From Hyphomicrobiales bacterium (lineage in GTDB: Bacteria > Pseudomonadota > Alphaproteobacteria > Rhizobiales > Beijerinckiaceae), in NCBI GenBank assembly GCA_019075865.1, contig JAGXAN010000008.1, positions 62,001-126,000 on the forward strand: DNA of 64,000 nucleotides. The letters run 5' to 3'. Position 1 is the first letter of the stretch; each line of letters begins with the position of its first letter. Positions 1 through 64,000 of the stretch are shown here, in pieces. The position numbers and the translations under genes were made by a program. Below the pieces are notes generated by a model, which was given only the letters and a program-made list of their open reading frames with translations, was not told the DNA's origin and did no database searches.

Positions 1-741
1 TGGACGACACTGGCGCAATATGCGGAGTGGATATTCTGTCTCGTGCGCACCGACCCCGAATCGCTGCAACCGGGCAGAAAGAAGCAGGAGGGCATTTCCT
101 TTTTGCTGATTGATATGAAAACCAAGGGCATTACGGTTCGCCCCATTCAGACCATTGACGGCGGCGTCGAGGTCAATGAAGTGTTCTTCGATGATGTCCG
201 GGTGCCGGTGGAGAATTTGGTCGGTCAGGAAAACCGGGGGTGGGATTACGCCAAATTCCTCTTGGGTAACGAGCGTAACGGCATTGCCCGAACCGGGGCT
301 ACCAAGGAGAAATTGCGCCGCATTCGCCAGCTTGCGCAAAATGGCTATGAAGGCGGCCCGCCGCGCGCCCATGACCGCCGCTTCATGGAAAAGCTGACCG
401 CGGCTGAAATCGAATTGCGGGCACTGGAAATCACCCAATGGCGTGTGCTGGCCCGTGTCGCGAAAAACCCCAAGGGCAAGCCCGATCCGGCTTCCTCGAT
501 CCTCAAGATCAAGGGCTCGCAGATGCAGCAATGCGCCACCGAGCTTTTGCTGGAAATGGCTGGCCCCTACGCCATGGTGCGCAAATCCTCCGCGAGTGAC
601 GCGCATAACCAGCCACCGGTTGGCCCCGAATGGGCCGCAGTCACCGCGCCGCAATATTTCAACTATCGCAAGGTTTCGATTTACGGCGGTTCCAACGAAA
701 TCCAGCGCAACATCATTGCCAAGGCGATTTTGGGCTTTTGA
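1..741 (+). CDS. Acyl-CoA dehydrogenase, C-terminal part (gene starts before the window)
   Basis: The open frame is already running at base 1, so the N-terminal part lies upstream of the window. The visible ~246 residues match the middle beta domain and C-terminal helical domain of FAD-dependent acyl-CoA dehydrogenases. Visible signatures are FDDVRVP followed by N-x-VG near the domain boundary, and the family C-terminal signature YGGSNEIQRNIIAKAILGF. The long middle segment and pairing with a second dehydrogenase 21 bp downstream resemble the pimeloyl-CoA dehydrogenase large subunit (PimC) type. It would carry out alpha,beta-dehydrogenation of an acyl-CoA in beta-oxidation, passing electrons to ETF. 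The exact substrate cannot be read from sequence. Confidence 0.88.
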   Translation, partial: WTTLAQYAEWIFCLVRTDPESLQPGRKKQEGISFLLIDMKTKGITVRPIQTIDGGVEVNEVFFDDVRVPVENLVGQENRGWDYAKFLLGNERNGIARTGATKEKLRRIRQLAQNGYEGGPPRAHDRRFMEKLTAAEIELRALEITQWRVLARVAKNPKGKPDPASSILKIKGSQMQQCATELLLEMAGPYAMVRKSSASDAHNQPPVGPEWAAVTAPQYFNYRKVSIYGGSNEIQRNIIAKAILGF

Positions 742-762
742 GCATTTTTGGGGGAAACAATC

Positions 763-1908
763 GTGAATTTTGACCTGAGTGAAGACCAGCAATTGCTGAA
801 AGACACGTTTGAACGCTTTTTGAAGCAGACCTATGGCTTCGAGCAGCGCAAGGCCGCCTGCGCCAAGCCCGAAGGCTGGAGCCACGACATCTGGCGTGAA
901 ATGGCCGAAATCGGCTTGACCGGATTACTGGTGCCCGAGGCGCATGGCGGATTTGGCGGCGGCAAAGTCGAGGCTATGGTGGCGTTGGAAGCTTTGGGCT
1001 CGGCGCTGGTGGTGGAGCCATTTCTACCCACGGCAGTGCTTTGCGCCCATCTGATCGCCAAACACGGCACAACCGCGATTGCCGAGGAATATCTGCCTAA
1101 AATCGTGGATGGCAGCGCCTTGCTGGCGCTGGCCCATATGGAACGCCAGGCCCCGCTTGACCCTGCCAATGTGGCGACCACGGCCAAGCCGTCAGGCGAC
1201 GGCTATGTGCTGAACGGCGAAAAGACGCTGGTTCTGCACGGCGACAGTGCGCAGGCCCTGATTGTCAGCGCGCGGGTTGCCGGCAACCAGACGGATCGCG
1301 CCGGCATTGGGTTGTTCCTCGTTGATGCCAAAGCTTCGGGCCTCAAGCGCCAAGCCTATGCAACGCAGGACAATGGCCGCGCCGCAGAAATATCGCTTTA
1401 TGACGTGCCCGCCCGGGCGCTGGGCGAGGCGGTGGCCAAGGACGGTCTGCTGGCACTTGAAGCGACCATCGATCTTGGCATGGCATGCATTTGCGTCGAG
1501 GCGGTCGGGGCCATGGCGGCCTTGCACGCCCTCACGGTCGATTACCTGAAAATGCGCAAGCAGTTTGGCCTGCCCATTGGGGCCTTTCAGGTGCTGCAAC
1601 ACCGCGCCGCCGATATGTATATAGCGCTGGAACTGGCGCGCAGCATGGCGATTTCTGCGATGATGAGCACGGATGAGCCCGATGCGCACAAGCGTCATCA
1701 GGCGATTGCCGCAGCCAAAGTGCAGATCGGGCGCGCCGGCATGATGTTGGGTGAAGAAGCCACTCAATTGCATGGCGGCATTGGCATGACCATGGAATAT
1801 GCTTCAGGTCACTACTTCAAGCGCCTGACCATGATCGACGCGCAATGGGGGGATGCCGATCACCACCTTGGTCAATTGGCAAGGCAGGGATCCCTTCTGA
1901 GCGATTAA
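763..1908 (+). CDS. Acyl-CoA dehydrogenase (PimD-like small subunit type)
   Basis: A 381-residue acyl-CoA dehydrogenase. I chose the GTG at 763, giving [20 protein letters not shown], because this is the usual N-terminus of the family and a GGGGGA ribosome-binding site lies just upstream; the longer frame from 748 would start inside that site. The N-terminal helical domain carries [12 protein letters not shown], and the C-terminal part has [12 protein letters not shown], the substrate/FAD loop of acyl-CoA dehydrogenases. It follows the upstream dehydrogenase by 21 bp, so the two are probably co-transcribed subunits or partner enzymes of a dicarboxyl- or acyl-CoA beta-oxidation route. Substrate assignment by analogy to PimCD is inference. 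Confidence 0.88.
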
Positions 1909-1971
1909 GCTGCATTTTGCAGCCATTTCAAGCACTTGTTTACGCCGATGACAAGTGTTGGCATTTTGCCA
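1909..1971 (+). promoter_or_regulatory. Three consecutive inverted repeats in the leader before adenine deaminase
   Basis: Immediately after the acyl-CoA dehydrogenase stop there are three perfect inverted repeats: GCTGCA-TTT-TGCAGC (1909-1923), CACTTG-N13-CAAGTG (1933-1957) and TGGCA-TTT-TGCCA (1959-1971). The start codon of adenine deaminase is 60 bp further on. None is followed by a long T run, so they are not clear intrinsic terminators. They may be operators, a structured leader or RNA-processing hairpins. I did not recognise a purine riboswitch core. Confidence 0.35.
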
Positions 1972-2030
1972 TAATTGGCGTGGTAGGATTGAGGGATTCG
2001 AGGCCGATTCCACATTCCAGAGCAGGGCGC

Positions 2031-3746
2031 ATGTCCATTTTTTCCTACCCGCAAAATCTCGCCCGCGCCATCGAACAGGGGCGCGGCCATCAGCCTGCCG
2101 ATATCGTTTTGAAAGGCGGGCGGATATTTGATCTGATCACCGGCCGGATCGAGGTCAGTGACGTCGCAATCTGCGCGGATCGCATCGTCGGCACTTTTGG
2201 TGAATATCACGGCACGCGCGAAATCGACGCGCGCGGCAAGATTATCGTGCCCGGCTTTATCGACACCCATTTGCATGTTGAATCGTCGTTGCTTACGCCG
2301 CTCGAATTTGACCGCTGCGTGCTGCCGCACGGGGTAACCACCGCCATTTGCGACCCGCATGAAATTGCCAACGTGCTCGGGGAGGCGGGGATTCAATATT
2401 TCCTCAATGCCTCGCGCTGCACGGCCATGGATTTGCGGGTGCAATTGTCGTCCTGCGTGCCAGCAACCCATCTGGAGACGTCTGGCGCGCGGCTGGAGGC
2501 GGGGGCATTGCTGCGCCTCTCCGAGCACAAGAGCGTTATCGGGCTGGCTGAATTCATGAATTTCCCGGGCGTTCTGTCGTTGGATTCCTATGCTTTGGAC
2601 AAGCTTGCCGCCTTCCAGTACCGCCACATTGACGGCCATGCGCCGCTGCTGCGCGGCATGGATCTCAACGCCTATTTGAGTGCAGGTATATCCACCGACC
2701 ACGAGACCACGACGGTCGAGGAAGCGATGGAAAAGCTGGCCAAAGGCATGACGATTCTGGTGCGCGAGGGTTCCGTTTCCAAGGATTTGCACGCGCTGGC
2801 TCCAATCATCACGGATTTGACCGCACCCTATATTGCGTTCTGCACGGATGACCGTAACCCGCTCGACATAGCCGAAGAAGGCCATATTGATTATATGATC
2901 CGCACCGCCATCGACTTGGGCGCACCGATGCTGGGCGTTTATCGCATGTCCAGCCTCTCGGCGGCGCGAGCTTTTGGGCTTCGTGATCGCGGACTTGTTG
3001 CCCCCGGTTGGCGCGCCGATCTGGTATTGCTGGATGATCTGGCCACCTGCGCAGTTTCGTCCGTAATCAGCGCCGGGCGCGTTGTCGATGATGCGCTGTT
3101 TGCCAGCCGTCGCCTATTGCCAGCCGTAGGCCGCAACAGTGTGCGCGCCGCCCGCGTCGAGGCCGCCGATTTTGCCGCCAAGGGGCAGGGGCCATCCACG
3201 CCGGTCATCGGCGTTGTGCCGGGCAAGATCATTACCGAGCACCTCACCATGAGCTTGCCCTATGTGCAGGGGATGCGCGGCGTCGATCTGGCGCAGGATG
3301 CCATCAAGGTTGCTGTCGTGGCGCGACACGGCATCAACCGCAACATCGGTGTCGGCTTTGTGCATGGCTTTGGGATGCAGCGCGGGGCCATCGCCTCCTC
3401 GGTCGGCCATGACAGCCACAATATCTGCGTGGTCGGCGTCGATGAGGCCGATATGGCCATGGCCGTCAATCGCCTGATTGAAATTGAAGGCGGCTTTTGT
3501 GTCGTCGAGGGTGGCCAAGTGCGGGCGGAATTGCCATTGCCGGTGGCCGGGTTGATGAGCCTTGGCACGTTCGAGGAAGTCCGCGATGCCTTGATCCCGC
3601 TGCGGGCTGCGGCCAAGGGGCTGGGCGTGACTTTGGCGGAACCGTTCCTGCAGGTTGCCTTTTTGCCCCTGCCGGTCATCCCCCATCTCAAAATCACCGA
3701 TATGGGCATGGTGGATGTGGATAAATTCGAGCTGATTCGCGATTAG
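2031..3746 (+). CDS. ade: Adenine deaminase
   Basis: A 571-residue amidohydrolase of the adenine deaminase family, converting adenine to hypoxanthine and ammonia in purine salvage. The start [19 protein letters not shown] is chosen because the longer open frame upstream has no homologous content. Metal-binding and catalytic motifs are visible: [14 protein letters not shown] near residue 90, CDPHEIANV near 125, GHAPLL and STDHETT in the middle, and FCTDDR later. The C-terminal half ([20 protein letters not shown]) is typical of bacterial Ade. Length matches the family. The BMP-type nucleoside/purine uptake operon about 7 kb downstream would fit a purine-scavenging role. Confidence 0.93.
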
Positions 3747-3874
3747 GCGGTCGCGGACGGGTGCCTGATGCAATGTCCATCGCAAATTCAGTCAAACGCG
3801 CGGCAAAGCATATTGCTTGAAGCGGGCAAGCGTCGCATAAGTGCTGCGACCTTTTGCTGTGAAAGCCGGATGCC

Positions 3875-4588
3875 TTGCAATTTTCCGCAGATGATTGGAC
3901 CGCCATTTTTCTAACCATAAGGATCGCGGGCACCGCAATCGTTTTGGGTATGCCGTTCGCCATTGCCATGGCGCTGTTGCTGGCGCGCAAGGATTTTTAC
4001 GGCAAGATCGTGCTCGATGGCCTTGTGCATCTGCCGCTGGTTCTGCCCCCGGTCGTGACCGGCTATTTTCTGTTGATTGGCTTTGGCAACCACGGCATTT
4101 TTGGCCGCGCCTTGGCGCAATGTTGCTCCATCACCCTGGCTTTTCGCTGGACGGGTGCGGCGCTCGCGGCCGCCATCATGGCTTTTCCGCTGATGGTGCG
4201 GGCTATTCGGCTATCGTTCGAGGCGGTTGATCCGCTCTATGCCTCCGCAGCCCGCACGCTGGGGGCCAGGCCGTGGCAGGTTTTTCTGCATGTGACGCTG
4301 CCCTTGAGCATGCCCGGCATTTTGGCGGGGGCGATTTTGGGATTTGCCAAGGCGCTGGGCGAATTTGGCGCAACCATCACTTTCGTGTCCAACATTCCCG
4401 GACAGACGCAGACCATCGCCACCCGCATCTATTCCGACCTTCAAACGCCAAGTGGCGATGCTGGCGTGTTGCGGCTGACCATCATTTCCGTTCTCATCGC
4501 CTTTTCGGCGATGCTGGCGTCGCAAATTTTTGCATCGCGCATGAAAACGAAAAAGACGCTGGCTTTGTCGGCCAATAAAGGCCAGTAA
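3875..4588 (+). CDS. modB: Molybdate-type ABC transporter permease (ModB-like), without ModA or ModC neighbours
   Basis: About 237 residues with five to six hydrophobic segments and the ABC permease EAA loop, seen as [20 protein letters not shown] followed by [31 protein letters not shown] and the [12 protein letters not shown] stretch are characteristic of molybdate permeases (ModB), which form the membrane channel for molybdate import. The likely start is TTG at 3875; an ATG at 3950 would remove the first membrane segment. No substrate-binding protein (ModA) or ATPase (ModC) is adjacent: neighbours are ade upstream and folD 26 bp downstream. It is either an orphan subunit using partners encoded elsewhere, or a tungstate/related permease. 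Confidence 0.8.
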
Positions 4589-4614
4589 ATTCGCATAAAA
4601 CCGAGAAAGACTGC

Positions 4615-5544
4615 ATGACCACGCAAACAACATTGACAACAACCCCCGTAATGCGTCGCTCGACGCAAAACGCCTGGATCATCGACGGTAAGGCGGCGGC
4701 GGCGGCCCTCACTCGCGAAATCGCGGCAAATGTGCAGGCGAGTGGCCTTGTTCCGGGGCTGGCGGTTGTATTGGTGGGGCAGGACGCCGCAAGCCAGGTC
4801 TATGTCAAAGCCAAGGGCAAAACTGCAAAGGAATGCGGCTTCCACTCGGTTCAGATCGATTTGCCGATGGAGACCAGCCAGGACGAATTGCTGGTCATCG
4901 TGAAAAAGCTGAATCTCGACCCCGCCATCCACGGGATTTTGGTGCAGATGCCGCTGCCGCGCGCCATTGACCCGTCAGCGATCATTGCCGCCATTTCGCC
5001 GCACAAGGACGTGGACGGCTTTCATCCCCTCAATGTCGGCCTGCTTGCCAGTGGCGAGGCGCAAAAGGCTTTGGTTGCCTGTACGCCAGCCGGTGCGATG
5101 CGCCTGATCCACATAGCCGCCGAGCATCTGGGGCAGAAACTGGCTGGTGCCAACGCGGTGGTCGTAGGGCGATCCAACATTGTTGGCAAACCGATGGCGC
5201 AATTGCTCCTGGCCGATGATTGCACGGTCACCATCGCCCATTCACGCACCAAAGATCTGGCAGCCGTCGTGCGCGGCGCTGATATTGTGGTGGCGGCGGT
5301 CGGGCGGCCCGGAATCGTGCGCGGCGACTGGATCAAGCCAGGCGCCATCGTCGTCGATGTTGGCATCAATCGCTTGAGTTTGCCCGATGGCAAATCCCGG
5401 TTGGTTGGCGATGTCGCCTATGACGAGGCTCTGGCGAATGCGGGTGCGATCACGCCGGTGCCCGGCGGGGCTGGCCCAATGACCATTGCCATGCTGATGC
5501 ACAACACATTGCTTGCGGCCCGGCGGGCTGCGCCGATGGCCTAA
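4615..5544 (+). CDS. folD: Bifunctional methylenetetrahydrofolate dehydrogenase / methenyltetrahydrofolate cyclohydrolase
   Basis: 309 residues matching FolD, which interconverts 5,10-methylene-THF, 5,10-methenyl-THF and 10-formyl-THF with NADP in the cytosol. Diagnostic elements are [16 protein letters not shown] with the catalytic Lys of the YxxxK motif, the [10 protein letters not shown] motif, DVDGFHP, and the nucleotide-binding [14 protein letters not shown]. The C-terminal signature [14 protein letters not shown] is also present. A longer than usual N-terminus of about 20 residues precedes WIIDGKAAA; the real start may be the internal ATG encoding MRRSTQ. It lies 26 bp after the ModB-like gene and 3 bp before the AEC transporter, so it is probably translated from a common message. 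Confidence 0.95.
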
Positions 5545-5547
5545 ACC

Positions 5548-6606
5548 ATGTCATCAACCCATCGCATGCGGCATTTGTTAGCCAGTTCGCTGCCTCTGGC
5601 CGGACTGCTCGCGCTGATCGGGGTGGGCGCGCTGTTTCCGGTCTTGAGCGATGTCCTCAATTTGGCATTGCCGTTTTTTGGACTGATCGCGCTTGGCTAT
5701 TTTTGCGCCCGCCAGTTTGACATTGGCGAGGACGGGCTGAAATGGATGAATGTTTTCATCGTTTACGTCGCGCTTCCAGCGCTGTTCTTTAACCTGATTT
5801 CAGTGACACCGATCGCCGATCTTGCCAATTGGCACTTTATTCTGGGCACAACGGTCAGCACCTATTGCGCGTTTTCGCTGGCTTTGGGGGTCGGTCTCAT
5901 CGCCTCGCGTGGCCGGATTGCGGAAGCCACCATCCAGGCGGTGGCCGGCGCTTATTCCAACATTGGTTATATGGGGCCGGGGATTACGCTGGCGGCTCTT
6001 GGCCCGCAGGCGGTGGTCCCAACGGCCCTGATCTTCGTGTTTGACAATATCCTGCTGTTTTCGCTGGTGCCATTTTTAATGGCGCTGTCGGGCACGGAAA
6101 GTATGGGCTTTGGCGCAACATTCAAGCTGGTTGTGCGCCGTATCCTCACCCACCCTTTCAACGTCGCCACCTTTATCGCGGTTGGAGCTGATGCGATCCA
6201 TTTCGTGCCCCCGGTCGCCATTGGCAAAATGCTGTTGTTTTTGCAAAATGCAGCGGCCCCGACCGCATTGTTTACCATGGGCGTTACCGTGGCGCTTCGG
6301 CCCTTGCGGCGGCTCAGCCCGGAAATGCCGGTGCTGATCCTGATCAAGCTCGTGGTTCATCCGCTGGTGGTGTGGAGCATATTGTCGATTATCGGCGATT
6401 TTGGCCGCATCTGGACATTCACCGCCGTGCTTATGGCCTCGCTGCCGCCCGCCTTGAATGTTTTTGTGCTGGCGCAGCAATACAACAGCTACGTGCAGCG
6501 TGCTTCCGCCATCATAATGCTGGGCACCATTGCCTCGGTGGCGACCGTGACATTGGTGCTATTCATGATTGCCAGCGGCTCGGTTCCCTATCGCCTGCCT
6601 TTTTGA
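5548..6606 (+). CDS. AEC (auxin efflux carrier) family transporter
   Basis: 352 residues, almost entirely hydrophobic, with about ten membrane segments and the two-halved arrangement of AEC-family permeases. The segment FFGLIALGYFCAR is typical of the first half, and GAYSNIGYMGPGITLAALG contains the conserved N-x-G-Y-x-G region found in bacterial malonate/dicarboxylate carriers of this family. The substrate is unknown; organic acids are the usual guess. The N-terminal extension of about 35 residues (MSSTHRMRHLLASS) makes it longer than typical members. Its last 48 bp overlap the 3' end of the convergent flavoprotein hydroxylase gene on the other strand. Confidence 0.85.
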   Translation: MSSTHRMRHLLASSLPLAGLLALIGVGALFPVLSDVLNLALPFFGLIALGYFCARQFDIGEDGLKWMNVFIVYVALPALFFNLISVTPIADLANWHFILGTTVSTYCAFSLALGVGLIASRGRIAEATIQAVAGAYSNIGYMGPGITLAALGPQAVVPTALIFVFDNILLFSLVPFLMALSGTESMGFGATFKLVVRRILTHPFNVATFIAVGADAIHFVPPVAIGKMLLFLQNAAAPTALFTMGVTVALRPLRRLSPEMPVLILIKLVVHPLVVWSILSIIGDFGRIWTFTAVLMASLPPALNVFVLAQQYNSYVQRASAIIMLGTIASVATVTLVLFMIASGSVPYRLPF

Positions 6607-7830
6607 GGCACGCATCAGGGGCGGCGGGTTGCCGGGGTTCATGCCCTGGCGCATGATTGCCCGGCGCAGCGGCGCGATGTTGGCCAGCGCCAGCAATCCG
6701 GCCCCCCGCATGAAATCGGCGGGCAGAAGGTCGGTGAGCAAGGCCGTGTTGAGCACATCGACGCCGCGCGTGCGCAGTTCAATGTCTGCCCGGCGCGCCC
6801 GCTCATAGGCGTGCAGCACGGCCTCTGAGCCCAAATCACCGCAAGTGTCATGCGCCTGCGTGACCAGATCAATCAGCCCCGCAACATCGCGCATGCCCAG
6901 ATTGAGCCCCTGTGCACCGATGGGGGGGAAAACATGCGCGGCTTCGCCCACGAGCGCCACACGGTGCCCACTCATCCGCTTGGCCACCATGCCGCTCATC
7001 GGAAATTGCGCCCTCGATCCTTGCACCTGCATCCAACCCAGAAGGTGCTGAACTTGCGCCTCGACCGCTTGGGCAAAGTCGGCGTCGGACAATTGGCTGC
7101 GGCGGCTAGCCTCGGGCGGGCGCATTAGCCATACCAGACTGGAGCGATGCGGTGCATCCGGCTCCGCAGGCAATGGCACCAGCGTGCAGGGCCCGGATCT
7201 TGTGTGAAATTCGGTCGAGATGTCTTTGTGCGGGCGTTGATGCGAGAAAATCGCGGTGAGCGCAACTTGCGGATAATCCCATTTGCGCACCTCGATCAGC
7301 GCGGCTGCGCGGGTGGGGGATTGGCGCCCCTCCGCCCCAACCAGCAACGGCGCGCACAAGGATTGTCCGGTTTCGAGGCGCACCATGCCCTGATCGGGCA
7401 AGAGCTCAACCTTCTGCACCAGCGCGGTGAAGCGGGTAATGTTGGCTTGCGTTTCGGCCTTGGCCAGCAAAGCTTGCACGAGCCAGAAATTCTCGATGTT
7501 GAAGCCGAATTCATCGTGGCCAAGTTCGCCGGCGCAAAAATCCACCGGCGGCTGGGTGAAGATCGATCCGGTATCATCCACGAGCCGCATGGTAATAATC
7601 GGCTCGGCATGGGTGGATATATCCTGCCAGATGCCAATGTTACGAAGCATTTGCACGGAACCGGCCCATAGCGCCACCGTGCGGCCATTGCGTCGCAGAT
7701 CGGCCGGGCCAACCAGCGCCACTTTCACGCCGGCCTGCGCCAAGCCAATGGCTGTGGCAACGCCGGTTGCCCCCGCGCCCACCACAATTCCTTCAAACGG
7801 TTGCATGTTAGCCTGCTCCTGCTGCGCCAA
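6559..7830 (-). CDS. UbiH/UbiF/VisC/COQ6-family FAD-dependent hydroxylase
   Basis: 423 residues of the class A flavoprotein monooxygenase fold used for ring hydroxylation in ubiquinone synthesis. The N-terminus has the Rossmann motif VVGAGATGVATAIGLAQAG, the middle has LLVGAEGRQSPTR (the family DG motif), and the FAD ribityl motif appears as VALVGEAAHVFPPIGAQGLNLGMRD, with G-E in place of the usual G-D. The start is ambiguous: MQPFEGIVVG, eight residues in, is also likely. Its 3' end overlaps the end of the AEC gene. It is most likely a ubiquinone hydroxylase (UbiL/UbiM-type in alphaproteobacteria), but regiospecificity cannot be told from sequence. Confidence 0.85.
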   Translation of the reverse strand: MAQQEQANMQPFEGIVVGAGATGVATAIGLAQAGVKVALVGPADLRRNGRTVALWAGSVQMLRNIGIWQDISTHAEPIITMRLVDDTGSIFTQPPVDFCAGELGHDEFGFNIENFWLVQALLAKAETQANITRFTALVQKVELLPDQGMVRLETGQSLCAPLLVGAEGRQSPTRAAALIEVRKWDYPQVALTAIFSHQRPHKDISTEFHTRSGPCTLVPLPAEPDAPHRSSLVWLMRPPEASRRSQLSDADFAQAVEAQVQHLLGWMQVQGSRAQFPMSGMVAKRMSGHRVALVGEAAHVFPPIGAQGLNLGMRDVAGLIDLVTQAHDTCGDLGSEAVLHAYERARRADIELRTRGVDVLNTALLTDLLPADFMRGAGLLALANIAPLRRAIMRQGMNPGNPPPLMRASKRQAIGNRAAGNHE

Positions 7831-7854
7831 CGAATATCTAATCCAAAAGCGCGT

Positions 7855-9564
7855 TCAGGCAATCCCTGCCATGGGTGCTGGCGCGTCAAATGCCGCCCGT
7901 GCCATTTTGCGGGCCTCCGCCTCATTTCTGGCATAGGTTACAAAGGGCATGGCCAAGCCGCAATTTTGCAAAATCTGCTCGACCTTGGGCTGCGTGTTGA
8001 TGAGATAAACGCTTGCGCCGCGTTTACGAACGCGGGTGACAAAATCCTGCAACGTCCTCGCTCCGGTAACATCGGCCATCGGCACGGAGGCGAGATCGAC
8101 GATAAAGGCTTTGGGGCGGTCTCCCAACCGTTCCAGCACCGACCCGATCGAATTAGCCGCACCAAAAAAGAATGGCCCGGCAATCCGCGTGACCAGTATG
8201 TCGTCATTGTTATCTTCGGCGTCGGCAACCGAATCCTCGTCTTCGCCGCGCGGATCAACGGATACTTTGGTCATTTCCGCCATCCGGTGCATGAACATCA
8301 AGGCACCCAGCGTGACGCCGGCGGTGATGCCTATGGTCAGATCGGTGAACAATGTCAGCAGAAACGTCACCATTAGTAGCAAAGCTTCGCCACGATCATG
8401 CTTGAGAATCGCAAAGAAATTGGCGCGATCTGCCATGTTCCAGCACACCACGGCCAGCACAGCCGCGAGCGCGCAGAGCGGAATTTGCTCAGTGGCGGGG
8501 GCTGCGAACATCAAAAATATCAGAATGAACGCGGCATGGAACATGCCGGCCAATGGCCCGTGCGCATGGGCGCGGATATTGGCTGCGGTGCGGGCGACAA
8601 CGCCCGTTACCGCCAGGCCGCCAAAAGCGGCGGAAGCCAGATTGGCCAGACCCTGAGCCACCAATTCCCCATTCGAGCGGTGTTTGCGCCCGGTCATGCC
8701 ATCCGCAACCACGGCCGATAAAAGCGATTCGATGGACCCGAGCATGGCAAAGGTCAAAGCGGTGGGCGCAACGGCGGCCAATAGCGAAAAATCGACATGC
8801 GGCAGATGCGGCAGCGGCAGGCTTCGTGGCATATGGCCAAAAGCGGTGCCAAGCGTCGCCAGCTTGAGCTTAAACGCAAGATTGGCAATGGCACCAAATG
8901 CCACCGCCGCCAAAAAGCCGGGAAAATGCGGCCGCCAGGCACGCAGGCCAACGATAATGCCGATGCATGCGAGCGAGACCAAAGTGGTGGCGAGGCTGAA
9001 TGTGCCATAGGCTTGCGCCAGCGCCATGATTTTAGGGGCGATGGCCGCCGGCTCATGCGGTACAGACAGGCCAAACAGGTATTTGATCTGGCTGCTGAAA
9101 ATCACGATGGCAATGGCGGCGGTAAAACCCACGATCACCGGATGCGGCACGTAGCGCACATAAGTGCCAAGTTTCAAAAAACCGGCAATCATCAGCAGCA
9201 CGCCGGCAAACATGACGGCAACCAAAAAACCATTGGCACCAAAATGTTGCAGCGCCATGCTCACCACGACAATAAAGGCACCCGCCGGCCCCCCGATCTG
9301 GTAACGGCTGCCCCCAAAGGCTGAAAGCACAAAACCGCCGATGATCGAGGTGTAAAGTCCGGTTTCCGGCCGTGCGCCGCAGGCAATCGCGATGGCCATA
9401 GACAGAGGCAAAGCGACGATCGCCACCGCCAGCCCGGCCAAGGCATCCGCCCGCAAATTGGCCAGCGTATAGCCCTCACGCCAAACGGTGATGAGTTTTG
9501 GGGTAAATGCTTCAAAAAAACCGGGTTTTTCCCGTAAACCCACAGCGCTATCGTGTGATGCCAT
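7855..9564 (-). CDS. SulP-family inorganic anion transporter with STAS domain
   Basis: 569 residues. I start it at the ATG giving MASHDSAVGLREKPGFFEAF, which precedes the conserved SulP N-terminus; the open frame continues upstream without family content. There are 10-12 membrane segments, with the SulP signature region around LRADALAGLAVAIVALPLSM and ETGLYTSIIGGFVLSAFGGS. A cytoplasmic STAS domain (roughly the last 130 residues) contains AFIVDLASVPMADVTGART. SulP proteins move sulfate, bicarbonate or dicarboxylates; the substrate is not determinable here. An acidic linker (DPRGEDEDSVADAEDNND) joins the transporter and STAS parts. It lies 24 bp downstream of the leftward UbiH-family gene start. 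Confidence 0.9.
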   Translation of the reverse strand: MASHDSAVGLREKPGFFEAFTPKLITVWREGYTLANLRADALAGLAVAIVALPLSMAIAIACGARPETGLYTSIIGGFVLSAFGGSRYQIGGPAGAFIVVVSMALQHFGANGFLVAVMFAGVLLMIAGFLKLGTYVRYVPHPVIVGFTAAIAIVIFSSQIKYLFGLSVPHEPAAIAPKIMALAQAYGTFSLATTLVSLACIGIIVGLRAWRPHFPGFLAAVAFGAIANLAFKLKLATLGTAFGHMPRSLPLPHLPHVDFSLLAAVAPTALTFAMLGSIESLLSAVVADGMTGRKHRSNGELVAQGLANLASAAFGGLAVTGVVARTAANIRAHAHGPLAGMFHAAFILIFLMFAAPATEQIPLCALAAVLAVVCWNMADRANFFAILKHDRGEALLLMVTFLLTLFTDLTIGITAGVTLGALMFMHRMAEMTKVSVDPRGEDEDSVADAEDNNDDILVTRIAGPFFFGAANSIGSVLERLGDRPKAFIVDLASVPMADVTGARTLQDFVTRVRKRGASVYLINTQPKVEQILQNCGLAMPFVTYARNEAEARKMARAAFDAPAPMAGIA

Positions 9565-9679
9565 TGACCTTGCCCGGAGCTCCAGAAATAATGAGTGTGA
9601 ACAATGCTGGAACCTTGCCCGACAAATTGCAAGGCAAATAACCAGTGCAATTTGTTTTGTTGGATATCGGAGTAGCACC

Positions 9680-10657
9680 ATGACAGTCAAAGCCATTAGA
9701 ATCCATAAAATCGGTGGCCCCGAGGTGCTGCAGTTTGAGGACGTCGAAGTCGGCTCGCCCAAAGCTGGGGAAGTGCGAATCAGGCACCACGCCATCGGGT
9801 TGAATTTTATCGACATCTATTTCCGCACCGGTCTCTATCCGGCGCCGCAATTGCCATTCATTCCTGGCTCGGAAGCGGCAGGCGAGGTTGTGGCACTTGG
9901 CAGTGGCGTGACCCAGCTTGAGGTGGGCGACCGTGTCGCCTACTGCACGGGCATGGGTGCCTACACGCAGGAGCGGGTGATCGAGGCACGCCACCTCGTG
10001 AAACTGCCCAAAGCCATCAGCTACGAGCAGGGCGCTGCCATGATGCTGAAAGGTCTCACGGCGCAATATCTGCTGCGCACCACGTTTCGGGTGAAGAAGG
10101 GCGATGTCATTCTGGTTCATGCGGCGGCCGGCGGCGTCGGCTTGCTCTTGTGCCAGTGGGCTTTTGCTTTGGGTGCCACGGTAATTGGCACGGTGAGTTC
10201 ACCAGCCAAAGCCAAGCTGGCGCGCAAGGCCGGTGCCCGGCATGTGATCGACTATTCGAAGGAAGACTTCGTCGAGCAGGTGAAGAAGATCACCAAAGGT
10301 GCCAAATGCGACGTGGTTTATGATGGTGTCGGCAAGGCCACCTTCCTGGGCTCGCTGGATTGCCTGAAGCCATTGGGAACCATGGTGACCTTTGGCAACG
10401 CGTCGGGTGCGGTGGACCCCATCAGCCCCAGCCTGCTCACACAGAAGGGCTCGCTGTTCCTCACCCGTCCCACCCTTGCCAACCACGTGGCAACCCATGA
10501 AGATCTCGTGAAACGCTCTCGCGAATTGTTCAAGGCAGTTGCCAGCGGAATCATCAAGATTGATATGCACTCGCGGGTGCCGCTTGCCGATGCTGCCAAA
10601 GCCCAGATCGCACTGGCCGAGCGCGCAACAACGGCCGCGACGGTGCTGATCCCTTGA
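9680..10657 (+). CDS. qor: NADPH:quinone oxidoreductase (zinc-independent MDR family)
   Basis: 325 residues beginning MTVKAIRIHKIGGPEVLQFE, the standard N-terminus of quinone oxidoreductases of the medium-chain dehydrogenase/reductase superfamily. It has the GroES-like domain (LNFIDIYFRTGLYP, PGSEAAGEVVALG) and a Rossmann domain with VHAAAGGVGLLLCQWA for NADPH. No catalytic zinc ligands are seen, which fits the QOR branch. It would reduce quinones or reactive enones by one or two electrons. It is divergent from the SulP gene with about 115 bp between the two starts. The open frame runs further upstream, but the RBS-like GGAGTAGC before the ATG at 9680 supports the shorter start. Confidence 0.92.
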   Translation: MTVKAIRIHKIGGPEVLQFEDVEVGSPKAGEVRIRHHAIGLNFIDIYFRTGLYPAPQLPFIPGSEAAGEVVALGSGVTQLEVGDRVAYCTGMGAYTQERVIEARHLVKLPKAISYEQGAAMMLKGLTAQYLLRTTFRVKKGDVILVHAAAGGVGLLLCQWAFALGATVIGTVSSPAKAKLARKAGARHVIDYSKEDFVEQVKKITKGAKCDVVYDGVGKATFLGSLDCLKPLGTMVTFGNASGAVDPISPSLLTQKGSLFLTRPTLANHVATHEDLVKRSRELFKAVASGIIKIDMHSRVPLADAAKAQIALAERATTAATVLIP

Positions 10658-10709
10658 TTATTCAATTTTTGTAAGAATACAATGCCAGACCGGGGCCCTT
10701 AACGGATAC

Positions 10710-12239
10710 ATGCCTGCAATGCCAGATGATTTCAGCGAACCACTCGTCAGGCTGCAGGCAATCACCAAGCGTTTTGGGTCCTTCACGGCCAATGACAATG
10801 TCGATCTGGAATTGCGCAAAGGCCACATTCACGCGCTTTTGGGGGAGAATGGCGCTGGCAAATCAACCCTTGTGAAAATTCTTTACGGGTTGTTGGCACC
10901 AACCTCCGGAACGATATTGTTTGCGGGCACGCCCGTCACCATGACCGACCCACGCGCCGCCAGGGCGCTGGGCATCGGCATGGTATTTCAGCATTTTTCC
11001 CTGTTTGAAAATCTCACGGTCGCCGAAAATATTGCGCTGGTGCTGCCCGCATCGCTCAGCCGCGCGGCGCTTTACGAACAAATTGCGGCGATTGGCGAGC
11101 GCTACCATCTGCGGCTGGAGCCTGCGCGGATGGTGTGGAGCCTGTCGGCGGGCGAGCGCCAGCGCATTGAAATTGCCCGTTGCCTGCTTCAGGACCCGCA
11201 GGTGCTGGTGCTGGACGAGCCCACTTCCGTGCTCACGCCGCAGGAAGCCGATGGCTTGTTCATAACGCTGAACCAGTTGAAGGATGAAGGGCGCGCGCTG
11301 CTCTACATTTCCCACAAGCTCGAGGAAGTCCGGTATTTGTGCGATCACGCGACCATTTTGCGCCTTGGCCGGGTGGTGGAGACCTGTGTGCCCAAAGACC
11401 ATAGCGCGCGCGAACTCGCCCAATTGATGGTGGGCACGCAAATCGCCGAGGTCAAGCCGCAGGTCAGCCAGCACGTCGGCGAGATGCGAATGGCGGTTAA
11501 GGGCCTGTCGCTGGCACCCGATCAAACCCATGGCGTGACGCTGAAGAACATTGAACTGCAAGCCCATGCCGGGCAGGTTCTGGGCATTGCCGGCATTGCC
11601 GGAAATGGCCAGTCGGAATTGTTTGCCGCACTGTCGGGTGAGCGTTTGAGTGGCAACGCCCAATCGATTTTTATGGATGGCAAAGCCGTCGGCAATCGCG
11701 ACATCAATGCGAGGCGCGCGCTCGGGGCGGCCTTTATTCCCGAAGCGCGATTTGGCCATGCCGCGGTAGGTGATTTGACCCTGTCGGAGAATGTCATTCT
11801 CTCGCAGCACGCCCATGGCCTGGTCAAAGCTGGATTCCTGCGCCGCCGTGCCGCGCGCGCCCAAGCGGCCAGAATTGTGGAAGATTACGACGTGCGCAAG
11901 ACTGGCGATGATCCGTTGGCGCGCACGCTCTCCGGTGGCAATCTCCAGAAATTCATTTTCGGCCGGGAGAATTCGTCCAAGCTTCGCCTGTTTGTGATCG
12001 ATCAACCGACCTGGGGCGTCGACGCCCGCGCCGCCAGCACCATTCGCCGGGCGATAGTCGATTGCGCGGCGGCAGGCACTGCCGTGGTGGTTATCAGTCA
12101 GGATCTCGACGAATTGTTCGAGATTTCGGATCAGATTTGCGTCATTCACGAGGGTCATCTGTCGGCCGCCGTGCCCGCAAGTGGCACCAACCGCGCCGAG
12201 ATTGGTTTGCAAATGACCGGGGGCATGAATGGCGTTTGA
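10710..12239 (+). CDS. Nucleoside/purine ABC transporter, dual ATPase subunit (YufO-like)
   Basis: 509 residues with two fused ABC ATPase domains, as in sugar/nucleoside importers with BMP-type binding proteins. Domain 1 has Walker A LLGENGAGKST (about residue 46), the signature LSAGERQRIEIARCLL and Walker B VLVLDEPTSVL. Domain 2 is the usual degenerate copy: GIAGNGQSELFAAL, LSGGNLQKFIFGRE and FVIDQPTWGVD. It opens a four-gene operon: the first permease overlaps its end by 11 bp and the second permease and binding protein follow. Predicted role: energising uptake of nucleosides or related purine compounds. Confidence 0.93.
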   Translation: MPAMPDDFSEPLVRLQAITKRFGSFTANDNVDLELRKGHIHALLGENGAGKSTLVKILYGLLAPTSGTILFAGTPVTMTDPRAARALGIGMVFQHFSLFENLTVAENIALVLPASLSRAALYEQIAAIGERYHLRLEPARMVWSLSAGERQRIEIARCLLQDPQVLVLDEPTSVLTPQEADGLFITLNQLKDEGRALLYISHKLEEVRYLCDHATILRLGRVVETCVPKDHSARELAQLMVGTQIAEVKPQVSQHVGEMRMAVKGLSLAPDQTHGVTLKNIELQAHAGQVLGIAGIAGNGQSELFAALSGERLSGNAQSIFMDGKAVGNRDINARRALGAAFIPEARFGHAAVGDLTLSENVILSQHAHGLVKAGFLRRRAARAQAARIVEDYDVRKTGDDPLARTLSGGNLQKFIFGRENSSKLRLFVIDQPTWGVDARAASTIRRAIVDCAAAGTAVVVISQDLDELFEISDQICVIHEGHLSAAVPASGTNRAEIGLQMTGGMNGV

Positions 12240-13317
12240 ATTGCCCAAAGTGACCCTCACGCTGCGCGAGGCACCGTCGCGGCTGCGCACTTTTCTGGGC
12301 CCGATTCTGGCATTTGGCATTGCCATGCTGCTGGGCGGCCTTTTGGTTGCGCTCATGGGCAAATCGCCGTGGCAGGCGCTGGATGTCTATTTCATCCATC
12401 CTTTGCTCGACAGTTATAATTTGCAGGCGTTGGCGTTGAAAGCTTCGCCGCTGGTGCTGATGGCAATTGGCCTGAGCTATTGCTACCGCGCCAATCTCTG
12501 GAATATCGGGGCAGAGGGCCAATTCGTCATCGGCGGCACCTGTGCCGGGGCCATTGCCATCTTCACGCATGGGGCACCGGACAACACGCTCTGGATTTTG
12601 CCAGCCATGCTGCTGGCCGGTGTGATGGGGGGCATGGTAACCGCACTGATTCCCGCCATATTGAAAGTCAGCCTCGGCGTTTCTGAAATTCTGACCAGCC
12701 TCATGCTGGTTTACGTATCGCAGCTTACGCTGGATTATCTGGTGCGCGGGCCGTGGCGGGACCCGAAAGGTTTCAATTTTCCAGTGACCGTTACTTTTGA
12801 TCCGGCAGCGACACTCCCGCCCTTGTTTGACGGTGCGCGGGTGCATGTCGGGGTGCTGCTGACGCTGGCCATCGTCATCATTGCCGCGATCATGCAGGGG
12901 CGCAGCCTCTTCAACTTTGCGGTGCGCCTGCTGGGTCTGGCACCGCGTGCCGCCCGCTTTGCCGGTTTCAGTGAGGCGCGCATAACCTTGATTGTTTTTG
13001 CGCTTTCGGGCGGGCTTGCTGGCCTCGCCGGATTCATGGAAGTCTCCGGCCAGATCAATCAATTGCAGCCCAGCATTTCCCCCGGCTACGGCTTTACCGC
13101 GATCATCGTGGCTTTCCTTGGCCGCCTGTCGCCTGTGGGCATACTGGTGGCGGGTTTTGTCTTGTCGCTCACCTATATCGGCGGGGAGGCGGCCCAGATC
13201 AGCATGCAATTGCCGCTGGACATGACGCAGACCTTTCAGGGGTTGCTGCTGTTCTGCATCCTGAGCGCGGACATACTCACCCGCTATGACGTATCCCTAG
13301 CCAAGGCACGGACATGA
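12229..13317 (+). CDS. Nucleoside ABC transporter permease, first subunit (YufP-like)
   Basis: 362 residues with about eight to ten membrane segments and the BPD_transp_2 family pattern. NLWNIGAEGQFVIGGTCAG and EILTSLMLVYVSQLTLDYLV are conserved in the YufP/BMP-transport permeases, and PGYGFTAIIVAFLGRL is the coupling region near the C-terminus. It overlaps the ATPase gene by 11 bp and the second permease by 4 bp, showing translational coupling. It forms the inner-membrane channel together with the next gene product. Confidence 0.92.
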   Translation: MAFELPKVTLTLREAPSRLRTFLGPILAFGIAMLLGGLLVALMGKSPWQALDVYFIHPLLDSYNLQALALKASPLVLMAIGLSYCYRANLWNIGAEGQFVIGGTCAGAIAIFTHGAPDNTLWILPAMLLAGVMGGMVTALIPAILKVSLGVSEILTSLMLVYVSQLTLDYLVRGPWRDPKGFNFPVTVTFDPAATLPPLFDGARVHVGVLLTLAIVIIAAIMQGRSLFNFAVRLLGLAPRAARFAGFSEARITLIVFALSGGLAGLAGFMEVSGQINQLQPSISPGYGFTAIIVAFLGRLSPVGILVAGFVLSLTYIGGEAAQISMQLPLDMTQTFQGLLLFCILSADILTRYDVSLAKART

Positions 13318-14237
13318 CCAGCGAATTTGTTCAGGCCGTCCTGCTCACCATTCTCACCTCGTCCATTCCCCTGATTTTGGCGGCGATTGGCGAATTGGTG
13401 GCCGAACGCGCCGGCGTGCTCAATCTCGGGGTTGAGGGCATGATGATTTGTGGTGCGGTCAGCGCTTTCATCGGTGCCTATGACACTGGCTCTGCCTTGA
13501 TCGGCGCGGCATGCGGTATTCTGGCGGGCGCGCTGCTGGCGGCGGTGTTTGGCTTGCTGGCCATCTATCTGGCGGTCAATCAGGTGGCGGCGGGTCTGGC
13601 GCTGACGATTTTTGGTCTCGGCATATCGGGTTTGATCGGCAAATCCTATGTTGGGCTCAAATTGACCAACGCCTCGCATCTGCACCTGCCTTGGCTCAGC
13701 GATATTCCTTATGTCGGCCAAATCCTGTTTGGTGAGGATTATTTCGTTTATGCGGCCTTTGCGCTGGTGCTTGGCGTCTGGCTTTGGCTGAACAAAACCC
13801 ATGCCGGGCTGCAATTGCGCGCGGTCGGTGACAACCACACTTCAGCCAATACATTGGGGCTGGACGTGCAGGCCATCCGCCTGTGGGCGGTTTTGTTTGG
13901 CGGCGGCTGTGCCGGATTGGCCGGGGCTTATCTGACGCTGGCCTATACGCCGTTCTGGTCGCCGGGCATGACCGCGGGCCGCGGCTGGATCGCGCTGGCG
14001 CTGGTGGTGTTCGCGTCCTGGCAGCCCTGGCGGCTGGTGCTGGGCGCGCTGATTTTTGGCGGTGCCACTATTTTGCAATTGCAGGCGCAGGCGCTGGGTG
14101 TGCGCATTCCCAGTCAATTATTGTCCTCGGTGCCCTATTTGGCGACCATTCTGGCGTTGATCTTGCTTAGTGTTTCCAAGCGAGGCAAAGCCAATGCGCC
14201 CGCCTCGCTCGGACAGGCTTTCATCGCCGATAAATAG
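13314..14237 (+). CDS. Nucleoside ABC transporter permease, second subunit (YufQ-like)
   Basis: 307 residues, hydrophobic, with the family motif ERAGVLNLGVEGMMICGA near residue 40 and VAAGLALTIFGLGISGLIG in the middle. PGMTAGRGWIALALVVFASWQPWRLVLGALIFGG near the C-terminus is characteristic of the second permease of BMP-type nucleoside importers. It starts in an ATGA overlap with the first permease. Together they make the heterodimeric channel of the importer. Confidence 0.92.
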   Translation: MTSEFVQAVLLTILTSSIPLILAAIGELVAERAGVLNLGVEGMMICGAVSAFIGAYDTGSALIGAACGILAGALLAAVFGLLAIYLAVNQVAAGLALTIFGLGISGLIGKSYVGLKLTNASHLHLPWLSDIPYVGQILFGEDYFVYAAFALVLGVWLWLNKTHAGLQLRAVGDNHTSANTLGLDVQAIRLWAVLFGGGCAGLAGAYLTLAYTPFWSPGMTAGRGWIALALVVFASWQPWRLVLGALIFGGATILQLQAQALGVRIPSQLLSSVPYLATILALILLSVSKRGKANAPASLGQAFIADK

Positions 14238-14317
14238 GGTGTTGCAAAGCGGTTGCTGATCTTGCAGTTTAGAGGGCGGGCGTCCTTTTTGGCGCGGTCC
14301 TAATCAGGAGAAGAAAA

Positions 14318-15400
14318 ATGTCGGGTACCACGCGTCGCGGTTTAATTCAGAACAGTGCCATCCTCGGCCTGAGCCTTGCCACCAGCGGCGTGGCTCTGGC
14401 GGCGGATCCGCTGAAAGTGGCCTTTGTCTATGTTGGCCCGGTCGGTGATTTTGGATATTCCTACCAGCATGATCTTGGGCGCAAGGCCTTGCAGGCCGCC
14501 ATGGGTGACAAGGTGGTCACTTCATTTCTGGAAAACGTGCCCGAGAGCGATAGCGAGCGCGTGTTCGAACAATTGGCGCGGGCTGGCAATGGCCTGATTT
14601 TCGGTACTTCGTTTGGCTTCATGGAGCCAATGCTGAAAGTGGCCAAGCGCTATCCAAAAGTGATGTTTGAGCATGCCACCGGCTACAAGCGTGCGCCCAA
14701 CCTTTCCACTTACTCCGCCAAGTTCCATGAAGGGCGCTATGTAATCGGGCAGATCGCCGCCAAAATGAGCAAGACGGGCACGATCGGCTATATCGCCGCT
14801 TTCCCGATTCCCGAAGTCATTTCAGGCATCAACGCCTTCATGCTTGGCGCGCAATCGATCAACCCGGAGATCAAGGTGAAGATCGTCTGGGCCAATGTCT
14901 GGTTCGATCCGGGCAAGGAAGCCGATGCTGCCAAGGTTCTGCTCTCGCAAGGCTGCGATATCATCACCCAGCACACCGACAGCGCCGCGCCATTGCAGGT
15001 GGTGGAAAAGGCTGGCATGCACGGTTTTGGCCAATCCTCGGACATGAGCCGTTTTGCCCCGAAGGCGATCCTTTCGTCGATCGTGGACAATTGGGGCGGC
15101 TATTACATCGCCCGCACCAAGGCGGTGATGGACGGCTCGTGGAAATCCACGGACACCTGGGGTGGAATGGACGCGGACATGGTGCGCATGGGCCCGTTCA
15201 TGAACATGCCCGATGATGTGAAAGCCATGGCCGACGCCACCAGCGCGGCGATCAAGGCGGGCAAGCTCAACCCATTCAAGGGGCCTGTGGTCAAGCAGGA
15301 TGGAACCGTTGTTGCCAAAGCTGGGGAAGCCGTGGCTGACAAGGACATTCTGGGCATGAACTGGTATGTCAAAGGCATTGACGGCAAGGTGCCGGGCTAA
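14318..15400 (+). CDS. BMP-family nucleoside-binding protein of the ABC transporter
   Basis: 360 residues. The N-terminus MSGTTRRGLIQNSAILGLSLATSGVALA looks like a twin-arginine-type signal peptide, with cleavage after ALA near residue 28. The mature part has the BMP (PnrA-like) pattern: DPLKVAFVYVGPVGDFGYSYQHDLG, GNGLIFGTSFGFMEPMLKVA, and QGCDIITQHTDSAAPLQVVE. It is the periplasmic substrate-binding component of the importer encoded just upstream (80 bp gap, with AGGAGAAG as ribosome-binding site). Substrates of this family are usually purine nucleosides; the exact ligand is unknown. Confidence 0.93.
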   Translation: MSGTTRRGLIQNSAILGLSLATSGVALAADPLKVAFVYVGPVGDFGYSYQHDLGRKALQAAMGDKVVTSFLENVPESDSERVFEQLARAGNGLIFGTSFGFMEPMLKVAKRYPKVMFEHATGYKRAPNLSTYSAKFHEGRYVIGQIAAKMSKTGTIGYIAAFPIPEVISGINAFMLGAQSINPEIKVKIVWANVWFDPGKEADAAKVLLSQGCDIITQHTDSAAPLQVVEKAGMHGFGQSSDMSRFAPKAILSSIVDNWGGYYIARTKAVMDGSWKSTDTWGGMDADMVRMGPFMNMPDDVKAMADATSAAIKAGKLNPFKGPVVKQDGTVVAKAGEAVADKDILGMNWYVKGIDGKVPG

Positions 15401-15415
15401 TCTGCCAGCGATGCG

Positions 15416-15446
15416 GCACGGTGTTGCCTAAACCGCAACGCCGTGC
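15416..15446. terminator. Hairpin between convergent genes (possible bidirectional terminator)
   Basis: An inverted repeat with 12-bp arms (GCACGGTGTTGC and GCAACGCCGTGC, one G-U-compatible mismatch) and a 7-base loop lies between the BMP protein gene and the convergent rimO, overlapping the rimO stop. There is no long T run on either side, so it may work as a bidirectional or rho-assisted terminator. Confidence 0.5.
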
Positions 15447-16747
15447 AGATCATAGGCGTCAGCGCGCTCTATTCTGACGCTGACAATGTCGCCCTGTCGC
15501 AACGGCCGCCGCGAGGCGACAAATACATTGCCGTCGATCTCGGGGGCGTCCGCCTTGGAGCGGCCTTTGGCAACGCTGGCCCCTGGATCATCAATAATCA
15601 CCTGAAGCCGCTTGCCGACCTTGCCGGCGAGGATTTTTGCGGAAATCGCCTGTTGGTGGGCCATGAAGCGGGCATAACGCTCGGCCTTGATTTCCGGGGC
15701 AACCAAAGCCAGGCCAAGGTCATTGGCCGGTGCGCCGGCAACCGGTTCATATTGAAACGCGCCAACCCGGTCGAGGCGGGCTTCGCTGAGCCAATCCAGC
15801 AGAAATTGGAAATCCGCTTCGGTCTCGCCGGGAAAGCCGACAATGAAGGTTGAGCGGATCGCCAGATCCGGGCACTGGTTGCGCCATGCCTTGACCCTGT
15901 CCAGCGTTTTCACCTGATTGCCCGGCCGTTTCATGGCCTTGAGCACATTGGGTGCCGCGTGCTGAAAGGGGATGTCGAGATAGGGCAGCACCCGACCCTC
16001 CGCCATCAGCGCGATGACCTCATCGACATGTGGGTAGGGATAGACATAGTGCAAGCGCACCCACGCGCCCAGATCGCCCAGTTCGCGCGCCAGATTGATG
16101 AATCGCGCCTGCACGTCGCGGCCCTGCCAGGACGAGGCGGCATAGCCGGTGTCCAGCCCATAAGCGCTGGTATCCTGCGAGATCACCAGCAGTTCCTTGA
16201 CCCCGGCCTTGACCAGCTTTTCTGCCTCGCGCAAGACCTCGGAAATCGGTCGTGATACCAGATCGCCCCGCAGTTTGGGAATGATGCAGAAGCTGCAGCG
16301 GTTGTTGCAACCTTCCGAGATTTTCAGATAGGCATAGTGACGGGGCGTCAGCTTGATGCCCTGTTCAGGCACCAGATCGATGAACGGGTCGTGCGCGGGC
16401 GGCACGGCGGCGTGCACAGCGCTCATGACGCTGGCATAGGCCTGCGGGCCCGTGATTGCCAGCACATTGGGATGCGCGGCCAGAATGGGCCCCGGTTCAG
16501 CGCCCATGCACCCGGTCACAATCACTTTGCCATTTTCCGCCATGGCTGCGCTGATGGCCGCGAGCGATTCCGCTTTGGCGCTGTCGAGAAAGCCGCAAGT
16601 GTTGACAATCACCGCGTCCGCGCCGCCATGCTGGCGGGTGATGTCATAACCTTCGGCCCGCAATTGTGTAATGATGCGCTCTGAATCAACCAGTGCCTTG
16701 GGGCAACCGAGCGAAACGAACGAAATTTTGGGGGAGGATGTAGCCAT
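15428..16747 (-). CDS. rimO: Ribosomal protein S12 methylthiotransferase RimO
   Basis: 439 residues, starting [23 protein letters not shown]. This is a radical-SAM methylthiotransferase adding a methylthio group to Asp of ribosomal protein S12. The N-terminal UPF0004 domain carries the three cysteines of one 4Fe-4S cluster ([27 protein letters not shown]). The radical-SAM domain has [18 protein letters not shown] (CxxxCxxC), and a TRAM domain (VIIDDPG...[11 protein letters not shown]) ends the protein. The SLGCPK and PKLRG variants are typical of RimO rather than MiaB. It is divergent from the ABC ATPase gene at 16859. Confidence 0.96.
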
Positions 16748-16858
16748 GGCGAAGCATTGCCACGCGGCAGGCAGGCTGGCAAGATTCAATTTACCGAGAA
16801 TCCAGTTCGTGCAGGCGCGCGCCGGAAGCTAAAGTTTCGGCAATGGCCACCTGCTATT

Positions 16859-17650
16859 GTGCAAGCAACGGGACGGACCCTGGAGCCGAAATTGCCGCAA
16901 CTTGAAACAAACGCCCTTGATGTCGCCAATCTCTGCAAGGCCTATGGCCACCCGGTGGTTGACCATCTCAACCTCGAAGTCAGGGCAGGGGAATTATTTG
17001 CGCTGCTGGGCTCCAACGGTGCGGGCAAGACCACGACGCTGCGTATGGTGGCCGGGTTGCTGCAGCCCGATGCCGGGCAGATTCAGATATTTGGCATTGA
17101 TTGCAGCAAAGACCCAATCGCCGCCCGGAAAATCTCGGCCTGGGTGCCCGATGAGCCGGCGATTTATGACAAGCTCACCCCGCAGGAATATCTGACCTTT
17201 GTCGCCGGCCTGTGGTCCGTGCCGCAGGATCTGGCCAAGGCCAGAACCGAAGAATTGCTGTCCAAGCTCGAACTGTCCGACATTGCCCACCGCCGCTGCG
17301 AGGAGTTTTCGCGTGGCATGAAACAGAAAGTGGCGCTCGCTGGCGCTCTGGTGCACGACCCGAAACTGCTGCTGCTCGATGAACCGCTCACGGGCCTCGA
17401 CGCGGCTATGGCGCGCATTGTCAAAGACGTGCTGGATGCCAGGGTGCGCGCAGGCGCGACCATCATCCTGACCACGCACATTCTGGAAGTCGCCGAGCGC
17501 ATGGCCGACCGCATCGCTATAATGCATCAGGGCCGCATTGTCGCCAATGGCACGCTGGGTGAGCTTCGGGCGCAGGCAGGCAATCGCGATGCAACACTGG
17601 AAGATCTGTTTTTGAGGCTGGTATCGACAAAACAGGCCCTGTCAGCATGA
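16859..17650 (+). CDS. ABC transporter ATP-binding protein (export type)
   Basis: A single ABC ATPase domain of about 263 residues. Walker A is LLGSNGAGKTTTLRMVAGLL, the signature is FSRGMKQKVALAGALVHDP, Walker B is LLLLDEPLTGLD and the switch is TTHILEVAERMAD. The start is uncertain: GTG at 16859, TTG at 16892 or a TTG at 16757 are all in frame; the ABC domain itself begins at about NALDVANLCKAYG. It overlaps the following large membrane protein by 4 bp, which is probably its permease. Substrate unknown. Confidence 0.88.
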   Translation: MQATGRTLEPKLPQLETNALDVANLCKAYGHPVVDHLNLEVRAGELFALLGSNGAGKTTTLRMVAGLLQPDAGQIQIFGIDCSKDPIAARKISAWVPDEPAIYDKLTPQEYLTFVAGLWSVPQDLAKARTEELLSKLELSDIAHRRCEEFSRGMKQKVALAGALVHDPKLLLLDEPLTGLDAAMARIVKDVLDARVRAGATIILTTHILEVAERMADRIAIMHQGRIVANGTLGELRAQAGNRDATLEDLFLRLVSTKQALSA

Positions 17651-19242
17651 ATGCCCGCCTGAGCCCAAACCCGCCAACGGCCAGCCTGCAATTGATCCAG
17701 CTTTTTCTGGTAAACGAGTGGGTATTGTTCTGGCGCGCGTTTCAACCCAAGGGCAGCACGGCCAATTGGCGCGGCATCCTGTCCAACCGCCTGTTCTGGA
17801 TGGCGGGCGTTTTCCTGGCCGGCCACATCTTTGCCTATGAAACCCTCAAAGGCATTGATTTTGGCGATGCGCTTAAGCCGGGCCTGCCGGATTCGCAGTT
17901 TCTGATCATTCTGGCGTCATTGACGTTCTATTCCATCTTCGTCGTTTCCACCAACATTCTGGCCATCACCAACAATCTGTTTCAGGTCAATAATAACGAT
18001 CTGGTGCTAACGGCACCGCTGAATTTCGGCATTTATTTTGCCAAGCAGATGATCTCCGGCATTTTCATGAATTTCGTGTTTTCATGCTATTTTCTGCTGC
18101 CGCTGGTGGATGTGCTGATGTTGTTTGGCGGCATCGGTTATATTCAGATGATTCCTGCGGCATTAGCGGTTTGCGCTTGCGCCTATCTGTTGGCGATGAC
18201 GCTGACATTGGCGCTGTATCGCAGGTTTAACATGCGGGCGGCGGCACGCGTGGTGCGGATTTCTGTGCCCATCATCCTGCTGCTGGGCTCGCTGGCCGGG
18301 CAGACCTCGCGGTTTTATATCACCAGCCTGGGCCGCGCCCATGGCTATGACCTTTTTGCGCATTTGCATCGAAATGGCTGGTATTTCTTCCCCGTGCACG
18401 CATTTCAGGGCAGCCTTGGGGCTTTGGCGGCCATGCTGATGCTGGCCGTGGTGGCCTTTGCCCTCGCGCTCCGTTTCCAGCCGGATCGCTATCGGCAAGT
18501 GATGCTGATCGCGGGCGGGCAGACATTCACGCGCAAAAGCGTGGGTCAAAGTCTGTCGCTGCAAGATTTTCAATCCCCGCGACGTTCGGTTTGGCGCAAG
18601 GAGTTTCTGACCGCACGCCGCAATCCTTTTCTGATGCAGCAATTTTTCTCGACGCTGATTCCGGTGGTTCCCGCTTTCATGAGCCTTGGCGTCACCTTGC
18701 ATTCGTTGGCGCATGTCAATTGGCCGGGCGTTGCCGCTTTGCTGGGTTACATCTCCTGTCTGATCACGGGCCTTTTCATCAAAATGGCGCTGCTCAATGA
18801 GGGCGCAGTGGATTTGCTGGCAAGTTCCCCGGTTAGTGAAGGCCTGTTGATCCGCTACAAACTTCAGCAGGCGGGGTTGCTGGTGGCTTGCATCTTTTCC
18901 GGCCCCTGGCTAGCGCTGGCCTGGTTCAGCAAAAGTGCCGCGCTGGCTTTGGTGGTGGCCGATATTGTTGCTTTTGCCGCCTTGAGCGTGATTTACATCG
19001 CCTATCGCGGCAATACGGTAGATATGCCGAGGCTGAAGCAGAAGCGGCTGCCAATCTTTGGCATGTTGGCCAATTTCGCCATCTGTCTGGTCGCGCCGGG
19101 GCTGGCATTTTTGCTGGCGCTCGGCTCGTGGTGGGCCTTGTTGCCGCTCGCGCTGCTGCTGATTACGCTGGATTTGGTGCTGGAGCCGGAATTGCGCAAA
19201 CGCGCCGTGAGCAAGGTGTTCAGGCTGGCAAGCCCAGCGTAA
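17647..19242 (+). CDS. Large ABC exporter membrane subunit (ABC-2-like), substrate unknown
   Basis: 531 residues with roughly twelve hydrophobic segments. It starts ATGA-coupled to the ATPase gene. The N-terminal half contains FVVSTNILAITNNLFQVNNNDLVLTAPL, a soluble-looking elbow followed by membrane pairs, as in putative ABC-2/ABC exporter permeases with two repeats of six spans. No catalytic or binding motif can be named. By context it is the membrane partner of the upstream ATPase in an exporter of unknown cargo. Confidence 0.75.
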   Translation: MNARLSPNPPTASLQLIQLFLVNEWVLFWRAFQPKGSTANWRGILSNRLFWMAGVFLAGHIFAYETLKGIDFGDALKPGLPDSQFLIILASLTFYSIFVVSTNILAITNNLFQVNNNDLVLTAPLNFGIYFAKQMISGIFMNFVFSCYFLLPLVDVLMLFGGIGYIQMIPAALAVCACAYLLAMTLTLALYRRFNMRAAARVVRISVPIILLLGSLAGQTSRFYITSLGRAHGYDLFAHLHRNGWYFFPVHAFQGSLGALAAMLMLAVVAFALALRFQPDRYRQVMLIAGGQTFTRKSVGQSLSLQDFQSPRRSVWRKEFLTARRNPFLMQQFFSTLIPVVPAFMSLGVTLHSLAHVNWPGVAALLGYISCLITGLFIKMALLNEGAVDLLASSPVSEGLLIRYKLQQAGLLVACIFSGPWLALAWFSKSAALALVVADIVAFAALSVIYIAYRGNTVDMPRLKQKRLPIFGMLANFAICLVAPGLAFLLALGSWWALLPLALLLITLDLVLEPELRKRAVSKVFRLASPA

Positions 19243-19281
19243 ACGCACCCGCCAAAGCGTCTTGTCGTCGTTTGCATTTTT

Positions 19282-19306
19282 GCCGATATTGGCACACCAT
19301 ATCGGC
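19282..19306. promoter_or_regulatory. 8-bp-arm palindrome upstream of the acyl-CoA synthetase
   Basis: GCCGATAT and ATATCGGC form a perfect inverted repeat with a 9-base spacer (total 25 bp), centred about 48 bp before the ATG of the acyl-CoA synthetase gene. The size and position suit an operator for a dimeric repressor. No cognate regulator is visible next to it. Confidence 0.35.
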
Positions 19307-19341
19307 GCGCGATCACGCGCCCTCACCCTGCGGGATCACCC

Positions 19342-20985
19342 ATGCTACGCCCAGATTATGCCAGCGCTTATGAGAGATTTGACCTTGCCGCCTTGCAGCG
19401 CCAGTTCGCGGGCTCGTTCGAAGAGGGCATCAATGCCTGCGTCGAATGTTGCGACCGTTATGCAGACACGGACCGGATTGCTTTGCGCTATGTCGGGCAG
19501 GATGGCACCAGCGCCAGCCTGACGTTCAAACAATTGACGCAGGCAGCGGCGCGCTTTGCCAATTTTCTGAAATCGCAATCGATTGGCAAAGGCGATGTGG
19601 TCGCGGGCATGTTGCCCAGAATCCCCGCCACCATCATTACCATCATGGGCACTTTGCGCGCCGGCGCGGTATATCAGCCGCTGTTTACGGCGTTTGGGCC
19701 AAGGGCTGTCGAGCAGCGGCTCAATACCAGCAAGGCCAAACTTGTGGTCACCGACCCGGGTAACCGCCCCAAACTGGAAGAAGTCAACAATGCCTCCACG
19801 ATCATGGTGGTGGGGGGCGGTGCCAAACCCTTGCGACCATCCGACTTTGATTTTGATGCGGCACTGGCCGGGCAATCGCCGAGTTTTGCCCCCGTTCTGC
19901 TGCGCGGCGACGATGCAATGCTGCTGATGTCAACCTCAGGCACCACGGGCCTGCCAAAGGGCGTACCGGTGCCGCTCAACGCCTTGCCAAGCTTTCGGGC
20001 CTATATGGTCGATGCAGTGGATCTGCGCCCCGATGACCGATTTTGGAACATTGCCGACCCGGGTTGGGCCTATGGCCTGTATTACGCGGTCATCGGCCCT
20101 TTGCTGCTGGGCGCGGCAACCACCTTTTATGACGGGCCCTTCACCGCCGACAGCACGGTTCAGGTGATCCGGCAACTCGATATCAATAATCTGGCTGGTT
20201 CGCCGACCGCCTTTCGGTTGTTGATTGCGGCCAACCCGGCGACCATGGCGCAGATCAAGGGCCGTTTGCGTGTGGTCAGCAGTGCTGGCGAACCCCTGAA
20301 TCCGGAAGTCATCCGCTGGTTTGCCAGCACATTGGATGCGCCCATCCGCGATCATTATGGCCAGACTGAAACCGGCATGGTGGTTTGCAACCATCACGCG
20401 CTCGCCCATATCGAGCATGTTGGTTCGGCGGGCCTGCCCATGCCGGGCTACAAGGTTGCGGTGCTCGATGAAGCTGGCAACATATGCGCCGACAATCACC
20501 CCGGCGTTCTGGCCGTGGACATGGCCCACTCGCCGCTGCACTGGTTCAAGGGTTACCTCCAGCAGGAAACCCCAAGCATTGGCGGCGGCTATTACCGCAC
20601 CGGTGACAGCGTGGAGCGCGAACCCGATGGCACCATCAGCTTCGTTGGCCGGGCCGACGACATTATCACTTCCTCCGGCTACCGGATCGGGCCGTTTGAG
20701 GTGGAAAGCGCCTTGATCGAGCATCCAAGCGTCGTGGAATCGGCGGTTGTCGCCAAGCCCGATCCTGACCGCCTCGAAGCGGTGAAGGCTTTTGTCGTTC
20801 TGGCCGCCGGCGTTCAGCCAACGGCCGCCTTGGCAGAGGAATTGCAAATTTTTGTAAAGCGCTCGCTCTCCGCCCACGCTTTTCCGCGTGAGATTGAGTT
20901 TGTCACCCAACTGCCAAAAACGCCGAGCGGCAAATTGCAGCGCTTTATTCTGCGCAATCAGGAATATGCCAAGGCCGGCAAATGA
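19342..20985 (+). CDS. AMP-dependent acyl-CoA synthetase
   Basis: 547 residues of the ANL (acyl/aryl-CoA synthetase, NRPS adenylation, luciferase) superfamily. The phosphate loop is STSGTTGLPKG (about residue 197), the aromatic/adenine motif is DHYGQTETGMV, then YRTGDSVEREPDGTISFVGRADDIITSSGYRIGP with the hinge, and PKTPSGKLQRFILR with the catalytic Lys at the C-terminus. It activates an acetate- to medium-chain-length acid to acyl-AMP and then acyl-CoA. The motif spacing resembles acetyl-CoA/medium-chain ligases. Two acyl-CoA dehydrogenases lie at the window start, but they are far away and no operon link is shown. Confidence 0.92.
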   Translation: MLRPDYASAYERFDLAALQRQFAGSFEEGINACVECCDRYADTDRIALRYVGQDGTSASLTFKQLTQAAARFANFLKSQSIGKGDVVAGMLPRIPATIITIMGTLRAGAVYQPLFTAFGPRAVEQRLNTSKAKLVVTDPGNRPKLEEVNNASTIMVVGGGAKPLRPSDFDFDAALAGQSPSFAPVLLRGDDAMLLMSTSGTTGLPKGVPVPLNALPSFRAYMVDAVDLRPDDRFWNIADPGWAYGLYYAVIGPLLLGAATTFYDGPFTADSTVQVIRQLDINNLAGSPTAFRLLIAANPATMAQIKGRLRVVSSAGEPLNPEVIRWFASTLDAPIRDHYGQTETGMVVCNHHALAHIEHVGSAGLPMPGYKVAVLDEAGNICADNHPGVLAVDMAHSPLHWFKGYLQQETPSIGGGYYRTGDSVEREPDGTISFVGRADDIITSSGYRIGPFEVESALIEHPSVVESAVVAKPDPDRLEAVKAFVVLAAGVQPTAALAEELQIFVKRSLSAHAFPREIEFVTQLPKTPSGKLQRFILRNQEYAKAGK

Positions 20986-20987
20986 TA

Positions 20988-22121
20988 TTAGGCCCGAAGT
21001 TTGCCAGGCAGCACCGCAATTTTCTGATGCTGGGCGAAACGGGCGATTTTGGAGTGAATGGAAGCATCCAGCGCGCCATTCGCCCCGGCGGGCATTGAAG
21101 GTACCTCGCGCCGCACACCCAGTCCGAGCATGCCCTTGATCAGTTTTTGCGCGGCTGCCTGCGGCACCTGGCTGACAATGTTGGAAAGCTGGACGATGCG
21201 CCGGTACTCGTGGCTGATATTGCCATGCAGCGAAAGGAACATCCGCACAGCTGCATCGCGTTGCAGACCGGACGCAACCAGAGCAAGCGCGAAGGCTTCG
21301 CCCGTGGCATCCGAAATCAGCCGCGCCGCGTCAAACACTTCGCATTCCAGCACCAGCGCCAGTTGCTGCGTCAGGCCGCTTCGGTCGCCGGCAATGGCGA
21401 GGCGCTCCAGTCGCAACAGGCTGGCTTCCTTTGCATGTGTCAACTCGACGGGCTGGATTGGCTTGCCAAGCTCCTGACGCTGGGCATTGACGATGATGGC
21501 GTTGCGCTGGTCGCTGGAGGCGGCAAAGAACAGGGCAGGGTGCTCGCGGTTGATGTCTTGCCGCTGCAGAAGGCATTGCGCAAGCGGCACCAGTTTGATC
21601 GCCCGTGCCAGCATGAGTTCCTTGGCAGCAGCGTCCAGCGGTGCCGAAAGGTTGCCGGCAATCAGCACCAGCATGGCATCATCGCTCGCCTCGATCAGGC
21701 GGCTCACATGGGCTTGCGTCAAATCCGGGCGCGCGGCAAGCACGCGGCAAATTTCAGCATTGTGCCAAATATCAAGGCTCGTTAGGTCAAATTCACGCAG
21801 GCTTCTGGCATTTTGCAAAACGATTTTGACGATTTCGTTTCCCCGGTGCAGCAGCGGGAGTTGAATGGATTGCGGAAATTGCGGATGCCCGGCAAGCTTC
21901 TTTACCAGAGGCAGCAATATATCATCGCTTACACTGGCCAGCATTCCATTGAACAATTCAGAAAATTGCTGAACCTCTTCAATCGGATGATGCTGTTTTG
22001 TAACGAATAGATCACAAGCGACACGGAAGATGACCGGTCGCATGTCCAGTGTTTTGTCATTTCCAAGGTCGGCAATGTTTTGCAATTGGCTGGGCAGGAG
22101 CAATGGCTTCGAATTGATCAT
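20988..22121 (-). CDS. DUF2336 domain-containing protein
   Basis: About 377 residues, mostly alpha-helical and Leu/Ala rich, with repeated HEAT-like units. It resembles alphaproteobacterial DUF2336 proteins, which are of unknown function and often encoded near regulatory or motility genes. Segments such as VSDDILLPLVKKLAGHPQFP and RLIEASDDAMLVLIAGNL show the repeat pattern. The start at MINSKPLLLPSQLQ (22121) is preferred; an upstream ATG adds three residues. No membrane segment or signal peptide is visible. It is convergent with the acyl-CoA synthetase gene, with 2 bp between their stops. Confidence 0.6.
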   Translation of the reverse strand: MINSKPLLLPSQLQNIADLGNDKTLDMRPVIFRVACDLFVTKQHHPIEEVQQFSELFNGMLASVSDDILLPLVKKLAGHPQFPQSIQLPLLHRGNEIVKIVLQNARSLREFDLTSLDIWHNAEICRVLAARPDLTQAHVSRLIEASDDAMLVLIAGNLSAPLDAAAKELMLARAIKLVPLAQCLLQRQDINREHPALFFAASSDQRNAIIVNAQRQELGKPIQPVELTHAKEASLLRLERLAIAGDRSGLTQQLALVLECEVFDAARLISDATGEAFALALVASGLQRDAAVRMFLSLHGNISHEYRRIVQLSNIVSQVPQAAAQKLIKGMLGLGVRREVPSMPAGANGALDASIHSKIARFAQHQKIAVLPGKLRA

Positions 22122-22246
22122 AAAACACACCCTAAACTACGCACTCCCCGTCAAATTAGAAGCAACCTGTTGAAACTTCATTAACCTTCACCATGCCAAA
22201 TGTTGTTCAGATTTGTGATGGGTCGGTTCTGTGGAAAGGAAGCGTT

Positions 22247-22462
22247 ATGAACATAGTCATGTTTCAAAAATACGCTGCCAGGCAGCGGTCGGCGCGATCG
22301 CAGGAGCGTCAAGGCGAAGGTGCGGAGATTTTGTTCTTCACCGGCGTGCGCTACATGCGTCAGGGCGAAATGCCGCTTGGTTCCGATCGTGATCAGCCGG
22401 CCCCCAAGCGCAAACTGGTTAAATTCAGCGGGCATCGGCCGGGCAAGCGCCGCGCCGTCTAA
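22247..22462 (+). CDS. Small basic protein of unknown function
   Basis: 71 residues, rich in Arg, Lys and Gln (MNIVMFQKYAARQRSARSQE to SGHRPGKRRAV). A good ribosome-binding site (AAAGGAAGCG) stands 3-10 bases before the ATG. The composition and central FFTGVRYMRQGE segment suggest a conserved small alphaproteobacterial protein, perhaps nucleic-acid binding, but I do not recognise a named family. It is convergent with the DUF1254-type gene and overlaps its stop by 4 bp. Confidence 0.6.
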   Translation: MNIVMFQKYAARQRSARSQERQGEGAEILFFTGVRYMRQGEMPLGSDRDQPAPKRKLVKFSGHRPGKRRAV

Positions 22463-23037
22463 TTTTCCGAGTGCATAGTCGAGCAGGAAACCGCCTTCAG
22501 GGCGTTTTGTGCATTGGCAATATCATGGGCCTGCGGCGCCAGAGCGCGAAATATGACAAAGCCTTGCGGTGAAGGGGCCGTGATGCGCAGGTCCGGCAAA
22601 GGGCCATCGGGGTCATCTTGCGACTGCAGGTCATCGATCTCGTCAGCCGTCGCCAGCGTCAGTTTTATGTCGCCTTTCACGGCGGCTTGATCAGTCATGG
22701 AATAAAATATCGTGCCGCGCCTTTGGTGAAAGGAAAGCGACAGGAAATTGTCGCCGGGCACAGCAACCTTGATATTCAGCGGCCCATTATTGAGGTCATA
22801 CCAGCAAATGCCGAGTGTCATATTGGGGTCGGTGGCGGGAAAAGGCTCCAGCCCGGGGCGGGAGACGGGCAGGATTTTCAGGTTGTTGGAATCTGTAATC
22901 GACGAAACCCGATTATAGGCGTCGCGCTCGGCCAGATGCGGCAGCAGCAGAATGGACGAAAAATGCACGATGACCGCGAGGCAAAGTGTGCCAAACAGCC
23001 AGGGAAGAACTCCTGTGCGAATCCGAAGCGGCGTCAT
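22459..23037 (-). CDS. DUF1254-type membrane-anchored protein
   Basis: 192 residues with one N-terminal membrane segment (PWLFGTLCLAVIVHFSSILLL) and a periplasmic domain. It resembles the short DUF1254 proteins that in Rhizobiales are encoded beside a DUF1214 partner. The start MTPLRIRTGV overlaps the stop of the upstream DUF1214-type gene by 4 bp, so the two are translationally coupled. Function unknown; the pair is probably an envelope complex. Confidence 0.65.
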   Translation of the reverse strand: MTPLRIRTGVLPWLFGTLCLAVIVHFSSILLLPHLAERDAYNRVSSITDSNNLKILPVSRPGLEPFPATDPNMTLGICWYDLNNGPLNIKVAVPGDNFLSLSFHQRRGTIFYSMTDQAAVKGDIKLTLATADEIDDLQSQDDPDGPLPDLRITAPSPQGFVIFRALAPQAHDIANAQNALKAVSCSTMHSEN

Positions 23038-23615
23038 GGGCAACTCAATCTTGCCAGGCTTGGCAATTGGGTGTCGTCAATGAGATTTCCAGCCAATGGG
23101 CTAAAGCTGCTGTCATAGAGACGAAGCGTCAACATGAAGGAGCCGGAATCGGGCAGTTGCAGCCAATTTCCCGGCTGCACATCATGCGACAGCAAAATCG
23201 GGGCGGCACCATCCTCACCATAGACCACTTCGCCGGAAGTAAGGCTGGGGCGGTGGGTCTGGTTGTCGATCAAATCGCCGTTGGATTTTGAAACGGTAAT
23301 GGTCCAGAACCGCGACACCGGCATGGTACCGGAGAGCCAATAAGTGCAATTGGCTTTCAGAGGCCGGTTTTGATTGTCATGCCGCGCCGTTAGCGTCCAG
23401 CCTTCGCCCTGACCCAGGGGCACCTCACCCGACCACGCAATGCGGGCCCGTGCATAGGGGTCAATTTCATTGGTGCCGATTTGCGGAATGGTGGTCCATA
23501 TTCCAAGCTTGACCCGCTCAGGACTGAACTGTCGGCGCAAAGCCAGATAAGTCGCCGCCAGGCCGAGACCCAGTCCTATAAATCCGGCGATCAACAGTTT
23601 TAACAGTGTTAACAA
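23034..23615 (-). CDS. DUF1214-type membrane-anchored protein
   Basis: 193 residues: an N-terminal membrane anchor (LLKLLIAGFIGLGLGLAATYLAL) followed by a beta-rich domain with YWLSGTMPVSRFWTITV and NWLQLPDSGSFMLTLRLYD, the pattern seen in DUF1214 proteins. It is the first gene of a two-gene leftward operon with the DUF1254-type protein. No enzyme motif is visible. A role in the periplasm is inferred from the anchor. Confidence 0.7.
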   Translation of the reverse strand: MLTLLKLLIAGFIGLGLGLAATYLALRRQFSPERVKLGIWTTIPQIGTNEIDPYARARIAWSGEVPLGQGEGWTLTARHDNQNRPLKANCTYWLSGTMPVSRFWTITVSKSNGDLIDNQTHRPSLTSGEVVYGEDGAAPILLSHDVQPGNWLQLPDSGSFMLTLRLYDSSFSPLAGNLIDDTQLPSLARLSCP

Positions 23616-23732
23616 ACCAGCATTCCCGCAATATCGCCGATTGTATCAAATGCGCGCCGAGGGGCCGGGGATGTTTAACAGTATTTGCGATGAATGTGAA
23701 AGCAGCTTGGGAACCTGCCCCCACAATTTCAT

Positions 23733-26009
23733 TCAACGCACGAACAAACTCGGTGCGACCGTGCCTCTGCTGCTCGTTTGCAGATATTGCTGGACGTTGC
23801 GTTCGGCGTGGTGCGAATGCGACAGCAGGCTGTCTTGATGTGGGCCGGCCTTTTTGAGCAGCAATTCAAGCCCGCCCAGCGCCTTCGATGTGCTCAGGGA
23901 CAGGGTGGCGGGGCGCGACGTCGTGTCCAGCGTATCGAGATTGCTATTGCCGGCGGAGGCGGTCGCGCTCGCAGTCACGCTCGCCGGATCTACCGGTTGC
24001 GCGCCAGGCAGCGGCACCAGTTTGATGCCGTGATGCGCGTAAGCCATGATGTCATGCCAGGTCGAGGCCGAAATCGAGCCGCCGACAACCTTGTTCATCG
24101 GTGAATCATCATCGTTTCCATACCAGACGATGCCAACATAATTGCCCGTGAAGCCATTGAACCAGGCATCGCGGTAATTGTTGGTGGTGCCGGTTTTGCC
24201 GGCCACTTTGGTGAAGCCCAGTTGCGCGCGGCGACCCGTGCCGGTTTCCACCACTTTCATCATCATGTAGTCGAGGTCGACGATATTATTGGGATTGACG
24301 ATCCGCACCGGTTTGGGGCCGTCGCGCTCGTGATCGTAAATCACATCGCCGCGACTGTTCATGACGCTGACAACCGCATAGGTCGGGGCCTTGAAGCCGC
24401 CATTGGCAAACACGTCATAGGCCGAGGCGACATCGATCACCTTTACCGCGTCCGATCCGATCGGCAGGGAAGGCGTATCCTCCAGCGGCGTGGTGATGCC
24501 CAGCATATGCGTTGTCGCGATTATGCGCTTGCGGCCGAGTTTTGCGTCTTTCCAGCTGTTGGAACGCAAGTCTTCGCCAATCAGGATCGACAGCTTGACG
24601 GCGACCGTATTGATCGATTCAGCCAAAGCCTTCCACAAGGGCACCGGGCCCATATAATTGCGCTCAAAGTTCTTCGGGCACCAATCGCCAAGGCACACGG
24701 GACCATCAACGACAATCGAATTGGGCCGATAGCGCCCGGTCAGCAGCGCCGTGAGATATACATAGGGCTTGAATGAGGATCCGGGCTGGCGCAGTGCATC
24801 GGTGGCGCGGTTGAACTGACTGACCCCATAATCGCGGCCGCCAATCATGGCGCGAACTGCGCCATCGGGCCGCGCAAACACGGCTGCGCTCTGGTTGATG
24901 TGCAAGGGATGGCCAAATTCGCGCAGGTGATCCTGAATGGAGGCCTCGGCAAATTTCTGCAATCCGGTATCCAGGGCCGTGCGCACGGTCAGCACGCGGG
25001 AATTGCCAAATTTTCCGGCATCGGCGAGCTTTTTGACCTCGTCGAATGCCCAGTCCAGATACCAATCGGGCGGGGTTACGGCAGCATGGGCGACCGGGGT
25101 CGCCGGGTTGCGCCGCGCCGCATACATCTGGCCTTCAGAAATATAGCCCGACTTGACCATATTGGCGAGCACCACATCCGCCCGCGCCCGCGCCGCCGGG
25201 AGGTTGACATCGGGGGAGAATTTGGTGGGTGCCTTGAACAGCCCGGCAAGCATGGCGCATTCGCTTAAATTCAGGTCGCGAATGGATTTGCCAAAATAAT
25301 ATTGGGCCGCCGCCTGCGCACCAAAGGTGCCGCCGCCCATATAATTGCGATCCAAATACATTTTTATGATCTGGCGCTTGCTGAGGTGGTTCTCCAGCCA
25401 TACGGCGAGAAACGCCTCGTTGATTTTGCGCTCAATGGTGCGCTGGTTGGTCAGAAACAGGTTTTTGGCGAGTTGCTGGGTGAGGGTGGAGCCACCCTGT
25501 ACGTGCTTCTTGCCAGAAAAATCCACCGCCAGCGCGCGCAGCGTGCCGATCATATCGACGCCAAAATGATCATAGAAGCGCCGATCCTCGGTGGACACGA
25601 CCGCGTGGATCAGATTGGGCGGATATTCGCTTAGCGGGACGCTGTCATCGTGGCGAATGCCGCGACGCCCGACTTCGTGACCGTAGCGATCGAGGAAAGT
25701 AACCGCCAGATCCTGCTTCTTTTGCCAGTTTCCCTGCGTGAGTTGAAACGCGGGATTGGCGAGGATCAAAAGCAATACCGAGCCGACCGCCGCCATCGTC
25801 GCCAATTCGCAGGCACCCTCCAGCAGCAGTTTCCTGAAGCCGCCAACGTGAAACCTGTCCATGAAAGTGGCAAAGCGTGTGTAAAATTCGCGGGATTCAC
25901 GGCCACTCTCATAGAGGCCAGCGGTGATGATGGCGTCAAGATCCAGCATCCGACGAGCCAAGCGCCGCCAAAGGTTCAAACCGGACAAACGCTCGAACAC
26001 GCCGCACAC
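23733..26009 (-). CDS. Class A penicillin-binding protein (PBP1A family)
   Basis: 758 residues, a bifunctional peptidoglycan synthase. After a cytoplasmic N-terminus and a membrane segment at about 66-90 comes the GT51 glycosyltransferase domain, with EDRRFYDHFGVD at about 141 (catalytic Glu) and QGGSTLTQQLAKN at about 171. The transpeptidase domain shows SSFK at about 411-414 (catalytic Ser), SIN, and KTGTTNNYRDAWF. The C-terminus is a low-complexity Ser/Thr/Ala tail. The N-terminal ~60 residues before the membrane span are longer than in many PBP1A proteins. It is divergent from the ycgN-like gene over a ~160-bp intergenic region. Confidence 0.93.
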   Translation of the reverse strand: MCGVFERLSGLNLWRRLARRMLDLDAIITAGLYESGRESREFYTRFATFMDRFHVGGFRKLLLEGACELATMAAVGSVLLLILANPAFQLTQGNWQKKQDLAVTFLDRYGHEVGRRGIRHDDSVPLSEYPPNLIHAVVSTEDRRFYDHFGVDMIGTLRALAVDFSGKKHVQGGSTLTQQLAKNLFLTNQRTIERKINEAFLAVWLENHLSKRQIIKMYLDRNYMGGGTFGAQAAAQYYFGKSIRDLNLSECAMLAGLFKAPTKFSPDVNLPAARARADVVLANMVKSGYISEGQMYAARRNPATPVAHAAVTPPDWYLDWAFDEVKKLADAGKFGNSRVLTVRTALDTGLQKFAEASIQDHLREFGHPLHINQSAAVFARPDGAVRAMIGGRDYGVSQFNRATDALRQPGSSFKPYVYLTALLTGRYRPNSIVVDGPVCLGDWCPKNFERNYMGPVPLWKALAESINTVAVKLSILIGEDLRSNSWKDAKLGRKRIIATTHMLGITTPLEDTPSLPIGSDAVKVIDVASAYDVFANGGFKAPTYAVVSVMNSRGDVIYDHERDGPKPVRIVNPNNIVDLDYMMMKVVETGTGRRAQLGFTKVAGKTGTTNNYRDAWFNGFTGNYVGIVWYGNDDDSPMNKVVGGSISASTWHDIMAYAHHGIKLVPLPGAQPVDPASVTASATASAGNSNLDTLDTTSRPATLSLSTSKALGGLELLLKKAGPHQDSLLSHSHHAERNVQQYLQTSSRGTVAPSLFVR

Positions 26010-26172
26010 TCCCGTAATTCAAACAGCATTTATAGCCTTGTTAATCTCTTATCAACCCATTTTCACGTGAGGCGAAATTGATGCTTCAGGTGGAACTTGG
26101 CAATTCTCATGCCGCCGGATCTGTGCCAAAATGAGCCTATTGCCAGAAAAGAGATATTTCGCGAGATTTTCC

Positions 26173-26664
26173 ATGTCACAAAACGACAAGCCCGCCGTTG
26201 CGCCTTTTTGGAAAAAAGGGCTGGCCGCGCTGACAACCGCAGAATGGGAACAGCTATGTGATGGCTGCGGCCGCTGCTGCCTCGTGAAACTGGAGGACGA
26301 AGACACCGAGCGCATCTATTTCACCAGCGTTGGCTGCAAGTTGTTGGACATGCAAAGCTGTCGCTGCACGCATTATGTCGGTCGCAAGCGTCAAGTACCC
26401 GAATGTATCAAGTTGACACCGCAAAAGGTGGACGAGATTTCCTGGTTGCCGCCCAGTTGCGCCTATCGGCTGGTGGCCGATGGCAAGGATCTGATGTGGT
26501 GGCACCCGCTGATTTCCGGCAGTTTCGAGACGGTGCATGAGGCCGGCATTTCGGTGCGCGGGCGCGTGGTGGCCCTTGAAAGCGACGTGGAGCCCGATGA
26601 TCTGCAGGATTATCTGGTCAGTTGGCCGATGCGCATCCCCAAACGGGCCAAGCAAAAGCTGTGA
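26173..26664 (+). CDS. YcgN/UPF0260 family cysteine-cluster protein
   Basis: 163 residues starting [20 protein letters not shown] (an upstream in-frame ATG at 26131 would add 14 residues). Eight cysteines fall in the YkgJ/UPF0260 arrangement: CDGCGRCC at about 33-40, then C-x-L-x-D-x-x-x-C-R-C, then PECIKL and PPSCAYR, suggesting zinc or Fe-S binding. The conserved ISVRGRVV and [11 protein letters not shown] ends match UPF0260 of proteobacteria. Cellular role unknown. It is the last host gene before the GTA-like cluster. Confidence 0.85.
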
Positions 26665-26697
26665 ATTAAGAAAAAATACCTAATAGGAATTTTATCC

Positions 26698-26726
26698 TTG
26701 ACATTTTGACGCTGCTCGGGTAGTGT
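26698..26726 (+). promoter_or_regulatory. Predicted promoter of the GTA-like cluster
   Basis: TTGACA (26698-26703) and TAGTGT (26721-26726) are separated by exactly 17 bp, a good housekeeping-sigma match. It lies about 55 bp before the first gene of the GTA-like cluster. No other promoter this good was noticed between ycgN and the terminase gene. Whether this drives the cluster in vivo is inference. Confidence 0.6.
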
Positions 26727-26780
26727 TTGGGCATAGTCGATGCGTGTGTCGATTGGGTTCGACCTTCAAGGAGGCGGCGC

Positions 26781-27011
26781 ATGTCCAAAACAACAGAAGC
26801 GATCCTGACGGTGCCGGTCGATGCAGCGGCCGATGTGACCGGCTTGGGGCATAACGCGGGGCAGCCAAGCACGCAGACATTGGCGCAGACCATCCTGCGC
26901 CAGATTGAGGCGGAGGAAATCGGTACGCCGACAGTTCCCCGCAAGCCTGAGCGTCCCAGGCGCCCGGTGGATGCGCATTATTGGCCCATTGAGCAAGATT
27001 TGGCGCTGTGA
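26781..27011 (+). CDS. Small protein preceding the GTA terminase (position of GTA g1)
   Basis: 76 residues beginning MSKTTEAILTVPVDAAADVTG, with ribosome-binding site AAGGAGG 8-14 bases before the ATG. It overlaps the start of the terminase gene by 4 bp. Its position corresponds to the small gene g1 (small terminase) that precedes g2 in Rhodobacter-type GTA clusters, but there is no strong motif to prove homology. The Pro/Arg-rich segment (PRKPERPRRPVDAHYWP) near the C-terminus suggests a short interaction peptide. Confidence 0.5.
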   Translation: MSKTTEAILTVPVDAAADVTGLGHNAGQPSTQTLAQTILRQIEAEEIGTPTVPRKPERPRRPVDAHYWPIEQDLAL

Positions 27012-28387
27012 CCGCGCCGGCAGTGCCGGGAGACTGGCCGCAAATGGATTTCACCATGCGCAACCAGTTGGTTCGCATGGCGCGGGAGGGCACGCTCGAT
27101 ACATTTTTGGACGAACTCAGCGATCCGGAAATCGCCTATCTGCTGGGTAGCTGGGAATTTGCAGCGCGGATTGACCAATTGCCACCGGCTTGCGGGCAGG
27201 GCGGAGGGCCGTGGTCAACCTGGGCTGTCATCGGCGGACGTGGGGCAGGCAAAACCCGCACGGGCGCGGAATGGGTGCGGGGGCTGGCGCTTGGGCTGCC
27301 GGGCTTTGCCATGGCACCCACCACCCGGATAGCACTGATTGGCGAAACCTTGAACGATGTGCGCGATGTGATGATCGAAGGTGTTTCGGGGCTTTTGTCG
27401 ATCCATGCCCCGGATGAAATGCCACGTTGGGAGCCTTCGCGCAAAAAGCTCACATGGCCAAACGGCGTGATTGCGCAGGCTTTTTCGGCCGAAGACCCCA
27501 ATTCGCTGCGTGGCCCGCAATTTGAGGCCGCCTGGTGCGATGAACTCGCCAAATGGCGCAAAGCGGAGGAAACCTGGGACATGCTCCAGTTTGGGCTGCG
27601 GCTGGGTAGCCACCCGCGCCAGATCATTACCACCACGCCCCGGCCCACACCTTTGCTGAAACGTCTGTTGCAGGACCCCTCGACATGCATTACCCGCGCC
27701 GCGACCACCGCCAATGCTGCCAATCTGTCCGATAAATTCATGCAAAAAGTGTTGACGGCCTATGGTGGCACCCGGCTTGGCCGCCAGGAACTGCAAGGCG
27801 AGATGATAGAGGACGTAGTTGGTGCGCTATGGACGCGCCAGATGCTTGAAGATGCGCGGGCGGCAAATCCCGCCAATCTGGTGAAAATTGTTGTGGCCGT
27901 GGACCCGCCCGCCTCCTCAGGCAAGCGGGCCGACGCCTGCGGCATTGTCGGCGCTGGCATTGACGCAGGCGGCACCATTCATGTTTTGGCCGACGCCAGC
28001 CTCGCGCAGGCCCGCCCGGCGCAATGGGCGCAGGCCGCCGCCGCGCTCTATCACAAGCTGGAGGCTGATTTGCTGGTCGCCGAGGTCAACCAGGGCGGCG
28101 AGATGGTCGAGCGGGTGCTGCGGGAGGTCGATGCCGGTCTGCCGGTCAAAATGGTGCGCGCCACCCGTGGAAAATATCTTCGCGCCGCACCTGTTGCCCA
28201 GCTTTACGAGCAGGGGCGGGTGCGCCATTGTGGCCCGTTTCCGGCGCTGGAAGATGAATTATGCAGCTTTTGCCCCGATGGCCTGCCCAATGGCAAAAGC
28301 CCCGACCGCATGGACGCCCTCGTCTGGGCGATAACCGCACTGGCGCTGGCAGGTAACGCGGCGGAGCCGAGGGTGCGGCAGGTTTGA
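27008..28387 (+). CDS. GTA-type large terminase (g2-like)
   Basis: 459 residues, starting at GTG in a 4-bp overlap with the preceding gene. The ATPase domain has Walker A GGRGAGKT at residues 76-83 (WAVIGGRGAGKTRTGAEWVRG), Walker B region WCDELAKW, and a coupling motif ITTTPRPTP. The C-terminal nuclease domain includes VVAVDPPASSGKRADACGIV and, near the end, DRMDALVWAITAL with acidic residues typical of terminase nucleases. This is the packaging motor of HK97-like phages and GTAs. The sequence pattern around LGGRGAGKTR and ALIGETLNDVRDVM is the same as in RcGTA-type terminases. Confidence 0.9.
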   Translation: MTAPAVPGDWPQMDFTMRNQLVRMAREGTLDTFLDELSDPEIAYLLGSWEFAARIDQLPPACGQGGGPWSTWAVIGGRGAGKTRTGAEWVRGLALGLPGFAMAPTTRIALIGETLNDVRDVMIEGVSGLLSIHAPDEMPRWEPSRKKLTWPNGVIAQAFSAEDPNSLRGPQFEAAWCDELAKWRKAEETWDMLQFGLRLGSHPRQIITTTPRPTPLLKRLLQDPSTCITRAATTANAANLSDKFMQKVLTAYGGTRLGRQELQGEMIEDVVGALWTRQMLEDARAANPANLVKIVVAVDPPASSGKRADACGIVGAGIDAGGTIHVLADASLAQARPAQWAQAAAALYHKLEADLLVAEVNQGGEMVERVLREVDAGLPVKMVRATRGKYLRAAPVAQLYEQGRVRHCGPFPALEDELCSFCPDGLPNGKSPDRMDALVWAITALALAGNAAEPRVRQV

Positions 28388-28451
28388 GCGGGGCTTGCGC
28401 AAAATAAGAAAGTGTTTACTTCTGTGTGTAGTTATGCTGGAAAGGTGCCAA

Positions 28452-29255
28452 ATGACCCATCTTCCCAACGCCCCCCTTATTTTCACCCTCGGGCTTGTTC
28501 GGTTTCCAACCGTCCCGAACATGGATCGGTTTGTTCCTGCATTCCATGATGCTTTAAGGGATGAAATGCCGCATCTCGACCCACTTAAACTGAATCAGAT
28601 GCAAGTACAGTTCGGGCCGGAAGGCCTAAAGGTAAATAATGACGAACTGCAGGTCTGGCAAATAGCTTCGCCAGATCGAAAGTTCGCCTTCGTATTGACG
28701 CCCGATAGTTTGGTGCTCCATACGAACTCTTATCGCGAGCATCATCAATTTATTGAGATGTTTAAGTCCGCGTTGACCAAGCTTATTGCTGTTCCCGAAA
28801 TTGGTATCAACTGGGTGACAAGCATCGCGATGCGCTACATTGATCTCATCGTTCCGCGCGATGGTGAAAAGCTAAACGATCTATTGGATTCCTCGGTTCT
28901 GCCACCCGCGTTCTCCGGGGTTGCAAATCTTGAAATTGTTGAAGGCCTTTATGTAGCTCAATATCGCACCACAAATGCAAACGTGCGCTTTCAAATTTTG
29001 CGCAATCCGCAAGCTGTGCTTCCGCCGGATGTGAACACCCCTTTGATTCAAAAGAATAATTGGGCATGGCCGCGTCCTGACAACGAATTTGCAGTGGTTG
29101 ATACGGATTGTTCGACACCTTTGGACGGCACGATAGCTCTGGACGTTCCTATAATTTGCGATCATATGAAGGAATTGAGATTCGTTGCCAAATCGATTTT
29201 TGAGCATATCGGCACTGAAGGTGCCAAGAAACGTTGGGAAGGGATTGCGTCATGA
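28452..29255 (+). CDS. TIGR04255-type family protein, first gene of an inserted cassette
   Basis: 267 residues, starting MTHLPNAPLIFTLGLVRFP. The opening L-x-N-A-P-L-x followed by a hydrophobic strand and R-F-P is the characteristic start of the sporadically distributed TIGR04255 family, of unknown function. Further support is the central INWVTSIAMRYIDLI and the C-terminal DHMKELRFVAKSIFE segment, where members end with a helix after D-x-x-H. No enzymatic motif is visible. It is placed 64 bp after the GTA terminase and its stop overlaps the next gene start (ATGA), so it leads a compact three-gene operon. Related genes are often found in variable small operons; a defence or regulatory role is only a guess. 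Confidence 0.65.
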   Translation: MTHLPNAPLIFTLGLVRFPTVPNMDRFVPAFHDALRDEMPHLDPLKLNQMQVQFGPEGLKVNNDELQVWQIASPDRKFAFVLTPDSLVLHTNSYREHHQFIEMFKSALTKLIAVPEIGINWVTSIAMRYIDLIVPRDGEKLNDLLDSSVLPPAFSGVANLEIVEGLYVAQYRTTNANVRFQILRNPQAVLPPDVNTPLIQKNNWAWPRPDNEFAVVDTDCSTPLDGTIALDVPIICDHMKELRFVAKSIFEHIGTEGAKKRWEGIAS

Positions 29256-29788
29256 GCGCTCTGGCATTCGATGATGGTAGCAGGTGGTACCCGCAGGGGC
29301 GGGAACCTGTTTATCTCAGGTTTCTGCCGAAAGGTACCTATGGGGTCGCGCCTAGAACCAATGAAAGTCCCGCGCACCTTTCAGTCCAAAAAATGATCGA
29401 GCATTTACGGGATGGCGGCCTACCTATCACCGCCATTGCGGCTATTGCCCAAGTTGAGCGCAAGACAGTTTATACATGGCTTGACGGCTCAGCCGCGCGC
29501 GATCATAACGCCTCGCGTGTTCAAACGTTGTTCAAAATTCTGGACCGTGACAACATCAACCTTCGTAGTCTGTACCGCGTATGGAACCGCAAACTTGAGC
29601 ATGGCCATTCGATCAGCGAGGTACTATGCGCTGATCCACTGAGCGAATTGACAATCGAGAATGCTTTGCGTGAGCTTGAACCTGCGATTGTAAGACACAC
29701 AGAGCGAGATGCAGCTCGCAGCGTGCCTCATGAGGGCGCTCGAAATCAGATAATCGATGAAACTCCGGAAATCAGTTTTTCACGATAA
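29252..29788 (+). CDS. Helix-turn-helix protein, second gene of the inserted cassette
   Basis: 178 residues, start MSALAFDDGSRWYPQGREPVY coupled to the upstream gene by a 4-bp overlap. A helix-turn-helix is visible at about residues 55-85 (GGLPITAIAAIAQVERKTVYTWLDG), followed by SRVQTLFKILD and a charged C-terminal half with LRSLYRVWNRKLEHG. It looks like a DNA-binding regulator or antitoxin-like protein for the cassette. The N-terminal aromatic segment (YPQGREPVYLRFLPKGTYG) is not part of a usual XRE domain. No family name is certain. Confidence 0.65.
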   Translation: MSALAFDDGSRWYPQGREPVYLRFLPKGTYGVAPRTNESPAHLSVQKMIEHLRDGGLPITAIAAIAQVERKTVYTWLDGSAARDHNASRVQTLFKILDRDNINLRSLYRVWNRKLEHGHSISEVLCADPLSELTIENALRELEPAIVRHTERDAARSVPHEGARNQIIDETPEISFSR

Positions 29789-29804
29789 GGTTTGATTTTG
29801 CTAG

Positions 29805-30638
29805 ATGTCCAGTGATGGCCCGCCGAAATTTGGAGAGGAAGAGGCAAATGCGCTTCTTGCAGCCGGTTGGAGGCAAGGGGCGGTTTTCAAACCCTTTGGC
29901 GATTTGCGTCCTAAAAATGATGAATATTTTTTCGTAGTATGCACGCAATCATGCAGCGTTGTGTCCCCCAACTTGATTCGCGATCCGTTTGTCGAGATAG
30001 CCGAAGGTAAGCCGCTACAACATTATAAGAAAAACAGCCCAGAGGCTATCGGCAAGAACGTAACCAAGTTTCAAATGCCTGTCACGAACGATCAGTTTGC
30101 CGCCCTTGAAGTAGATATCAACACTCGCCGTTTTGTTGCTCGCGATTTGTTTCTCAACCGCGACCCTGAGGATTTTAAGGTATCCGATCCCGCTCGACGC
30201 GAGCTTGCTGGGTGGCTAGCTCGTTATTACTCCAGAGTTGCATTACCCAATGGGTTGGTGCGGAGGCTCAGAAAAAATGCTATTCCTAAACTAAAAAAAA
30301 TCTTCGATAAAAAATACGGAGAAAATAATATTTCAGGTTATGAATTTATTACAAGTATTTCTATGAAAAATGAGCCAAATTGCGAGATAAAAGACGGTGA
30401 ATATTATAAATTTGAACTCTTTATTTTGTGTAAAGATCAAAATAGTGCTAATATTTTTGATTTGGAACTCATAAATATATTTGAAAATGAAATATCGACG
30501 TTTGACGGCATAAAATTCGAAATCCGCGTTCAGTCGGAGGATCAAACTCTCATGTCAGACTTCCGTGGCTACGTCAGATTCTCCGAATGGGACTATCTCA
30601 GCCCGATGTGGGAAACAGCAACGAATCCTGTTGCGTGA
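29805..30638 (+). CDS. Unidentified protein, third gene of the inserted cassette
   Basis: 277 residues; not recognised. The N-terminal part has YFFVVCTQSCSVVSPN, a strand followed by C-x-x-S-C-S, similar in shape to a 'cannot handle now: old-style C-x-x-D-C' pocket seen in some cassette proteins, then PARRELAGWLARYYSRVALPNGLV. The 3' half (about 30280-30540) is clearly AT-rich with runs of A and codons such as AAA, ATA and AAT, unlike the GC-rich neighbours, a sign of recent transfer. It follows the HTH gene by 16 bp. It may be the effector of the three-gene cassette; that is inference. Confidence 0.6.
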   Translation: MSSDGPPKFGEEEANALLAAGWRQGAVFKPFGDLRPKNDEYFFVVCTQSCSVVSPNLIRDPFVEIAEGKPLQHYKKNSPEAIGKNVTKFQMPVTNDQFAALEVDINTRRFVARDLFLNRDPEDFKVSDPARRELAGWLARYYSRVALPNGLVRRLRKNAIPKLKKIFDKKYGENNISGYEFITSISMKNEPNCEIKDGEYYKFELFILCKDQNSANIFDLELINIFENEISTFDGIKFEIRVQSEDQTLMSDFRGYVRFSEWDYLSPMWETATNPVA

Positions 30639-30747
30639 GTTTGAAGCAGAATCGTAATGACGGTAAGCTCTAAATTGGTGCCCCGAGCAGCGGTAAGTGT
30701 TCGATAGGCTGCAAAATGAGAAATATATAAAATTACATCTGCCCCCG

Positions 30748-30772
30748 AACCCTGCCGCAAGCGGGGTTTTTT
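30748..30772 (+). terminator. Rho-independent terminator before the GTA portal gene
   Basis: AACCCTGC - CGCAA - GCGGGGTT forms an 8-bp stem with one wobble pair, followed immediately by TTTT and ATT. It lies 110 bp after the cassette's last gene and 28 bp before the portal start. It would end transcription of the cassette and reduce read-through into the portal gene. Confidence 0.7.
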
Positions 30773-30799
30773 ATTGCCTTTTCTCCAAAAGGACCCCCC

Positions 30800-32029
30800 A
30801 TGCCTTCACTCTTCTCACGCCTGTTTGGCGCTCGCGCCCCCTTGTCGGTGCCAGATACCAAGGCCTCGCGGGCTGGCAGCCTTTTGGCCATGCATTCGCT
30901 GGGTCTGGCGCGCTGGACGCCGCGCAATTACGTCACGCTCACCCAGCAAGGTTATGAACGCAATGCTGTGGTGTATCGCACCGTGCGCATGATCGCAGAG
31001 GCCGCCGCCTCCGTGCCCTGGCTGGTATTTGAGGGACGCCGCGAGATAACCGCGCATCCGATGCTGGATCTGCTGCAACGCCCCAATCCGGTGGACGTCG
31101 GGCCAACCTTTTTCGAGGCGCTTTTCACCAATCTGCTGCTGTTTGGCAATGCCTATGTCGAGGCGACACTGGTCGAGGGCGCGCCGCGCGAGCTTTATGC
31201 GCTCCGCCCCGATCGCATGGCGCTGGTGCCGGGCAAGAATGGCTGGCCGGTGGCTTTTGACTACATGATTGGCGGCGACAAGGTGCGCTACCCGCTAAAC
31301 GCCGAAGGCATGCAGCAAATTCTGCACCTCAAGCTGTTCCACCCGCTGGATGATCATTATGGCTTTTCACCCATTGCGGCAGCGCAGGTCGCGCTCGACA
31401 TTCACAATGCGGCGGGGGGCTGGAACAAGGCCTTGCTCGATAATTCGGCAAGGCCTTCCGGCGCGCTGGTCTATACCGGCCCCGATGGCGGCCAACTTAC
31501 CGAAAGCCAGTTCGAGCGACTGAAAGCCGAACTCGATGAAAACTTTCAAGGTGCGCGCAATGCGGGCCGGCCATTGCTATTGGAAGGCGGGCTGGATTGG
31601 AAAGCCTTGTCCATGTCCCCCAAGGACATGGATTTCATGGCGGCCAAGGATGGGGCGGCGCGCGAAATTGCATTGGCCTTTGGGGTGCCGCCGCTGGTGC
31701 TGGGAATTCCGGGCGACAATACCTTTTCCAATTATCAGGAGGCCAACCGCGCCTTTTGGCGTCAAACGGTGATACCGCTGATCGCGCGCACCCAGAAGAG
31801 CTTTGCCGCCTGGGTGCGGCCAGCCTATGGCCCCTTCACCTTCGATTATAATGTCGATCGGATCGAGGCACTGGCGGATGAGCGGGCGACCGAATGGAGC
31901 CGCGTTGATGGCGCCAATTTCCTGACCATTGACGAAAAGCGTGAAGCGCTGGGCTATGGCGCGCTTGCCGCAAAGGACATGGCCGATTTGCCCGGCGTCA
32001 CGCCCCCGCGCCCAAAAGGTGGCGCATGA
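30800..32029 (+). CDS. HK97-family portal protein (GTA g3-like)
   Basis: 409 residues with the HK97 portal pattern: AVVYRTVRMIAEAAASVPWLVFEG near residue 60, HPMLDLLQRPNP, LFTNLLLFGNAYVEAT, and LAFGVPPLVLGIPGDNTFSNYQEANRAFWRQTVIPL in the C-terminal half. It forms the dodecameric ring through which the terminase loads DNA. It follows a terminator hairpin and has an AAAAGGA ribosome-binding site. In intact GTA clusters it directly follows the terminase; here about 2.4 kb of other DNA intervenes. Confidence 0.93.
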   Translation: MPSLFSRLFGARAPLSVPDTKASRAGSLLAMHSLGLARWTPRNYVTLTQQGYERNAVVYRTVRMIAEAAASVPWLVFEGRREITAHPMLDLLQRPNPVDVGPTFFEALFTNLLLFGNAYVEATLVEGAPRELYALRPDRMALVPGKNGWPVAFDYMIGGDKVRYPLNAEGMQQILHLKLFHPLDDHYGFSPIAAAQVALDIHNAAGGWNKALLDNSARPSGALVYTGPDGGQLTESQFERLKAELDENFQGARNAGRPLLLEGGLDWKALSMSPKDMDFMAAKDGAAREIALAFGVPPLVLGIPGDNTFSNYQEANRAFWRQTVIPLIARTQKSFAAWVRPAYGPFTFDYNVDRIEALADERATEWSRVDGANFLTIDEKREALGYGALAAKDMADLPGVTPPRPKGGA

Positions 32030-32214
32030 ATGAGATCACCCACACCATTATCCAGCGCGGCGATCTCGCGCACCTCGCCTTGTTTCTGTGGGCCAGCAGC
32101 GCTTCCGGCCTGCTCGCGGTCACGCTTCGTGAACTCGCCGTCGCCAACCGCCGTTTTGACCTGTTCGTTCGTGAATTGGCGCATTTCAACACGCAATTTG
32201 GAGAAGATGAATGA
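32026..32214 (+). CDS. GTA g3.5-like small head protein
   Basis: 62 residues: MNEITHTIIQRGDLAHLALFLWASSASGLLAVTLRELA followed by an amphipathic tail (FVRELAHFNTQFGEDE). One hydrophobic helix is visible. The position between portal and protease and the general make-up match the small gene 3.5 of Rhodobacter-type GTAs, annotated as a head-formation protein. It is coupled by 4-bp overlaps on both sides. Confidence 0.65.
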   Translation: MNEITHTIIQRGDLAHLALFLWASSASGLLAVTLRELAVANRRFDLFVRELAHFNTQFGEDE

Positions 32215-32396
32215 AATTTCTTCGACCGCTCCGCTTCGGGGCCAAGCCGGAATCAACCCTTGCGCGGCCCATGCCCAATGACGCGCCCAGCCCTGAACTT
32301 ATCATCCGCCATTTTGTTCGCGTGCTCGAATCCATCACGGCGAGCCATTCCGGCGCGTCGCATTTGCGCGGCCTGCTGACAAGGGAGAAGCCTTGA
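32211..32396 (+). CDS. Small protein in the GTA head operon, function unknown
   Basis: 61 residues (MKFLRPLRFGAKPESTLARP to SGASHLRGLLTREKP), overlapping its neighbours by 4 bp and 1 bp. The central SPELIIRHFVRVLESITASH looks like an amphipathic helix. No family recognised. Tight coupling within a head-gene operon argues that it is a real gene. Confidence 0.45.
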   Translation: MKFLRPLRFGAKPESTLARPMPNDAPSPELIIRHFVRVLESITASHSGASHLRGLLTREKP

Positions 32397-32986
32397 TGGG
32401 ACAATATAAACCAAATCCACCGTTGCAATGCGCAACCATGACCGTCGAATTGGAGACCAAACACGCGCCCGGCGCGATCTCCGGCCTGACAAGGGATGGT
32501 TCGTTCGAGGGTTACGCCAGCCTTTTCGGGCTGGTGGATATGGGGCGCGATCTCGTCGTCCCCGGCGCTTTCAAGGCGTCGCTGGCCAAGCGCGGTGCCA
32601 GCGGCATCAAAATGCTGTGGGCGCATGATGCGACCGAACCCATCGGCACCTGGGTCACGATTGTCGAGGATAATCGTGGCCTGAAAGTGCGCGGCCAATT
32701 GAATCTGGCCGTGGCGCGGGCGCGTGAGATTTTGGCCCTGATGCGCGATGGCGCGCTCGACGGCCTGTCGATCGGCTTTCGCACAGAGCGCTCGCAACGC
32801 GACAAGGAAACCGGCGTGCGCCGCCTGCTGAAGCTCGATTTATGGGAAATCTCGATTGTGACTTTCCCGATGTTGCCGCAGGCGCGGGTCTCGGCCGTCA
32901 AGCGTGCGGTTGCGCCCCCCAACCCGCGGATGCAGCCCGATACGCTGGCAAACGCCATCCGTAAAGCCACCAGTGTCTTTCGTTAA
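32396..32986 (+). CDS. HK97-family prohead protease (GTA g4-like)
   Basis: About 196 residues from the ATG at 32396; the conserved part begins at the internal ATG encoding MTVELETKHAPGAISG. Motifs of the HK97 (S78) protease are visible: FEGYASLFGLVDMGRDLVVPGAF, IKMLWAHDATEPIGTW with the catalytic His, and GALDGLSIGFRTE with the catalytic Ser. LKLDLWEISIVTFPMLPQA is the conserved C-terminal strand region with Glu. It would cleave the N-terminal scaffold domain of the capsid protein. Its substrate gene directly downstream is truncated. Confidence 0.92.
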   Translation: MGQYKPNPPLQCATMTVELETKHAPGAISGLTRDGSFEGYASLFGLVDMGRDLVVPGAFKASLAKRGASGIKMLWAHDATEPIGTWVTIVEDNRGLKVRGQLNLAVARAREILALMRDGALDGLSIGFRTERSQRDKETGVRRLLKLDLWEISIVTFPMLPQARVSAVKRAVAPPNPRMQPDTLANAIRKATSVFR

Positions 32987-33010
32987 AACCCAATGAAAAG
33001 GAAAAGTTAG

Positions 33011-33319
33011 ATGAATATGCAGAATCAGGATTTGAAGTCCGCCAAGAGCCTTGAAACCAAGGCGGTGAATGCGGACGTTGCTGGCGCGTTTGAGGATTTT
33101 CATCGCACCTTCGCCGCTTTCAAGGAAACCAACGACGAGCGTCTCGACCAGATCGAAACCCGCATGGGTGCCGATGTAATCACCGAGGAAAAGCTGGCGC
33201 GTATCGATCGCTCGCTGGATGACAACAAGCGGCGTCTTGACATGCTGATGGTGGAAAAATCCCGCCCCTTTTTGGCCCGTTCCGACAAGGCCAATGACGA
33301 CGAATCCCGCGAGCTGTAA
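33011..33319 (+). pseudogene. Major capsid protein (GTA g5-like), 5' fragment cut by prophage insertion
   Basis: 102 codons are left. The protein (MNMQNQDLKSAKSLETKAVN, FEDFHRTFAAFKETNDERLDQIETRMGADV, ARIDRSLDDNKRRLDML) is the charged coiled-coil N-terminal region found in HK97/GTA capsid proteins, normally followed by about 300 residues of capsid core. Here it stops at ESREL. The last two codons (CTG TAA) span the junction at 33314/33315, where the Mu-like prophage begins with TGT, so the phage end supplies the stop codon. The rest of the gene is expected beyond the prophage's right end. The upstream protease and portal genes look intact. Confidence 0.8.
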
Positions 33320-33621
33320 CACGCTGGATCATATGGCACAGGCGGGATTACGTGGGATTTGGCGGAATTTGACGCAGTTACAATAGGTTGCGAAAATTTT
33401 GGCAATTTGCCGCGCAGGATCATATGGCATTGAAAATCGAGGGCGAAAATTTTTCGCTTGTAGCAAAATCAAGGCTTTCAACTTCACAGACCTGCGGAAC
33501 TCGGACGTCGGCCGATGAGCTGGAAATGGCTAACATTTGCGCAAAACCAAGGCTTTGCGGGAAAACCCACCCGCCAGCGATGCCATTTAACTCGGACGTG
33601 GATTTGGGCTTGAAAGCCGTT
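33315..33621. repeat. Prophage left end with repeated motifs (putative transposase-binding region)
   Basis: No gene is seen in this 307-bp stretch. It contains four pairs of direct repeats: GGATCATATGGCA (33326-33338 and 33417-33429), GCGAAAATTTT (33390-33400, 33443-33453), GCAAAA-Y-CAAGGCTTT (33463-33478, 33541-33556) and AACTCGGACGT (33498-33508, 33589-33599). The first and last pairs are each 91 bp apart. Three short GG(G/A)ATT units at ~10-bp steps lie at 33344-33371. In Mu, the left end carries three MuA-binding sites with unequal spacing, so these repeats are the natural candidates here. Confidence 0.6.
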
Positions 33622-33849
33622 TTAATGACGTTTTGAGGCAGGTGGCGGCACGGGTGAGCTGTCGCCACCCCCTTCTTTCTGGCACCTTGTAGTGGGCGGC
33701 AATCCACATCTCGAGTTAAGCTTTTTCCACCCGACGCAATGGCCAGCTGTGTCGCGATATCCTGGGCCTCCCGCGCAGCCGCAGCCATCACAGGCCAGCG
33801 CCGTGGCCGTCATCCATAATGTCAGTGCTCCCACCCAAAACAATCGCAT
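33622..33849 (-). CDS. Small cysteine-rich secreted protein behind the repressor
   Basis: 75 residues from the ATG at 33849 (a start at 33873 would overlap the repressor gene). MRLFWVGALTLWMTATALA is a clear signal peptide with cleavage after ALA; the mature peptide has a CDGCGCAGG motif, three more cysteines and a Pro/Ser-rich tail. It lies 7 bp downstream of the repressor gene on the same strand, so it should be made in the lysogen. No family recognised. Periplasmic or surface location fits a lysogenic-conversion or superinfection-exclusion role, which is speculation. Confidence 0.5.
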   Translation of the reverse strand: MRLFWVGALTLWMTATALACDGCGCAGGPGYRDTAGHCVGWKKLNSRCGLPPTTRCQKEGGGDSSPVPPPASKRH

Positions 33850-33856
33850 GTGCCAC

Positions 33857-34576
33857 CTATAGACTGCGTCCAAACCACCGCACCCGGCCCTCGACCGTCA
33901 ACGTATCCACTTCGCCAGGCGGGACGGTTTCGGGCTCATAGCGCTCGCGATTGTCGCTGATCAACAGCAATGAGTGATCGCGCCGCATCTGCACCCGTTT
34001 AACAATCACCAGGCCGCCGAGGGTCAGCACATAAATGCCATTGTCGATGATCTGGGTGACGCTGCGATCCACCAGCAACAGGTCGCCGTCGCGAATGGTG
34101 GGCTCCATGCTGTCACCCACGGCGGTCAGTGCCTGGGCGCGGTTCGGCGTAATGCCAAGCCGCCGCAGCCAATCGGTGCGAAACCCCAGCATTTGCGGCG
34201 GCTCATGCTGACTGGCCAATCGGCCATTGCCAGCGCTGGCTTCCACATCGAGGCGCGGAATGAAAGTGAAGTCCGAGGGCTCAATGTCAGGATAAGCGCG
34301 CTGGCTACCAGGCGGCGGAATTTCATTATCATCATAGAGAAAATCGGTGACGTTGACTTTGCAGGCTTGGGCGATAGCCAGCAGCTGCTGGAGCGGCGGG
34401 GCCGAGGCTCCAGAAATCCAGCGATACAGACTGCTGCCTGCAATCCCTGATATTTCAGCAACATACGACACGCCACCAGCCGCCGTTATGGCCTTATCCA
34501 AACGCGCACCCACCTTTTTGGCGAGCAAATTTGTCTCTGTTTGAGGTTGTAAATTCTTACTCTGCGCGCTTGACAT
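33857..34576 (-). CDS. S24-type (C/LexA-like) phage repressor
   Basis: 239 residues. The N-terminal HTH of the XRE type spans about residues 25-70 (YVAEISGIAGSSLYRWISGASAP, LLAIAQACKVNVTDFL). The C-terminal S24 peptidase/dimerisation domain contains ALTAVGDSMEPTIRDGDLLLVDRS with the nucleophilic Ser and VIVKRVQ with the general-base Lys, so it could undergo RecA-stimulated self-cleavage like LexA/lambda CI. It is the leftmost leftward gene, divergent from ner, and its start lies inside the operator palindrome region. It is the likely master repressor of lysogeny; unlike Mu c it carries an SOS-type domain. Confidence 0.9.
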   Translation of the reverse strand: MSSAQSKNLQPQTETNLLAKKVGARLDKAITAAGGVSYVAEISGIAGSSLYRWISGASAPPLQQLLAIAQACKVNVTDFLYDDNEIPPPGSQRAYPDIEPSDFTFIPRLDVEASAGNGRLASQHEPPQMLGFRTDWLRRLGITPNRAQALTAVGDSMEPTIRDGDLLLVDRSVTQIIDNGIYVLTLGGLVIVKRVQMRRDHSLLLISDNRERYEPETVPPGEVDTLTVEGRVRWFGRSL

Positions 34577-34615
34577 TTATCATTCCTGATAATAATTTAC
34601 ATAAATTGATAATTT
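34570..34615. promoter_or_regulatory. Early promoter and operator region between repressor and ner
   Basis: Rightward TTGACA (34570-34575) and TAATTT (34593-34598) are separated by 17 bp, giving a strong early promoter. Within it lies the palindrome TTATCA-TTCC-TGATAA (34577-34592), which also covers the leftward ribosome-binding site of the repressor (AGGAA). A second TGATAA half-site is at 34607-34612 and an AAATT-GAT-AATTT palindrome at 34603-34615. These are the obvious binding sites for the S24 repressor and/or Ner. The stretch is markedly AT-rich compared with the surroundings. Confidence 0.7.
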
Positions 34616-34630
34616 TACAGGATTGGGTAA

Positions 34631-34909
34631 ATGGCACCGCGACTGGAACCGGTCTTTCTGACGCCCTGGCACCCGGCGGACATCATGTCCGCCATCAAAA
34701 AGAAGGGGGCGACATTGTCGTCGCTTGCCATCGCGGCCGGCGTGCAAAAACAGGTGGTTTCGACCGCCATGTACCGGCCATACGCGCGCGGCGAGCGCAT
34801 CATTGCTGATTTTCTTGGCATTCACCCCTCCGTAATCTGGCCGGATCGCTATTCCCTGGCTGGAACGCCCATGCCCCGTGCTCGAGCAAATAAGGACACG
34901 GCGGCATGA
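34631..34909 (+). CDS. ner: Ner-like DNA-binding protein
   Basis: 92 residues; WHPADIMSAIKKKGATLSSLAIAAGV followed by ADFLGIHPSVIWPDRY is the Ner/Nlp (sugar-fermentation-stimulation/winged Mu Ner) pattern. In Mu, Ner binds the early region and turns down early and repressor transcription. It is the first gene rightward of the operator region, as in Mu. It overlaps the ParB-like gene by 4 bp. Confidence 0.88.
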   Translation: MAPRLEPVFLTPWHPADIMSAIKKKGATLSSLAIAAGVQKQVVSTAMYRPYARGERIIADFLGIHPSVIWPDRYSLAGTPMPRARANKDTAA

Positions 34910-35733
34910 ATGAGTCAAATTCGACCTCGCAGCTCATCGCTATTGACGATATTACCATTGGTGAGAGGCTGACACCCATCTCGCAGCCCTATGTGGAGCG
35001 ACTGGTCGCCTCGATTGAGCAGATTGGCCTGCTGCAGCCGATCGTGCTGCGGGAATATGGTTCCGGCTATCTGTTGATCGCCGGGGCGCATCGCATCGCC
35101 GCCTATCGGGCGCTGAGCAGAAACACCATTGAAGCGCGGGTGATTGAGGCAAGTGAAGCCATTGCCGCCATTGCGGAAATTGATGAAAACCTGATCCGGC
35201 GCGGCCTCTCCGCCTTTGATGAGGGCGTATCGTTGCGCGAACGCAAGGCGTTCTATGAAGCGGCATTTCCCGATGCCCGCCACGGCGGTGACCGGCGCAA
35301 GAAAAAGCAAGAGGGCACATTGTTCCCACTTGAAACAAAACGCTTCACGAGTGCCGTGGCCGACAAGGTGGGCTGGAGCGAGCGGACCATCAAAAAGCGC
35401 CTGCAATTGGCCAATAGCCTTGACCCCGAGGCGGTGCACATCGCCCGCGAAACCGGGCTGATCGCCAATGAAAGCCAGATGCTCAAGCTGGCCGGATATA
35501 CCCCAACAGAGCAGGTCAAACTGATGAAAGCCGTGCGCGACAAATCGCGCAGCTCCATCGGTCAGGCCGAGCATGATCTGGGCTGGAAAGTCGCCAAACC
35601 AGCTCAGTCCTACGCCGACAAATTAGCTGCCGCCTTCGGGTCACTGCTGATCACGGCGGAGTTGGTCCAGCTGGAGGCGATGAAGCGCCAGCTCGACGCG
35701 GCCATCATTCAGAAAAAGAGGGGCAATTCATGA
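34906..35733 (+). CDS. ParB-like nuclease-domain / DNA-binding protein
   Basis: 275 residues. The N-terminal ParB/sulfiredoxin-like domain is seen in ISQPYVERLVASIEQIGLLQPIVLREYGSGYLLIAGAHRIAAYRAL, with GAHRIAA corresponding to the CTP/nucleotide-binding G-x-R-R-x-x-A box. Next come AIAEIDENLIRRGLSAFDEG and an HTH region (AVADKVGWSERTIKKRLQLA). It lies between ner and the transposase gene, where several Mu-like phages carry a ParB-type gene. The function could be regulation or DNA organisation; no ParA partner or parS-like repeats were noticed. Confidence 0.85.
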   Translation: MNESNSTSQLIAIDDITIGERLTPISQPYVERLVASIEQIGLLQPIVLREYGSGYLLIAGAHRIAAYRALSRNTIEARVIEASEAIAAIAEIDENLIRRGLSAFDEGVSLRERKAFYEAAFPDARHGGDRRKKKQEGTLFPLETKRFTSAVADKVGWSERTIKKRLQLANSLDPEAVHIARETGLIANESQMLKLAGYTPTEQVKLMKAVRDKSRSSIGQAEHDLGWKVAKPAQSYADKLAAAFGSLLITAELVQLEAMKRQLDAAIIQKKRGNS

Positions 35734-35849
35734 GTTTCATCCCGCCAGAACCAGCGCGGCCCGATTGGATCGACGCCATCACCTTCGGCTGTCTCGTCGT
35801 CATGTTGATGATCGAAGCCAGCATTGTCGCTCTGTTTTGCTGGTTTTGA
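35730..35849 (+). CDS. Small single-span membrane protein
   Basis: 39 residues encoded from an ATG overlapping the ParB-like stop: MSFIPPEPARPDWIDAITFG then a hydrophobic helix to the end (LVVMLMIEASIVALFCWF). Its next neighbour begins 1 bp after its stop. Short and without homologue that I know, but the coupling and membrane helix suggest it is real. Confidence 0.4.
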   Translation: MSFIPPEPARPDWIDAITFGCLVVMLMIEASIVALFCWF

Positions 35850-35850
35850 C

Positions 35851-36081
35851 ATGAAGAGACAGCGGTTGAACGTCATCCTGATGGTCGAGTATCCGCGCGC
35901 CTGGCGTGTGCGGCAGCCGGGCACCTATACAATGCTCAATATCCCGAAAGTGGCCGGCGTCACGCTGACCCTATTGCCCAATTTGAGCATGCACGTTCTG
36001 GCCTTCCCGCCAGATTGTTACTGGAATTTGGGCCTGCAAGGTGCCTGGGATTTGTGTCTGCAGGCCGGGGGTGACCAATGA
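35851..36081 (+). CDS. Phage early protein, unknown
   Basis: 76 residues from the ATG at 35851: MKRQRLNVILMVEYPRAWRV, with alternating hydrophobic strands (AGVTLTLLPNLSMHVLAFPP) suggesting a small beta-rich fold. The gene overlaps the next by 4 bp. No family recognised. Confidence 0.45.
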   Translation: MKRQRLNVILMVEYPRAWRVRQPGTYTMLNIPKVAGVTLTLLPNLSMHVLAFPPDCYWNLGLQGAWDLCLQAGGDQ

Positions 36082-36362
36082 CCAAGCCCCTGCATATCCT
36101 GCGCTGGACCGATCACACCATGGTGGATGGCAAGATTGAGATTGCCGGCGAAATTGCCGCCATTGATCCGGTCTATCTCACCATCGCCCGCGACCAGCCT
36201 GGCTTCCTTGGCCGCCGTCAATTGATGTGGGTGCTGCTGCGAGCCGCCATTGAAGAGGTCTCGCAGGCTGGCAGCATCGCTGTTATTCGGCTGCCCGTCG
36301 CCCTTTTTGCCTTTGCTTGCCAAACCGATCTGGCTGGCGCGGAACCGGCAGGGCGCGCATGA
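36078..36362 (+). CDS. Phage early protein, unknown
   Basis: 94 residues (MTKPLHILRWTDHTMVDGKI to DLAGAEPAGRA). It has a hydrophobic central part (LGRRQLMWVLLRAAIEEVSQ) but no motif that I can name. Start and stop are coupled by 4-bp overlaps to the previous gene and to the transposase gene, so it is expected to be expressed with them. Confidence 0.45.
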   Translation: MTKPLHILRWTDHTMVDGKIEIAGEIAAIDPVYLTIARDQPGFLGRRQLMWVLLRAAIEEVSQAGSIAVIRLPVALFAFACQTDLAGAEPAGRA

Positions 36363-38605
36363 GAAAAACACCTCAACCAACGTCTTGGTATAGCGCCGCC
36401 GAGCTCGCCGGCCTGCATCTGCCCGGCCTGCCAACCACGGCGCGGCGCATGGCCGATTTCATCGCCCGTGAGGGCTGGGACGCCGACAGCGCCCGTGCCC
36501 GGCCCCGTCTTGGGCGGGGCGGTGGCATGGAATACCGCCTCGACCTCATCCCCACCGGGCCGCAATTGCTGCTGGCCGCGCGGGCAACAGGTGAAGCCCC
36601 GTTGCCAATGATCGCGGCCGCCGCCGCCGAACCGGGCGCAGAGGCTCTAAATGCTGCGGCCGCCAGTGCTCGCGACGCGCGACTGGCAATCGTCCATGCC
36701 GCCAATGCCTATGTCGCTGGCTACCCACGCGGCGCATTGGCCAATGATACGGCCGCCCTGGCATTGTTTGTCGCGCTCTATAATGCCCGCTCCATAAAAA
36801 TGCCCGCCAGCGCCTTGACCGAGGTGCCAAACCTGTCCTTGCGCAGCCTGCAGCGCTGGATTGCAGCCACAAGGTCCGCCAATACCAGCGCACTGGCGGT
36901 GGATCGTGGCGCGGCGCGGCGCGGACGCGGCACCCTCGACAGTGCCAATGACGGGGCGGTTAAGCTGCACATTCTGGCCTTGACGGCACGCCAGCCGCAT
37001 CTCTCGGCGCATCATATCATGACCATGGTGCGCGACCAGTTTGGCGACCGGCTGGAAGTGGAAGGCACGTATCTGCCCGTGCCGCCCTTGCGCACCTTTC
37101 AAAGTGCTTTGAAAGCATGGAAAACCCAGCATCACGTCGCACTTACCGCGATCACCAATCCGGATGCCTACAAATCCAAATTCCGGCTTGCAGGCACGGC
37201 CACGGACCGGTTTTGCACCGCGATCAACGCCCTCTGGATGATCGACGCATCACCGGCAGATGTGCTGTGCCTGGATGGTCGCTCCTCGGTTTATGTCGCC
37301 ATCGACCTGTTTTCGCGCCGTCTGCAAATCTATGTCTCCAAAACCCCGCGCGCCAGCGCCGTGGCGCTGCTGATCCGGCGCGCCATTGCTGAATGGGGCA
37401 TGCCCGATGCCATCAAGACCGATAATGGCTCGGATTTCGTCGCCCGCGACATCGTCCGCCTGTTTGCCGCGCTGAACATCGAAACCATCACCTGCCGCGC
37501 CTTCCACCCGGAGGAAAAGGCCCATGTCGAGCGCGCCATCGGGACTTTCCAGCGCGATTTATGCCCGACACTGCCTGGCTTCATTGGGCACTCGGTCAAG
37601 GATCGCAAGGTGATCGAAGAGCGCAAGGCCTTTGCCGCTCGGCTCGGTCTGCCGGATGACCGCACTTTCTGCGTCGAACTCACCGCCAGTGAGTTACAGG
37701 CATATTGCGATCGCTGGGCCAATGAGCGCTACCAGCACCGCCCACATGCCGGCCTCGACGGGGCCACACCCTTTGCCATTGCCCAGCGCCACGCCGCGCA
37801 GGTGCGCGCCATGCCCGAATTGCGCGCCCTCGACATGCTTCTGACCCCGGTGGCGTCCGGCAATGGCCTGCGCATCATGGGCAAACAGGGCGTGCGCATC
37901 GAGGGCGATTATTATCTCTGCCCGCATGTGCTGCCAGGCACTGAAACCTTGGTACGAATGGACCCCAATGATATGGGCCGTGCCCTGCTTTTCACGCCCG
38001 ACGGCGCGCAATATCTGGGCGAGGCCGTCTGCCCGACTTTGGCCGGCGTTGATCCGGTGGCGGCGGTGCAGGCGGCCAAACAGGCGCAGGCCGAGATCCT
38101 GTTTGAGGGAACCCGGCATATCCGGGCGCAGATGCGGCGGATCAAGCCGCGTGACATGGTGGACGCCATGCTGCGCCAGTCGGCCCGCGACAATGGCACA
38201 TTGGTGCCGTTTCCAGCCCCATTGGCCGCCTATGAAACCCCGCAATTGCAAGCTGCGAGCCAAGCGGCAAGCCACGTTGCCAGCAATACCGCCAGCCAGG
38301 CTACCACCCCCACCAGTTTTTTGACGTTTGACGGATCATCCACCCCGGCCAGTGCCGCTGACATCGCCGCCCTTGCAGCGCAGGTTGAGGCAGATGCCAT
38401 GGCCGCCGCCTCCAATGTCATTGCCCTGCCAGAGCGCCCGATCGAGCGCTACCGCCGCGCCTTCGCCCTCGAGGAGGCTATGTCACGCGGCGAACCCGTG
38501 GATCCCGAGGCTGCCCTGTGGCTCGGGCGCTATCAGACCAGTGCCGAGTATCTCACGCATTCACAGATGTTCGCCTCATTCGGGCGGGATTGGCTGTTTG
38601 CATGA
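36359..38605 (+). CDS. MuA-type transposase (DDE integrase)
   Basis: 748 residues from the ATG at 36359. The N-terminus has a MuA HTH domain (SWYSAAELAGLHLPGLPTTARRMADFIAREGW), then binding domains. The catalytic core shows WMIDAS with D296, TDNGSDF with D355 and HVERAIGTFQRD with E391, the DDE triad spacing of MuA. The beta-barrel follows (GVRIEGDYYLCP...GTETLVRMDPNDMGRALLF). The C-terminal ~130 residues are Ala/Ser-rich and end in a helical region that in MuA binds MuB and ClpX. It catalyses strand transfer for integration and replicative transposition. Confidence 0.95.
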   Translation: MRKTPQPTSWYSAAELAGLHLPGLPTTARRMADFIAREGWDADSARARPRLGRGGGMEYRLDLIPTGPQLLLAARATGEAPLPMIAAAAAEPGAEALNAAAASARDARLAIVHAANAYVAGYPRGALANDTAALALFVALYNARSIKMPASALTEVPNLSLRSLQRWIAATRSANTSALAVDRGAARRGRGTLDSANDGAVKLHILALTARQPHLSAHHIMTMVRDQFGDRLEVEGTYLPVPPLRTFQSALKAWKTQHHVALTAITNPDAYKSKFRLAGTATDRFCTAINALWMIDASPADVLCLDGRSSVYVAIDLFSRRLQIYVSKTPRASAVALLIRRAIAEWGMPDAIKTDNGSDFVARDIVRLFAALNIETITCRAFHPEEKAHVERAIGTFQRDLCPTLPGFIGHSVKDRKVIEERKAFAARLGLPDDRTFCVELTASELQAYCDRWANERYQHRPHAGLDGATPFAIAQRHAAQVRAMPELRALDMLLTPVASGNGLRIMGKQGVRIEGDYYLCPHVLPGTETLVRMDPNDMGRALLFTPDGAQYLGEAVCPTLAGVDPVAAVQAAKQAQAEILFEGTRHIRAQMRRIKPRDMVDAMLRQSARDNGTLVPFPAPLAAYETPQLQAASQAASHVASNTASQATTPTSFLTFDGSSTPASAADIAALAAQVEADAMAAASNVIALPERPIERYRRAFALEEAMSRGEPVDPEAALWLGRYQTSAEYLTHSQMFASFGRDWLFA

Positions 38606-38652
38606 AGCGTTAGGGCCAGCGTACCGGCCAATCATCTGAAACCTCAAACAAA

Positions 38653-38687
38653 AGCCCGGCCCAGATCGCAAATCAGGGGGCCGGGCT
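38653..38687 (+). other. Strong hairpin between transposase and MuB genes
   Basis: AGCCCGGCCC (38653-38662) and GGGCCGGGCT (38678-38687) are perfect 10-bp complementary arms with a 15-base loop. There is no T run; GGAG of the MuB ribosome-binding site follows 3 bases later. It may be an attenuator, RNA-processing stem or a device that shields the MuB start. Confidence 0.5.
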
Positions 38688-38702
38688 CACGGAGTAAACA
38701 TA

Positions 38703-39491
38703 ATGAATATGCCCATGCCAAATGTCAATCGGACGCCAGCGCCGACTGACCCTATGGTTAACATCTCACCCATAGCGCCCACCCGCAATATCGCTGCATT
38801 TTCGGGGCTGGTTACCCGGCTGATCACCCGTCGCCCGGATGTACCCGGCCTTGGCTGCTTCTATGGCCGCGCCGGTCTCGGCAAGAGCAAGGCCGCGACC
38901 TTCGGGGCCAATATGGCCCGCGCCACCTACGTGGAATGTAACCAATTCACCACCGCCAAGAGCCTGCTTTTGCGCATTCTGTCGGAAATGGGCGTGCACA
39001 AGGCCAAAGGCTCGGTGCCGGATCTGCTCGATCTGGCCACCGAACGCATGGCCATGGACCCATCGCGGCTATTGATCATCGATGAGGCGCACTGGATTGC
39101 CCACAAGCGCTTCATCGACATCGCCCGCGCGCTGCATGACCTGTCGCGCGCCCCGATCATCCTGATCGGCGAAGAAATGCTGCCAACCGCGCTCGAAACC
39201 CACGACCGCGTGCACAGCCGCATCCTTGAATGGGTCGAAGCCTCGCCCTGTAATCTCGAGGATATGATGCACCTGATCCGCATTCGTGCGCCGGGCCTCG
39301 TCCTGGCACCGGAGTTGATCAATCTGCTGCTGGACCGCACCCGTGGCAATGCCCGCCGCATCGTCGTCAACCTCGCCGATATTGTCGAGGAAAGCCGCCG
39401 CCTCGGGGTCAACAAGATCGGTCTTGATCAATATGACGCCGCCCGCATCCGCGTCCACAAGGCTCCCACCGTCGTACGGAGGGCTGTCTGA
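38703..39491 (+). CDS. MuB-like AAA+ ATPase (target selection)
   Basis: 262 residues. Walker A is GRAGLGKS at residues 55-62 (CFYGRAGLGKSKAATFGAN), Walker B is RLLIIDEAHWI, sensor-like region PIILIGEEMLP, and NARRIVVNLADIVEESRR in the C-terminal helical part. In Mu, MuB polymerises on DNA, delivers targets to MuA and gives target immunity. Its gene directly follows the transposase, separated by the hairpin, and abuts the next gene (1-bp overlap). Confidence 0.92.
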   Translation: MNMPMPNVNRTPAPTDPMVNISPIAPTRNIAAFSGLVTRLITRRPDVPGLGCFYGRAGLGKSKAATFGANMARATYVECNQFTTAKSLLLRILSEMGVHKAKGSVPDLLDLATERMAMDPSRLLIIDEAHWIAHKRFIDIARALHDLSRAPIILIGEEMLPTALETHDRVHSRILEWVEASPCNLEDMMHLIRIRAPGLVLAPELINLLLDRTRGNARRIVVNLADIVEESRRLGVNKIGLDQYDAARIRVHKAPTVVRRAV

Positions 39492-40102
39492 TGGCTCATA
39501 TCCTGCGCCGGGAAGGCCCCAACGTCATCATCATGCCGGGCCGCGATGAAATCTGGAAGTCAATGATGTACCTGACCAACCTTAGCGGCAGCTTCAGCCG
39601 CGCCGAGGTGGTCGCCAAGGCTATGAATAGCCGCGAATATGTGCACCGCTACCTAAAGGCGCTGATCAAAGCCGGTTATGCCGAGCAGCTGCCGGTGCAG
39701 CCCAAGCGCGGCACGCGGTTCCGGGTGATCCGCACGCAGATCTCGACGCCGCGCGTGCGTGCCGATGGCACCGATTTGGGCGAGCCGATCAATGTCACGC
39801 TGTGGCGCACGATGCGCATGCTCAAAACCTTCACGGCTCCGGAGCTATGCGCCCATGCCAGTCTGCCGGAGCGTCCGGTCAAATTGACCACGGCCGCCGC
39901 CTATCTGTGCCATCTCGAAGCGGCCGGGCTGTTGACCATTTTGGCCCCCGGCCAGCGCCGGGGTGCCAAGGCACATCGCCGATTTGGCCTGATCGGGACC
40001 CCCGGTGGTCAGGCCCCGCGCGTGCTCAAGGCCGATGCGGTCTACGACCCAAACACCGGCAATTTGCTGTCTGTGTCATCGCATGATGCGGAGGCATGCT
40101 GA
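39491..40102 (+). CDS. Phage early DNA-binding protein with winged-helix segments
   Basis: 203 residues. Two possible winged-helix units are seen: SFSRAEVVAKAMNSREYVHRYLKALIKAGYAEQL and MLKTFTAPELCAHASLPERPVKLTTAAAYLCHLEAAGLL, each followed by a basic wing (QPKRGTRFRVI; GQRRGAKAHRRFGLI). A role in early regulation or in replication is likely. Not assigned to a named family. Confidence 0.55.
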   Translation: MAHILRREGPNVIIMPGRDEIWKSMMYLTNLSGSFSRAEVVAKAMNSREYVHRYLKALIKAGYAEQLPVQPKRGTRFRVIRTQISTPRVRADGTDLGEPINVTLWRTMRMLKTFTAPELCAHASLPERPVKLTTAAAYLCHLEAAGLLTILAPGQRRGAKAHRRFGLIGTPGGQAPRVLKADAVYDPNTGNLLSVSSHDAEAC

Positions 40103-40479
40103 TGGCCCCGATGATCGATTACGTCGCCAAATCGCGCGCGGCCTGGGGCATCCTGCCCGCATGGGTGGAAACCCTCGCCGATGCGGTCAATGCCTCCAGC
40201 CAGGTCGACGTATCTGTGCGGCTCGGGCTGTCCAACAGCCTGATCTCGCAGGTGCTGTCCAACAGCTATCGGGGCGACATGGCCGCTGTCTCGCGCCGCG
40301 TTGCCGGTGCCCTGATGGGCGAGCGCGTCACCTGCCCGGTGATGGGCGATATCGGCCGCGATCATTGCGAGCGTGAACAGGGCCGGCCCTTCGCCGCAAC
40401 CTCGGCCTTGCGCACGCATTTGTTCCACGCCTGCCGGTCCGGCTGCCCCAACGCCAAACCAACCCCGTTAAAAGGATGA
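40102..40479 (+). CDS. Phage early HTH protein
   Basis: About 125 residues; either ATG 40096 or 40102 could start it, the latter overlapping the previous stop. VSVRLGLSNSLISQVLSNSYRGDMAAVSRRVAGAL looks like an XRE-type recognition helix pair. The second half has cysteines (TCPVMGDIGRDHCE, HACRSGCPNAK) that could bind a metal. Role unknown; probably transcriptional. Confidence 0.5.
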   Translation: MAPMIDYVAKSRAAWGILPAWVETLADAVNASSQVDVSVRLGLSNSLISQVLSNSYRGDMAAVSRRVAGALMGERVTCPVMGDIGRDHCEREQGRPFAATSALRTHLFHACRSGCPNAKPTPLKG

Positions 40480-40826
40480 GTATCATGTCAAACCACGATG
40501 ATTTGCTGGTCGGTATCAGCCAGCTCGACACATTGAGCCACAAGCTGGCGGTGCTGCACCATGCCCTCGACGCGGTGCGGCGCGGCAGCCACGAATTGAC
40601 CGGGCCGGGCCTGCGCGCTTTTTGCGCGGCGCTGGAAGCCAGCGTGGCCAGAGCCGCCCACCTCGAAGGCCAGCTGGCCGAGGCGCGGGAACTGGCGTAT
40701 CCGGAACCCAAACCCTTTGGCGTGGTGGTATCGCTGTTTGGTGGCCCCATTCCCTCGGCTGCCAAATTGCCGGTGCCTCCGGTCCGCTCGATCTACGGCG
40801 ACCCCACCAGTGATGGAGCTGCGTGA
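40476..40826 (+). CDS. Phage early protein, helical, unknown
   Basis: About 116 residues, starting ATGA-coupled to the previous gene. Heptad-like helices (LLVGISQLDTLSHKLAVLHHAL and FCAALEASVARAAHLEGQLAEA) suggest a coiled coil, followed by a Pro-rich tail. No motif recognised. Confidence 0.45.
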   Translation: MSIMSNHDDLLVGISQLDTLSHKLAVLHHALDAVRRGSHELTGPGLRAFCAALEASVARAAHLEGQLAEARELAYPEPKPFGVVVSLFGGPIPSAAKLPVPPVRSIYGDPTSDGAA

Positions 40827-41503
40827 TGGCGCTCCCCTCCCTGCATCGCACCCTGCGGGCCTGTGCGCAGTTTCATGGTCTCGATCCCGCCCGGATCGAG
40901 GCTCTCAGCACCCGGCCCGGAACAGACGCCGATCTCGCGCCCGCCCTGCATCTCTATTGCTGGGCCGCCGACATCATGACCACCCACAACCGCCTCGCGA
41001 TCGGCATTTATGTCGGCATGGATGCTGCCACCGTGGCAAAGTCGATTGCGGCAGTTGAGGCGGAGCGCGGGGCGAGCCCGGACCTGACCGAGCGCCACGA
41101 CGAACTGCTGCTCGAAATCCACGCCGAGGCCGAGGCGCTGGCGCAGATGCGCATAACCGAGGCGCCGGAGGATGATCCATATATCATCGCCGCGCGCCTC
41201 AATGGCCCGGCGCGGGGGGCTTACGGCGTCCCCCTTACTGAATTGCGGGTGCTGGCGCGCAGTTTTGTCGGTATTGCCGCCGAATTGCGGGCCGCCGCCG
41301 CTCAGGTCGAGCGTCTGACGGCTGCTATTGTGGAGCAGCGCAGCCGCGCATCGGCAGCTGCATCCGCGCCCCAGCCCGTCAACCCATCCGCGATCAGTGC
41401 CGCCAAGGCGGCCGTGGCCCGCGCCCTTTACACCCCCGGCGAGCGTCATGCCCGTCAGGCTCTCGCCCGTTTGCAACAGGAGAAGACCCATGTCCAGGCC
41501 TAA
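40826..41503 (+). CDS. Phage early protein with DnaA-like helical region (tentative)
   Basis: 225 residues. LHLYCWAADIMTTHNRLAIGIYVGMDAATVAKSIAAVE has the helix lengths and the spacing of a DnaA C-terminal DNA-binding helix-turn-helix, though the classic DHSTV box is replaced by DAATV. The rest is Ala/Glu-rich helix (AELRAAAAQVERLTAAIVEQ). It may recruit replication proteins; this is a low-confidence reading. The 3' end overlaps the DUF3164-type gene by 14 bp. Confidence 0.4.
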   Translation: MALPSLHRTLRACAQFHGLDPARIEALSTRPGTDADLAPALHLYCWAADIMTTHNRLAIGIYVGMDAATVAKSIAAVEAERGASPDLTERHDELLLEIHAEAEALAQMRITEAPEDDPYIIAARLNGPARGAYGVPLTELRVLARSFVGIAAELRAAAAQVERLTAAIVEQRSRASAAASAPQPVNPSAISAAKAAVARALYTPGERHARQALARLQQEKTHVQA

Positions 41504-42026
41504 GCTTTCAAAGACCCTTCAAACCCCGATCTACGTGCCACAGGATGAATTTACGGCACGCGGTTTCCTGACCCTGATCGGCGAGCATGCCCGCGCTGTC
41601 ACCCGGCTCGAGGCCGACATGAACGATGCCATTGCCAGTGCCAAGGCGCAGGCTACGGCTAAGGCCAAGCCCCACCAGGACGCGATTGCGGTGCTCACCT
41701 CGGGCCTGCGCACCTGGTGCGAGGCCAACCGCGCCCGCCTTACCGATAATCACAAGGTAAAATTCGCCGATCTGGGCACCGGCAAGGTGCTGTGGCGCAC
41801 GCGGCCACCCGCCGTGTCGATCACCGGCAAGGTTGAAGTGCTGCTGGAGCGGCTGCGCGCGCTGCACCTGCCGCAATTTATCCGCACCAGCGAGACCCTG
41901 AATAAGGAGGCCATGCTGGCCGATCCGGAATTGGCGGTCACGGTGCCCGGCATCCGCATCGCCTCGGCCGGCGAGGATTTTGAAGCGGTGCCCTTCCAGA
42001 CCGAACTGGCGGGAGCGGCATCATGA
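41490..42026 (+). CDS. DUF3164 family phage protein
   Basis: 178 residues starting MSRPKLSKTLQTPIYVPQDE. The downstream LRTWCEANRARLTDNHKVKFADLGTGKVLWRTRPP and LRALHLPQFIRTSETLNKEAMLADP match the DUF3164 pattern common in Mu-like phages, where it lies in the early operon. These proteins somewhat resemble Gam-type DNA-end-binding proteins in layout (helical N-terminus, then a F-x-x-G-x-x-x-W-R strand region), so a Gam-like role is possible. Confidence 0.75.
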   Translation: MSRPKLSKTLQTPIYVPQDEFTARGFLTLIGEHARAVTRLEADMNDAIASAKAQATAKAKPHQDAIAVLTSGLRTWCEANRARLTDNHKVKFADLGTGKVLWRTRPPAVSITGKVEVLLERLRALHLPQFIRTSETLNKEAMLADPELAVTVPGIRIASAGEDFEAVPFQTELAGAAS

Positions 42027-42160
42027 AGGCGTTTCTTATGATCCTGATCGGGCTGGCCATGGTCTATGCCTTCATCACCCAGCCGCAAACCGGCTGGCTA
42101 TTCATCGGCCTTGGCGCGGTGATGGGCGTGGTATCCACCCTTGGCGGGAGGCGTAAATGA
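42023..42160 (+). CDS. Small membrane protein in the early operon
   Basis: 45 residues: MKAFLMILIGLAMVYAFITQ, a short loop, then WLFIGLGAVMGVVSTL and a basic end (GGRRK). Two hydrophobic helices. It overlaps the DUF3164-type gene and the gp16-type gene by 4 bp each, so it is almost certainly translated. Function unknown. Confidence 0.5.
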   Translation: MKAFLMILIGLAMVYAFITQPQTGWLFIGLGAVMGVVSTLGGRRK

Positions 42161-42834
42161 CGACGCCTTTCCAGACCAAGGTCATCCACGTCCTGCGCAA
42201 ACAACGCGGGCTGGCCGACGGCGATTACCGCGAGCTGCTGCGGGCGCGATATCAGGTGGTGTCCTCGCGCGATCTCAGCCAGCATCAGGCCGCCGACCTC
42301 ATCGATGCGCTGGGTGGTGGCAACAATGCGCCCTCATCGACCCGGGCGGCTGGCCCCTATGCCCCGGTGCTGCAGGCTCTGTGGCTGGCCGGCTGGAACC
42401 TCGGCGTGGTGCGCGCCAAGGATGACGCGGCGCTGCTCGCCTTCGTCAAGCGCCAGACCGGGCTCGATCATACCCGCTTCCTGACCGAGCCGCTCGCCGC
42501 CAAACGCGCCATTGAGGGCCTCAAGGGCTGGCTGGCGCGCGAGGCCGGCGTGGTCTGGCCGGCAGCGGGCGTTGGGGACACACTGGCCAGCAAAAGTGCG
42601 GTATTGCAGGCCATTGCCGCGCGGCTTGTGGCCACGGGCGGGTTTGTGCCCTTCGCGCCGCATGTCGACCCCACCGGCTGGCCACATGATTTTGAGGCCT
42701 ATGGCTACCGGCGCAATCTGCCGCCAAGCTTTACCACCTATGATGGGCCAGCTTTCGACAAAATGGCCAATTGGCTGGGTGCGCGCCTGCGGGCAACGCT
42801 GGCGGCCAATCGAGACGATGGGGGCCGCAAATGA
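42157..42834 (+). CDS. gemA: GemA/gp16 family regulatory protein (DUF1018)
   Basis: 225 residues. The N-terminal segment KVIHVLRKQRGLADGDYRELLRARYQVVSSRDLSQHQAADLIDAL is the DUF1018 signature found in Mu gp16/GemA, followed by LQALWLAGWNLGVVRAKDDAALLAFVKRQTGLDHTRFL and AIEGLKGWL. In Mu, GemA influences host gene expression and DNA topology in the early phase. The C-terminal extension (about 80 residues, HVDPTGWPHDFEAYGYR) is longer than in Mu. Confidence 0.88.
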   Translation: MTTPFQTKVIHVLRKQRGLADGDYRELLRARYQVVSSRDLSQHQAADLIDALGGGNNAPSSTRAAGPYAPVLQALWLAGWNLGVVRAKDDAALLAFVKRQTGLDHTRFLTEPLAAKRAIEGLKGWLAREAGVVWPAAGVGDTLASKSAVLQAIAARLVATGGFVPFAPHVDPTGWPHDFEAYGYRRNLPPSFTTYDGPAFDKMANWLGARLRATLAANRDDGGRK

Positions 42835-43187
42835 TCGGCTCCCTCGACGATCTCTCACGCGATGAGCTGCTGATACTGGCGCGGCGCGGGGCTCCCAGCC
42901 CCGCATCGATCGCCCATTTGCAGCACGAGCATTTGTTGACCCGCACCCATGCGGCTTATGGGCGCTGGCAGGCGTCCTCGGCAGCCGCATCGGCGGGGGC
43001 CAAGCGGGCGCGTTTGTTGGCAAACCACGATCATTTCGGCCCACGCTTTTCAACGGCGCTCGCCAGCGCCAATGCCCTGCTGGCTATCGCCAAGACCGAT
43101 TGGCTGATCTACCGCCGCGCCAAAGCCAAGAGTGACCAAGCCCTGCGGGCGGCAGTGCGTCTGGGAAGAGAAGAGGGAGAAGTGTGA
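42831..43187 (+). CDS. Small basic phage protein, unknown
   Basis: 118 residues from the ATG at 42831 (4-bp overlap with the gp16-type gene). Starts MIGSLDDLSRDELLILARRG and continues as Arg/Ala-rich helices (AAASAGAKRARLLANHDH). No motif recognised. The stop overlaps the MazG-like start. Confidence 0.45.
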   Translation: MIGSLDDLSRDELLILARRGAPSPASIAHLQHEHLLTRTHAAYGRWQASSAAASAGAKRARLLANHDHFGPRFSTALASANALLAIAKTDWLIYRRAKAKSDQALRAAVRLGREEGEV

Positions 43188-43693
43188 TGAAGAAAATTGG
43201 CTTTCAAGCGAAGGTAAATGATTGGATTGTCGCTTGCTTCGGTACAGAAGCAGCCAAAGACGAAATCGAACGAAACCACCGATTTTTGGAAGAAGCTCTT
43301 GAATTGGTGCAGTCGTGTGGTTGCACCAAGGAAGAAGCCATTAAGCTTATTGACTATGTTTTTGATCGACCTGCAGGGGATAAGGCCCAAGAAGTCGGTG
43401 GGGTCCTGTTGACACTTTCCGGACTATGCACGGCCCAAAAAATAGACATGCAGCTTTCTGCAAAGGCAGAATTGGCGCGTGTTTGGATGAAGATCGTGGA
43501 GATAAGGGAAAAGCAACGAAACAAACCCAAGAATTCGCCGTTGCCTGCTGAGGCCGAGGCTGACCTTCAGAAAAGAGATGGCAATGCTAGAACCTTTAGG
43601 TTTCGCCTTCGCATAACCAATAAAATAACCGGTGCAGTTGAATATCAGAATGGGGAGCTTCCTATAGAAGACATCAATAAGGGAGCCGTGTGA
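43187..43693 (+). CDS. MazG-like nucleotide pyrophosphohydrolase-type protein
   Basis: 168 residues. EEALELVQSCGCTKEEAIKLIDYVFDRPAGDKAQEVGGVLLTLSGLC resembles phage MazG/PRA-PH-like all-alpha NTP pyrophosphatases: the EExxE metal motif is present (EEALE), while the second motif reads QEVGG instead of the usual E-x-x-D, as in a known phage subfamily. Members hydrolyse nucleotides such as dNTPs or (p)ppGpp. The C-terminal 60 residues (AEADLQKRDGNARTFRFRLRI) are an addition. Base composition is somewhat more AT-rich than neighbours. Confidence 0.65.
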   Translation: MKKIGFQAKVNDWIVACFGTEAAKDEIERNHRFLEEALELVQSCGCTKEEAIKLIDYVFDRPAGDKAQEVGGVLLTLSGLCTAQKIDMQLSAKAELARVWMKIVEIREKQRNKPKNSPLPAEAEADLQKRDGNARTFRFRLRITNKITGAVEYQNGELPIEDINKGAV

Positions 43694-43695
43694 TG

Positions 43696-44100
43696 TCAGT
43701 CCGGTTCATCCAGTTTGATACGGGCGTTCTTCAGCATCAGACCACGCGCTCCCAAAACGAGCGTGCCCGTGGCCGTCGCCCGGCAATCGGGATCTTGGGA
43801 CGGTATTTCACACAGGTCATTAGGCAGATTGCTGACATTCAAGGTCCGTACATCAAACAATATCCAACCCAATGGTTCACTCTCGCGCGTGCCGGTGTGC
43901 TTGAAATCGCGATCCATAACTTGACAGGCAGCACCCTGGTCCTGGCTCACAAACATCTGGCAATCGGTTATGGAAATTTGCTTGCCGATCAAGCTTTTGT
44001 TGTGTGCCAGCACCTCCTGAGCACTGCGCACGACGGCAGCATTGGCAGCCAAGCCCGGTATGCCGCTCAGAAATATCAGAAGGATAATCGGCAGGCGCAT
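43696..44100 (-). CDS. Leftward secreted protein (moron), unknown
   Basis: 134 residues from the ATG at 44100, preceded by GGAGAGAAC. MRLPIILLIFLSGIPGLAANA is a signal peptide. The mature part has a beta-rich OB-like look (LIGKQISITDCQMFVSQDQGAACQVMD) and a paired-cysteine region (NDLCEIPSQDPDCRAT). It is on the opposite strand to the rest of the early/middle genes and between gp16-type and Mor-type genes, as expected for a moron with its own promoter. Its product would act in the periplasm of the lysogen. Function unknown. Confidence 0.6.
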   Translation of the reverse strand: MRLPIILLIFLSGIPGLAANAAVVRSAQEVLAHNKSLIGKQISITDCQMFVSQDQGAACQVMDRDFKHTGTRESEPLGWILFDVRTLNVSNLPNDLCEIPSQDPDCRATATGTLVLGARGLMLKNARIKLDEPD

Positions 44101-44129
44101 AGTTCTCTCCATCAGGAAGGTCATCAATC

Positions 44130-44663
44130 ATGAAAGCCCATCTATCGGCTGGGTGCAAGGCCGCTCTTGCATTGACCGGTATGGTTACGCTCGCGTCACC
44201 TGCCGCCGCCGACAGCGCCGCCATTTTTGACGGCTCCCATGCGCTGCCACCCATCGAGATCATCGGTGCCTATAACCCGGCCATCACGCAGGGCAATATC
44301 AGCATCACCATTTGCGTGCCGGGCTTTGCCAAACGCCAGCGGCCACCGCGCAGCCTGATTGCACGGTATAAGAAAAAACTGCTCAGGCGTTACAATGCCA
44401 GCCATGCCACCCGCCGATCGCTGAAAGATTTTGAGCTGGATCATCTGATCCCGCTCGAGCTCGGTGGTGCCCCCTTCGACCGCCGCAATCTCTGGCTTGA
44501 GCCATGGCATGTGGAAGGTCGAAATGGAGCGCGGCGCAAGGATGTATTTGAAGGGCGTCTGCACCGCGCCGTATGCGCCGGAAAAATAACGCTCAAAGCC
44601 GCGCAGGCGGCGATTGCCGCAGACTGGCTGCAGGCCCGGGCGGCGCTGCGGGGAGAAAAATGA
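44130..44663 (+). CDS. Secreted HNH-like nuclease-type protein
   Basis: 177 residues with an N-terminal signal peptide (MKAHLSAGCKAALALTGMVTLASPAAA). The conserved core FELDHLIPLELGGAPFDRRNLWLEPW has the D-H dyad, L-x-L-G-G and R-x-N-L of HNH/beta-beta-alpha-metal nucleases, preceded by a C-V-P-G-F-x-K-R motif and followed by LHRAVCAGKITLKAAQ. It would be a periplasmic nuclease. It is 29 bp from the divergent moron start and overlaps the Mor-type gene by 4 bp. Catalysis has not been shown for this family as far as I know. Confidence 0.65.
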   Translation: MKAHLSAGCKAALALTGMVTLASPAAADSAAIFDGSHALPPIEIIGAYNPAITQGNISITICVPGFAKRQRPPRSLIARYKKKLLRRYNASHATRRSLKDFELDHLIPLELGGAPFDRRNLWLEPWHVEGRNGARRKDVFEGRLHRAVCAGKITLKAAQAAIAADWLQARAALRGEK

Positions 44664-45088
44664 GCACTCCCATTCCCCACCGCAATGACCACCCCGATTA
44701 CAGCTGGCTGCCAGCCCTGCTGGCCGAGATTGCCGAGGTTGCCGGGTTGGACGCGGCGCTGGCTCTGGCGGAGGCCAAGGGCGGCACACGGGTCTACTTC
44801 CCGGCCAGCGCGCCCGCCGACCATTGGCTGCCCCGGTTGGTGGGGCCGGAAGCAGCGCGCTTGATTTGCAATCATTTTCGCGCCACAATGTCAGGCGGCA
44901 TTGGTGATCTGGTGCCGATGGGTCCAAACGCCACGCCGCTGCGACTGCGGGCCATGGCCCAGAAGCTGACCGCCGAGGGCCATTCGGCTGACAGCATTGC
45001 CCGCACCCTCAAGGTGCATCAGCGCACCGTGTTCCGGATGCGCGCATCGGGCAAGGTTCGGGATCCTCGTCAGGGCAACCTGTTTTAA
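44660..45088 (+). CDS. Mor-type transcription activator of the middle/late genes
   Basis: 142 residues from the ATG at 44660. The N-terminal dimerisation region (LPALLAEIAEVAGLDAALALAEAKGGTRVYFPA) and LVGPEAARLICNHFRA resemble Mor/C of Mu, and the HTH is LTAEGHSADSIARTLKVHQRTVFRMRASGK. In Mu, Mor turns on the middle promoter. It is immediately upstream of a palindrome and the lysis/late gene block, which fits that role. Confidence 0.82.
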   Translation: MSTPIPHRNDHPDYSWLPALLAEIAEVAGLDAALALAEAKGGTRVYFPASAPADHWLPRLVGPEAARLICNHFRATMSGGIGDLVPMGPNATPLRLRAMAQKLTAEGHSADSIARTLKVHQRTVFRMRASGKVRDPRQGNLF

Positions 45089-45118
45089 CGCCCCTTTAAG
45101 CCCCCTCAATAGGCCACC

Positions 45119-45132
45119 CTGACACATGTCAG
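45119..45132 (+). promoter_or_regulatory. Dyad upstream of the late block (candidate Mor-binding site)
   Basis: CTGACA and TGTCAG are perfect 6-bp arms around a 2-bp centre. The dyad sits 52 bp before the endolysin ATG, with no other gene in between, and just downstream of the Mor-type gene. Mor-type activators bind such dyads around -43, which would put the start site near 45169. No good -35/-10 is present, as expected for an activator-dependent promoter. Confidence 0.45.
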
Positions 45133-45184
45133 TATCATTTCGGGGCCGCGCCTCAGCGATTGTGGGAGCACAAAGGGGGCTCCT

Positions 45185-46054
45185 ATGCAAAGCAATTACC
45201 CCATAGCCCTGGCTGACGTACTTGGCGAGGAGGGTGGTTATGTAAATAATCCGCATGATCCGGGTGGCGCGACCTACAAGGGCGTGACTGCCAGAATTTA
45301 TGACGCATGGCGCTACCTGCATCATTTGCCCAAGCGCGATGTGCGCTTGATGACGTTGGCGGAGATGTCAGACATCTACCGCCGTCAATATGCCAATGCG
45401 ATCCAGTTTGATGGCCTGCCTTCCGGCCTGGATGCCTGCCTGTTGGATGGGGCTGTCAATTCCGGGCCAACGCAGGCGATCAAATGGCTGCAGCAAGCGC
45501 TGGGCGAGCGGCCCGACGGCCATCTGGGCTTTGTCACCTTTGGTGCCATCGCCAAGCATAATCCGGTCGACCTCATCAACGCCGTGTGCGATGAGCGCGT
45601 CGCCTTCCTCAAGCCACTCCACGCATTTCCCGATTTTGGTCACGGCTGGTTGGCCCGCGTCAAGAGAGTGCGGGCCAGAGCCTGTGCCATGTCGCTGGCC
45701 GCACCAAAGCCGCAACCTGCCGCACAAATCAAACCACAACCCGAAGGTGTAACCATGACTGATCCTGCCGTTTCCTCCGCTGCCGCTGCTGTTGCTTCCG
45801 CCCTGGAGCTGCAAACTTCTGCTGATATGCCCGGAACATTGCTCACCGCCGCGCGTGCTGCCAAGCCCTGGTATGCCAGCCAGACTATCTGGGGCGGCAT
45901 TGCCGTGATTGGTGCCTCGCTCGGCGGTGGCTACAATGCCTGGCAGGCCCATGACATGGCCGGCATGTCAGCGGCGCTGACCGCTGGCATGGGCGGGGTG
46001 GCAGCCATTGTTGGCCGGTTCAAGGCCAGCACGTCAATCGGCAAGGCTGCCTGA
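45185..46054 (+). CDS. Endolysin (GH108 N-acetylmuramidase) fused to a holin-like C-terminus
   Basis: 289 residues. The N-terminal GH108 domain shows LGEEGGYVNNPHDPGGATYKGVT with the catalytic Glu, and the peptidoglycan-binding part has CLLDGAVNSGPTQAIKWLQQALG and DERVAFLKPL. A linker (KPQPAAQIKPQPE) joins this to a C-terminal ~96 residues with two hydrophobic spans (WGGIAVIGASLGGGYNAW and MSAALTAGMGGVAAIVG). An in-frame ATG at 45755 with GAAGGTG 7 bases ahead could make the holin-like part separately. Together it would cut cell-wall glycan and possibly open the membrane. Confidence 0.88.
   Translation: MQSNYPIALADVLGEEGGYVNNPHDPGGATYKGVTARIYDAWRYLHHLPKRDVRLMTLAEMSDIYRRQYANAIQFDGLPSGLDACLLDGAVNSGPTQAIKWLQQALGERPDGHLGFVTFGAIAKHNPVDLINAVCDERVAFLKPLHAFPDFGHGWLARVKRVRARACAMSLAAPKPQPAAQIKPQPEGVTMTDPAVSSAAAAVASALELQTSADMPGTLLTAARAAKPWYASQTIWGGIAVIGASLGGGYNAWQAHDMAGMSAALTAGMGGVAAIVGRFKASTSIGKAA
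45755..46054 (+). CDS. Probable internal-start product: holin-like protein
   Basis: The in-frame ATG at 45755 (MTDPAVSSAAAAVASALELQ) is preceded by CGAAGGTG at a usual distance. The product of 99 residues would have two membrane spans and a short cytosolic tail, like class II holins, which are usually encoded by a separate gene beside a GH108 endolysin. Whether both full-length and short forms are made is inference. Confidence 0.4.
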   Translation: MTDPAVSSAAAAVASALELQTSADMPGTLLTAARAAKPWYASQTIWGGIAVIGASLGGGYNAWQAHDMAGMSAALTAGMGGVAAIVGRFKASTSIGKAA

Positions 46055-46287
46055 TGTGGGTAACACTGGCCACCTCTGCGATGTCGATCCTCGCCACGCT
46101 GGTCGGCCTGTTTCAGGGCCGTGTGGCCGCCCAGCGAGACCGTGCCATCCGAAAGTCGGGGGCGGATGCTGCCGCCCTCCATCAACAACAGGAAGTCCTC
46201 CATGCAATTGAAACTGGCCTCGATGCTCGTCGCAGCGCTCGCTCTGGCGAGTTGCGCGCCCCAGATGGCTTTGAGCGGGCCGAATGA
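46054..46287 (+). CDS. Rz-like inner-membrane spanin (tentative)
   Basis: 77 residues: an N-terminal hydrophobic helix (VTLATSAMSILATLVGLFQG) followed by a charged helical stretch (AAQRDRAIRKSGADAAALHQQQEVLHAIE), the make-up of an i-spanin. It starts in an overlap with the endolysin stop. A lipoprotein gene begins inside its 3' part in another frame, the classic Rz/Rz1 arrangement. Shorter than lambda Rz. Confidence 0.55.
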   Translation: MWVTLATSAMSILATLVGLFQGRVAAQRDRAIRKSGADAAALHQQQEVLHAIETGLDARRSARSGELRAPDGFERAE

Positions 46288-46438
46288 GGCGCTGGTGCAG
46301 GGTCGCCCCGAGGTGATGTGCGCGGTCGATCAACCGATCACATGGAGCGCCGAAGACAGCGACGCCACCATCGGCCAAATCAAGGCGCATAACCGCGCGT
46401 GGACGACGCTGTGCCCGATTATGAAAGGGCCGCGTTGA
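46202..46438 (+). CDS. Rz1-like outer-membrane lipoprotein spanin (tentative)
   Basis: 78 residues from the ATG at 46202, overlapping the Rz-like gene in another frame. MQLKLASMLVAALALASCAP has a lipobox (LASC), so the mature protein would be lipid-anchored from that Cys. Rz1 proteins are usually Pro-rich, which this is only mildly. With the preceding gene it would form the spanin complex for outer-membrane disruption. Confidence 0.55.
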   Translation: MQLKLASMLVAALALASCAPQMALSGPNEALVQGRPEVMCAVDQPITWSAEDSDATIGQIKAHNRAWTTLCPIMKGPR

Positions 46439-46815
46439 TGCTCTCGTTGGATGCGACATTGCATGATTGGCTGGCCCTGGCGATAGCCACGGCGACGGCA
46501 ATTTACACATTCATGACCCGGCGCGACGACAAGGTCGACAAGGCGCTGGTGCATTTGCAGGGCGACATCAAGCATGTCGATGAACGGTTGATCGTCGTCG
46601 AAGCGTGGATGGCCAATGCCCCGTCGAAGGAGGATTTGCACCGGCTGGAACTGGGCATGGCGCAGGTGGCGGGCAAACTCAATGTGTTGGTCGAGCGGGT
46701 ATCGCCGCTCGCCGCGACGGTGGATAGGTTGCAGCTTTTTCTGCTGGAAAACGAGCGCCCACGGCCAGTCTGGCGCAAGGCCAAGGCAGAGACAGAGACG
46801 GAGGAAGAAACATGA
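46438..46815 (+). CDS. DUF2730 family phage protein
   Basis: 125 residues from the ATG at 46438: one membrane helix near the N-terminus (WLALAIATATAIYTFMT), then a long coiled coil (DDKVDKALVHLQGDIKHVDERLIVVEAWM, LHRLELGMAQVAGKLNVLVERV). This fits DUF2730 proteins that follow the lysis genes in Mu-like phages. The C-terminus is highly charged (KAKAETETEEET). Role unknown. Confidence 0.7.
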   Translation: MLSLDATLHDWLALAIATATAIYTFMTRRDDKVDKALVHLQGDIKHVDERLIVVEAWMANAPSKEDLHRLELGMAQVAGKLNVLVERVSPLAATVDRLQLFLLENERPRPVWRKAKAETETEEET

Positions 46816-47117
46816 CGTTGGATGAAATCACCCGGCAGGAGGCGCGCCTGATCATTTTGAAGGCGCTGGTCGAGCAGGCCGGATACAGTGCATCCGATGC
46901 GCTGCTGGAGCCCGTACTCGAGACCTATGGCATCAAGCGTGGCCGCGCATTTGTCACCGGCGAATTGAGCCATCTGGCTGAAATGGGCACTGTGATCCTG
47001 ACGGTGGTGGGCAATACCACGATTGCCACATTGACGCGGCGCGGTCGCGACCATGTCGAGCGCCGAGTGATATTGGCCGGCATCAAACGGCCTAGCCCCG
47101 ATGAGGTTATGGGATGA
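46812..47117 (+). CDS. Mu gp26-position winged-helix protein
   Basis: 101 residues; RLIILKALVEQAGYSASDALLEPVLETYGIKRGRAFVTGELSHLAEMG and TIATLTRRGRDHVE have the winged-helix look of the small ArsR-like proteins found before gp27 in Mu-like phages. 4-bp overlaps on both sides. Possibly regulates packaging or late genes. Confidence 0.65.
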   Translation: MTLDEITRQEARLIILKALVEQAGYSASDALLEPVLETYGIKRGRAFVTGELSHLAEMGTVILTVVGNTTIATLTRRGRDHVERRVILAGIKRPSPDEVMG

Positions 47118-47725
47118 GCCCGTTCAAGGGACGGGGGCGTCTGTCGTCGCTCGACCTGCTGCCAGGCGAGGCTGAGGCCGATGTGATCTGGGCCATGGGC
47201 GAGTTGCGCGCCCGAAAGCGGCTGCAGACCGACATTCTGGACAGCTTCAACACCCGCCTTGCGGTCAAGGGGCTGGGGCCGATCAGCGCCTCCGCCTTTG
47301 GCCGGGCGGCCATGCGGCTCAACCGCATGTCAACGCGGCTCGAAGAAGCGCGCGAGATTGCCGGTGTGTTGGCCAACAAGTTTGAAGACGGCGGCGACGA
47401 GCAATTGACGCTGCTGGTATCCGAAACCATCAAGATGATCATTTACGAGACCGTGGAGCGTTACGACGACCCCAAGGCCGACGGCAAATCCGCCGAGATG
47501 GTGATGAACCTCGCCAAGGCTTTGCAACATGCCGAGCAGGCCAAGAAGATCAGCGCAGAGACCCGCGCCAAGGTCGAACAGGTGTTTATGGTGAAAGCGG
47601 TCACCGCGATCGATGCGGTGGCCAAGACGCGCGGCCTGACCGCCGAGACGGTGAGCGCGATCAAGGACAAAATCTTGGGCCGGGCACGCGAGCCGGTACT
47701 GGAGGTAAGCCATGCAGCCGGATGA
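47114..47725 (+). CDS. Mu gp27-like small terminase subunit (DUF3486)
   Basis: 203 residues. RGRLSSLDLLPGEAEADVIWAMGELRARKRLQTDILDSFNTRLAVKGLGPISASAFGRAAMRLNR is the DUF3486 pattern: R-G-x-x-S-x-x-D-x-L-P near the N-terminus and the 'GIxPISxSxFNRY' equivalent in the middle. The rest is helical. Recognises phage DNA and works with the gp28-like motor. Confidence 0.85.
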   Translation: MSPFKGRGRLSSLDLLPGEAEADVIWAMGELRARKRLQTDILDSFNTRLAVKGLGPISASAFGRAAMRLNRMSTRLEEAREIAGVLANKFEDGGDEQLTLLVSETIKMIIYETVERYDDPKADGKSAEMVMNLAKALQHAEQAKKISAETRAKVEQVFMVKAVTAIDAVAKTRGLTAETVSAIKDKILGRAREPVLEVSHAAG

Positions 47726-47963
47726 CCTCATCGCTGCGCGTGGCGAAACCCATGGTAATTTTGACCGGGCCGCAAGCTGCGCGCAACGTATGAAATTTCT
47801 TATCTCGAACTATGGCGATGATCTGTCCTGCGCCCAAAAGGAGGCGCTTCAGATGATCGCCACCAAAATGGCGCGCATATTGGTTGGCGACGCAAGCCAT
47901 GCCGATCATTGGGATGATATTGCGGGCTATGCCATGCTCGGCAAAGGGGGCGGGAATGAGTGA
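47712..47963 (+). CDS. DUF6378-like small phage protein
   Basis: 83 residues: MQPDDLIAARGETHGNFDRAASCAQRMKFLIS then LSCAQKEALQMIATKMARILVGDASHADHWDDIAGYAMLG. The H-G-x-F ... K-x-x-R-I-x-x-G ... D-x-W-x-D-I-A-G-Y pattern matches the small DUF6378 type found in many phages. It overlaps the gp27-type gene by 14 bp. Function unknown. Confidence 0.65.
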   Translation: MQPDDLIAARGETHGNFDRAASCAQRMKFLISNYGDDLSCAQKEALQMIATKMARILVGDASHADHWDDIAGYAMLGKGGGNE

Positions 47964-48330
47964 AGCCGCTGCCATGGTCATGCGCCTGCGAGACAAGATC
48001 GATGAGTTGGAAGAGACGGTGTTGCAACTGCGCGAACAATTGCGCGGGCCGATGCTGTCACCGCATCTCATCCAAATGCGGCCGCAGCATCGCATCATTC
48101 TTGGCATGTTGCTGGCCTATCCAGGCAAGATCATATCGCCTGAACAATTGGCACTTGCGATCAACTCCAAAAGCGAGGACCCGGTGCGATTGGTTGCCGT
48201 GCAGATTGTCCTTATTCGCCGGTTTCTGGTGCCTTATGGGGCCAAAATCAACAATGAATGGGGCAGCGGCTATTGGATCCGTAAAGAGGATGCCGACAAG
48301 CTGCGCCAACTGCTGGATAGGGCCGCATGA
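47956..48330 (+). CDS. Phage protein with coiled coil and winged-helix DNA-binding domain
   Basis: 124 residues from the ATG at 47956. A short coiled coil (VMRLRDKIDELEETVLQLREQL) precedes a winged helix resembling the C-terminal output domain of response regulators (HRIILGMLLAYPGKIISPEQLALAINS...VAVQIVLIRRFLVPYGAKINNEWGSGYWI). It lies just upstream of the gp28-type terminase. May be a regulator or DNA-recognition factor for packaging. Confidence 0.6.
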   Translation: MSEAAAMVMRLRDKIDELEETVLQLREQLRGPMLSPHLIQMRPQHRIILGMLLAYPGKIISPEQLALAINSKSEDPVRLVAVQIVLIRRFLVPYGAKINNEWGSGYWIRKEDADKLRQLLDRAA

Positions 48331-49907
48331 GTGGCCGCCTGATCAGCGTCGAGGAATGGCGTGCGCATCGCGCCGCCAGCCTTGCTATCGGCCCGCTCGA
48401 TGTCGGCATCGATGCGCTGCTGCCCTATCAACAACAGGTGGGGGAGGCGCTGGAACATCACGCGGTGGTCGTGGTGGAAAAGAGCCGTCGTACCGGCATC
48501 ACCTGGGGCGCGGGATCGATTGCCGTGCTGACGTCCGGAGCCGAGCGCCAGGCGAGCGGCATGGACACCTTTTATATAGGTTACAACCTCGATATGGCGC
48601 GCGAATTCATCGACACCTGCGCGATGTGGGCACGGGCCTTTGATGAGGCGATGACTGCCGGACAGCTGGAGGAATTCCTGTTTGACGATGGTCCGGACAA
48701 GAGCATTCAGGCGTTTCGCATCCGCTTCGCCTCAGGCTTTGAGATTGTCGCCCTGGCCTCACGGCCGCGATCGCTGCGTGGCCGGCAGGGGCTGGTGATC
48801 CTGGACGAGGCGGCGTTTCATGATGATTTGCCTGGTGTGCTGCAGGCGGCGATGGCGCTGCTGATCTGGGGTGGCAGGGTGCTGATCATCTCGACGCATG
48901 ATGGCGAGGATAATCCGTTCAATGGCCTGATCAAGGAAATTCGCGGCGGCAAGAAGCCCTATCATCTGATCCGCCTCGACTTTGACGATGCCTTGCGCGC
49001 GGGCCTCTACCAGCGCATTTGCCTGGTGAAGGGCGAGACCTGGAGCGTCGAGAAGGAAGCGGCATGGCGAGCCGAGATCATTGCCTTCTATGGCGACGGT
49101 GCCGACGAAGAACTTTTTTGTATCCCGGCCGAGAGTGGCGGGGTATTCATGCCGCTGCCACTGATTGAAGCCCGCGCCGGACCGGTGCCGGTGTTGCGCC
49201 TGACGCGGCCCGCCGACTGGACCTATCTGCCCGAGGACGTGCGCCGCCGTGATATAGACGCCTGGTGCCGGGCTGAGTTGGATCCCTTATTGGGCAAGCT
49301 TGATCCAGCGTGCCGGCATTATCTGGGCGGCGATTACGCTCGCACCCGCGATCTCACGGTGCTGTGGCCGCTCTGCGTCCAGCGCACCTTGCGCCGCACC
49401 ACGCCTTTTGTGGTTGAAATGCGCGCCATGCCATTTGATGCGCAAGTGCAGGTGCAGGCCCATATCATCAAGGGATTGCCCCGTTTTGGCTATGGCTGCT
49501 TTGACGCCACCGGCCTCGGGGCCAGCATGGCCGAAGCGGCAGCCCAGAAATTTGGACCCAGCCGCATCGGCCAGATCAAGCTGTCGTCCGAGTGGTATCG
49601 CGAGAACATGCAGCCGCTTAAAACCGCTTTTGAAGAGGCTGTTATCAGCATCGCTGCCGATGCCGATATTGTCTCGGACATCGCCCTGATCACGGTGCGA
49701 CATGGCGTGCCGGTGGTGCCGGATGCTCGATCCGGCTTCAAGGGCGACCGGCATGGGGACGCCGCCGTGGCACTGGTGCTGGCCTATGCTGCCAGTCGCG
49801 CGACGATTATCCTGTATGAATATGAGACCCCCGGTGGATCGCCAGCCAATGGGCGGGCGCGCGTCGAGGCTGAGGATATGCCGCAAGGAGGCAGGCAATT
49901 ATGGTAA
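48327..49907 (+). CDS. Mu gp28-like large terminase subunit
   Basis: 526 residues. The ATPase part has VVVEKSRRTGITWGAG (deviant Walker A, residues 51-59 around RRTGIT), LVILDEAAFHDD as Walker B and IISTHDG as motif III. The nuclease part has YLGGDYARTRDLTVLWPL and FDATGLGASMAEAA with FKGDRHGDAAVALVLA near the end. This is the Mu-type packaging motor, unrelated in detail to the GTA terminase 20 kb upstream. Confidence 0.93.
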   Translation: MSGRLISVEEWRAHRAASLAIGPLDVGIDALLPYQQQVGEALEHHAVVVVEKSRRTGITWGAGSIAVLTSGAERQASGMDTFYIGYNLDMAREFIDTCAMWARAFDEAMTAGQLEEFLFDDGPDKSIQAFRIRFASGFEIVALASRPRSLRGRQGLVILDEAAFHDDLPGVLQAAMALLIWGGRVLIISTHDGEDNPFNGLIKEIRGGKKPYHLIRLDFDDALRAGLYQRICLVKGETWSVEKEAAWRAEIIAFYGDGADEELFCIPAESGGVFMPLPLIEARAGPVPVLRLTRPADWTYLPEDVRRRDIDAWCRAELDPLLGKLDPACRHYLGGDYARTRDLTVLWPLCVQRTLRRTTPFVVEMRAMPFDAQVQVQAHIIKGLPRFGYGCFDATGLGASMAEAAAQKFGPSRIGQIKLSSEWYRENMQPLKTAFEEAVISIAADADIVSDIALITVRHGVPVVPDARSGFKGDRHGDAAVALVLAYAASRATIILYEYETPGGSPANGRARVEAEDMPQGGRQLW

Positions 49908-51517
49908 CAAAAACCATTCTGGGACCGGATGGCAACCCGATTGCCCGGCGCGATCTGACACAGGAAGTGGCTGCCCCGCAGCTGGCCGGTGTGCGGGCGA
50001 TGTGGGACGAAAGCGTCGCCTCGGGCCTAAGCCCACAGCGTCTCGCCAATATCCTGCGCGAAGTGGTGCGCGGCGATCTGCACATGTATCTCAAACTCGC
50101 CGAGGAGCTGGAGGAACGCGACGCCCATTATGGCAGTGTGCTCGGCACCCGTAAACGCGCCGTGTCCGGCATTATCCCGGTGGTGGATGCCGCCTCAACC
50201 AAAGTGGTGCCCGCCAAGGTGGTCGATGCCGTGACGCGGCTGTTGGAGGATCCGACATTGCCGGATCTGACCGAGGCGCTGATGGATGGTATCGCCAAAG
50301 GCTTTTCCATGGTCGAGATCATGTGGGGCGAGCAGGACGGCATGTTCTGGCCAACGCAATATCTCTGGCGCGACCCCAGCTTTTTCACCTTTGACCTTGC
50401 CTCGCGCACCCAGATACGGCTGGCCAAGCTCGGTGAGATTGAGGGCGTCGAGCTGCCGCGCGCAAAATTCATTGCTCATGTGCCACAGCTGAAAAGTGGC
50501 ATCCCCATTCGCGGCGGCGTCGCCCGCACGGTGGCGTGGCTTTACATGTTCAAGCATTTTTCGATTAAGGATTGGGCGGGATTTCTGGACGTCTATGGCA
50601 TGCCGATCCGGGTGGGGAAATACCACCCCTCGGCAACGTCCGACGAGAAGCGGGCGCTGATGCGGGCGGTGGCGGGCATTGCCGCAGATGCGGCCGCCAT
50701 CATTCCCGACAGCATGATGATCGAATTTATCGAGGCCAAGCATAGTGGCGAAGCGCCTTATGAAAGCATGGCGCATTATTGCGATGAGCAGATCAGTCGC
50801 ATTGTGCTCGGCCAGACCCTGACCTCGCAGCACGGCGGCTCCGGTGGGCTGGCGCTGGGCAAAATCCACAATGAGGTGCGCCTCGACATCCGCACATCAG
50901 ATGCGCGCCAGCTTGGCAAGACCATCAATCGCGACCTGATCGCGTGGTTTGTATCCCTCAATTTTGGCGTCGGTGTGCCAGTGCCGCGCGTGGTCTATCC
51001 CACGCCCAAGGCTGAGGACATTGCCGTGCTGTCCACCGCCCTCGGCACGCTGGTGCCGCTTGGGCTGGAAGTGGCACAGGATGATGTGCGCGAGAAGCTG
51101 GGCATTGCCACGCCGACCGCAGGTGCCAAACTGCTCAAAGCGACGACTGGAAGCGGCGACCCGCCGCCGATGAATGCCGGCACCGAGAAGCTTATCCGTC
51201 AGGCCGTCAATTCAGTGCTGCACCATAAAGAGGGCTGCGCGTGCGGCTGCCAGCAACTGGCCCTCAACCGTCAACACACCCCCGATCTACTCGATACGCT
51301 GGCTGAGGACGCCAGCGCCGATTGGGAACCTTTGGTCTCCCCCATGGTCAAACAGGTGCAGGCACTGGCCGCGCGCTGCACGACCTATGAGGAATTCATG
51401 GACGGCATCAATGAATTGCAGGGCGGCATGGATACCGATGCGCTGCAAACCAGCCTCGCCCATGCTACCGCCAAGGCGCGCGGGCTCGGGTTGACCACGG
51501 ACGAGATTGATGGCTGA
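49901..51517 (+). CDS. Mu gp29-like portal protein (DUF935)
   Basis: 538 residues. LANILREVVRGDLHMYLKLAEELEERDAHYGSVLGTRKRAVSGI is the DUF935 N-terminal signature, followed by DWAGFLDVYGMPIRVGKY and LTSQHGGSGGLALGKIHNEVRLDI. A small Cys patch (KEGCACGCQQ) is in the C-terminal third. Forms the portal for Mu-type heads. Overlaps the terminase gene by 7 bp. Confidence 0.93.
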   Translation: MVTKTILGPDGNPIARRDLTQEVAAPQLAGVRAMWDESVASGLSPQRLANILREVVRGDLHMYLKLAEELEERDAHYGSVLGTRKRAVSGIIPVVDAASTKVVPAKVVDAVTRLLEDPTLPDLTEALMDGIAKGFSMVEIMWGEQDGMFWPTQYLWRDPSFFTFDLASRTQIRLAKLGEIEGVELPRAKFIAHVPQLKSGIPIRGGVARTVAWLYMFKHFSIKDWAGFLDVYGMPIRVGKYHPSATSDEKRALMRAVAGIAADAAAIIPDSMMIEFIEAKHSGEAPYESMAHYCDEQISRIVLGQTLTSQHGGSGGLALGKIHNEVRLDIRTSDARQLGKTINRDLIAWFVSLNFGVGVPVPRVVYPTPKAEDIAVLSTALGTLVPLGLEVAQDDVREKLGIATPTAGAKLLKATTGSGDPPPMNAGTEKLIRQAVNSVLHHKEGCACGCQQLALNRQHTPDLLDTLAEDASADWEPLVSPMVKQVQALAARCTTYEEFMDGINELQGGMDTDALQTSLAHATAKARGLGLTTDEIDG

Positions 51518-52724
51518 TCCAGTCTCCAATGATACTGTAACCTCGGGCCATAAATTCGCCGCGCCGCCCAAAGAGGTTACCAATTATTTCAACGCGAAGG
51601 GTCTGACCCCGTCCTGGCATTGGCAGGATGTGGCGTTTGATGAGCATGCCACCGCCTTCACCGTCGCCAAATCGGCGGGCTATGACATTTTGACTGATTT
51701 GCGCGACAGTCTGGCCAGCGCGATCCAAAACCGGGTGGATTTCAAGGACTGGTCAAAGGCCATTGAACCGACGCTGAAAGCCAAGGGTTGGTGGGGGAAG
51801 GTGACCGGCACGGATCCCGTGACCGGCAAAACCCATGAAGTGCAATTGGGCTCGCCGCGCCGGCTGGCCACCATCTATAATGCCAATGTGCGCACCGCCT
51901 ACGCTGCCGGGCAATGGTCGCGGATACAGGCCAGCAAACGGGTGCTGCCGTATCTGCAATACCAGATATCGACGGCGCTGCATAAACGGCCCGAGCATCT
52001 GGGCTGGGTGGGCACGCTGCTACCTGTCGATGATGACTGGTGGTCAACGCACTATCCACCCAATGGCTGGAACTGCCAGTGCCGGGTGCGGCAGGTGTCG
52101 CATTATGAGGCGCATCGCCCGCGTGAGGATGGCTCGACGCTCTATAACAAGGATGTGCGGCCAGAGAATTATGGCACCCGCGACTATGTCAACAAGCGCA
52201 CCGGCGACGTATCAAAGGTGCCGGTGGGCATTGATCCTGGATGGGCCAATAATCCTGGCGCGGTGCGCATGCAGCAAATGGGCGACTTTATCGCCGGACG
52301 GCTTGACAAGGCCCCTGAGGCGGCGCGGGTGCAGGCGGTGAGCGACATCGTCCACAGCGAGGTGTTTGGCCTGATGGCGCGCGGGCTTGCCGGTTTTGAT
52401 CCGCAGAGCCATGACCCGGCGATGATCGACAAGGGGCGGTTTGCGCTGCCGATGGCGATGCTGGACGCGGACCAGGTCAAAACGCTGGGGGCCAAATCCG
52501 GCCTGGTGCGGCTGAGCGTTGCGGCGGCAGCTGCCCAAGGGCTCGATCCGGCGGATTATGCGAAGCTACAGGATCTGATCGAGCATGGACAAAGCGAGGT
52601 GGGCGACCAGCAAATGACCCTGCGGGGGCAGATTGACGGTGTCGACTGGATGGCCACTCTGGCCCCGGGGTTGGACGCTTCCGGCAACGTCTATCTGCAA
52701 TCACTGAGCAAAGTGCAAAAATGA
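51510..52724 (+). CDS. Mu gp30-like head morphogenesis protein (phage Mu F-like)
   Basis: 404 residues from the ATG at 51510. EVTNYFNAKGLTPSWHWQDVAFDEHATAFTVAKSAGYDILTDLRDSLASAI and TIYNANVRTAYAAGQWSRIQ are typical of the Mu F/SPP1 gp7 minor head family. WSTHYPPNGWNCQCRVRQVS is the conserved C-x-C box. The C-terminal ~100 residues are an extension. It assists assembly of the prohead and DNA injection. Confidence 0.92.
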   Translation: MADPVSNDTVTSGHKFAAPPKEVTNYFNAKGLTPSWHWQDVAFDEHATAFTVAKSAGYDILTDLRDSLASAIQNRVDFKDWSKAIEPTLKAKGWWGKVTGTDPVTGKTHEVQLGSPRRLATIYNANVRTAYAAGQWSRIQASKRVLPYLQYQISTALHKRPEHLGWVGTLLPVDDDWWSTHYPPNGWNCQCRVRQVSHYEAHRPREDGSTLYNKDVRPENYGTRDYVNKRTGDVSKVPVGIDPGWANNPGAVRMQQMGDFIAGRLDKAPEAARVQAVSDIVHSEVFGLMARGLAGFDPQSHDPAMIDKGRFALPMAMLDADQVKTLGAKSGLVRLSVAAAAAQGLDPADYAKLQDLIEHGQSEVGDQQMTLRGQIDGVDWMATLAPGLDASGNVYLQSLSKVQK

Positions 52725-52953
52725 ACAGCGACCCCTTGCAGGGAAGCCCGTGGACGGGCATGATGCGCAAACCCGAGCAACGCGTGCTGCAAAGCCGACT
52801 TGCCCGCCCAGGCCTTTCAAATCTATTTTAATGAAGGCGCTGAAGGCAAGGATGAGGGAGCCAATGCGCTCTACGGGCCTGCGGGTGGCCCCACCCCCAA
52901 AATCGACGGTAATTGATACGGCTCTGACACCTGTCAGGCTCAAAGGCAGTTAA
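52721..52953 (+). pseudogene. Small frameshifted or degraded reading frame after the gp30-type gene
   Basis: From the ATG at 52721 (overlapping the gp30 stop) 36 codons are open (MNSDPLQGSPWTGMMRKPEQ to LSNLF). In another frame the sequence AQAFQIYFNEGAEGKDEGAN to GGPTPKIDGN, ending at 52916, looks like real protein, but has no start. A +1 shift near 52795 would join the two into about 65 residues. A third frame (52831-52953) is open but looks Arg/Pro-rich and unnatural. The 250-bp stretch may hold a decayed gene or a recoded one. Confidence 0.35.
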
Positions 52954-52974
52954 GGTTGCCGCCAATGTGGGTTC

Positions 52975-53997
52975 ATGACCCATGTTTCTCCCGTTGCCAT
53001 CAACTCCCGCGACCCAGCCACGGCCTTGTGCCATGGTCTGGGCGTGGCTTTGATGGGAAGTGACGCGAGTGCTGCGCCATCCGTTATTCACCTCTTGCCC
53101 TATGGCCCGACGATTTCCGGCCGCGATGGCCGCGCCTGGCAACTGAAAAACCCGAAAGCCCTGGTCGAGGCCTTCAACGCGCAGGGCCACCCCGAGCCAA
53201 TTGATTGGGAACATGGCCAGCATATCGCTGCCAGCCGTGGTGAGGCCGCGCCGGCTTCCGGCTGGATCGACCGCCTTGAGCTGCGCGACAGCGGCATTTG
53301 GGGGCATGTCACCTGGACCGACAAAGCCAGCGCCGCCATTTGTGCCCGCGAATACCGGTTTATCTCGCCCGCCTTTTCGCATGATGCCGCTGGCAATGTG
53401 ACCGCGCTGCTGGGGGCGGGCCTCGTCAACCGCCCCAATCTCGATTTGACTGCCCTCAATCATCAACAGGAGACGCAATCCATGAACCAAGAATTGCTGG
53501 CCAAGCTGGGCCTGCCCGAGACGGCAACATCCGCTGAGGTGCTCGCGGCCATTATCGCGCTCAATGCCCGGGTAGCTACTGCCGAGCATCGCGTCGCGCT
53601 CAACGCCACCCCGAGCCTCAATGATTTTGTGCCGCGTGCCGATTATGAGGTCGCCCTCAACCGTGCCACCACGCTGGAGGCAGCGGCCAAGGCCAAGGCG
53701 GACGCCGATCTTGCTCAGGCCATCGCCAGCGCGGTCGATGGTGCCATTGCTGCCGGCAAGGTGGCTCCGGCCTCCCGCGATTATCATGTGGCTGCCTGCG
53801 GTGTTGCCGGTGGCCTTGACCGTTTCGTTGCTTTTGCCGCTTCCGCCCCGAGCCTGTTCACCACCGTGGTGCATGACGACAAGAGCCGGACGGACGCCAC
53901 CGCGCTCAACGCCGAGCAGAAGAAGGTCGCTGCCGCCATGGGCATCAGCGAGGCCTCCATGCTGCGCGAGCACATCGCCCTGAATTCCAAAGCCTGA
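52975..53997 (+). CDS. Mu gpI-like protease/scaffold
   Basis: 340 residues. The N-terminal protease half has IDWEHGQHIAASRGEAAPASGWID with the catalytic-type His, and REYRFISPAFSHDAAGNVTALLGAGLVNRPNLDL with the Ser region, as in Mu gpI. The C-terminal half is a helical Ala/Lys-rich scaffold ending LREHIALNSKA. An in-frame start with AGGAG at 53482 would make the scaffold alone, as in Mu gpI/gpZ. It cuts the scaffold and itself during head maturation. Confidence 0.9.
   Translation: MTHVSPVAINSRDPATALCHGLGVALMGSDASAAPSVIHLLPYGPTISGRDGRAWQLKNPKALVEAFNAQGHPEPIDWEHGQHIAASRGEAAPASGWIDRLELRDSGIWGHVTWTDKASAAICAREYRFISPAFSHDAAGNVTALLGAGLVNRPNLDLTALNHQQETQSMNQELLAKLGLPETATSAEVLAAIIALNARVATAEHRVALNATPSLNDFVPRADYEVALNRATTLEAAAKAKADADLAQAIASAVDGAIAAGKVAPASRDYHVAACGVAGGLDRFVAFAASAPSLFTTVVHDDKSRTDATALNAEQKKVAAAMGISEASMLREHIALNSKA
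53482..53997 (+). CDS. Internal-start scaffold protein (Mu gpZ-like)
   Basis: The ATG at 53482 (MNQELLAKLGLPETATSAEV) is preceded by AGGAG at 53468-53472, a better ribosome-binding site than that of the full-length gene. The 171-residue product would be the scaffold without the protease, in keeping with the nested gpI/gpZ design of Mu. Inference from sequence; no protein data. Confidence 0.55.
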   Translation: MNQELLAKLGLPETATSAEVLAAIIALNARVATAEHRVALNATPSLNDFVPRADYEVALNRATTLEAAAKAKADADLAQAIASAVDGAIAAGKVAPASRDYHVAACGVAGGLDRFVAFAASAPSLFTTVVHDDKSRTDATALNAEQKKVAAAMGISEASMLREHIALNSKA

Positions 53998-54045
53998 TCC
54001 ATCAGGCTTCCCGCTTCACCCTTTTAGACGTTCAAGGAGCACAAC

Positions 54046-54471
54046 ATGACAGCCCAAGTTGCCGATCGGCAGGTTTCCCAGCGCGAAGGCCGTGCCTTCC
54101 GCTTTCCGGTGGCGGCTGCCACCATCATCTTTGAGGGATCGCTGGTGGTCCGCAATGGCGTTGTGGCCCAGCCGGGTGCCACCGCCGTGGGGCTGGTCGC
54201 GCTCGGCATCGCCAAAAGCCAGGCCGACAATCGCCTCGGCGCAGCGGGAGCCATTCCTGTGCGCTACGAGGCAGGCTGTTTCCATTTCAATATTGATCCG
54301 GCCGATCCGGTCACGCTGGCTGATGTCGGCAATCCGGTGTTCATCACCGATGACAATACCATCTGCCGGACCAATGGCGCAGGCACCAAAAGCCAGGCTG
54401 GATTTCTGGCGGCTGTTGACGCCCACGGCGTTGGCACGGGCGCATGGGTAACCGTCGGCGTCATCGTCTAG
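54046..54471 (+). CDS. DUF2190 capsid decoration/cement protein
   Basis: 141 residues. Small beta-rich pattern with ATIIFEGSLVVRNGVVAQPG, VGLVALGIAKSQADN and FHFNIDPADPVTLADVGNPVFITDDNTI, matching DUF2190 proteins that bind capsid surfaces. It precedes the major head gene by 31 bp, the usual site for a decoration protein. Confidence 0.8.
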   Translation: MTAQVADRQVSQREGRAFRFPVAAATIIFEGSLVVRNGVVAQPGATAVGLVALGIAKSQADNRLGAAGAIPVRYEAGCFHFNIDPADPVTLADVGNPVFITDDNTICRTNGAGTKSQAGFLAAVDAHGVGTGAWVTVGVIV

Positions 54472-54502
54472 TCGCCGCATCCTTTTATCTCTGGAGCATC
54501 AA

Positions 54503-55399
54503 ATGGACATTTCAGCCCCTAACCTGCAGATCCTTTATACCGGCTTCAAAGCGGCCTTTGAAGACGCTTTCCGGGGCGTCAAGCCTCAATACCCGCGCAT
54601 TGCGATGACGGTTCCGTCCTCGACTGCGGCAGAAACCTACGCCTGGATGGAAGCGCTGCCGCGCATCCGCGAATGGCTCGACGAGCGCGTCGTCAAGTCG
54701 CTGGGCACCAGGCAGATGCAGGTGGTCAACCGGACGTTTGAAAGCACCATCGGTGTCAAGCGCGAGCAGATCGAAGACGACCAATATGGCATCTTCGCCA
54801 CCATCTTCGCGCAGCTTGGTTTGTCGACTGGTAATTTTCCCGACGAATTGCTGTTCCCGCTGCTCAATGCCGGTTTCACCACCCAGTGCTTTGATGGCCA
54901 GAATTTCTTCGATCCCAACCATCCGGTCAAGGATGCCAACGGTAACATCACCCTGGTGTCCAACATGCAGGCCGGTCCGGGCCCCTACTGGTTCCTCCTC
55001 GACACCACCCAAATCGTCAAACCGTTGGTTTGGCAGACGCGCCGTCCTTTTGACTTTATCTCCAAGACGGATCCGCGCGTATCTGACAGCGTGTTCAAAA
55101 CCAACGAATTCGTGTATGGCACCGACGGCCGCTGCAATGCGGGTCTTGGCCTATGGCAATTGGCCTTTGGCTCGGGCCAGCCCTTGAACAGCGCCAATTT
55201 CCGCGCCGCGCGCCAGACCATGATTGACATGAAGGGCGACTTTGGCCGCCCGCTCGGCCTTAATCCGGACCTGCTGGTGTATCCGCCAACGCTGGATGGC
55301 ACGGCCCGTGACCTGATCATGTCCGAGCGACTGGCCAATGGTGCCAGCAACACCGACTGGAAACTGGTCGACCTGATGAAGAGCGCCTGGCTCGGTTAA
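54503..55399 (+). CDS. Mu gpT-like major head protein
   Basis: 298 residues. YAWMEALPRIREWLDERVVKSL, FESTIGVKREQIEDDQYGIF and FFDPNHPVKDANGN are the conserved motifs of Mu gpT-type major capsid proteins, and RPLGLNPDLLVYPPTL the C-terminal region. It forms the icosahedral shell, processed together with the scaffold. A good ribosome-binding site (CTGGAG) lies before the ATG. Confidence 0.93.
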   Translation: MDISAPNLQILYTGFKAAFEDAFRGVKPQYPRIAMTVPSSTAAETYAWMEALPRIREWLDERVVKSLGTRQMQVVNRTFESTIGVKREQIEDDQYGIFATIFAQLGLSTGNFPDELLFPLLNAGFTTQCFDGQNFFDPNHPVKDANGNITLVSNMQAGPGPYWFLLDTTQIVKPLVWQTRRPFDFISKTDPRVSDSVFKTNEFVYGTDGRCNAGLGLWQLAFGSGQPLNSANFRAARQTMIDMKGDFGRPLGLNPDLLVYPPTLDGTARDLIMSERLANGASNTDWKLVDLMKSAWLG

Positions 55400-55489
55400 G
55401 AATAATCCCGACCGGGGTGGCGGCTGGATGCCAGCGTCCATCGGGATAAACGCCACCCCACCCCTTTCCCTTTGCTTTGAGGACCCAAC

Positions 55490-55753
55490 ATGGCCGATCC
55501 TGTCGCCAATTCACAGACCGATGCCGCCGCTGCAGAAGCCGCCGCCACCGCTGCCGCCGCCGCCCAGGCGTCTGGCAAGTCCAAGGCCAAGGCTATCACC
55601 GGCTCACTTGTCGTGCGCGGGCCAGCCAATGGCCGCTGGCGCGCTGGCCGGTATTTCACGGGCGAAGTCCAGACGCTGGATGCCAGCAAACTCACCGCCG
55701 ACGAGATCGCCGAGATCGAAGGCGACCCGCTGCTCAGCGTCAAGCGCGGCTAA
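55490..55753 (+). CDS. Small head/neck-region phage protein (HI1506-like, tentative)
   Basis: 87 residues. An Ala-rich N-terminus (AAAAEAAATAAAAAQASGK) leads into VVRGPANGRWRAGRYFTGEVQTLDASKLTADEIAEIEGDPLLSV. The R-A-G-x-x-F-x-x-E and I-x-x-D-x-x-L-x-V pattern is seen in small proteins between head and gp36 genes of Mu-like phages. Its function is not known; possibly a connector. Confidence 0.6.
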   Translation: MADPVANSQTDAAAAEAAATAAAAAQASGKSKAKAITGSLVVRGPANGRWRAGRYFTGEVQTLDASKLTADEIAEIEGDPLLSVKRG

Positions 55754-55801
55754 AACCGCCTGATTCGACATTTGCAACACAGATGAGCTTGAGAGGGCAC
55801 G

Positions 55802-56248
55802 ATGGCCTATGCGTTAGAGACCGATCTCGACACCAGCTGGACGGCCGCGCAGATCGATCTGCTCACGGTGGACCCGGTGACGCTGGCGCGCAACCAGCAA
55901 GCCATTGCCCAGGCACTGGATGATGCCTCGGCCCGCATCGATGGCTATCTGTCCTCGCGTTATGTGCTGCCGCTCAGCCTGACGCCCGGCGGCGTTTCGG
56001 TGCTGCGCGGCATCTGCTGCGATCTGGCTGTCGGCTTTCTGGCTTCCGGGCCGGAGCGGATGACAGAGGTGATCAAGGCGCGCATGGAGGCCGCCATTGT
56101 GTTTTTGCGCGATGTCGCCGCCAACCGCGCCTCGATCCCGCAGCTGCCCGCCATCAATCAGGATGCTTCCGCCCCAGTCAGCCCGAACGAAGTGCTGTTC
56201 AGTGCCTCCGATCGCGTGATGACGCGTGAAAGCCTGGAGGGCTATTGA
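55802..56248 (+). CDS. Mu gp36-like protein (DUF1320)
   Basis: 148 residues. MAYALETDLDTSWTAAQIDLLT, LDDASARIDGYLSSRYVLPLSL and LRGICCDLAVGFLAS are the DUF1320 pattern. In Mu-like phages it is a head-tail connector. Its stop overlaps the gpG-type start. Confidence 0.88.
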   Translation: MAYALETDLDTSWTAAQIDLLTVDPVTLARNQQAIAQALDDASARIDGYLSSRYVLPLSLTPGGVSVLRGICCDLAVGFLASGPERMTEVIKARMEAAIVFLRDVAANRASIPQLPAINQDASAPVSPNEVLFSASDRVMTRESLEGY

Positions 56249-56742
56249 TGTTCGGCATCGCCGTCCAGATCGATGGATTGGCCACGCATTTGCGGGCGCT
56301 CGAAGGGGTGGCCAGCGGTGGCCTTCCAGCGATGGTGGAACTCAAGCAGGGGCTGGGCGATCTCTTGGTGGAACAGACCCGCACCCGGCTGGAGATTGAA
56401 AAGACCTCCCCCGATGGCGTGGCATGGCCGCGCACCACCGATGATCGCGGGGCGCTGTTTGTGACCGGCGAGCATCTCGCCCGCTCGATCGACCGCAATG
56501 TCGAGGGCGATGGTGTGGAAGTCGGCTCGGGCTGGGTGGGTGCACGCATCCACCAGTTTGGCGGGGTGATTGAGGCCAAGGGCCGTGCCCTGGTATTTGC
56601 GGTCGGCGGCAAGACCGTGTTTGCCAAAAAGGTCACCATACCGGCGCGGCCTTACCTCGGCATTTCGCCGGCCAATGCCATTGAGCTGGAACATACCGCT
56701 CAATTCTTTTTGTCGCGCGCCTTCGGATTGGGGGGCGCATGA
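56248..56742 (+). CDS. Phage virion morphogenesis protein (Mu gpG / P2 gpS family)
   Basis: 164 residues. RTRLEIEKTSPDGVAWPRTTDDRGALFVTGEHLARSI and VGARIHQFGGVI and IPARPYLGISP are typical of the tail-completion family (F-x-x-Q-x-P-x-G-x-x-W and P-x-R-x-x-L-G-x-S). Helps join heads and tails. Starts in a TGATG-type overlap with the gp36-type gene. Confidence 0.9.
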   Translation: MFGIAVQIDGLATHLRALEGVASGGLPAMVELKQGLGDLLVEQTRTRLEIEKTSPDGVAWPRTTDDRGALFVTGEHLARSIDRNVEGDGVEVGSGWVGARIHQFGGVIEAKGRALVFAVGGKTVFAKKVTIPARPYLGISPANAIELEHTAQFFLSRAFGLGGA

Positions 56743-57383
56743 GCGCGCTCACCACCATGTCCGATCTGCGCGCCGCCATCATCGCGGGCCTGATTGCCCG
56801 CACGGGGCTGGCCAATATCGATGGCCACGGAGGCACCTTCTCCGAGGCCGAGATCAAACGGTTTTCGTTGAACGCCCCGGCGGTGCGGGTTGCAATATTG
56901 GGACATGGCCCGCTGATGCTGCACGGCTCTGGCCAATGGGCCGCGCCGGTGCGCTGCGTGGCGGTGGTGATTGCCAAGGATATTGTCGCGGCCGGCGCAC
57001 CCAAAGTGGAGCGCGACGTGGCGGCATTGCTGCTGGCAAATGCGGTCAGTGCGGCGGTGGCTGGCAATCAATGGGGGATCGACGGTGTCGCCAACCCGGA
57101 AGCGGTTACCGCGCGCAATGAATATAGCGGCGTCCAGGACGGCACCGGCCTTGCCATGTGGCAGGTGGTGTGGACGCAGCCGCTCTATGTGAGCGCGCCG
57201 GTCAATATGGATGATGGCACGCTCAACCCGCCCAGCCTGCCGGGCACGATTGCCGCCCTTTATATCAACCCGGTGCTGTTTGGCGGCACCGATCCCAACA
57301 GCAAAGTGGCCGCCGTGGATGGCGCTGCCGATGACGCGGCGATGACGGCTGGCATTGTGGCGATTGCGGAGGCGATCCCATGA
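56739..57383 (+). CDS. Mu gp37-like tail terminator (DUF1834)
   Basis: 214 residues. RAAIIAGLIARTGLANIDGHGGTFSEAEIKRFSLNAPAVRVAILG fits the DUF1834 (gp37) N-terminus, followed by VVIAKD...ALLLANAVSAAVAGNQWGIDGVANPE. The region after residue 170 (LYINPVLFGG) is a variable end. Predicted tail terminator. It couples by 4-bp overlaps to both neighbours. Confidence 0.82.
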   Translation: MSALTTMSDLRAAIIAGLIARTGLANIDGHGGTFSEAEIKRFSLNAPAVRVAILGHGPLMLHGSGQWAAPVRCVAVVIAKDIVAAGAPKVERDVAALLLANAVSAAVAGNQWGIDGVANPEAVTARNEYSGVQDGTGLAMWQVVWTQPLYVSAPVNMDDGTLNPPSLPGTIAALYINPVLFGGTDPNSKVAAVDGAADDAAMTAGIVAIAEAIP

Positions 57384-57895
57384 ACGAAAGATCGCTCGAC
57401 CTGCAGGCGACGATAGACGACATGCTCTATCACCTCACCGAAACGCAGCGCCGCATCGCCAACATGATCCGCCCAGCCGTGGTGGTTTCGTTTGACGCGT
57501 CCGGCCCGAGTGCGATTGTCGATGCGGGATCTGCCGAGGAACCTTTGGTGTTGCCCCCGCTGCGGCTGGGCAGCCATGGCGGCACTGGCAAGCACTGGCA
57601 GCCGCTCAGCCCCGGCCAGCTGGTGACGGTGCTCGCGCCGCATGGCGATCTTGCCAACGGCTATCTGGTTCCGGCTGGCTATCTCGACGCCACATCGAAG
57701 CCCTCAACCCGCAATGACGAGCAGGTGATGGGGCATGGCGAGGGCACGCAATTTGGCGGTGTTCGCGCGCGCCAGGGCGGCATCGTCATTCATGAGCTGG
57801 CCAGCGTTGCCAAACTCTACCTGCACGACCAGGTCGCCGACACCTGGTGGACGATTAACCCGTCGGCACTGCTGCCCGCAATCAAACCCGCTTAA
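57380..57895 (+). CDS. Baseplate assembly protein V-like (spike)
   Basis: 171 residues. An N-terminal helix (LQATIDDMLYHLTETQRRIANMIRPAVVVSFDASGPSAIVDAG) leads into an OB-like domain (LGSHGGTGKHWQPLSPGQLVTVLAPHGDLANGYLVPAG), as in P2 gpV/Mu gp45 baseplate spike proteins. It opens the P2-like baseplate block V-W-J-I. Confidence 0.82.
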   Translation: MNERSLDLQATIDDMLYHLTETQRRIANMIRPAVVVSFDASGPSAIVDAGSAEEPLVLPPLRLGSHGGTGKHWQPLSPGQLVTVLAPHGDLANGYLVPAGYLDATSKPSTRNDEQVMGHGEGTQFGGVRARQGGIVIHELASVAKLYLHDQVADTWWTINPSALLPAIKPA

Positions 57896-57918
57896 AACCC
57901 CTTGCAAAGGAGCCTGCC

Positions 57919-58236
57919 ATGTCCATGTCGAACCGCACCCGCACCATTCACCGCCCCAATCCGCATCATGTTGCGCCACCGCGCGCCGATTATGTGGTGC
58001 TGATCGAAACCGGCCCGATGCGCATCAAGGGCGCGCGCCGCAAGCTTGGCGAGATTGTCTCGCTGTCGGCAACCGAGGCGCGATATCTCGAACTGGATGG
58101 CGTGGTCGGCCCGGCTCCGGCCCCGTCCAAACCGGCCCCTGCTGCACAGGCTCCTGCAGCACAGGTTCCCGCTGCACAAGTTACCAATCCGGCTGCTGCC
58201 AATCCTGTCGCGGCTGCCACGAGCCCGGTGGTCTGA
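57919..58236 (+). CDS. Small protein in baseplate block with Pro/Ala-rich tail
   Basis: 105 residues. Central part (ADYVVLIETGPMRIKGARRKLGEIVSLSATEARYLELDGVV) is a compact beta-type fold; the tail carries three repeats of the type PAAQ-(A/V). Its position between V and W is unusual. Possibly a small structural protein. Not assigned to a family. Confidence 0.5.
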   Translation: MSMSNRTRTIHRPNPHHVAPPRADYVVLIETGPMRIKGARRKLGEIVSLSATEARYLELDGVVGPAPAPSKPAPAAQAPAAQVPAAQVTNPAAANPVAAATSPVV

Positions 58237-58237
58237 C

Positions 58238-58648
58238 ATGGCGCGGATCGGCATCCATCGCGTGACGGGGGAAGTGTTGACCGGCTGGGCGCATTGCGCA
58301 CAGTCGATTGGCATCATCCTGACGACGGCGATTGGCAGCCTGATCATGGCGCGTGATTTCGGGGCTGATGTGCCCAGCCTCATCGATGCGCCCGCCTCGG
58401 CGCGAGTGGTGCTGGCGCTGATGTCAGCGACGGCGCAGGCACTGGCCAAGGATGAGCCGGGCTTCAAGCTGACCAAGGTGCAAATCCTGTCACTGGACGG
58501 CACCGGCCTCGCGCAATTCACCCTCGCCGGGGTGTTTTATCCCAACGGGCATCTGGGGGATTATTCGGTGTCCAGCCAGGTCAGCGCCAGTGTGCCGGTA
58601 ACCTTGCAGGCGTTTGGCGCGCGCGCCGCTGTGCGGGGTGGGCTATGA
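58238..58648 (+). CDS. Baseplate wedge protein W-like (gpW/gp25 family)
   Basis: 136 residues from the ATG at 58238. GWAHCAQSIGIILTTAIGSLIMARDFGADVPSLIDAPASARV contains the gp25 signature I-x-x-I-L-x-T-x-x-G-x-x-x-x-x-x-x-F-G. It forms part of the baseplate wedge. Overlaps the J-type gene by 4 bp. Confidence 0.88.
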   Translation: MARIGIHRVTGEVLTGWAHCAQSIGIILTTAIGSLIMARDFGADVPSLIDAPASARVVLALMSATAQALAKDEPGFKLTKVQILSLDGTGLAQFTLAGVFYPNGHLGDYSVSSQVSASVPVTLQAFGARAAVRGGL

Positions 58649-59649
58649 GCCGTTACGACCCGATCAATCTGGCCCTGGTACCACCGCCCGCTTCAGTGCA
58701 GGTGCTTTCCTTTGACGCAACCTATGCGGCGTGGCTGGCGAGCTTCACCGCCATCGCGGCCACATACAACGTCACTTATAATGTCGGCACGCTGCGCTCG
58801 GACCCGATGGGCTGGATGATGAGCGCCGCTGCCTATCGCGAAATGCTGAAGCGCGGCGAGATCAATGATGCGATCAAGGCGGTGCTTTTGCCCACCGCTT
58901 TGGGCGGCGACCTCGACCAGGTCTGCGCTGATTTCAACATCGTGCGCCGCGTGCTGGTGCCGGCTGATCCCACCACTTCGCCGCCCACAGCTGCGGTGAT
59001 GGAACTGGATGCGGATTTGCGGGCGCGGCGGGCGCTGGCCCCCGAGGCACTGTCGAGTGCCGGTCCACCCGGTGCCTATCACTTTTTTGCCATGCAGGCA
59101 TCCGCAGATGTGCGCGACGTTGGGGTTTATGGCCCCGAGCAGGCTTTTGTTCAGCCCGGGCACGTGGTGCTGGTGGTGCAGTCGGTATCAGGGCCGGGCG
59201 GCGTGCCGCCAACCGCGACGCTACAGGCGGTGGCAAGCTTGCTGTGTGCCTGGGAAGCGCCGGACATTGCCGGTTATGTGCCGCCCACCCCGGCGCAGCT
59301 CGATGCCAATACGCTGCGTCCTGACACCGATCATGTGATCGTGCGTGCGGTGGCCCCCACTTACTATAATGTGAGCGGTGTGCTGACGCTGCCGCCCGGC
59401 CCGAACGGGGCGAGTGTGCTGGCTGCGGCGACCGCCGCCATCCAAGCCTATTGCGCGGCACAAAATATCGTCAATGGCGAGGTGACCTTGTCGAGCCTGA
59501 TCGCGGCGGGGCGGATGCTTAATGCTGACGGCACCTCGCCTGCGCTCGACTTTGTATTGACCTCGCCACTCGCCAATGTGGTGCCGGGGCCGCTGGGCAC
59601 GCCGGTTTGCACCGGGGTGGTACTGACACCACAGGTGTCCAATGGATAG
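58645..59649 (+). CDS. Baseplate protein J-like
   Basis: 334 residues. Segments YREMLKRGEINDAIKAVLLPTALGGDLDQVCADFNIVR, LDADLRARRALAPEALSSAGPPGAYHFFAMQASADVRDVGVYGP and VLVVQSVSGPGGVPP are the baseplate J pattern. It forms the baseplate wedge with W and I. Its 3' end overlaps the I-type gene by 8 bp. Confidence 0.9.
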   Translation: MSRYDPINLALVPPPASVQVLSFDATYAAWLASFTAIAATYNVTYNVGTLRSDPMGWMMSAAAYREMLKRGEINDAIKAVLLPTALGGDLDQVCADFNIVRRVLVPADPTTSPPTAAVMELDADLRARRALAPEALSSAGPPGAYHFFAMQASADVRDVGVYGPEQAFVQPGHVVLVVQSVSGPGGVPPTATLQAVASLLCAWEAPDIAGYVPPTPAQLDANTLRPDTDHVIVRAVAPTYYNVSGVLTLPPGPNGASVLAAATAAIQAYCAAQNIVNGEVTLSSLIAAGRMLNADGTSPALDFVLTSPLANVVPGPLGTPVCTGVVLTPQVSNG

Positions 59650-60343
59650 GCTCAGCCTGCTGCCACCCAATGCCAGCGCGCTCGAACATGCCGGGGCCGC
59701 GACCGCACAAGCCTTGACCGCGCTGCCGGTGCCGGTGCGCCAAGCCCGCGATCCGATGCAATGCCCGGTGGCGCTGCTGCCGTGGCTCGCCTGGCATCAT
59801 GGCGTGGATGAGTGGGACGATGCGTGGCCCATTGATGTGCAGCGGCAGGTTATCGCGGGCAATTATGCGTTGATGAAAACGCGCGGCACGCGGGCGGCCG
59901 TGGTGCAGGCGCTGAAATCGATCGGCGTGCCGGTGACCTATCAAAATGCCTTTGAATATGGCGGCAACCCCTATTGCTTCCGGCTAATTGCCCAGATTGG
60001 GCAGGGTGTGTGGACACAGGGCAATGACGAGCTGCTGGTGCGGCAAGTCAACCGGGCCAAGGCCACCCGTTCGAAGCTCGATGCGCTGATCATTGCGCGG
60101 CCGTTGGGGCCGGGGGTGACCTTGATCGCGGGCATTACCGAGATGGCGGATGTGATTGTGCTGCAGGCGGCACCGCCCGGCCCGATCAACCTGCCCAATG
60201 CGCAGGCCGTGATGGGCGGCGTGATGGTGATGGTCGATCAAATAACAATGGCGCAGCCGATTAGCGGCGTGGTGCTGGTGACGGCGAATATCGCTGTCGG
60301 TGGCGTGATCTTGATGGTGGATACAGTGGAGATGATCCAATGA
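59642..60343 (+). CDS. Tail protein I-like (P2 gpI family)
   Basis: 233 residues. LLPPNASALEHAGAATAQALTALPVPVRQARDPMQCPVALLPWLAWHHGVDEWDDAWPIDVQRQVI is the P2 gpI signature. The C-terminus ends in alternating hydrophobic strands with repeated V-x-L-M-V-D-Q/T units (VMGGVMVMVDQITM, VGGVILMVDTVEM). It links baseplate and tail fibres. The gene overlaps the next by 4 bp. Confidence 0.9.
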   Translation: MDRLSLLPPNASALEHAGAATAQALTALPVPVRQARDPMQCPVALLPWLAWHHGVDEWDDAWPIDVQRQVIAGNYALMKTRGTRAAVVQALKSIGVPVTYQNAFEYGGNPYCFRLIAQIGQGVWTQGNDELLVRQVNRAKATRSKLDALIIARPLGPGVTLIAGITEMADVIVLQAAPPGPINLPNAQAVMGGVMVMVDQITMAQPISGVVLVTANIAVGGVILMVDTVEMIQ

Positions 60344-61848
60344 GCGGCAATTACCAACCCATTCTAACCAATGCCGGCATGGCGGCTGACGCCGCCTCGC
60401 GGGTAACGGGGGCGGCCAAACTGACGATTGCGCAAATGGTGATCGGCGACGGCGGTGGCAATCCGGTCACGCCGCAGGCGAGCCAAACGGGGTTGATCAA
60501 CCCGCTCGACACTTTTGCGGTCGACAGTGTTGCACTCGACCCGGCCAACCCGACGGTGCTGATGGTGACGGGCACGGTTCCGACAGCTTTTGCCGGGGGC
60601 ATTGTGTTGCGCGAGGTGGGGCTGATCCTTTCCAACGGCACGTTTTATGCCGTTTCGGCAGTGCCCGATACGTATATTCCGCTGGCGAGCCAGGGTGCGG
60701 CGCGGAACGTGCAGCTGGTGCTGAAATTTGTGGAGACCAATGGCACCGGCAATGTGACGATCAGCGCCAATCCGGCCGGGTGGGCGACTCAGGCGTGGGT
60801 GAGCCAGCAGATAGCTGGCCTCGCACTTCCGGCTTCCGAGCCGCATACATTCATCAGTGATTTTAACTCAGCGGTGCAGGCACTGATCCCGCCGTTTCCG
60901 GCCAGTGAGACGCATACATTCATCAGCGATTTTACCGCGGCGGCGGCGGCGGCCGCGCCCGTGCAAACGGTCAATAATGTCGGACCGACGGCGGGCACCA
61001 CCAATGTGAAGCTGACACCGGCCAATGTTGGGGCGGTGAGCCGCGCTGGCGATACGATGAGTGGGAAGCTGATTGGCGAGGGTGGCATAGATGTCCGCAA
61101 CGGGGTGTCCTACTCGATGACAGATTTGACCGCCGGCGCAGATGCCAAGATATTCGATATTCTTGGCACTAGCGGCGTGCTCAGTTACCGGCTGGTGAAT
61201 GATTTATATACGGCGGCATATACGTATATGACCGTGACGCGTGCCGGGATTTCCGCCGCCAATATCAGCTTTAATGCCACCATCGGTGCCAACCAATATG
61301 CGGCGTTTAATGGCGGCGCGACCTTCCCCGGCGGGGCCACCGTCAACACCATGCCAGCCGGGGATAGTTCGACCAATGCGGCGAGCACGGCGTTTGTGAC
61401 GGCTGCGCTGGCAGCACAAGGTTTGGGGCCGGTTTATGCCAATGCCACCACTGTCGCGCTAAACGTCAATGCCAGGCAACTGCTACTGACTCTACCAGCG
61501 GCCACTCGTGCGCAAGCGGTGCTACTCACTGGCATATTTGGTTACTACCCGCCCGGTGCGGCGCTTCCTGAGATCGACTGGTATATCAACGGGACATTGA
61601 TTGCGTCATCCACCCAAACCGCGACGACGACGACGTCGCAGTCCAAAGGTTCGGCGGGCACCACACAGTATTCCACCACCTATTCCACCAGCTACAATGG
61701 CGTGCCCGCCGTTGGATCAAGCACCGGTCAATCATTGCTGGCGCATCTGCAACCCGGCGATGTGCTGACAGCCTATGCCCATAATGCCTCAACAACGTGG
61801 AACATGGTGGCCACAAATGTCCGCGTTGCCGCCACCCCCCTGAATTAG
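60340..61848 (+). CDS. Tail fibre protein (tail-collar N-terminus)
   Basis: 502 residues. The N-terminus has the tail-collar fibre domain pattern (LTNAGMAADAASRVTGAAKLTIAQMVIGDGGGNPVTPQASQTGL and FAGGIVLREVGLILSNGTFYAVSAVPDTYIP). Two nearly identical TFISDF units follow (SEPHTFISDF and SETHTFISDF), then collagen-like fibre shaft and a variable receptor-binding end. It mediates host recognition. Confidence 0.88.
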   Translation: MSGNYQPILTNAGMAADAASRVTGAAKLTIAQMVIGDGGGNPVTPQASQTGLINPLDTFAVDSVALDPANPTVLMVTGTVPTAFAGGIVLREVGLILSNGTFYAVSAVPDTYIPLASQGAARNVQLVLKFVETNGTGNVTISANPAGWATQAWVSQQIAGLALPASEPHTFISDFNSAVQALIPPFPASETHTFISDFTAAAAAAAPVQTVNNVGPTAGTTNVKLTPANVGAVSRAGDTMSGKLIGEGGIDVRNGVSYSMTDLTAGADAKIFDILGTSGVLSYRLVNDLYTAAYTYMTVTRAGISAANISFNATIGANQYAAFNGGATFPGGATVNTMPAGDSSTNAASTAFVTAALAAQGLGPVYANATTVALNVNARQLLLTLPAATRAQAVLLTGIFGYYPPGAALPEIDWYINGTLIASSTQTATTTTSQSKGSAGTTQYSTTYSTSYNGVPAVGSSTGQSLLAHLQPGDVLTAYAHNASTTWNMVATNVRVAATPLN

Positions 61849-61859
61849 GAGACTGATCC

Positions 61860-62834
61860 GTGACCACAAATGCTCCCATCGTGATTTCCGCGCCACCGAT
61901 GCTGACAATGCCCCTACCCGATCTATCCGGACTGGTGGCACCCATGGCTTGGAATGTCTTGCCCAGCGGCGAATTGATGCTCTCCATGACGTCGCACCCC
62001 AACCCGGTGCCGTGCGCGCTGGATCATGCAGCCACACTCGCTGCCTATAATAGTGCGTGGTCGGCTCTGGCTGCGACGTATAGTGCAGCCGTGGAGGCGG
62101 TTATTGCCGCTCATACGGCCTCGCAAACACAGCCTTTGGCTAGTGACTGGCCTGTGCCGCCAGCGCCACCTGAGCTCGCGCCGGTGTGGATTGTGCCCAC
62201 ATCTGCCACGATGCTCGCACCGCCAACACCGGTTGCCGGGCAATGGCCCGTGCTGACCAATGGGGCGTGGACGATGGTGGAGGACCATCGGGGAACGAAT
62301 GGGTGGGATGCCAACGGCAACGCCATGATGATCCATACACTCGGCCCCATGCCCGCAGGGTTTGTGACCGTTGCGCCAGCGGCGGTGACGGCGGCAACGC
62401 TGGCGAGCGCCAAAGCGGTGGCACTGGCTGGCGTGATTGCTTATGCGGATGCGCTCGATGCGCAAGTGACGGCGAATTATCCAAAGGCCGAGCAGAAGCT
62501 GTGGCCGACGCAATATGCTGAAGCGGTGGCCGTGACCGCCAACACAGCTGCACTAACGCCCACGCTAGCCAAGATTGCTGCCAGCATGGCGAACAATGCG
62601 CCGGTGCCGACAGCTGCCCAGATTGCCGCCGTTACCCCGGCGCAGATTTCTACTCTGGCCGCGATGGTTCTGGCCAAGGCGGCGGCACTTGAAGCCGTCT
62701 CTGTGGCTGTGGGTTACATGCGCGCCAATGCGCAAGCTGGCATTGCACTTGCCCCAGACATGGCAACGCTGGCCACCACCGTTACCGCGCTGGAAGCGTC
62801 TGCTGCTGCCGCCAAAACCGCGCTGGGGCTATAG
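61860..62834 (+). CDS. Tail-fibre-associated or assembly-like protein
   Basis: 324 residues, GTG start. The first part is Pro/Ala-rich; the middle (WPVLTNGAWTMVEDHRGTNGWDANGNAM) looks like the tail-fibre assembly type (W-x-x-x-x-D-H-R-G), and the C-terminal half is an Ala-rich helix (ALDAQVTANYPKAEQKLW, AAQIAAVTPAQISTLAAMVLAKAAALE). It directly follows the fibre gene, so it probably works as a fibre chaperone or second fibre part. Not firmly assigned. Confidence 0.6.
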   Translation: MTTNAPIVISAPPMLTMPLPDLSGLVAPMAWNVLPSGELMLSMTSHPNPVPCALDHAATLAAYNSAWSALAATYSAAVEAVIAAHTASQTQPLASDWPVPPAPPELAPVWIVPTSATMLAPPTPVAGQWPVLTNGAWTMVEDHRGTNGWDANGNAMMIHTLGPMPAGFVTVAPAAVTAATLASAKAVALAGVIAYADALDAQVTANYPKAEQKLWPTQYAEAVAVTANTAALTPTLAKIAASMANNAPVPTAAQIAAVTPAQISTLAAMVLAKAAALEAVSVAVGYMRANAQAGIALAPDMATLATTVTALEASAAAAKTALGL

Positions 62835-62907
62835 CACACCCCGTCATTGGGAGGCGCGCTTGGGATGCGGCAAGCCTGAGCAGGCGGGATGGGGGGAGAC
62901 TTAAGGG

Positions 62908-62982
62908 CATCCACTGGGTTGCTTCGCTTCACCCGCAATGACGACACATCCACTGGGTTGCTTCGCTTCGCTCGCAATGACG
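62908..62982 (+). repeat. Two tandem copies of a 36-bp dispersed-repeat-like element
   Basis: CATCCACTGGGTTGCTTCGC begins both copies (62908-62943 and 62947-62982), separated by 3 bp; both end in CGCAATGACG. The two differ at 2 positions only. The unit reads in reverse as CGTCATTGCGAGCGAAGCG, the type of REP-like sequence dispersed in many alphaproteobacterial genomes. A degenerate inverted match begins at CCGTCATTGG (62841-62850), so the whole 62841-62982 block may be one palindromic element. Confidence 0.7.
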
Positions 62983-63006
62983 TTGTTGAACATTTTAGGA
63001 GGACAC

Positions 63007-63492
63007 ATGAAATACGCGATTGCCCGCAAGCAAATTCAGTCTGGGGATGTGCTCGCCTGGCGTGGTCAGGGGTTTATCTCCCGGTTCATCCGTCGCGTTA
63101 CCGGGGGAGATTATTCTCACGTGGGCATTGCCTGGTGGTGTCATGGCCATCTCTACATCATCCAGTCCCAGGGCAATGATGCGACGGGCATATTCCGGCT
63201 GTCGAAGCGGGTGCGCGAGGCGGATATTGACTGGGTGGCGACGCACTGCGTCTGGACGGATGCACTCGAGGCGCACGCGCTCGATTTACTGGATAAAGAT
63301 TATTCGTATCTCGCCTGCGCTGCCGTCGGGCTGGGGCTGACGCCGCCTGCAGGTGGCCAAGTGTGCTCGCTGCTCTGTGCCGATGTGCTCAATAAAGCCG
63401 GGATGGCCCTGCCGCGCAAGGGCATGACGCCCGAGGCTCTGGTTGAGGATTTGCTCCGGCTGGGGCTGGAACGGATCACCCTGATCGCGTGA
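63007..63492 (+). CDS. Permuted papain-like (NlpC/P60 or YiiX-type) amidase
   Basis: 161 residues from the ATG at 63007, with AGGAGG six bases before it. The N-terminal part has GDVLAWRGQGFISRFIRRVTGGDYSHVGIAWW with a conserved His, and the C-terminal half has GGQVCSLLCADVLNKAGM with the catalytic-type Cys. This order (His before Cys) is that of permuted papain-like amidases such as YiiX. In a phage tail region it may cut peptidoglycan crosslinks during entry or act in lysis. Confidence 0.75.
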   Translation: MKYAIARKQIQSGDVLAWRGQGFISRFIRRVTGGDYSHVGIAWWCHGHLYIIQSQGNDATGIFRLSKRVREADIDWVATHCVWTDALEAHALDLLDKDYSYLACAAVGLGLTPPAGGQVCSLLCADVLNKAGMALPRKGMTPEALVEDLLRLGLERITLIA

Positions 63493-63538
63493 GCCACCCT
63501 TTGAACCCACTTTTGAAAGACCTTGGAAAGGACCTTGC

Positions 63539-64000
63539 ATGCGCTTTGTCATGACCATTCTGGCCACCCTGTTTTTGGTTCCCTCTACCATGGCTTCGCC
63601 GGTGGATGCCGGGCCGTCGCCGGGCGCATTTTTGCGGCAGCGCGTGCTGGCAGCTCAGCCAAAGCGGGCGGTGCACAAGGGGCGAAGGCACCGGGCTTTG
63701 CGCAAGCATATCTCACGCGCGCGCAGCTCGCGGGGGCCTATACGGGATCTGGTGATCGCCGCAGCACGGCGGCATGGCGTGCCGGTGGATTTGGCAGTGG
63801 GGGTGGCATTCGTCGAGAGCGGATTCCGGCCGCGCTGGAATGGCATCGCCGCCGGCGTGATGCAAATCCGGCCGGCGACGGCGCGCAGCGTTGGCTGCTC
63901 GGGGCGCGTGCATGATTTGATGCAGGCGGCTTATGGGATCAACTGCGGCATGAAGTATCTGGCCATGGTCTGGCACCATGCCGGCTCGCGCTATCGGGCG
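63539..64000 (+). CDS. Lytic transglycosylase (SLT), N-terminal part; runs off the window
   Basis: The ATG at 63539 starts an open frame still running at the window end (154 codons). MRFVMTILATLFLVPSTMASP is a signal peptide. The SLT domain shows VDLAVGVAFVESGFRPRWNG with the catalytic Glu, GVMQIRPATARSVGC (G-x-M-Q-I-x-P), and AAYGINCGMKYLAMVWHH. It would cleave peptidoglycan glycan strands. A secreted form in phage late genes suggests entry or lysis use. Confidence 0.85.
   Translation, partial: MRFVMTILATLFLVPSTMASPVDAGPSPGAFLRQRVLAAQPKRAVHKGRRHRALRKHISRARSSRGPIRDLVIAAARRHGVPVDLAVGVAFVESGFRPRWNGIAAGVMQIRPATARSVGCSGRVHDLMQAAYGINCGMKYLAMVWHHAGSRYRA

Follow-up and report, generated by a model that had tools for sequence, protein, structure and literature searches.

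A Mu-like prophage interrupts the major capsid gene, g5, of a gene transfer agent (GTA) cluster that resembles RcGTA of Rhodobacter capsulatus, and 835 bp of that gene are missing exactly between the two ends of the phage. The lesion is likely to have arisen by a Mu-type insertion into g5 accompanied by an adjacent deletion linked to transposition. An initial annotation of this DNA had proposed that a Mu-like prophage split the GTA capsid gene. The interruption of g5 and the presence of g6 to g15 beyond the phage bear this out, whereas the clean insertion that was envisaged, which excision could reverse, does not fit the right-hand junction. The stretch of DNA that was analyzed, referred to below as the window, is 64,000 bases long, and a further 20 kb was read rightward of its end (positions prefixed L002). 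Two genomes of the same genus, G001 and G002, in which the GTA cluster has been assembled on contigs of 32,956 and 341,454 bases, served as siblings for comparison. The features discussed are collected in Table 1.

Table 1. Location of the window, the GTA genes and the principal prophage features. Positions are those of the window unless a contig or L002 is named.
Feature	Position	Strand	Basis or remark
Studied window	contig C5:62001-126000		part of a 3.29-Mb, 18-contig genome, 99% complete
GTA g2, terminase large subunit	27008..28387	+	Pfam Terminase_6N/6C; syntenic in 15/15 relative loci
Three-ORF module between g2 and g3	28395..30638	+	TIGR04255 protein; weak HTH match; third ORF without match
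GTA g3, portal	30800..32029	+	Pfam Phage_portal; solved RcGTA portal Rcc01684, E 1e-119
GTA g4, prohead protease	32393..32986	+	Pfam Peptidase_S78, TIGR01543
5' remnant of g5, major capsid gene	33011..33319	+	102-codon ORF; host DNA to 33314
Mu-like prophage	33315..64000, on to L002:8001 (contig C5:134001)	+	38,687 bp in total
Prophage repressor (HTH plus S24 peptidase)	33857..34576	-	family matches
MuA-like DDE transposase	36317..38605	+	Pfam rve, Mu-transpos_C; phrog_310, E 1.1e-100
MuB-like ATPase	38703..39491	+	Pfam AAA_22/TniB; phrog_296, DNA transposition protein
Prophage major head protein, Mu gpT type	54503..55399	+	phrog_371; solved Mu gpT-domain proteins, E 4.3e-80

The interrupted locus is an RcGTA-type cluster, judged from its genes

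Judged from its genes, the locus into which the prophage is set is a genuine RcGTA-type GTA cluster. Genes g2, g3 and g4 lie to the left of the prophage. The GTA genes resume past the right phage end and continue through to g15, the "megatron" gene. There, curated NCBIfam models identify g6, g7, g9, g12, g13, g14 and g15, and three of these models name GTA or an Rcc protein. The GTA_megatron model scores g15 at 1639 bits, against a cut-off of 800, while the assignments of g8, g10 and g11 rest on their position and on matches in relatives. An ordered head-tail block therefore extends from g2 to g15, except for the broken g5 and three ORFs between g2 and g3; g1 was not identified. Homology to the structural proteins of RcGTA is seen in the portal, in GTA_megatron and in the sibling capsid, the g5 product of G002 matching the solved RcGTA capsid Rcc01687 with an E value of 1.7e-91. 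The locus is also distributed as a conserved, inherited one rather than as a sporadic prophage. Matches to the g5 capsid were found in at least 273 of 397 genomes of the order, some of them distant phage homologues, and the g4 protease is present in 32 of 41 genomes, the present genome being included in both counts.

The cluster shares with RcGTA the order and families of g2, g3, g4 and g6 to g15, together with related capsid and portal proteins. It differs from RcGTA in that g5 is interrupted and mostly deleted, in the three-ORF module between g2 and g3, and in carrying, between g5 and the connector gene g6, a trypsin-like ORF in antisense that is common to its relatives. The latter, a trypsin-like protease ORF at L002:8157-9068 on the minus strand, has a homologue in eight of the nine relative loci that span g5 and g6, with two copies in G013 and G024 and none in G036. 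The three-ORF module is missing from all 15 relative loci, in which g2 and g3 are spaced within 392 bp, and by this comparison it is placed outside the GTA core. PADLOC returned no match in the module, nor in two prophage ORFs. The description of the head genes as being in canonical order thus holds for the sequence g2, g3, g4, but three ORFs without GTA matches intervene. No internal stops were found in the thirteen genes g2 to g4 and g6 to g15 as they were cut for comparison, g11 and g12 having been excised from arbitrary 5' points.

Most of g5 is missing between the phage ends

In the intact gene, the Pfam capsid domain PF05065 occupies residues 132-417 of 420. What remains of g5 to the left of the prophage is a frame of 102 codons that ends in CTG TAA and, as had been read from the letters at the outset, its stop codon is donated by the left end of the phage, TGTAAC at 33315. 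The identification of this short frame as a GTA g5-like capsid is upheld by the alignment of its host part with the N-terminal ~99 residues of the complete g5 in G002 and G001, and by the match of the G002 protein to Rcc01687 noted above. Relatives without the phage were expected to possess an intact g5, and this is the case for both siblings, neither of which has a match to the transposase of this prophage. The core of the proposal, that the prophage interrupts a GTA capsid gene, therefore stands.

The situation to the right of the prophage is not the one that had been predicted. Instead of the remaining ~300 codons of g5, only the last 42 are found there, and comparison with both siblings shows a loss of 835 bp, or about 278 of 420 codons. 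Since the rest of g5 is not at the right end, a clean insertion is ruled out. The 102-codon frame has no Pfam domain and contains none of the capsid domain, and the C-terminal stub, which covers profile positions 236-280 of 280, gives the sole PF05065 match in the genome. As measured against this profile, nearly the entire capsid fold is lost. A second capsid gene that might rescue the defect was sought across the genome and none with PF05065 was found, although this profile would miss other capsid families, such as that of the prophage's own head protein.

The prophage is Mu-like and single copy

The prophage, the right end of which lies 8,001 bases beyond the end of the window, has the same orientation as the GTA operon. 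It is Mu-like in encoding a MuA-type DDE transposase and a MuB-type ATPase and in possessing TG...CA ends with related end sequences. In addition to the genes listed in Table 1, family matches identify a ParB-like protein, an endolysin, a terminase, a portal, a head protease, baseplate, fiber, sheath and tape measure proteins and a DNA methyltransferase, and by this gene content the prophage looks complete. Its gpT-type head protein belongs to a family unrelated to GTA g5. A search with the transposase protein across genomes of the bacterial family and another with the right-end DNA each gave one match in this genome, so that the prophage is present in single copy, with no second copy or inversion partner detected by either search.

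The gene set is one shared with transposable Mu-like phages, but no close relative exists among the named phages, all 21 matched phage records falling below 60% identity. In the phage collection, Rhodobacter phage RC1 and Rhodovulum phage RS1 have the nearest transposases, with 38% identity over 96%. Viral contigs contained no match to the exact left junction, and a transposase search among them confirmed no relative. Within the bacterial family, 13 of 149 genomes, this one included, have a strong relative of MuA (E below 1e-150), and 32 of the 149 have a match at E 0.001.

The phage ends are precise and lack a target duplication

At the left junction, host DNA stops at 33314 in GCGAGC and the phage starts TGTAACACGC. 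The right end of the phage, which on the opposite strand reads TGTAGCGCGCAAAATCAAATGGCA, terminates at L002:8001 and is followed by CTTGGGGATCCGC, running on into the last 42 codons of g5. The right end starts TGTAGCGCG, as do those of all five relatives in which both ends were located, the relatives' right ends having been found by this motif alone; the left end is similar in sequence to ends found in related prophages. Six such prophages were examined, of which the sixth, in G130, leaves its contig before a right end. The five with both ends located are each bounded by a perfect 5-bp duplication (acacg, atttt, cgatc, ggcat or tgaac), and the rule of a 5-bp duplication rests on these five, the left end in G100 having been located through its duplication (tgaac). 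A scan for end pairs, which rewarded duplications, ranked the true pair of the present prophage third and that of G110 sixth, and placed the G100 pair outside the top six. The present prophage has no such duplication. A copy of the 5 bp preceding 33315 had been predicted at its right end, but the flanks are CGAGC on the left and CTTGG on the right.

Origin of the lesion

Two features of the junctions bear on how the lesion arose. The loss runs exactly to the phage terminus, which is the mark either of an adjacent deletion or of recombination between two copies, and the absence of a 5-bp duplication is explained by the deletion. According to a published account (PMC2723962), replicative elements, including Mu, give rise to adjacent deletions that begin exactly at the ends of the element. 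The present deletion likewise starts at the terminus of the element, with no duplication across it, although recombination between two copies would look identical. It shares with transposon-promoted adjacent deletions of the Shapiro type, which arise by intramolecular replicative transposition, both the exact starting point at an element end and the removal of neighboring DNA, and it differs from them in being inferred here from sequence alone and in having struck a GTA gene.

These considerations lead us to favor, with reasonable confidence, a Mu-type insertion and a transposition-linked adjacent deletion in g5. A temperate Mu-like phage would have entered g5 by transposition; no other RcGTA-type capsid gene was found in the genome. 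In the same event or in a later one, one phage end would have been joined to a second target inside g5, and the DNA between the join points would have been lost exactly to the phage terminus. This would leave an N-terminal fragment, the prophage and the 42 C-terminal codons, from which the capsid fold could not be made.

It is possible, but in our estimation a good deal less likely, that two copies of the same phage inserted separately in g5 in the same orientation and that homologous recombination then removed one copy together with the 835 bp. The structure produced would be identical, with intact outer ends, no matching duplication and one copy remaining, and the deletion step bears no trace that distinguishes the two routes. 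Such a history requires, however, two insertions within 835 bp of one gene, and Mu-like phages restrict transposition close to a resident copy. Mobile elements are typical sites of false joins, and rearranged or foreign molecules might have been joined at the phage ends during assembly. This seems very improbable given that one contig of 233,763 bases spans the whole of a single-copy prophage and that a single GTA cluster supplies both flanks, arranged and oriented as in the siblings. Least credible of all is that the middle of g5 had already been lost by gene decay when the phage arrived, for even if insertion into a capsid pseudogene might meet no counter-selection, a later insertion would be flanked by a 5-bp duplication and its ends would not coincide exactly with both edges of the gap, and the other 13 GTA genes examined are without internal stops and without excess changes.

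Consequences for GTA production and age of the event

GTA production is probably abolished in the lysogen. With no other PF05065 match in the genome, the assembly of particles should fail. As the junctions read, the lesion is irreversible, because with most of g5 missing and no target duplication the gene could not be regained even if the phage excised precisely.

The event looks recent. With G018 as outgroup, the remaining GTA proteins carry 258 unique changes in the present genome and 264 in G002, over 3711 sites, and with two further outgroups the corresponding values are 174 and 205, and 243 and 277. With none of the three outgroups, therefore, have the remaining GTA proteins changed faster than those of G002, in a comparison that covers GTA proteins only and in which single genes scatter both ways. 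These counts speak against decay of the remaining GTA proteins, and the lack of excess change fits a recent event.

One might imagine that the phage gains from silencing the GTA, by avoiding lysis for GTA release and competition for resources, so that the knockout was selected, and that the N-terminal fragment, if made, might block assembly in trans after GTA genes return from kin. We regard this as highly speculative and doubt that it is correct.

GTA genes as targets

Nothing in the genomes compared points to preferential targeting of GTA genes by this group of phages. At about 15 kb, the cluster makes up about 0.5% of a 3.3-Mb target, so that a single such hit, given many lysogens, calls for no special cause. 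Strong relatives of MuA (E below 1e-150) are found in 12 other genomes of the family. Nine of these have a long GTA-like g5 match, which in five lies on the same contig as MuA, at a distance of about 0.1 to 1.8 Mb, and in four on a separate contig. As for the remaining three, G105 has just a 34% g5 match and G003 and G164 have none. In a study of Citromicrobium (PMC12486242), GTA-like genes are reported to have neutral transposition-target scores.

Halves of g5 on one contig with a gap of prophage size between them were found in none of 22 low-scoring or multi-match genomes chosen among the matches listed. The sample did not extend to further low scorers, among them G358, G388 and G516. Several other kinds of incomplete g5 match were encountered. 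In G206 (C126:20591-21780) and G491 (C2:21522-22749) the match falls into two pieces lying side by side, a pattern that a frameshift or a sequencing error would give. In G356 the two pieces (residues 16-167 and 188-419) are at the ends of contigs C385 and C404, and this break may reflect either the assembly or the insertion of another mobile element. Single pieces of g5 at contig ends, which may or may not mark a split gene, were seen in G373 and G174.

Implications

Among the papers listed, a literature search yielded no report that we recognized of a Mu-like prophage within a GTA cluster. Mu insertions and adjacent deletions are ordinary, well-known events, and it is the GTA target that makes this case useful, in a modest way. 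It concerns a single genome, and a lone hit within a GTA cluster of about 15 kb is the sort of outcome expected of rare random insertion. GTAs are domesticated phages, and there is debate over the reason for their retention. The present lineage, in which the capsid gene has apparently only just been lost and the other GTA genes retained, provides a natural knockout. The case suggests that a transposable phage can irreversibly remove GTA function in one or two events. If selection on particle production is what keeps GTA genes, those that remain in this lineage should now begin to decay.
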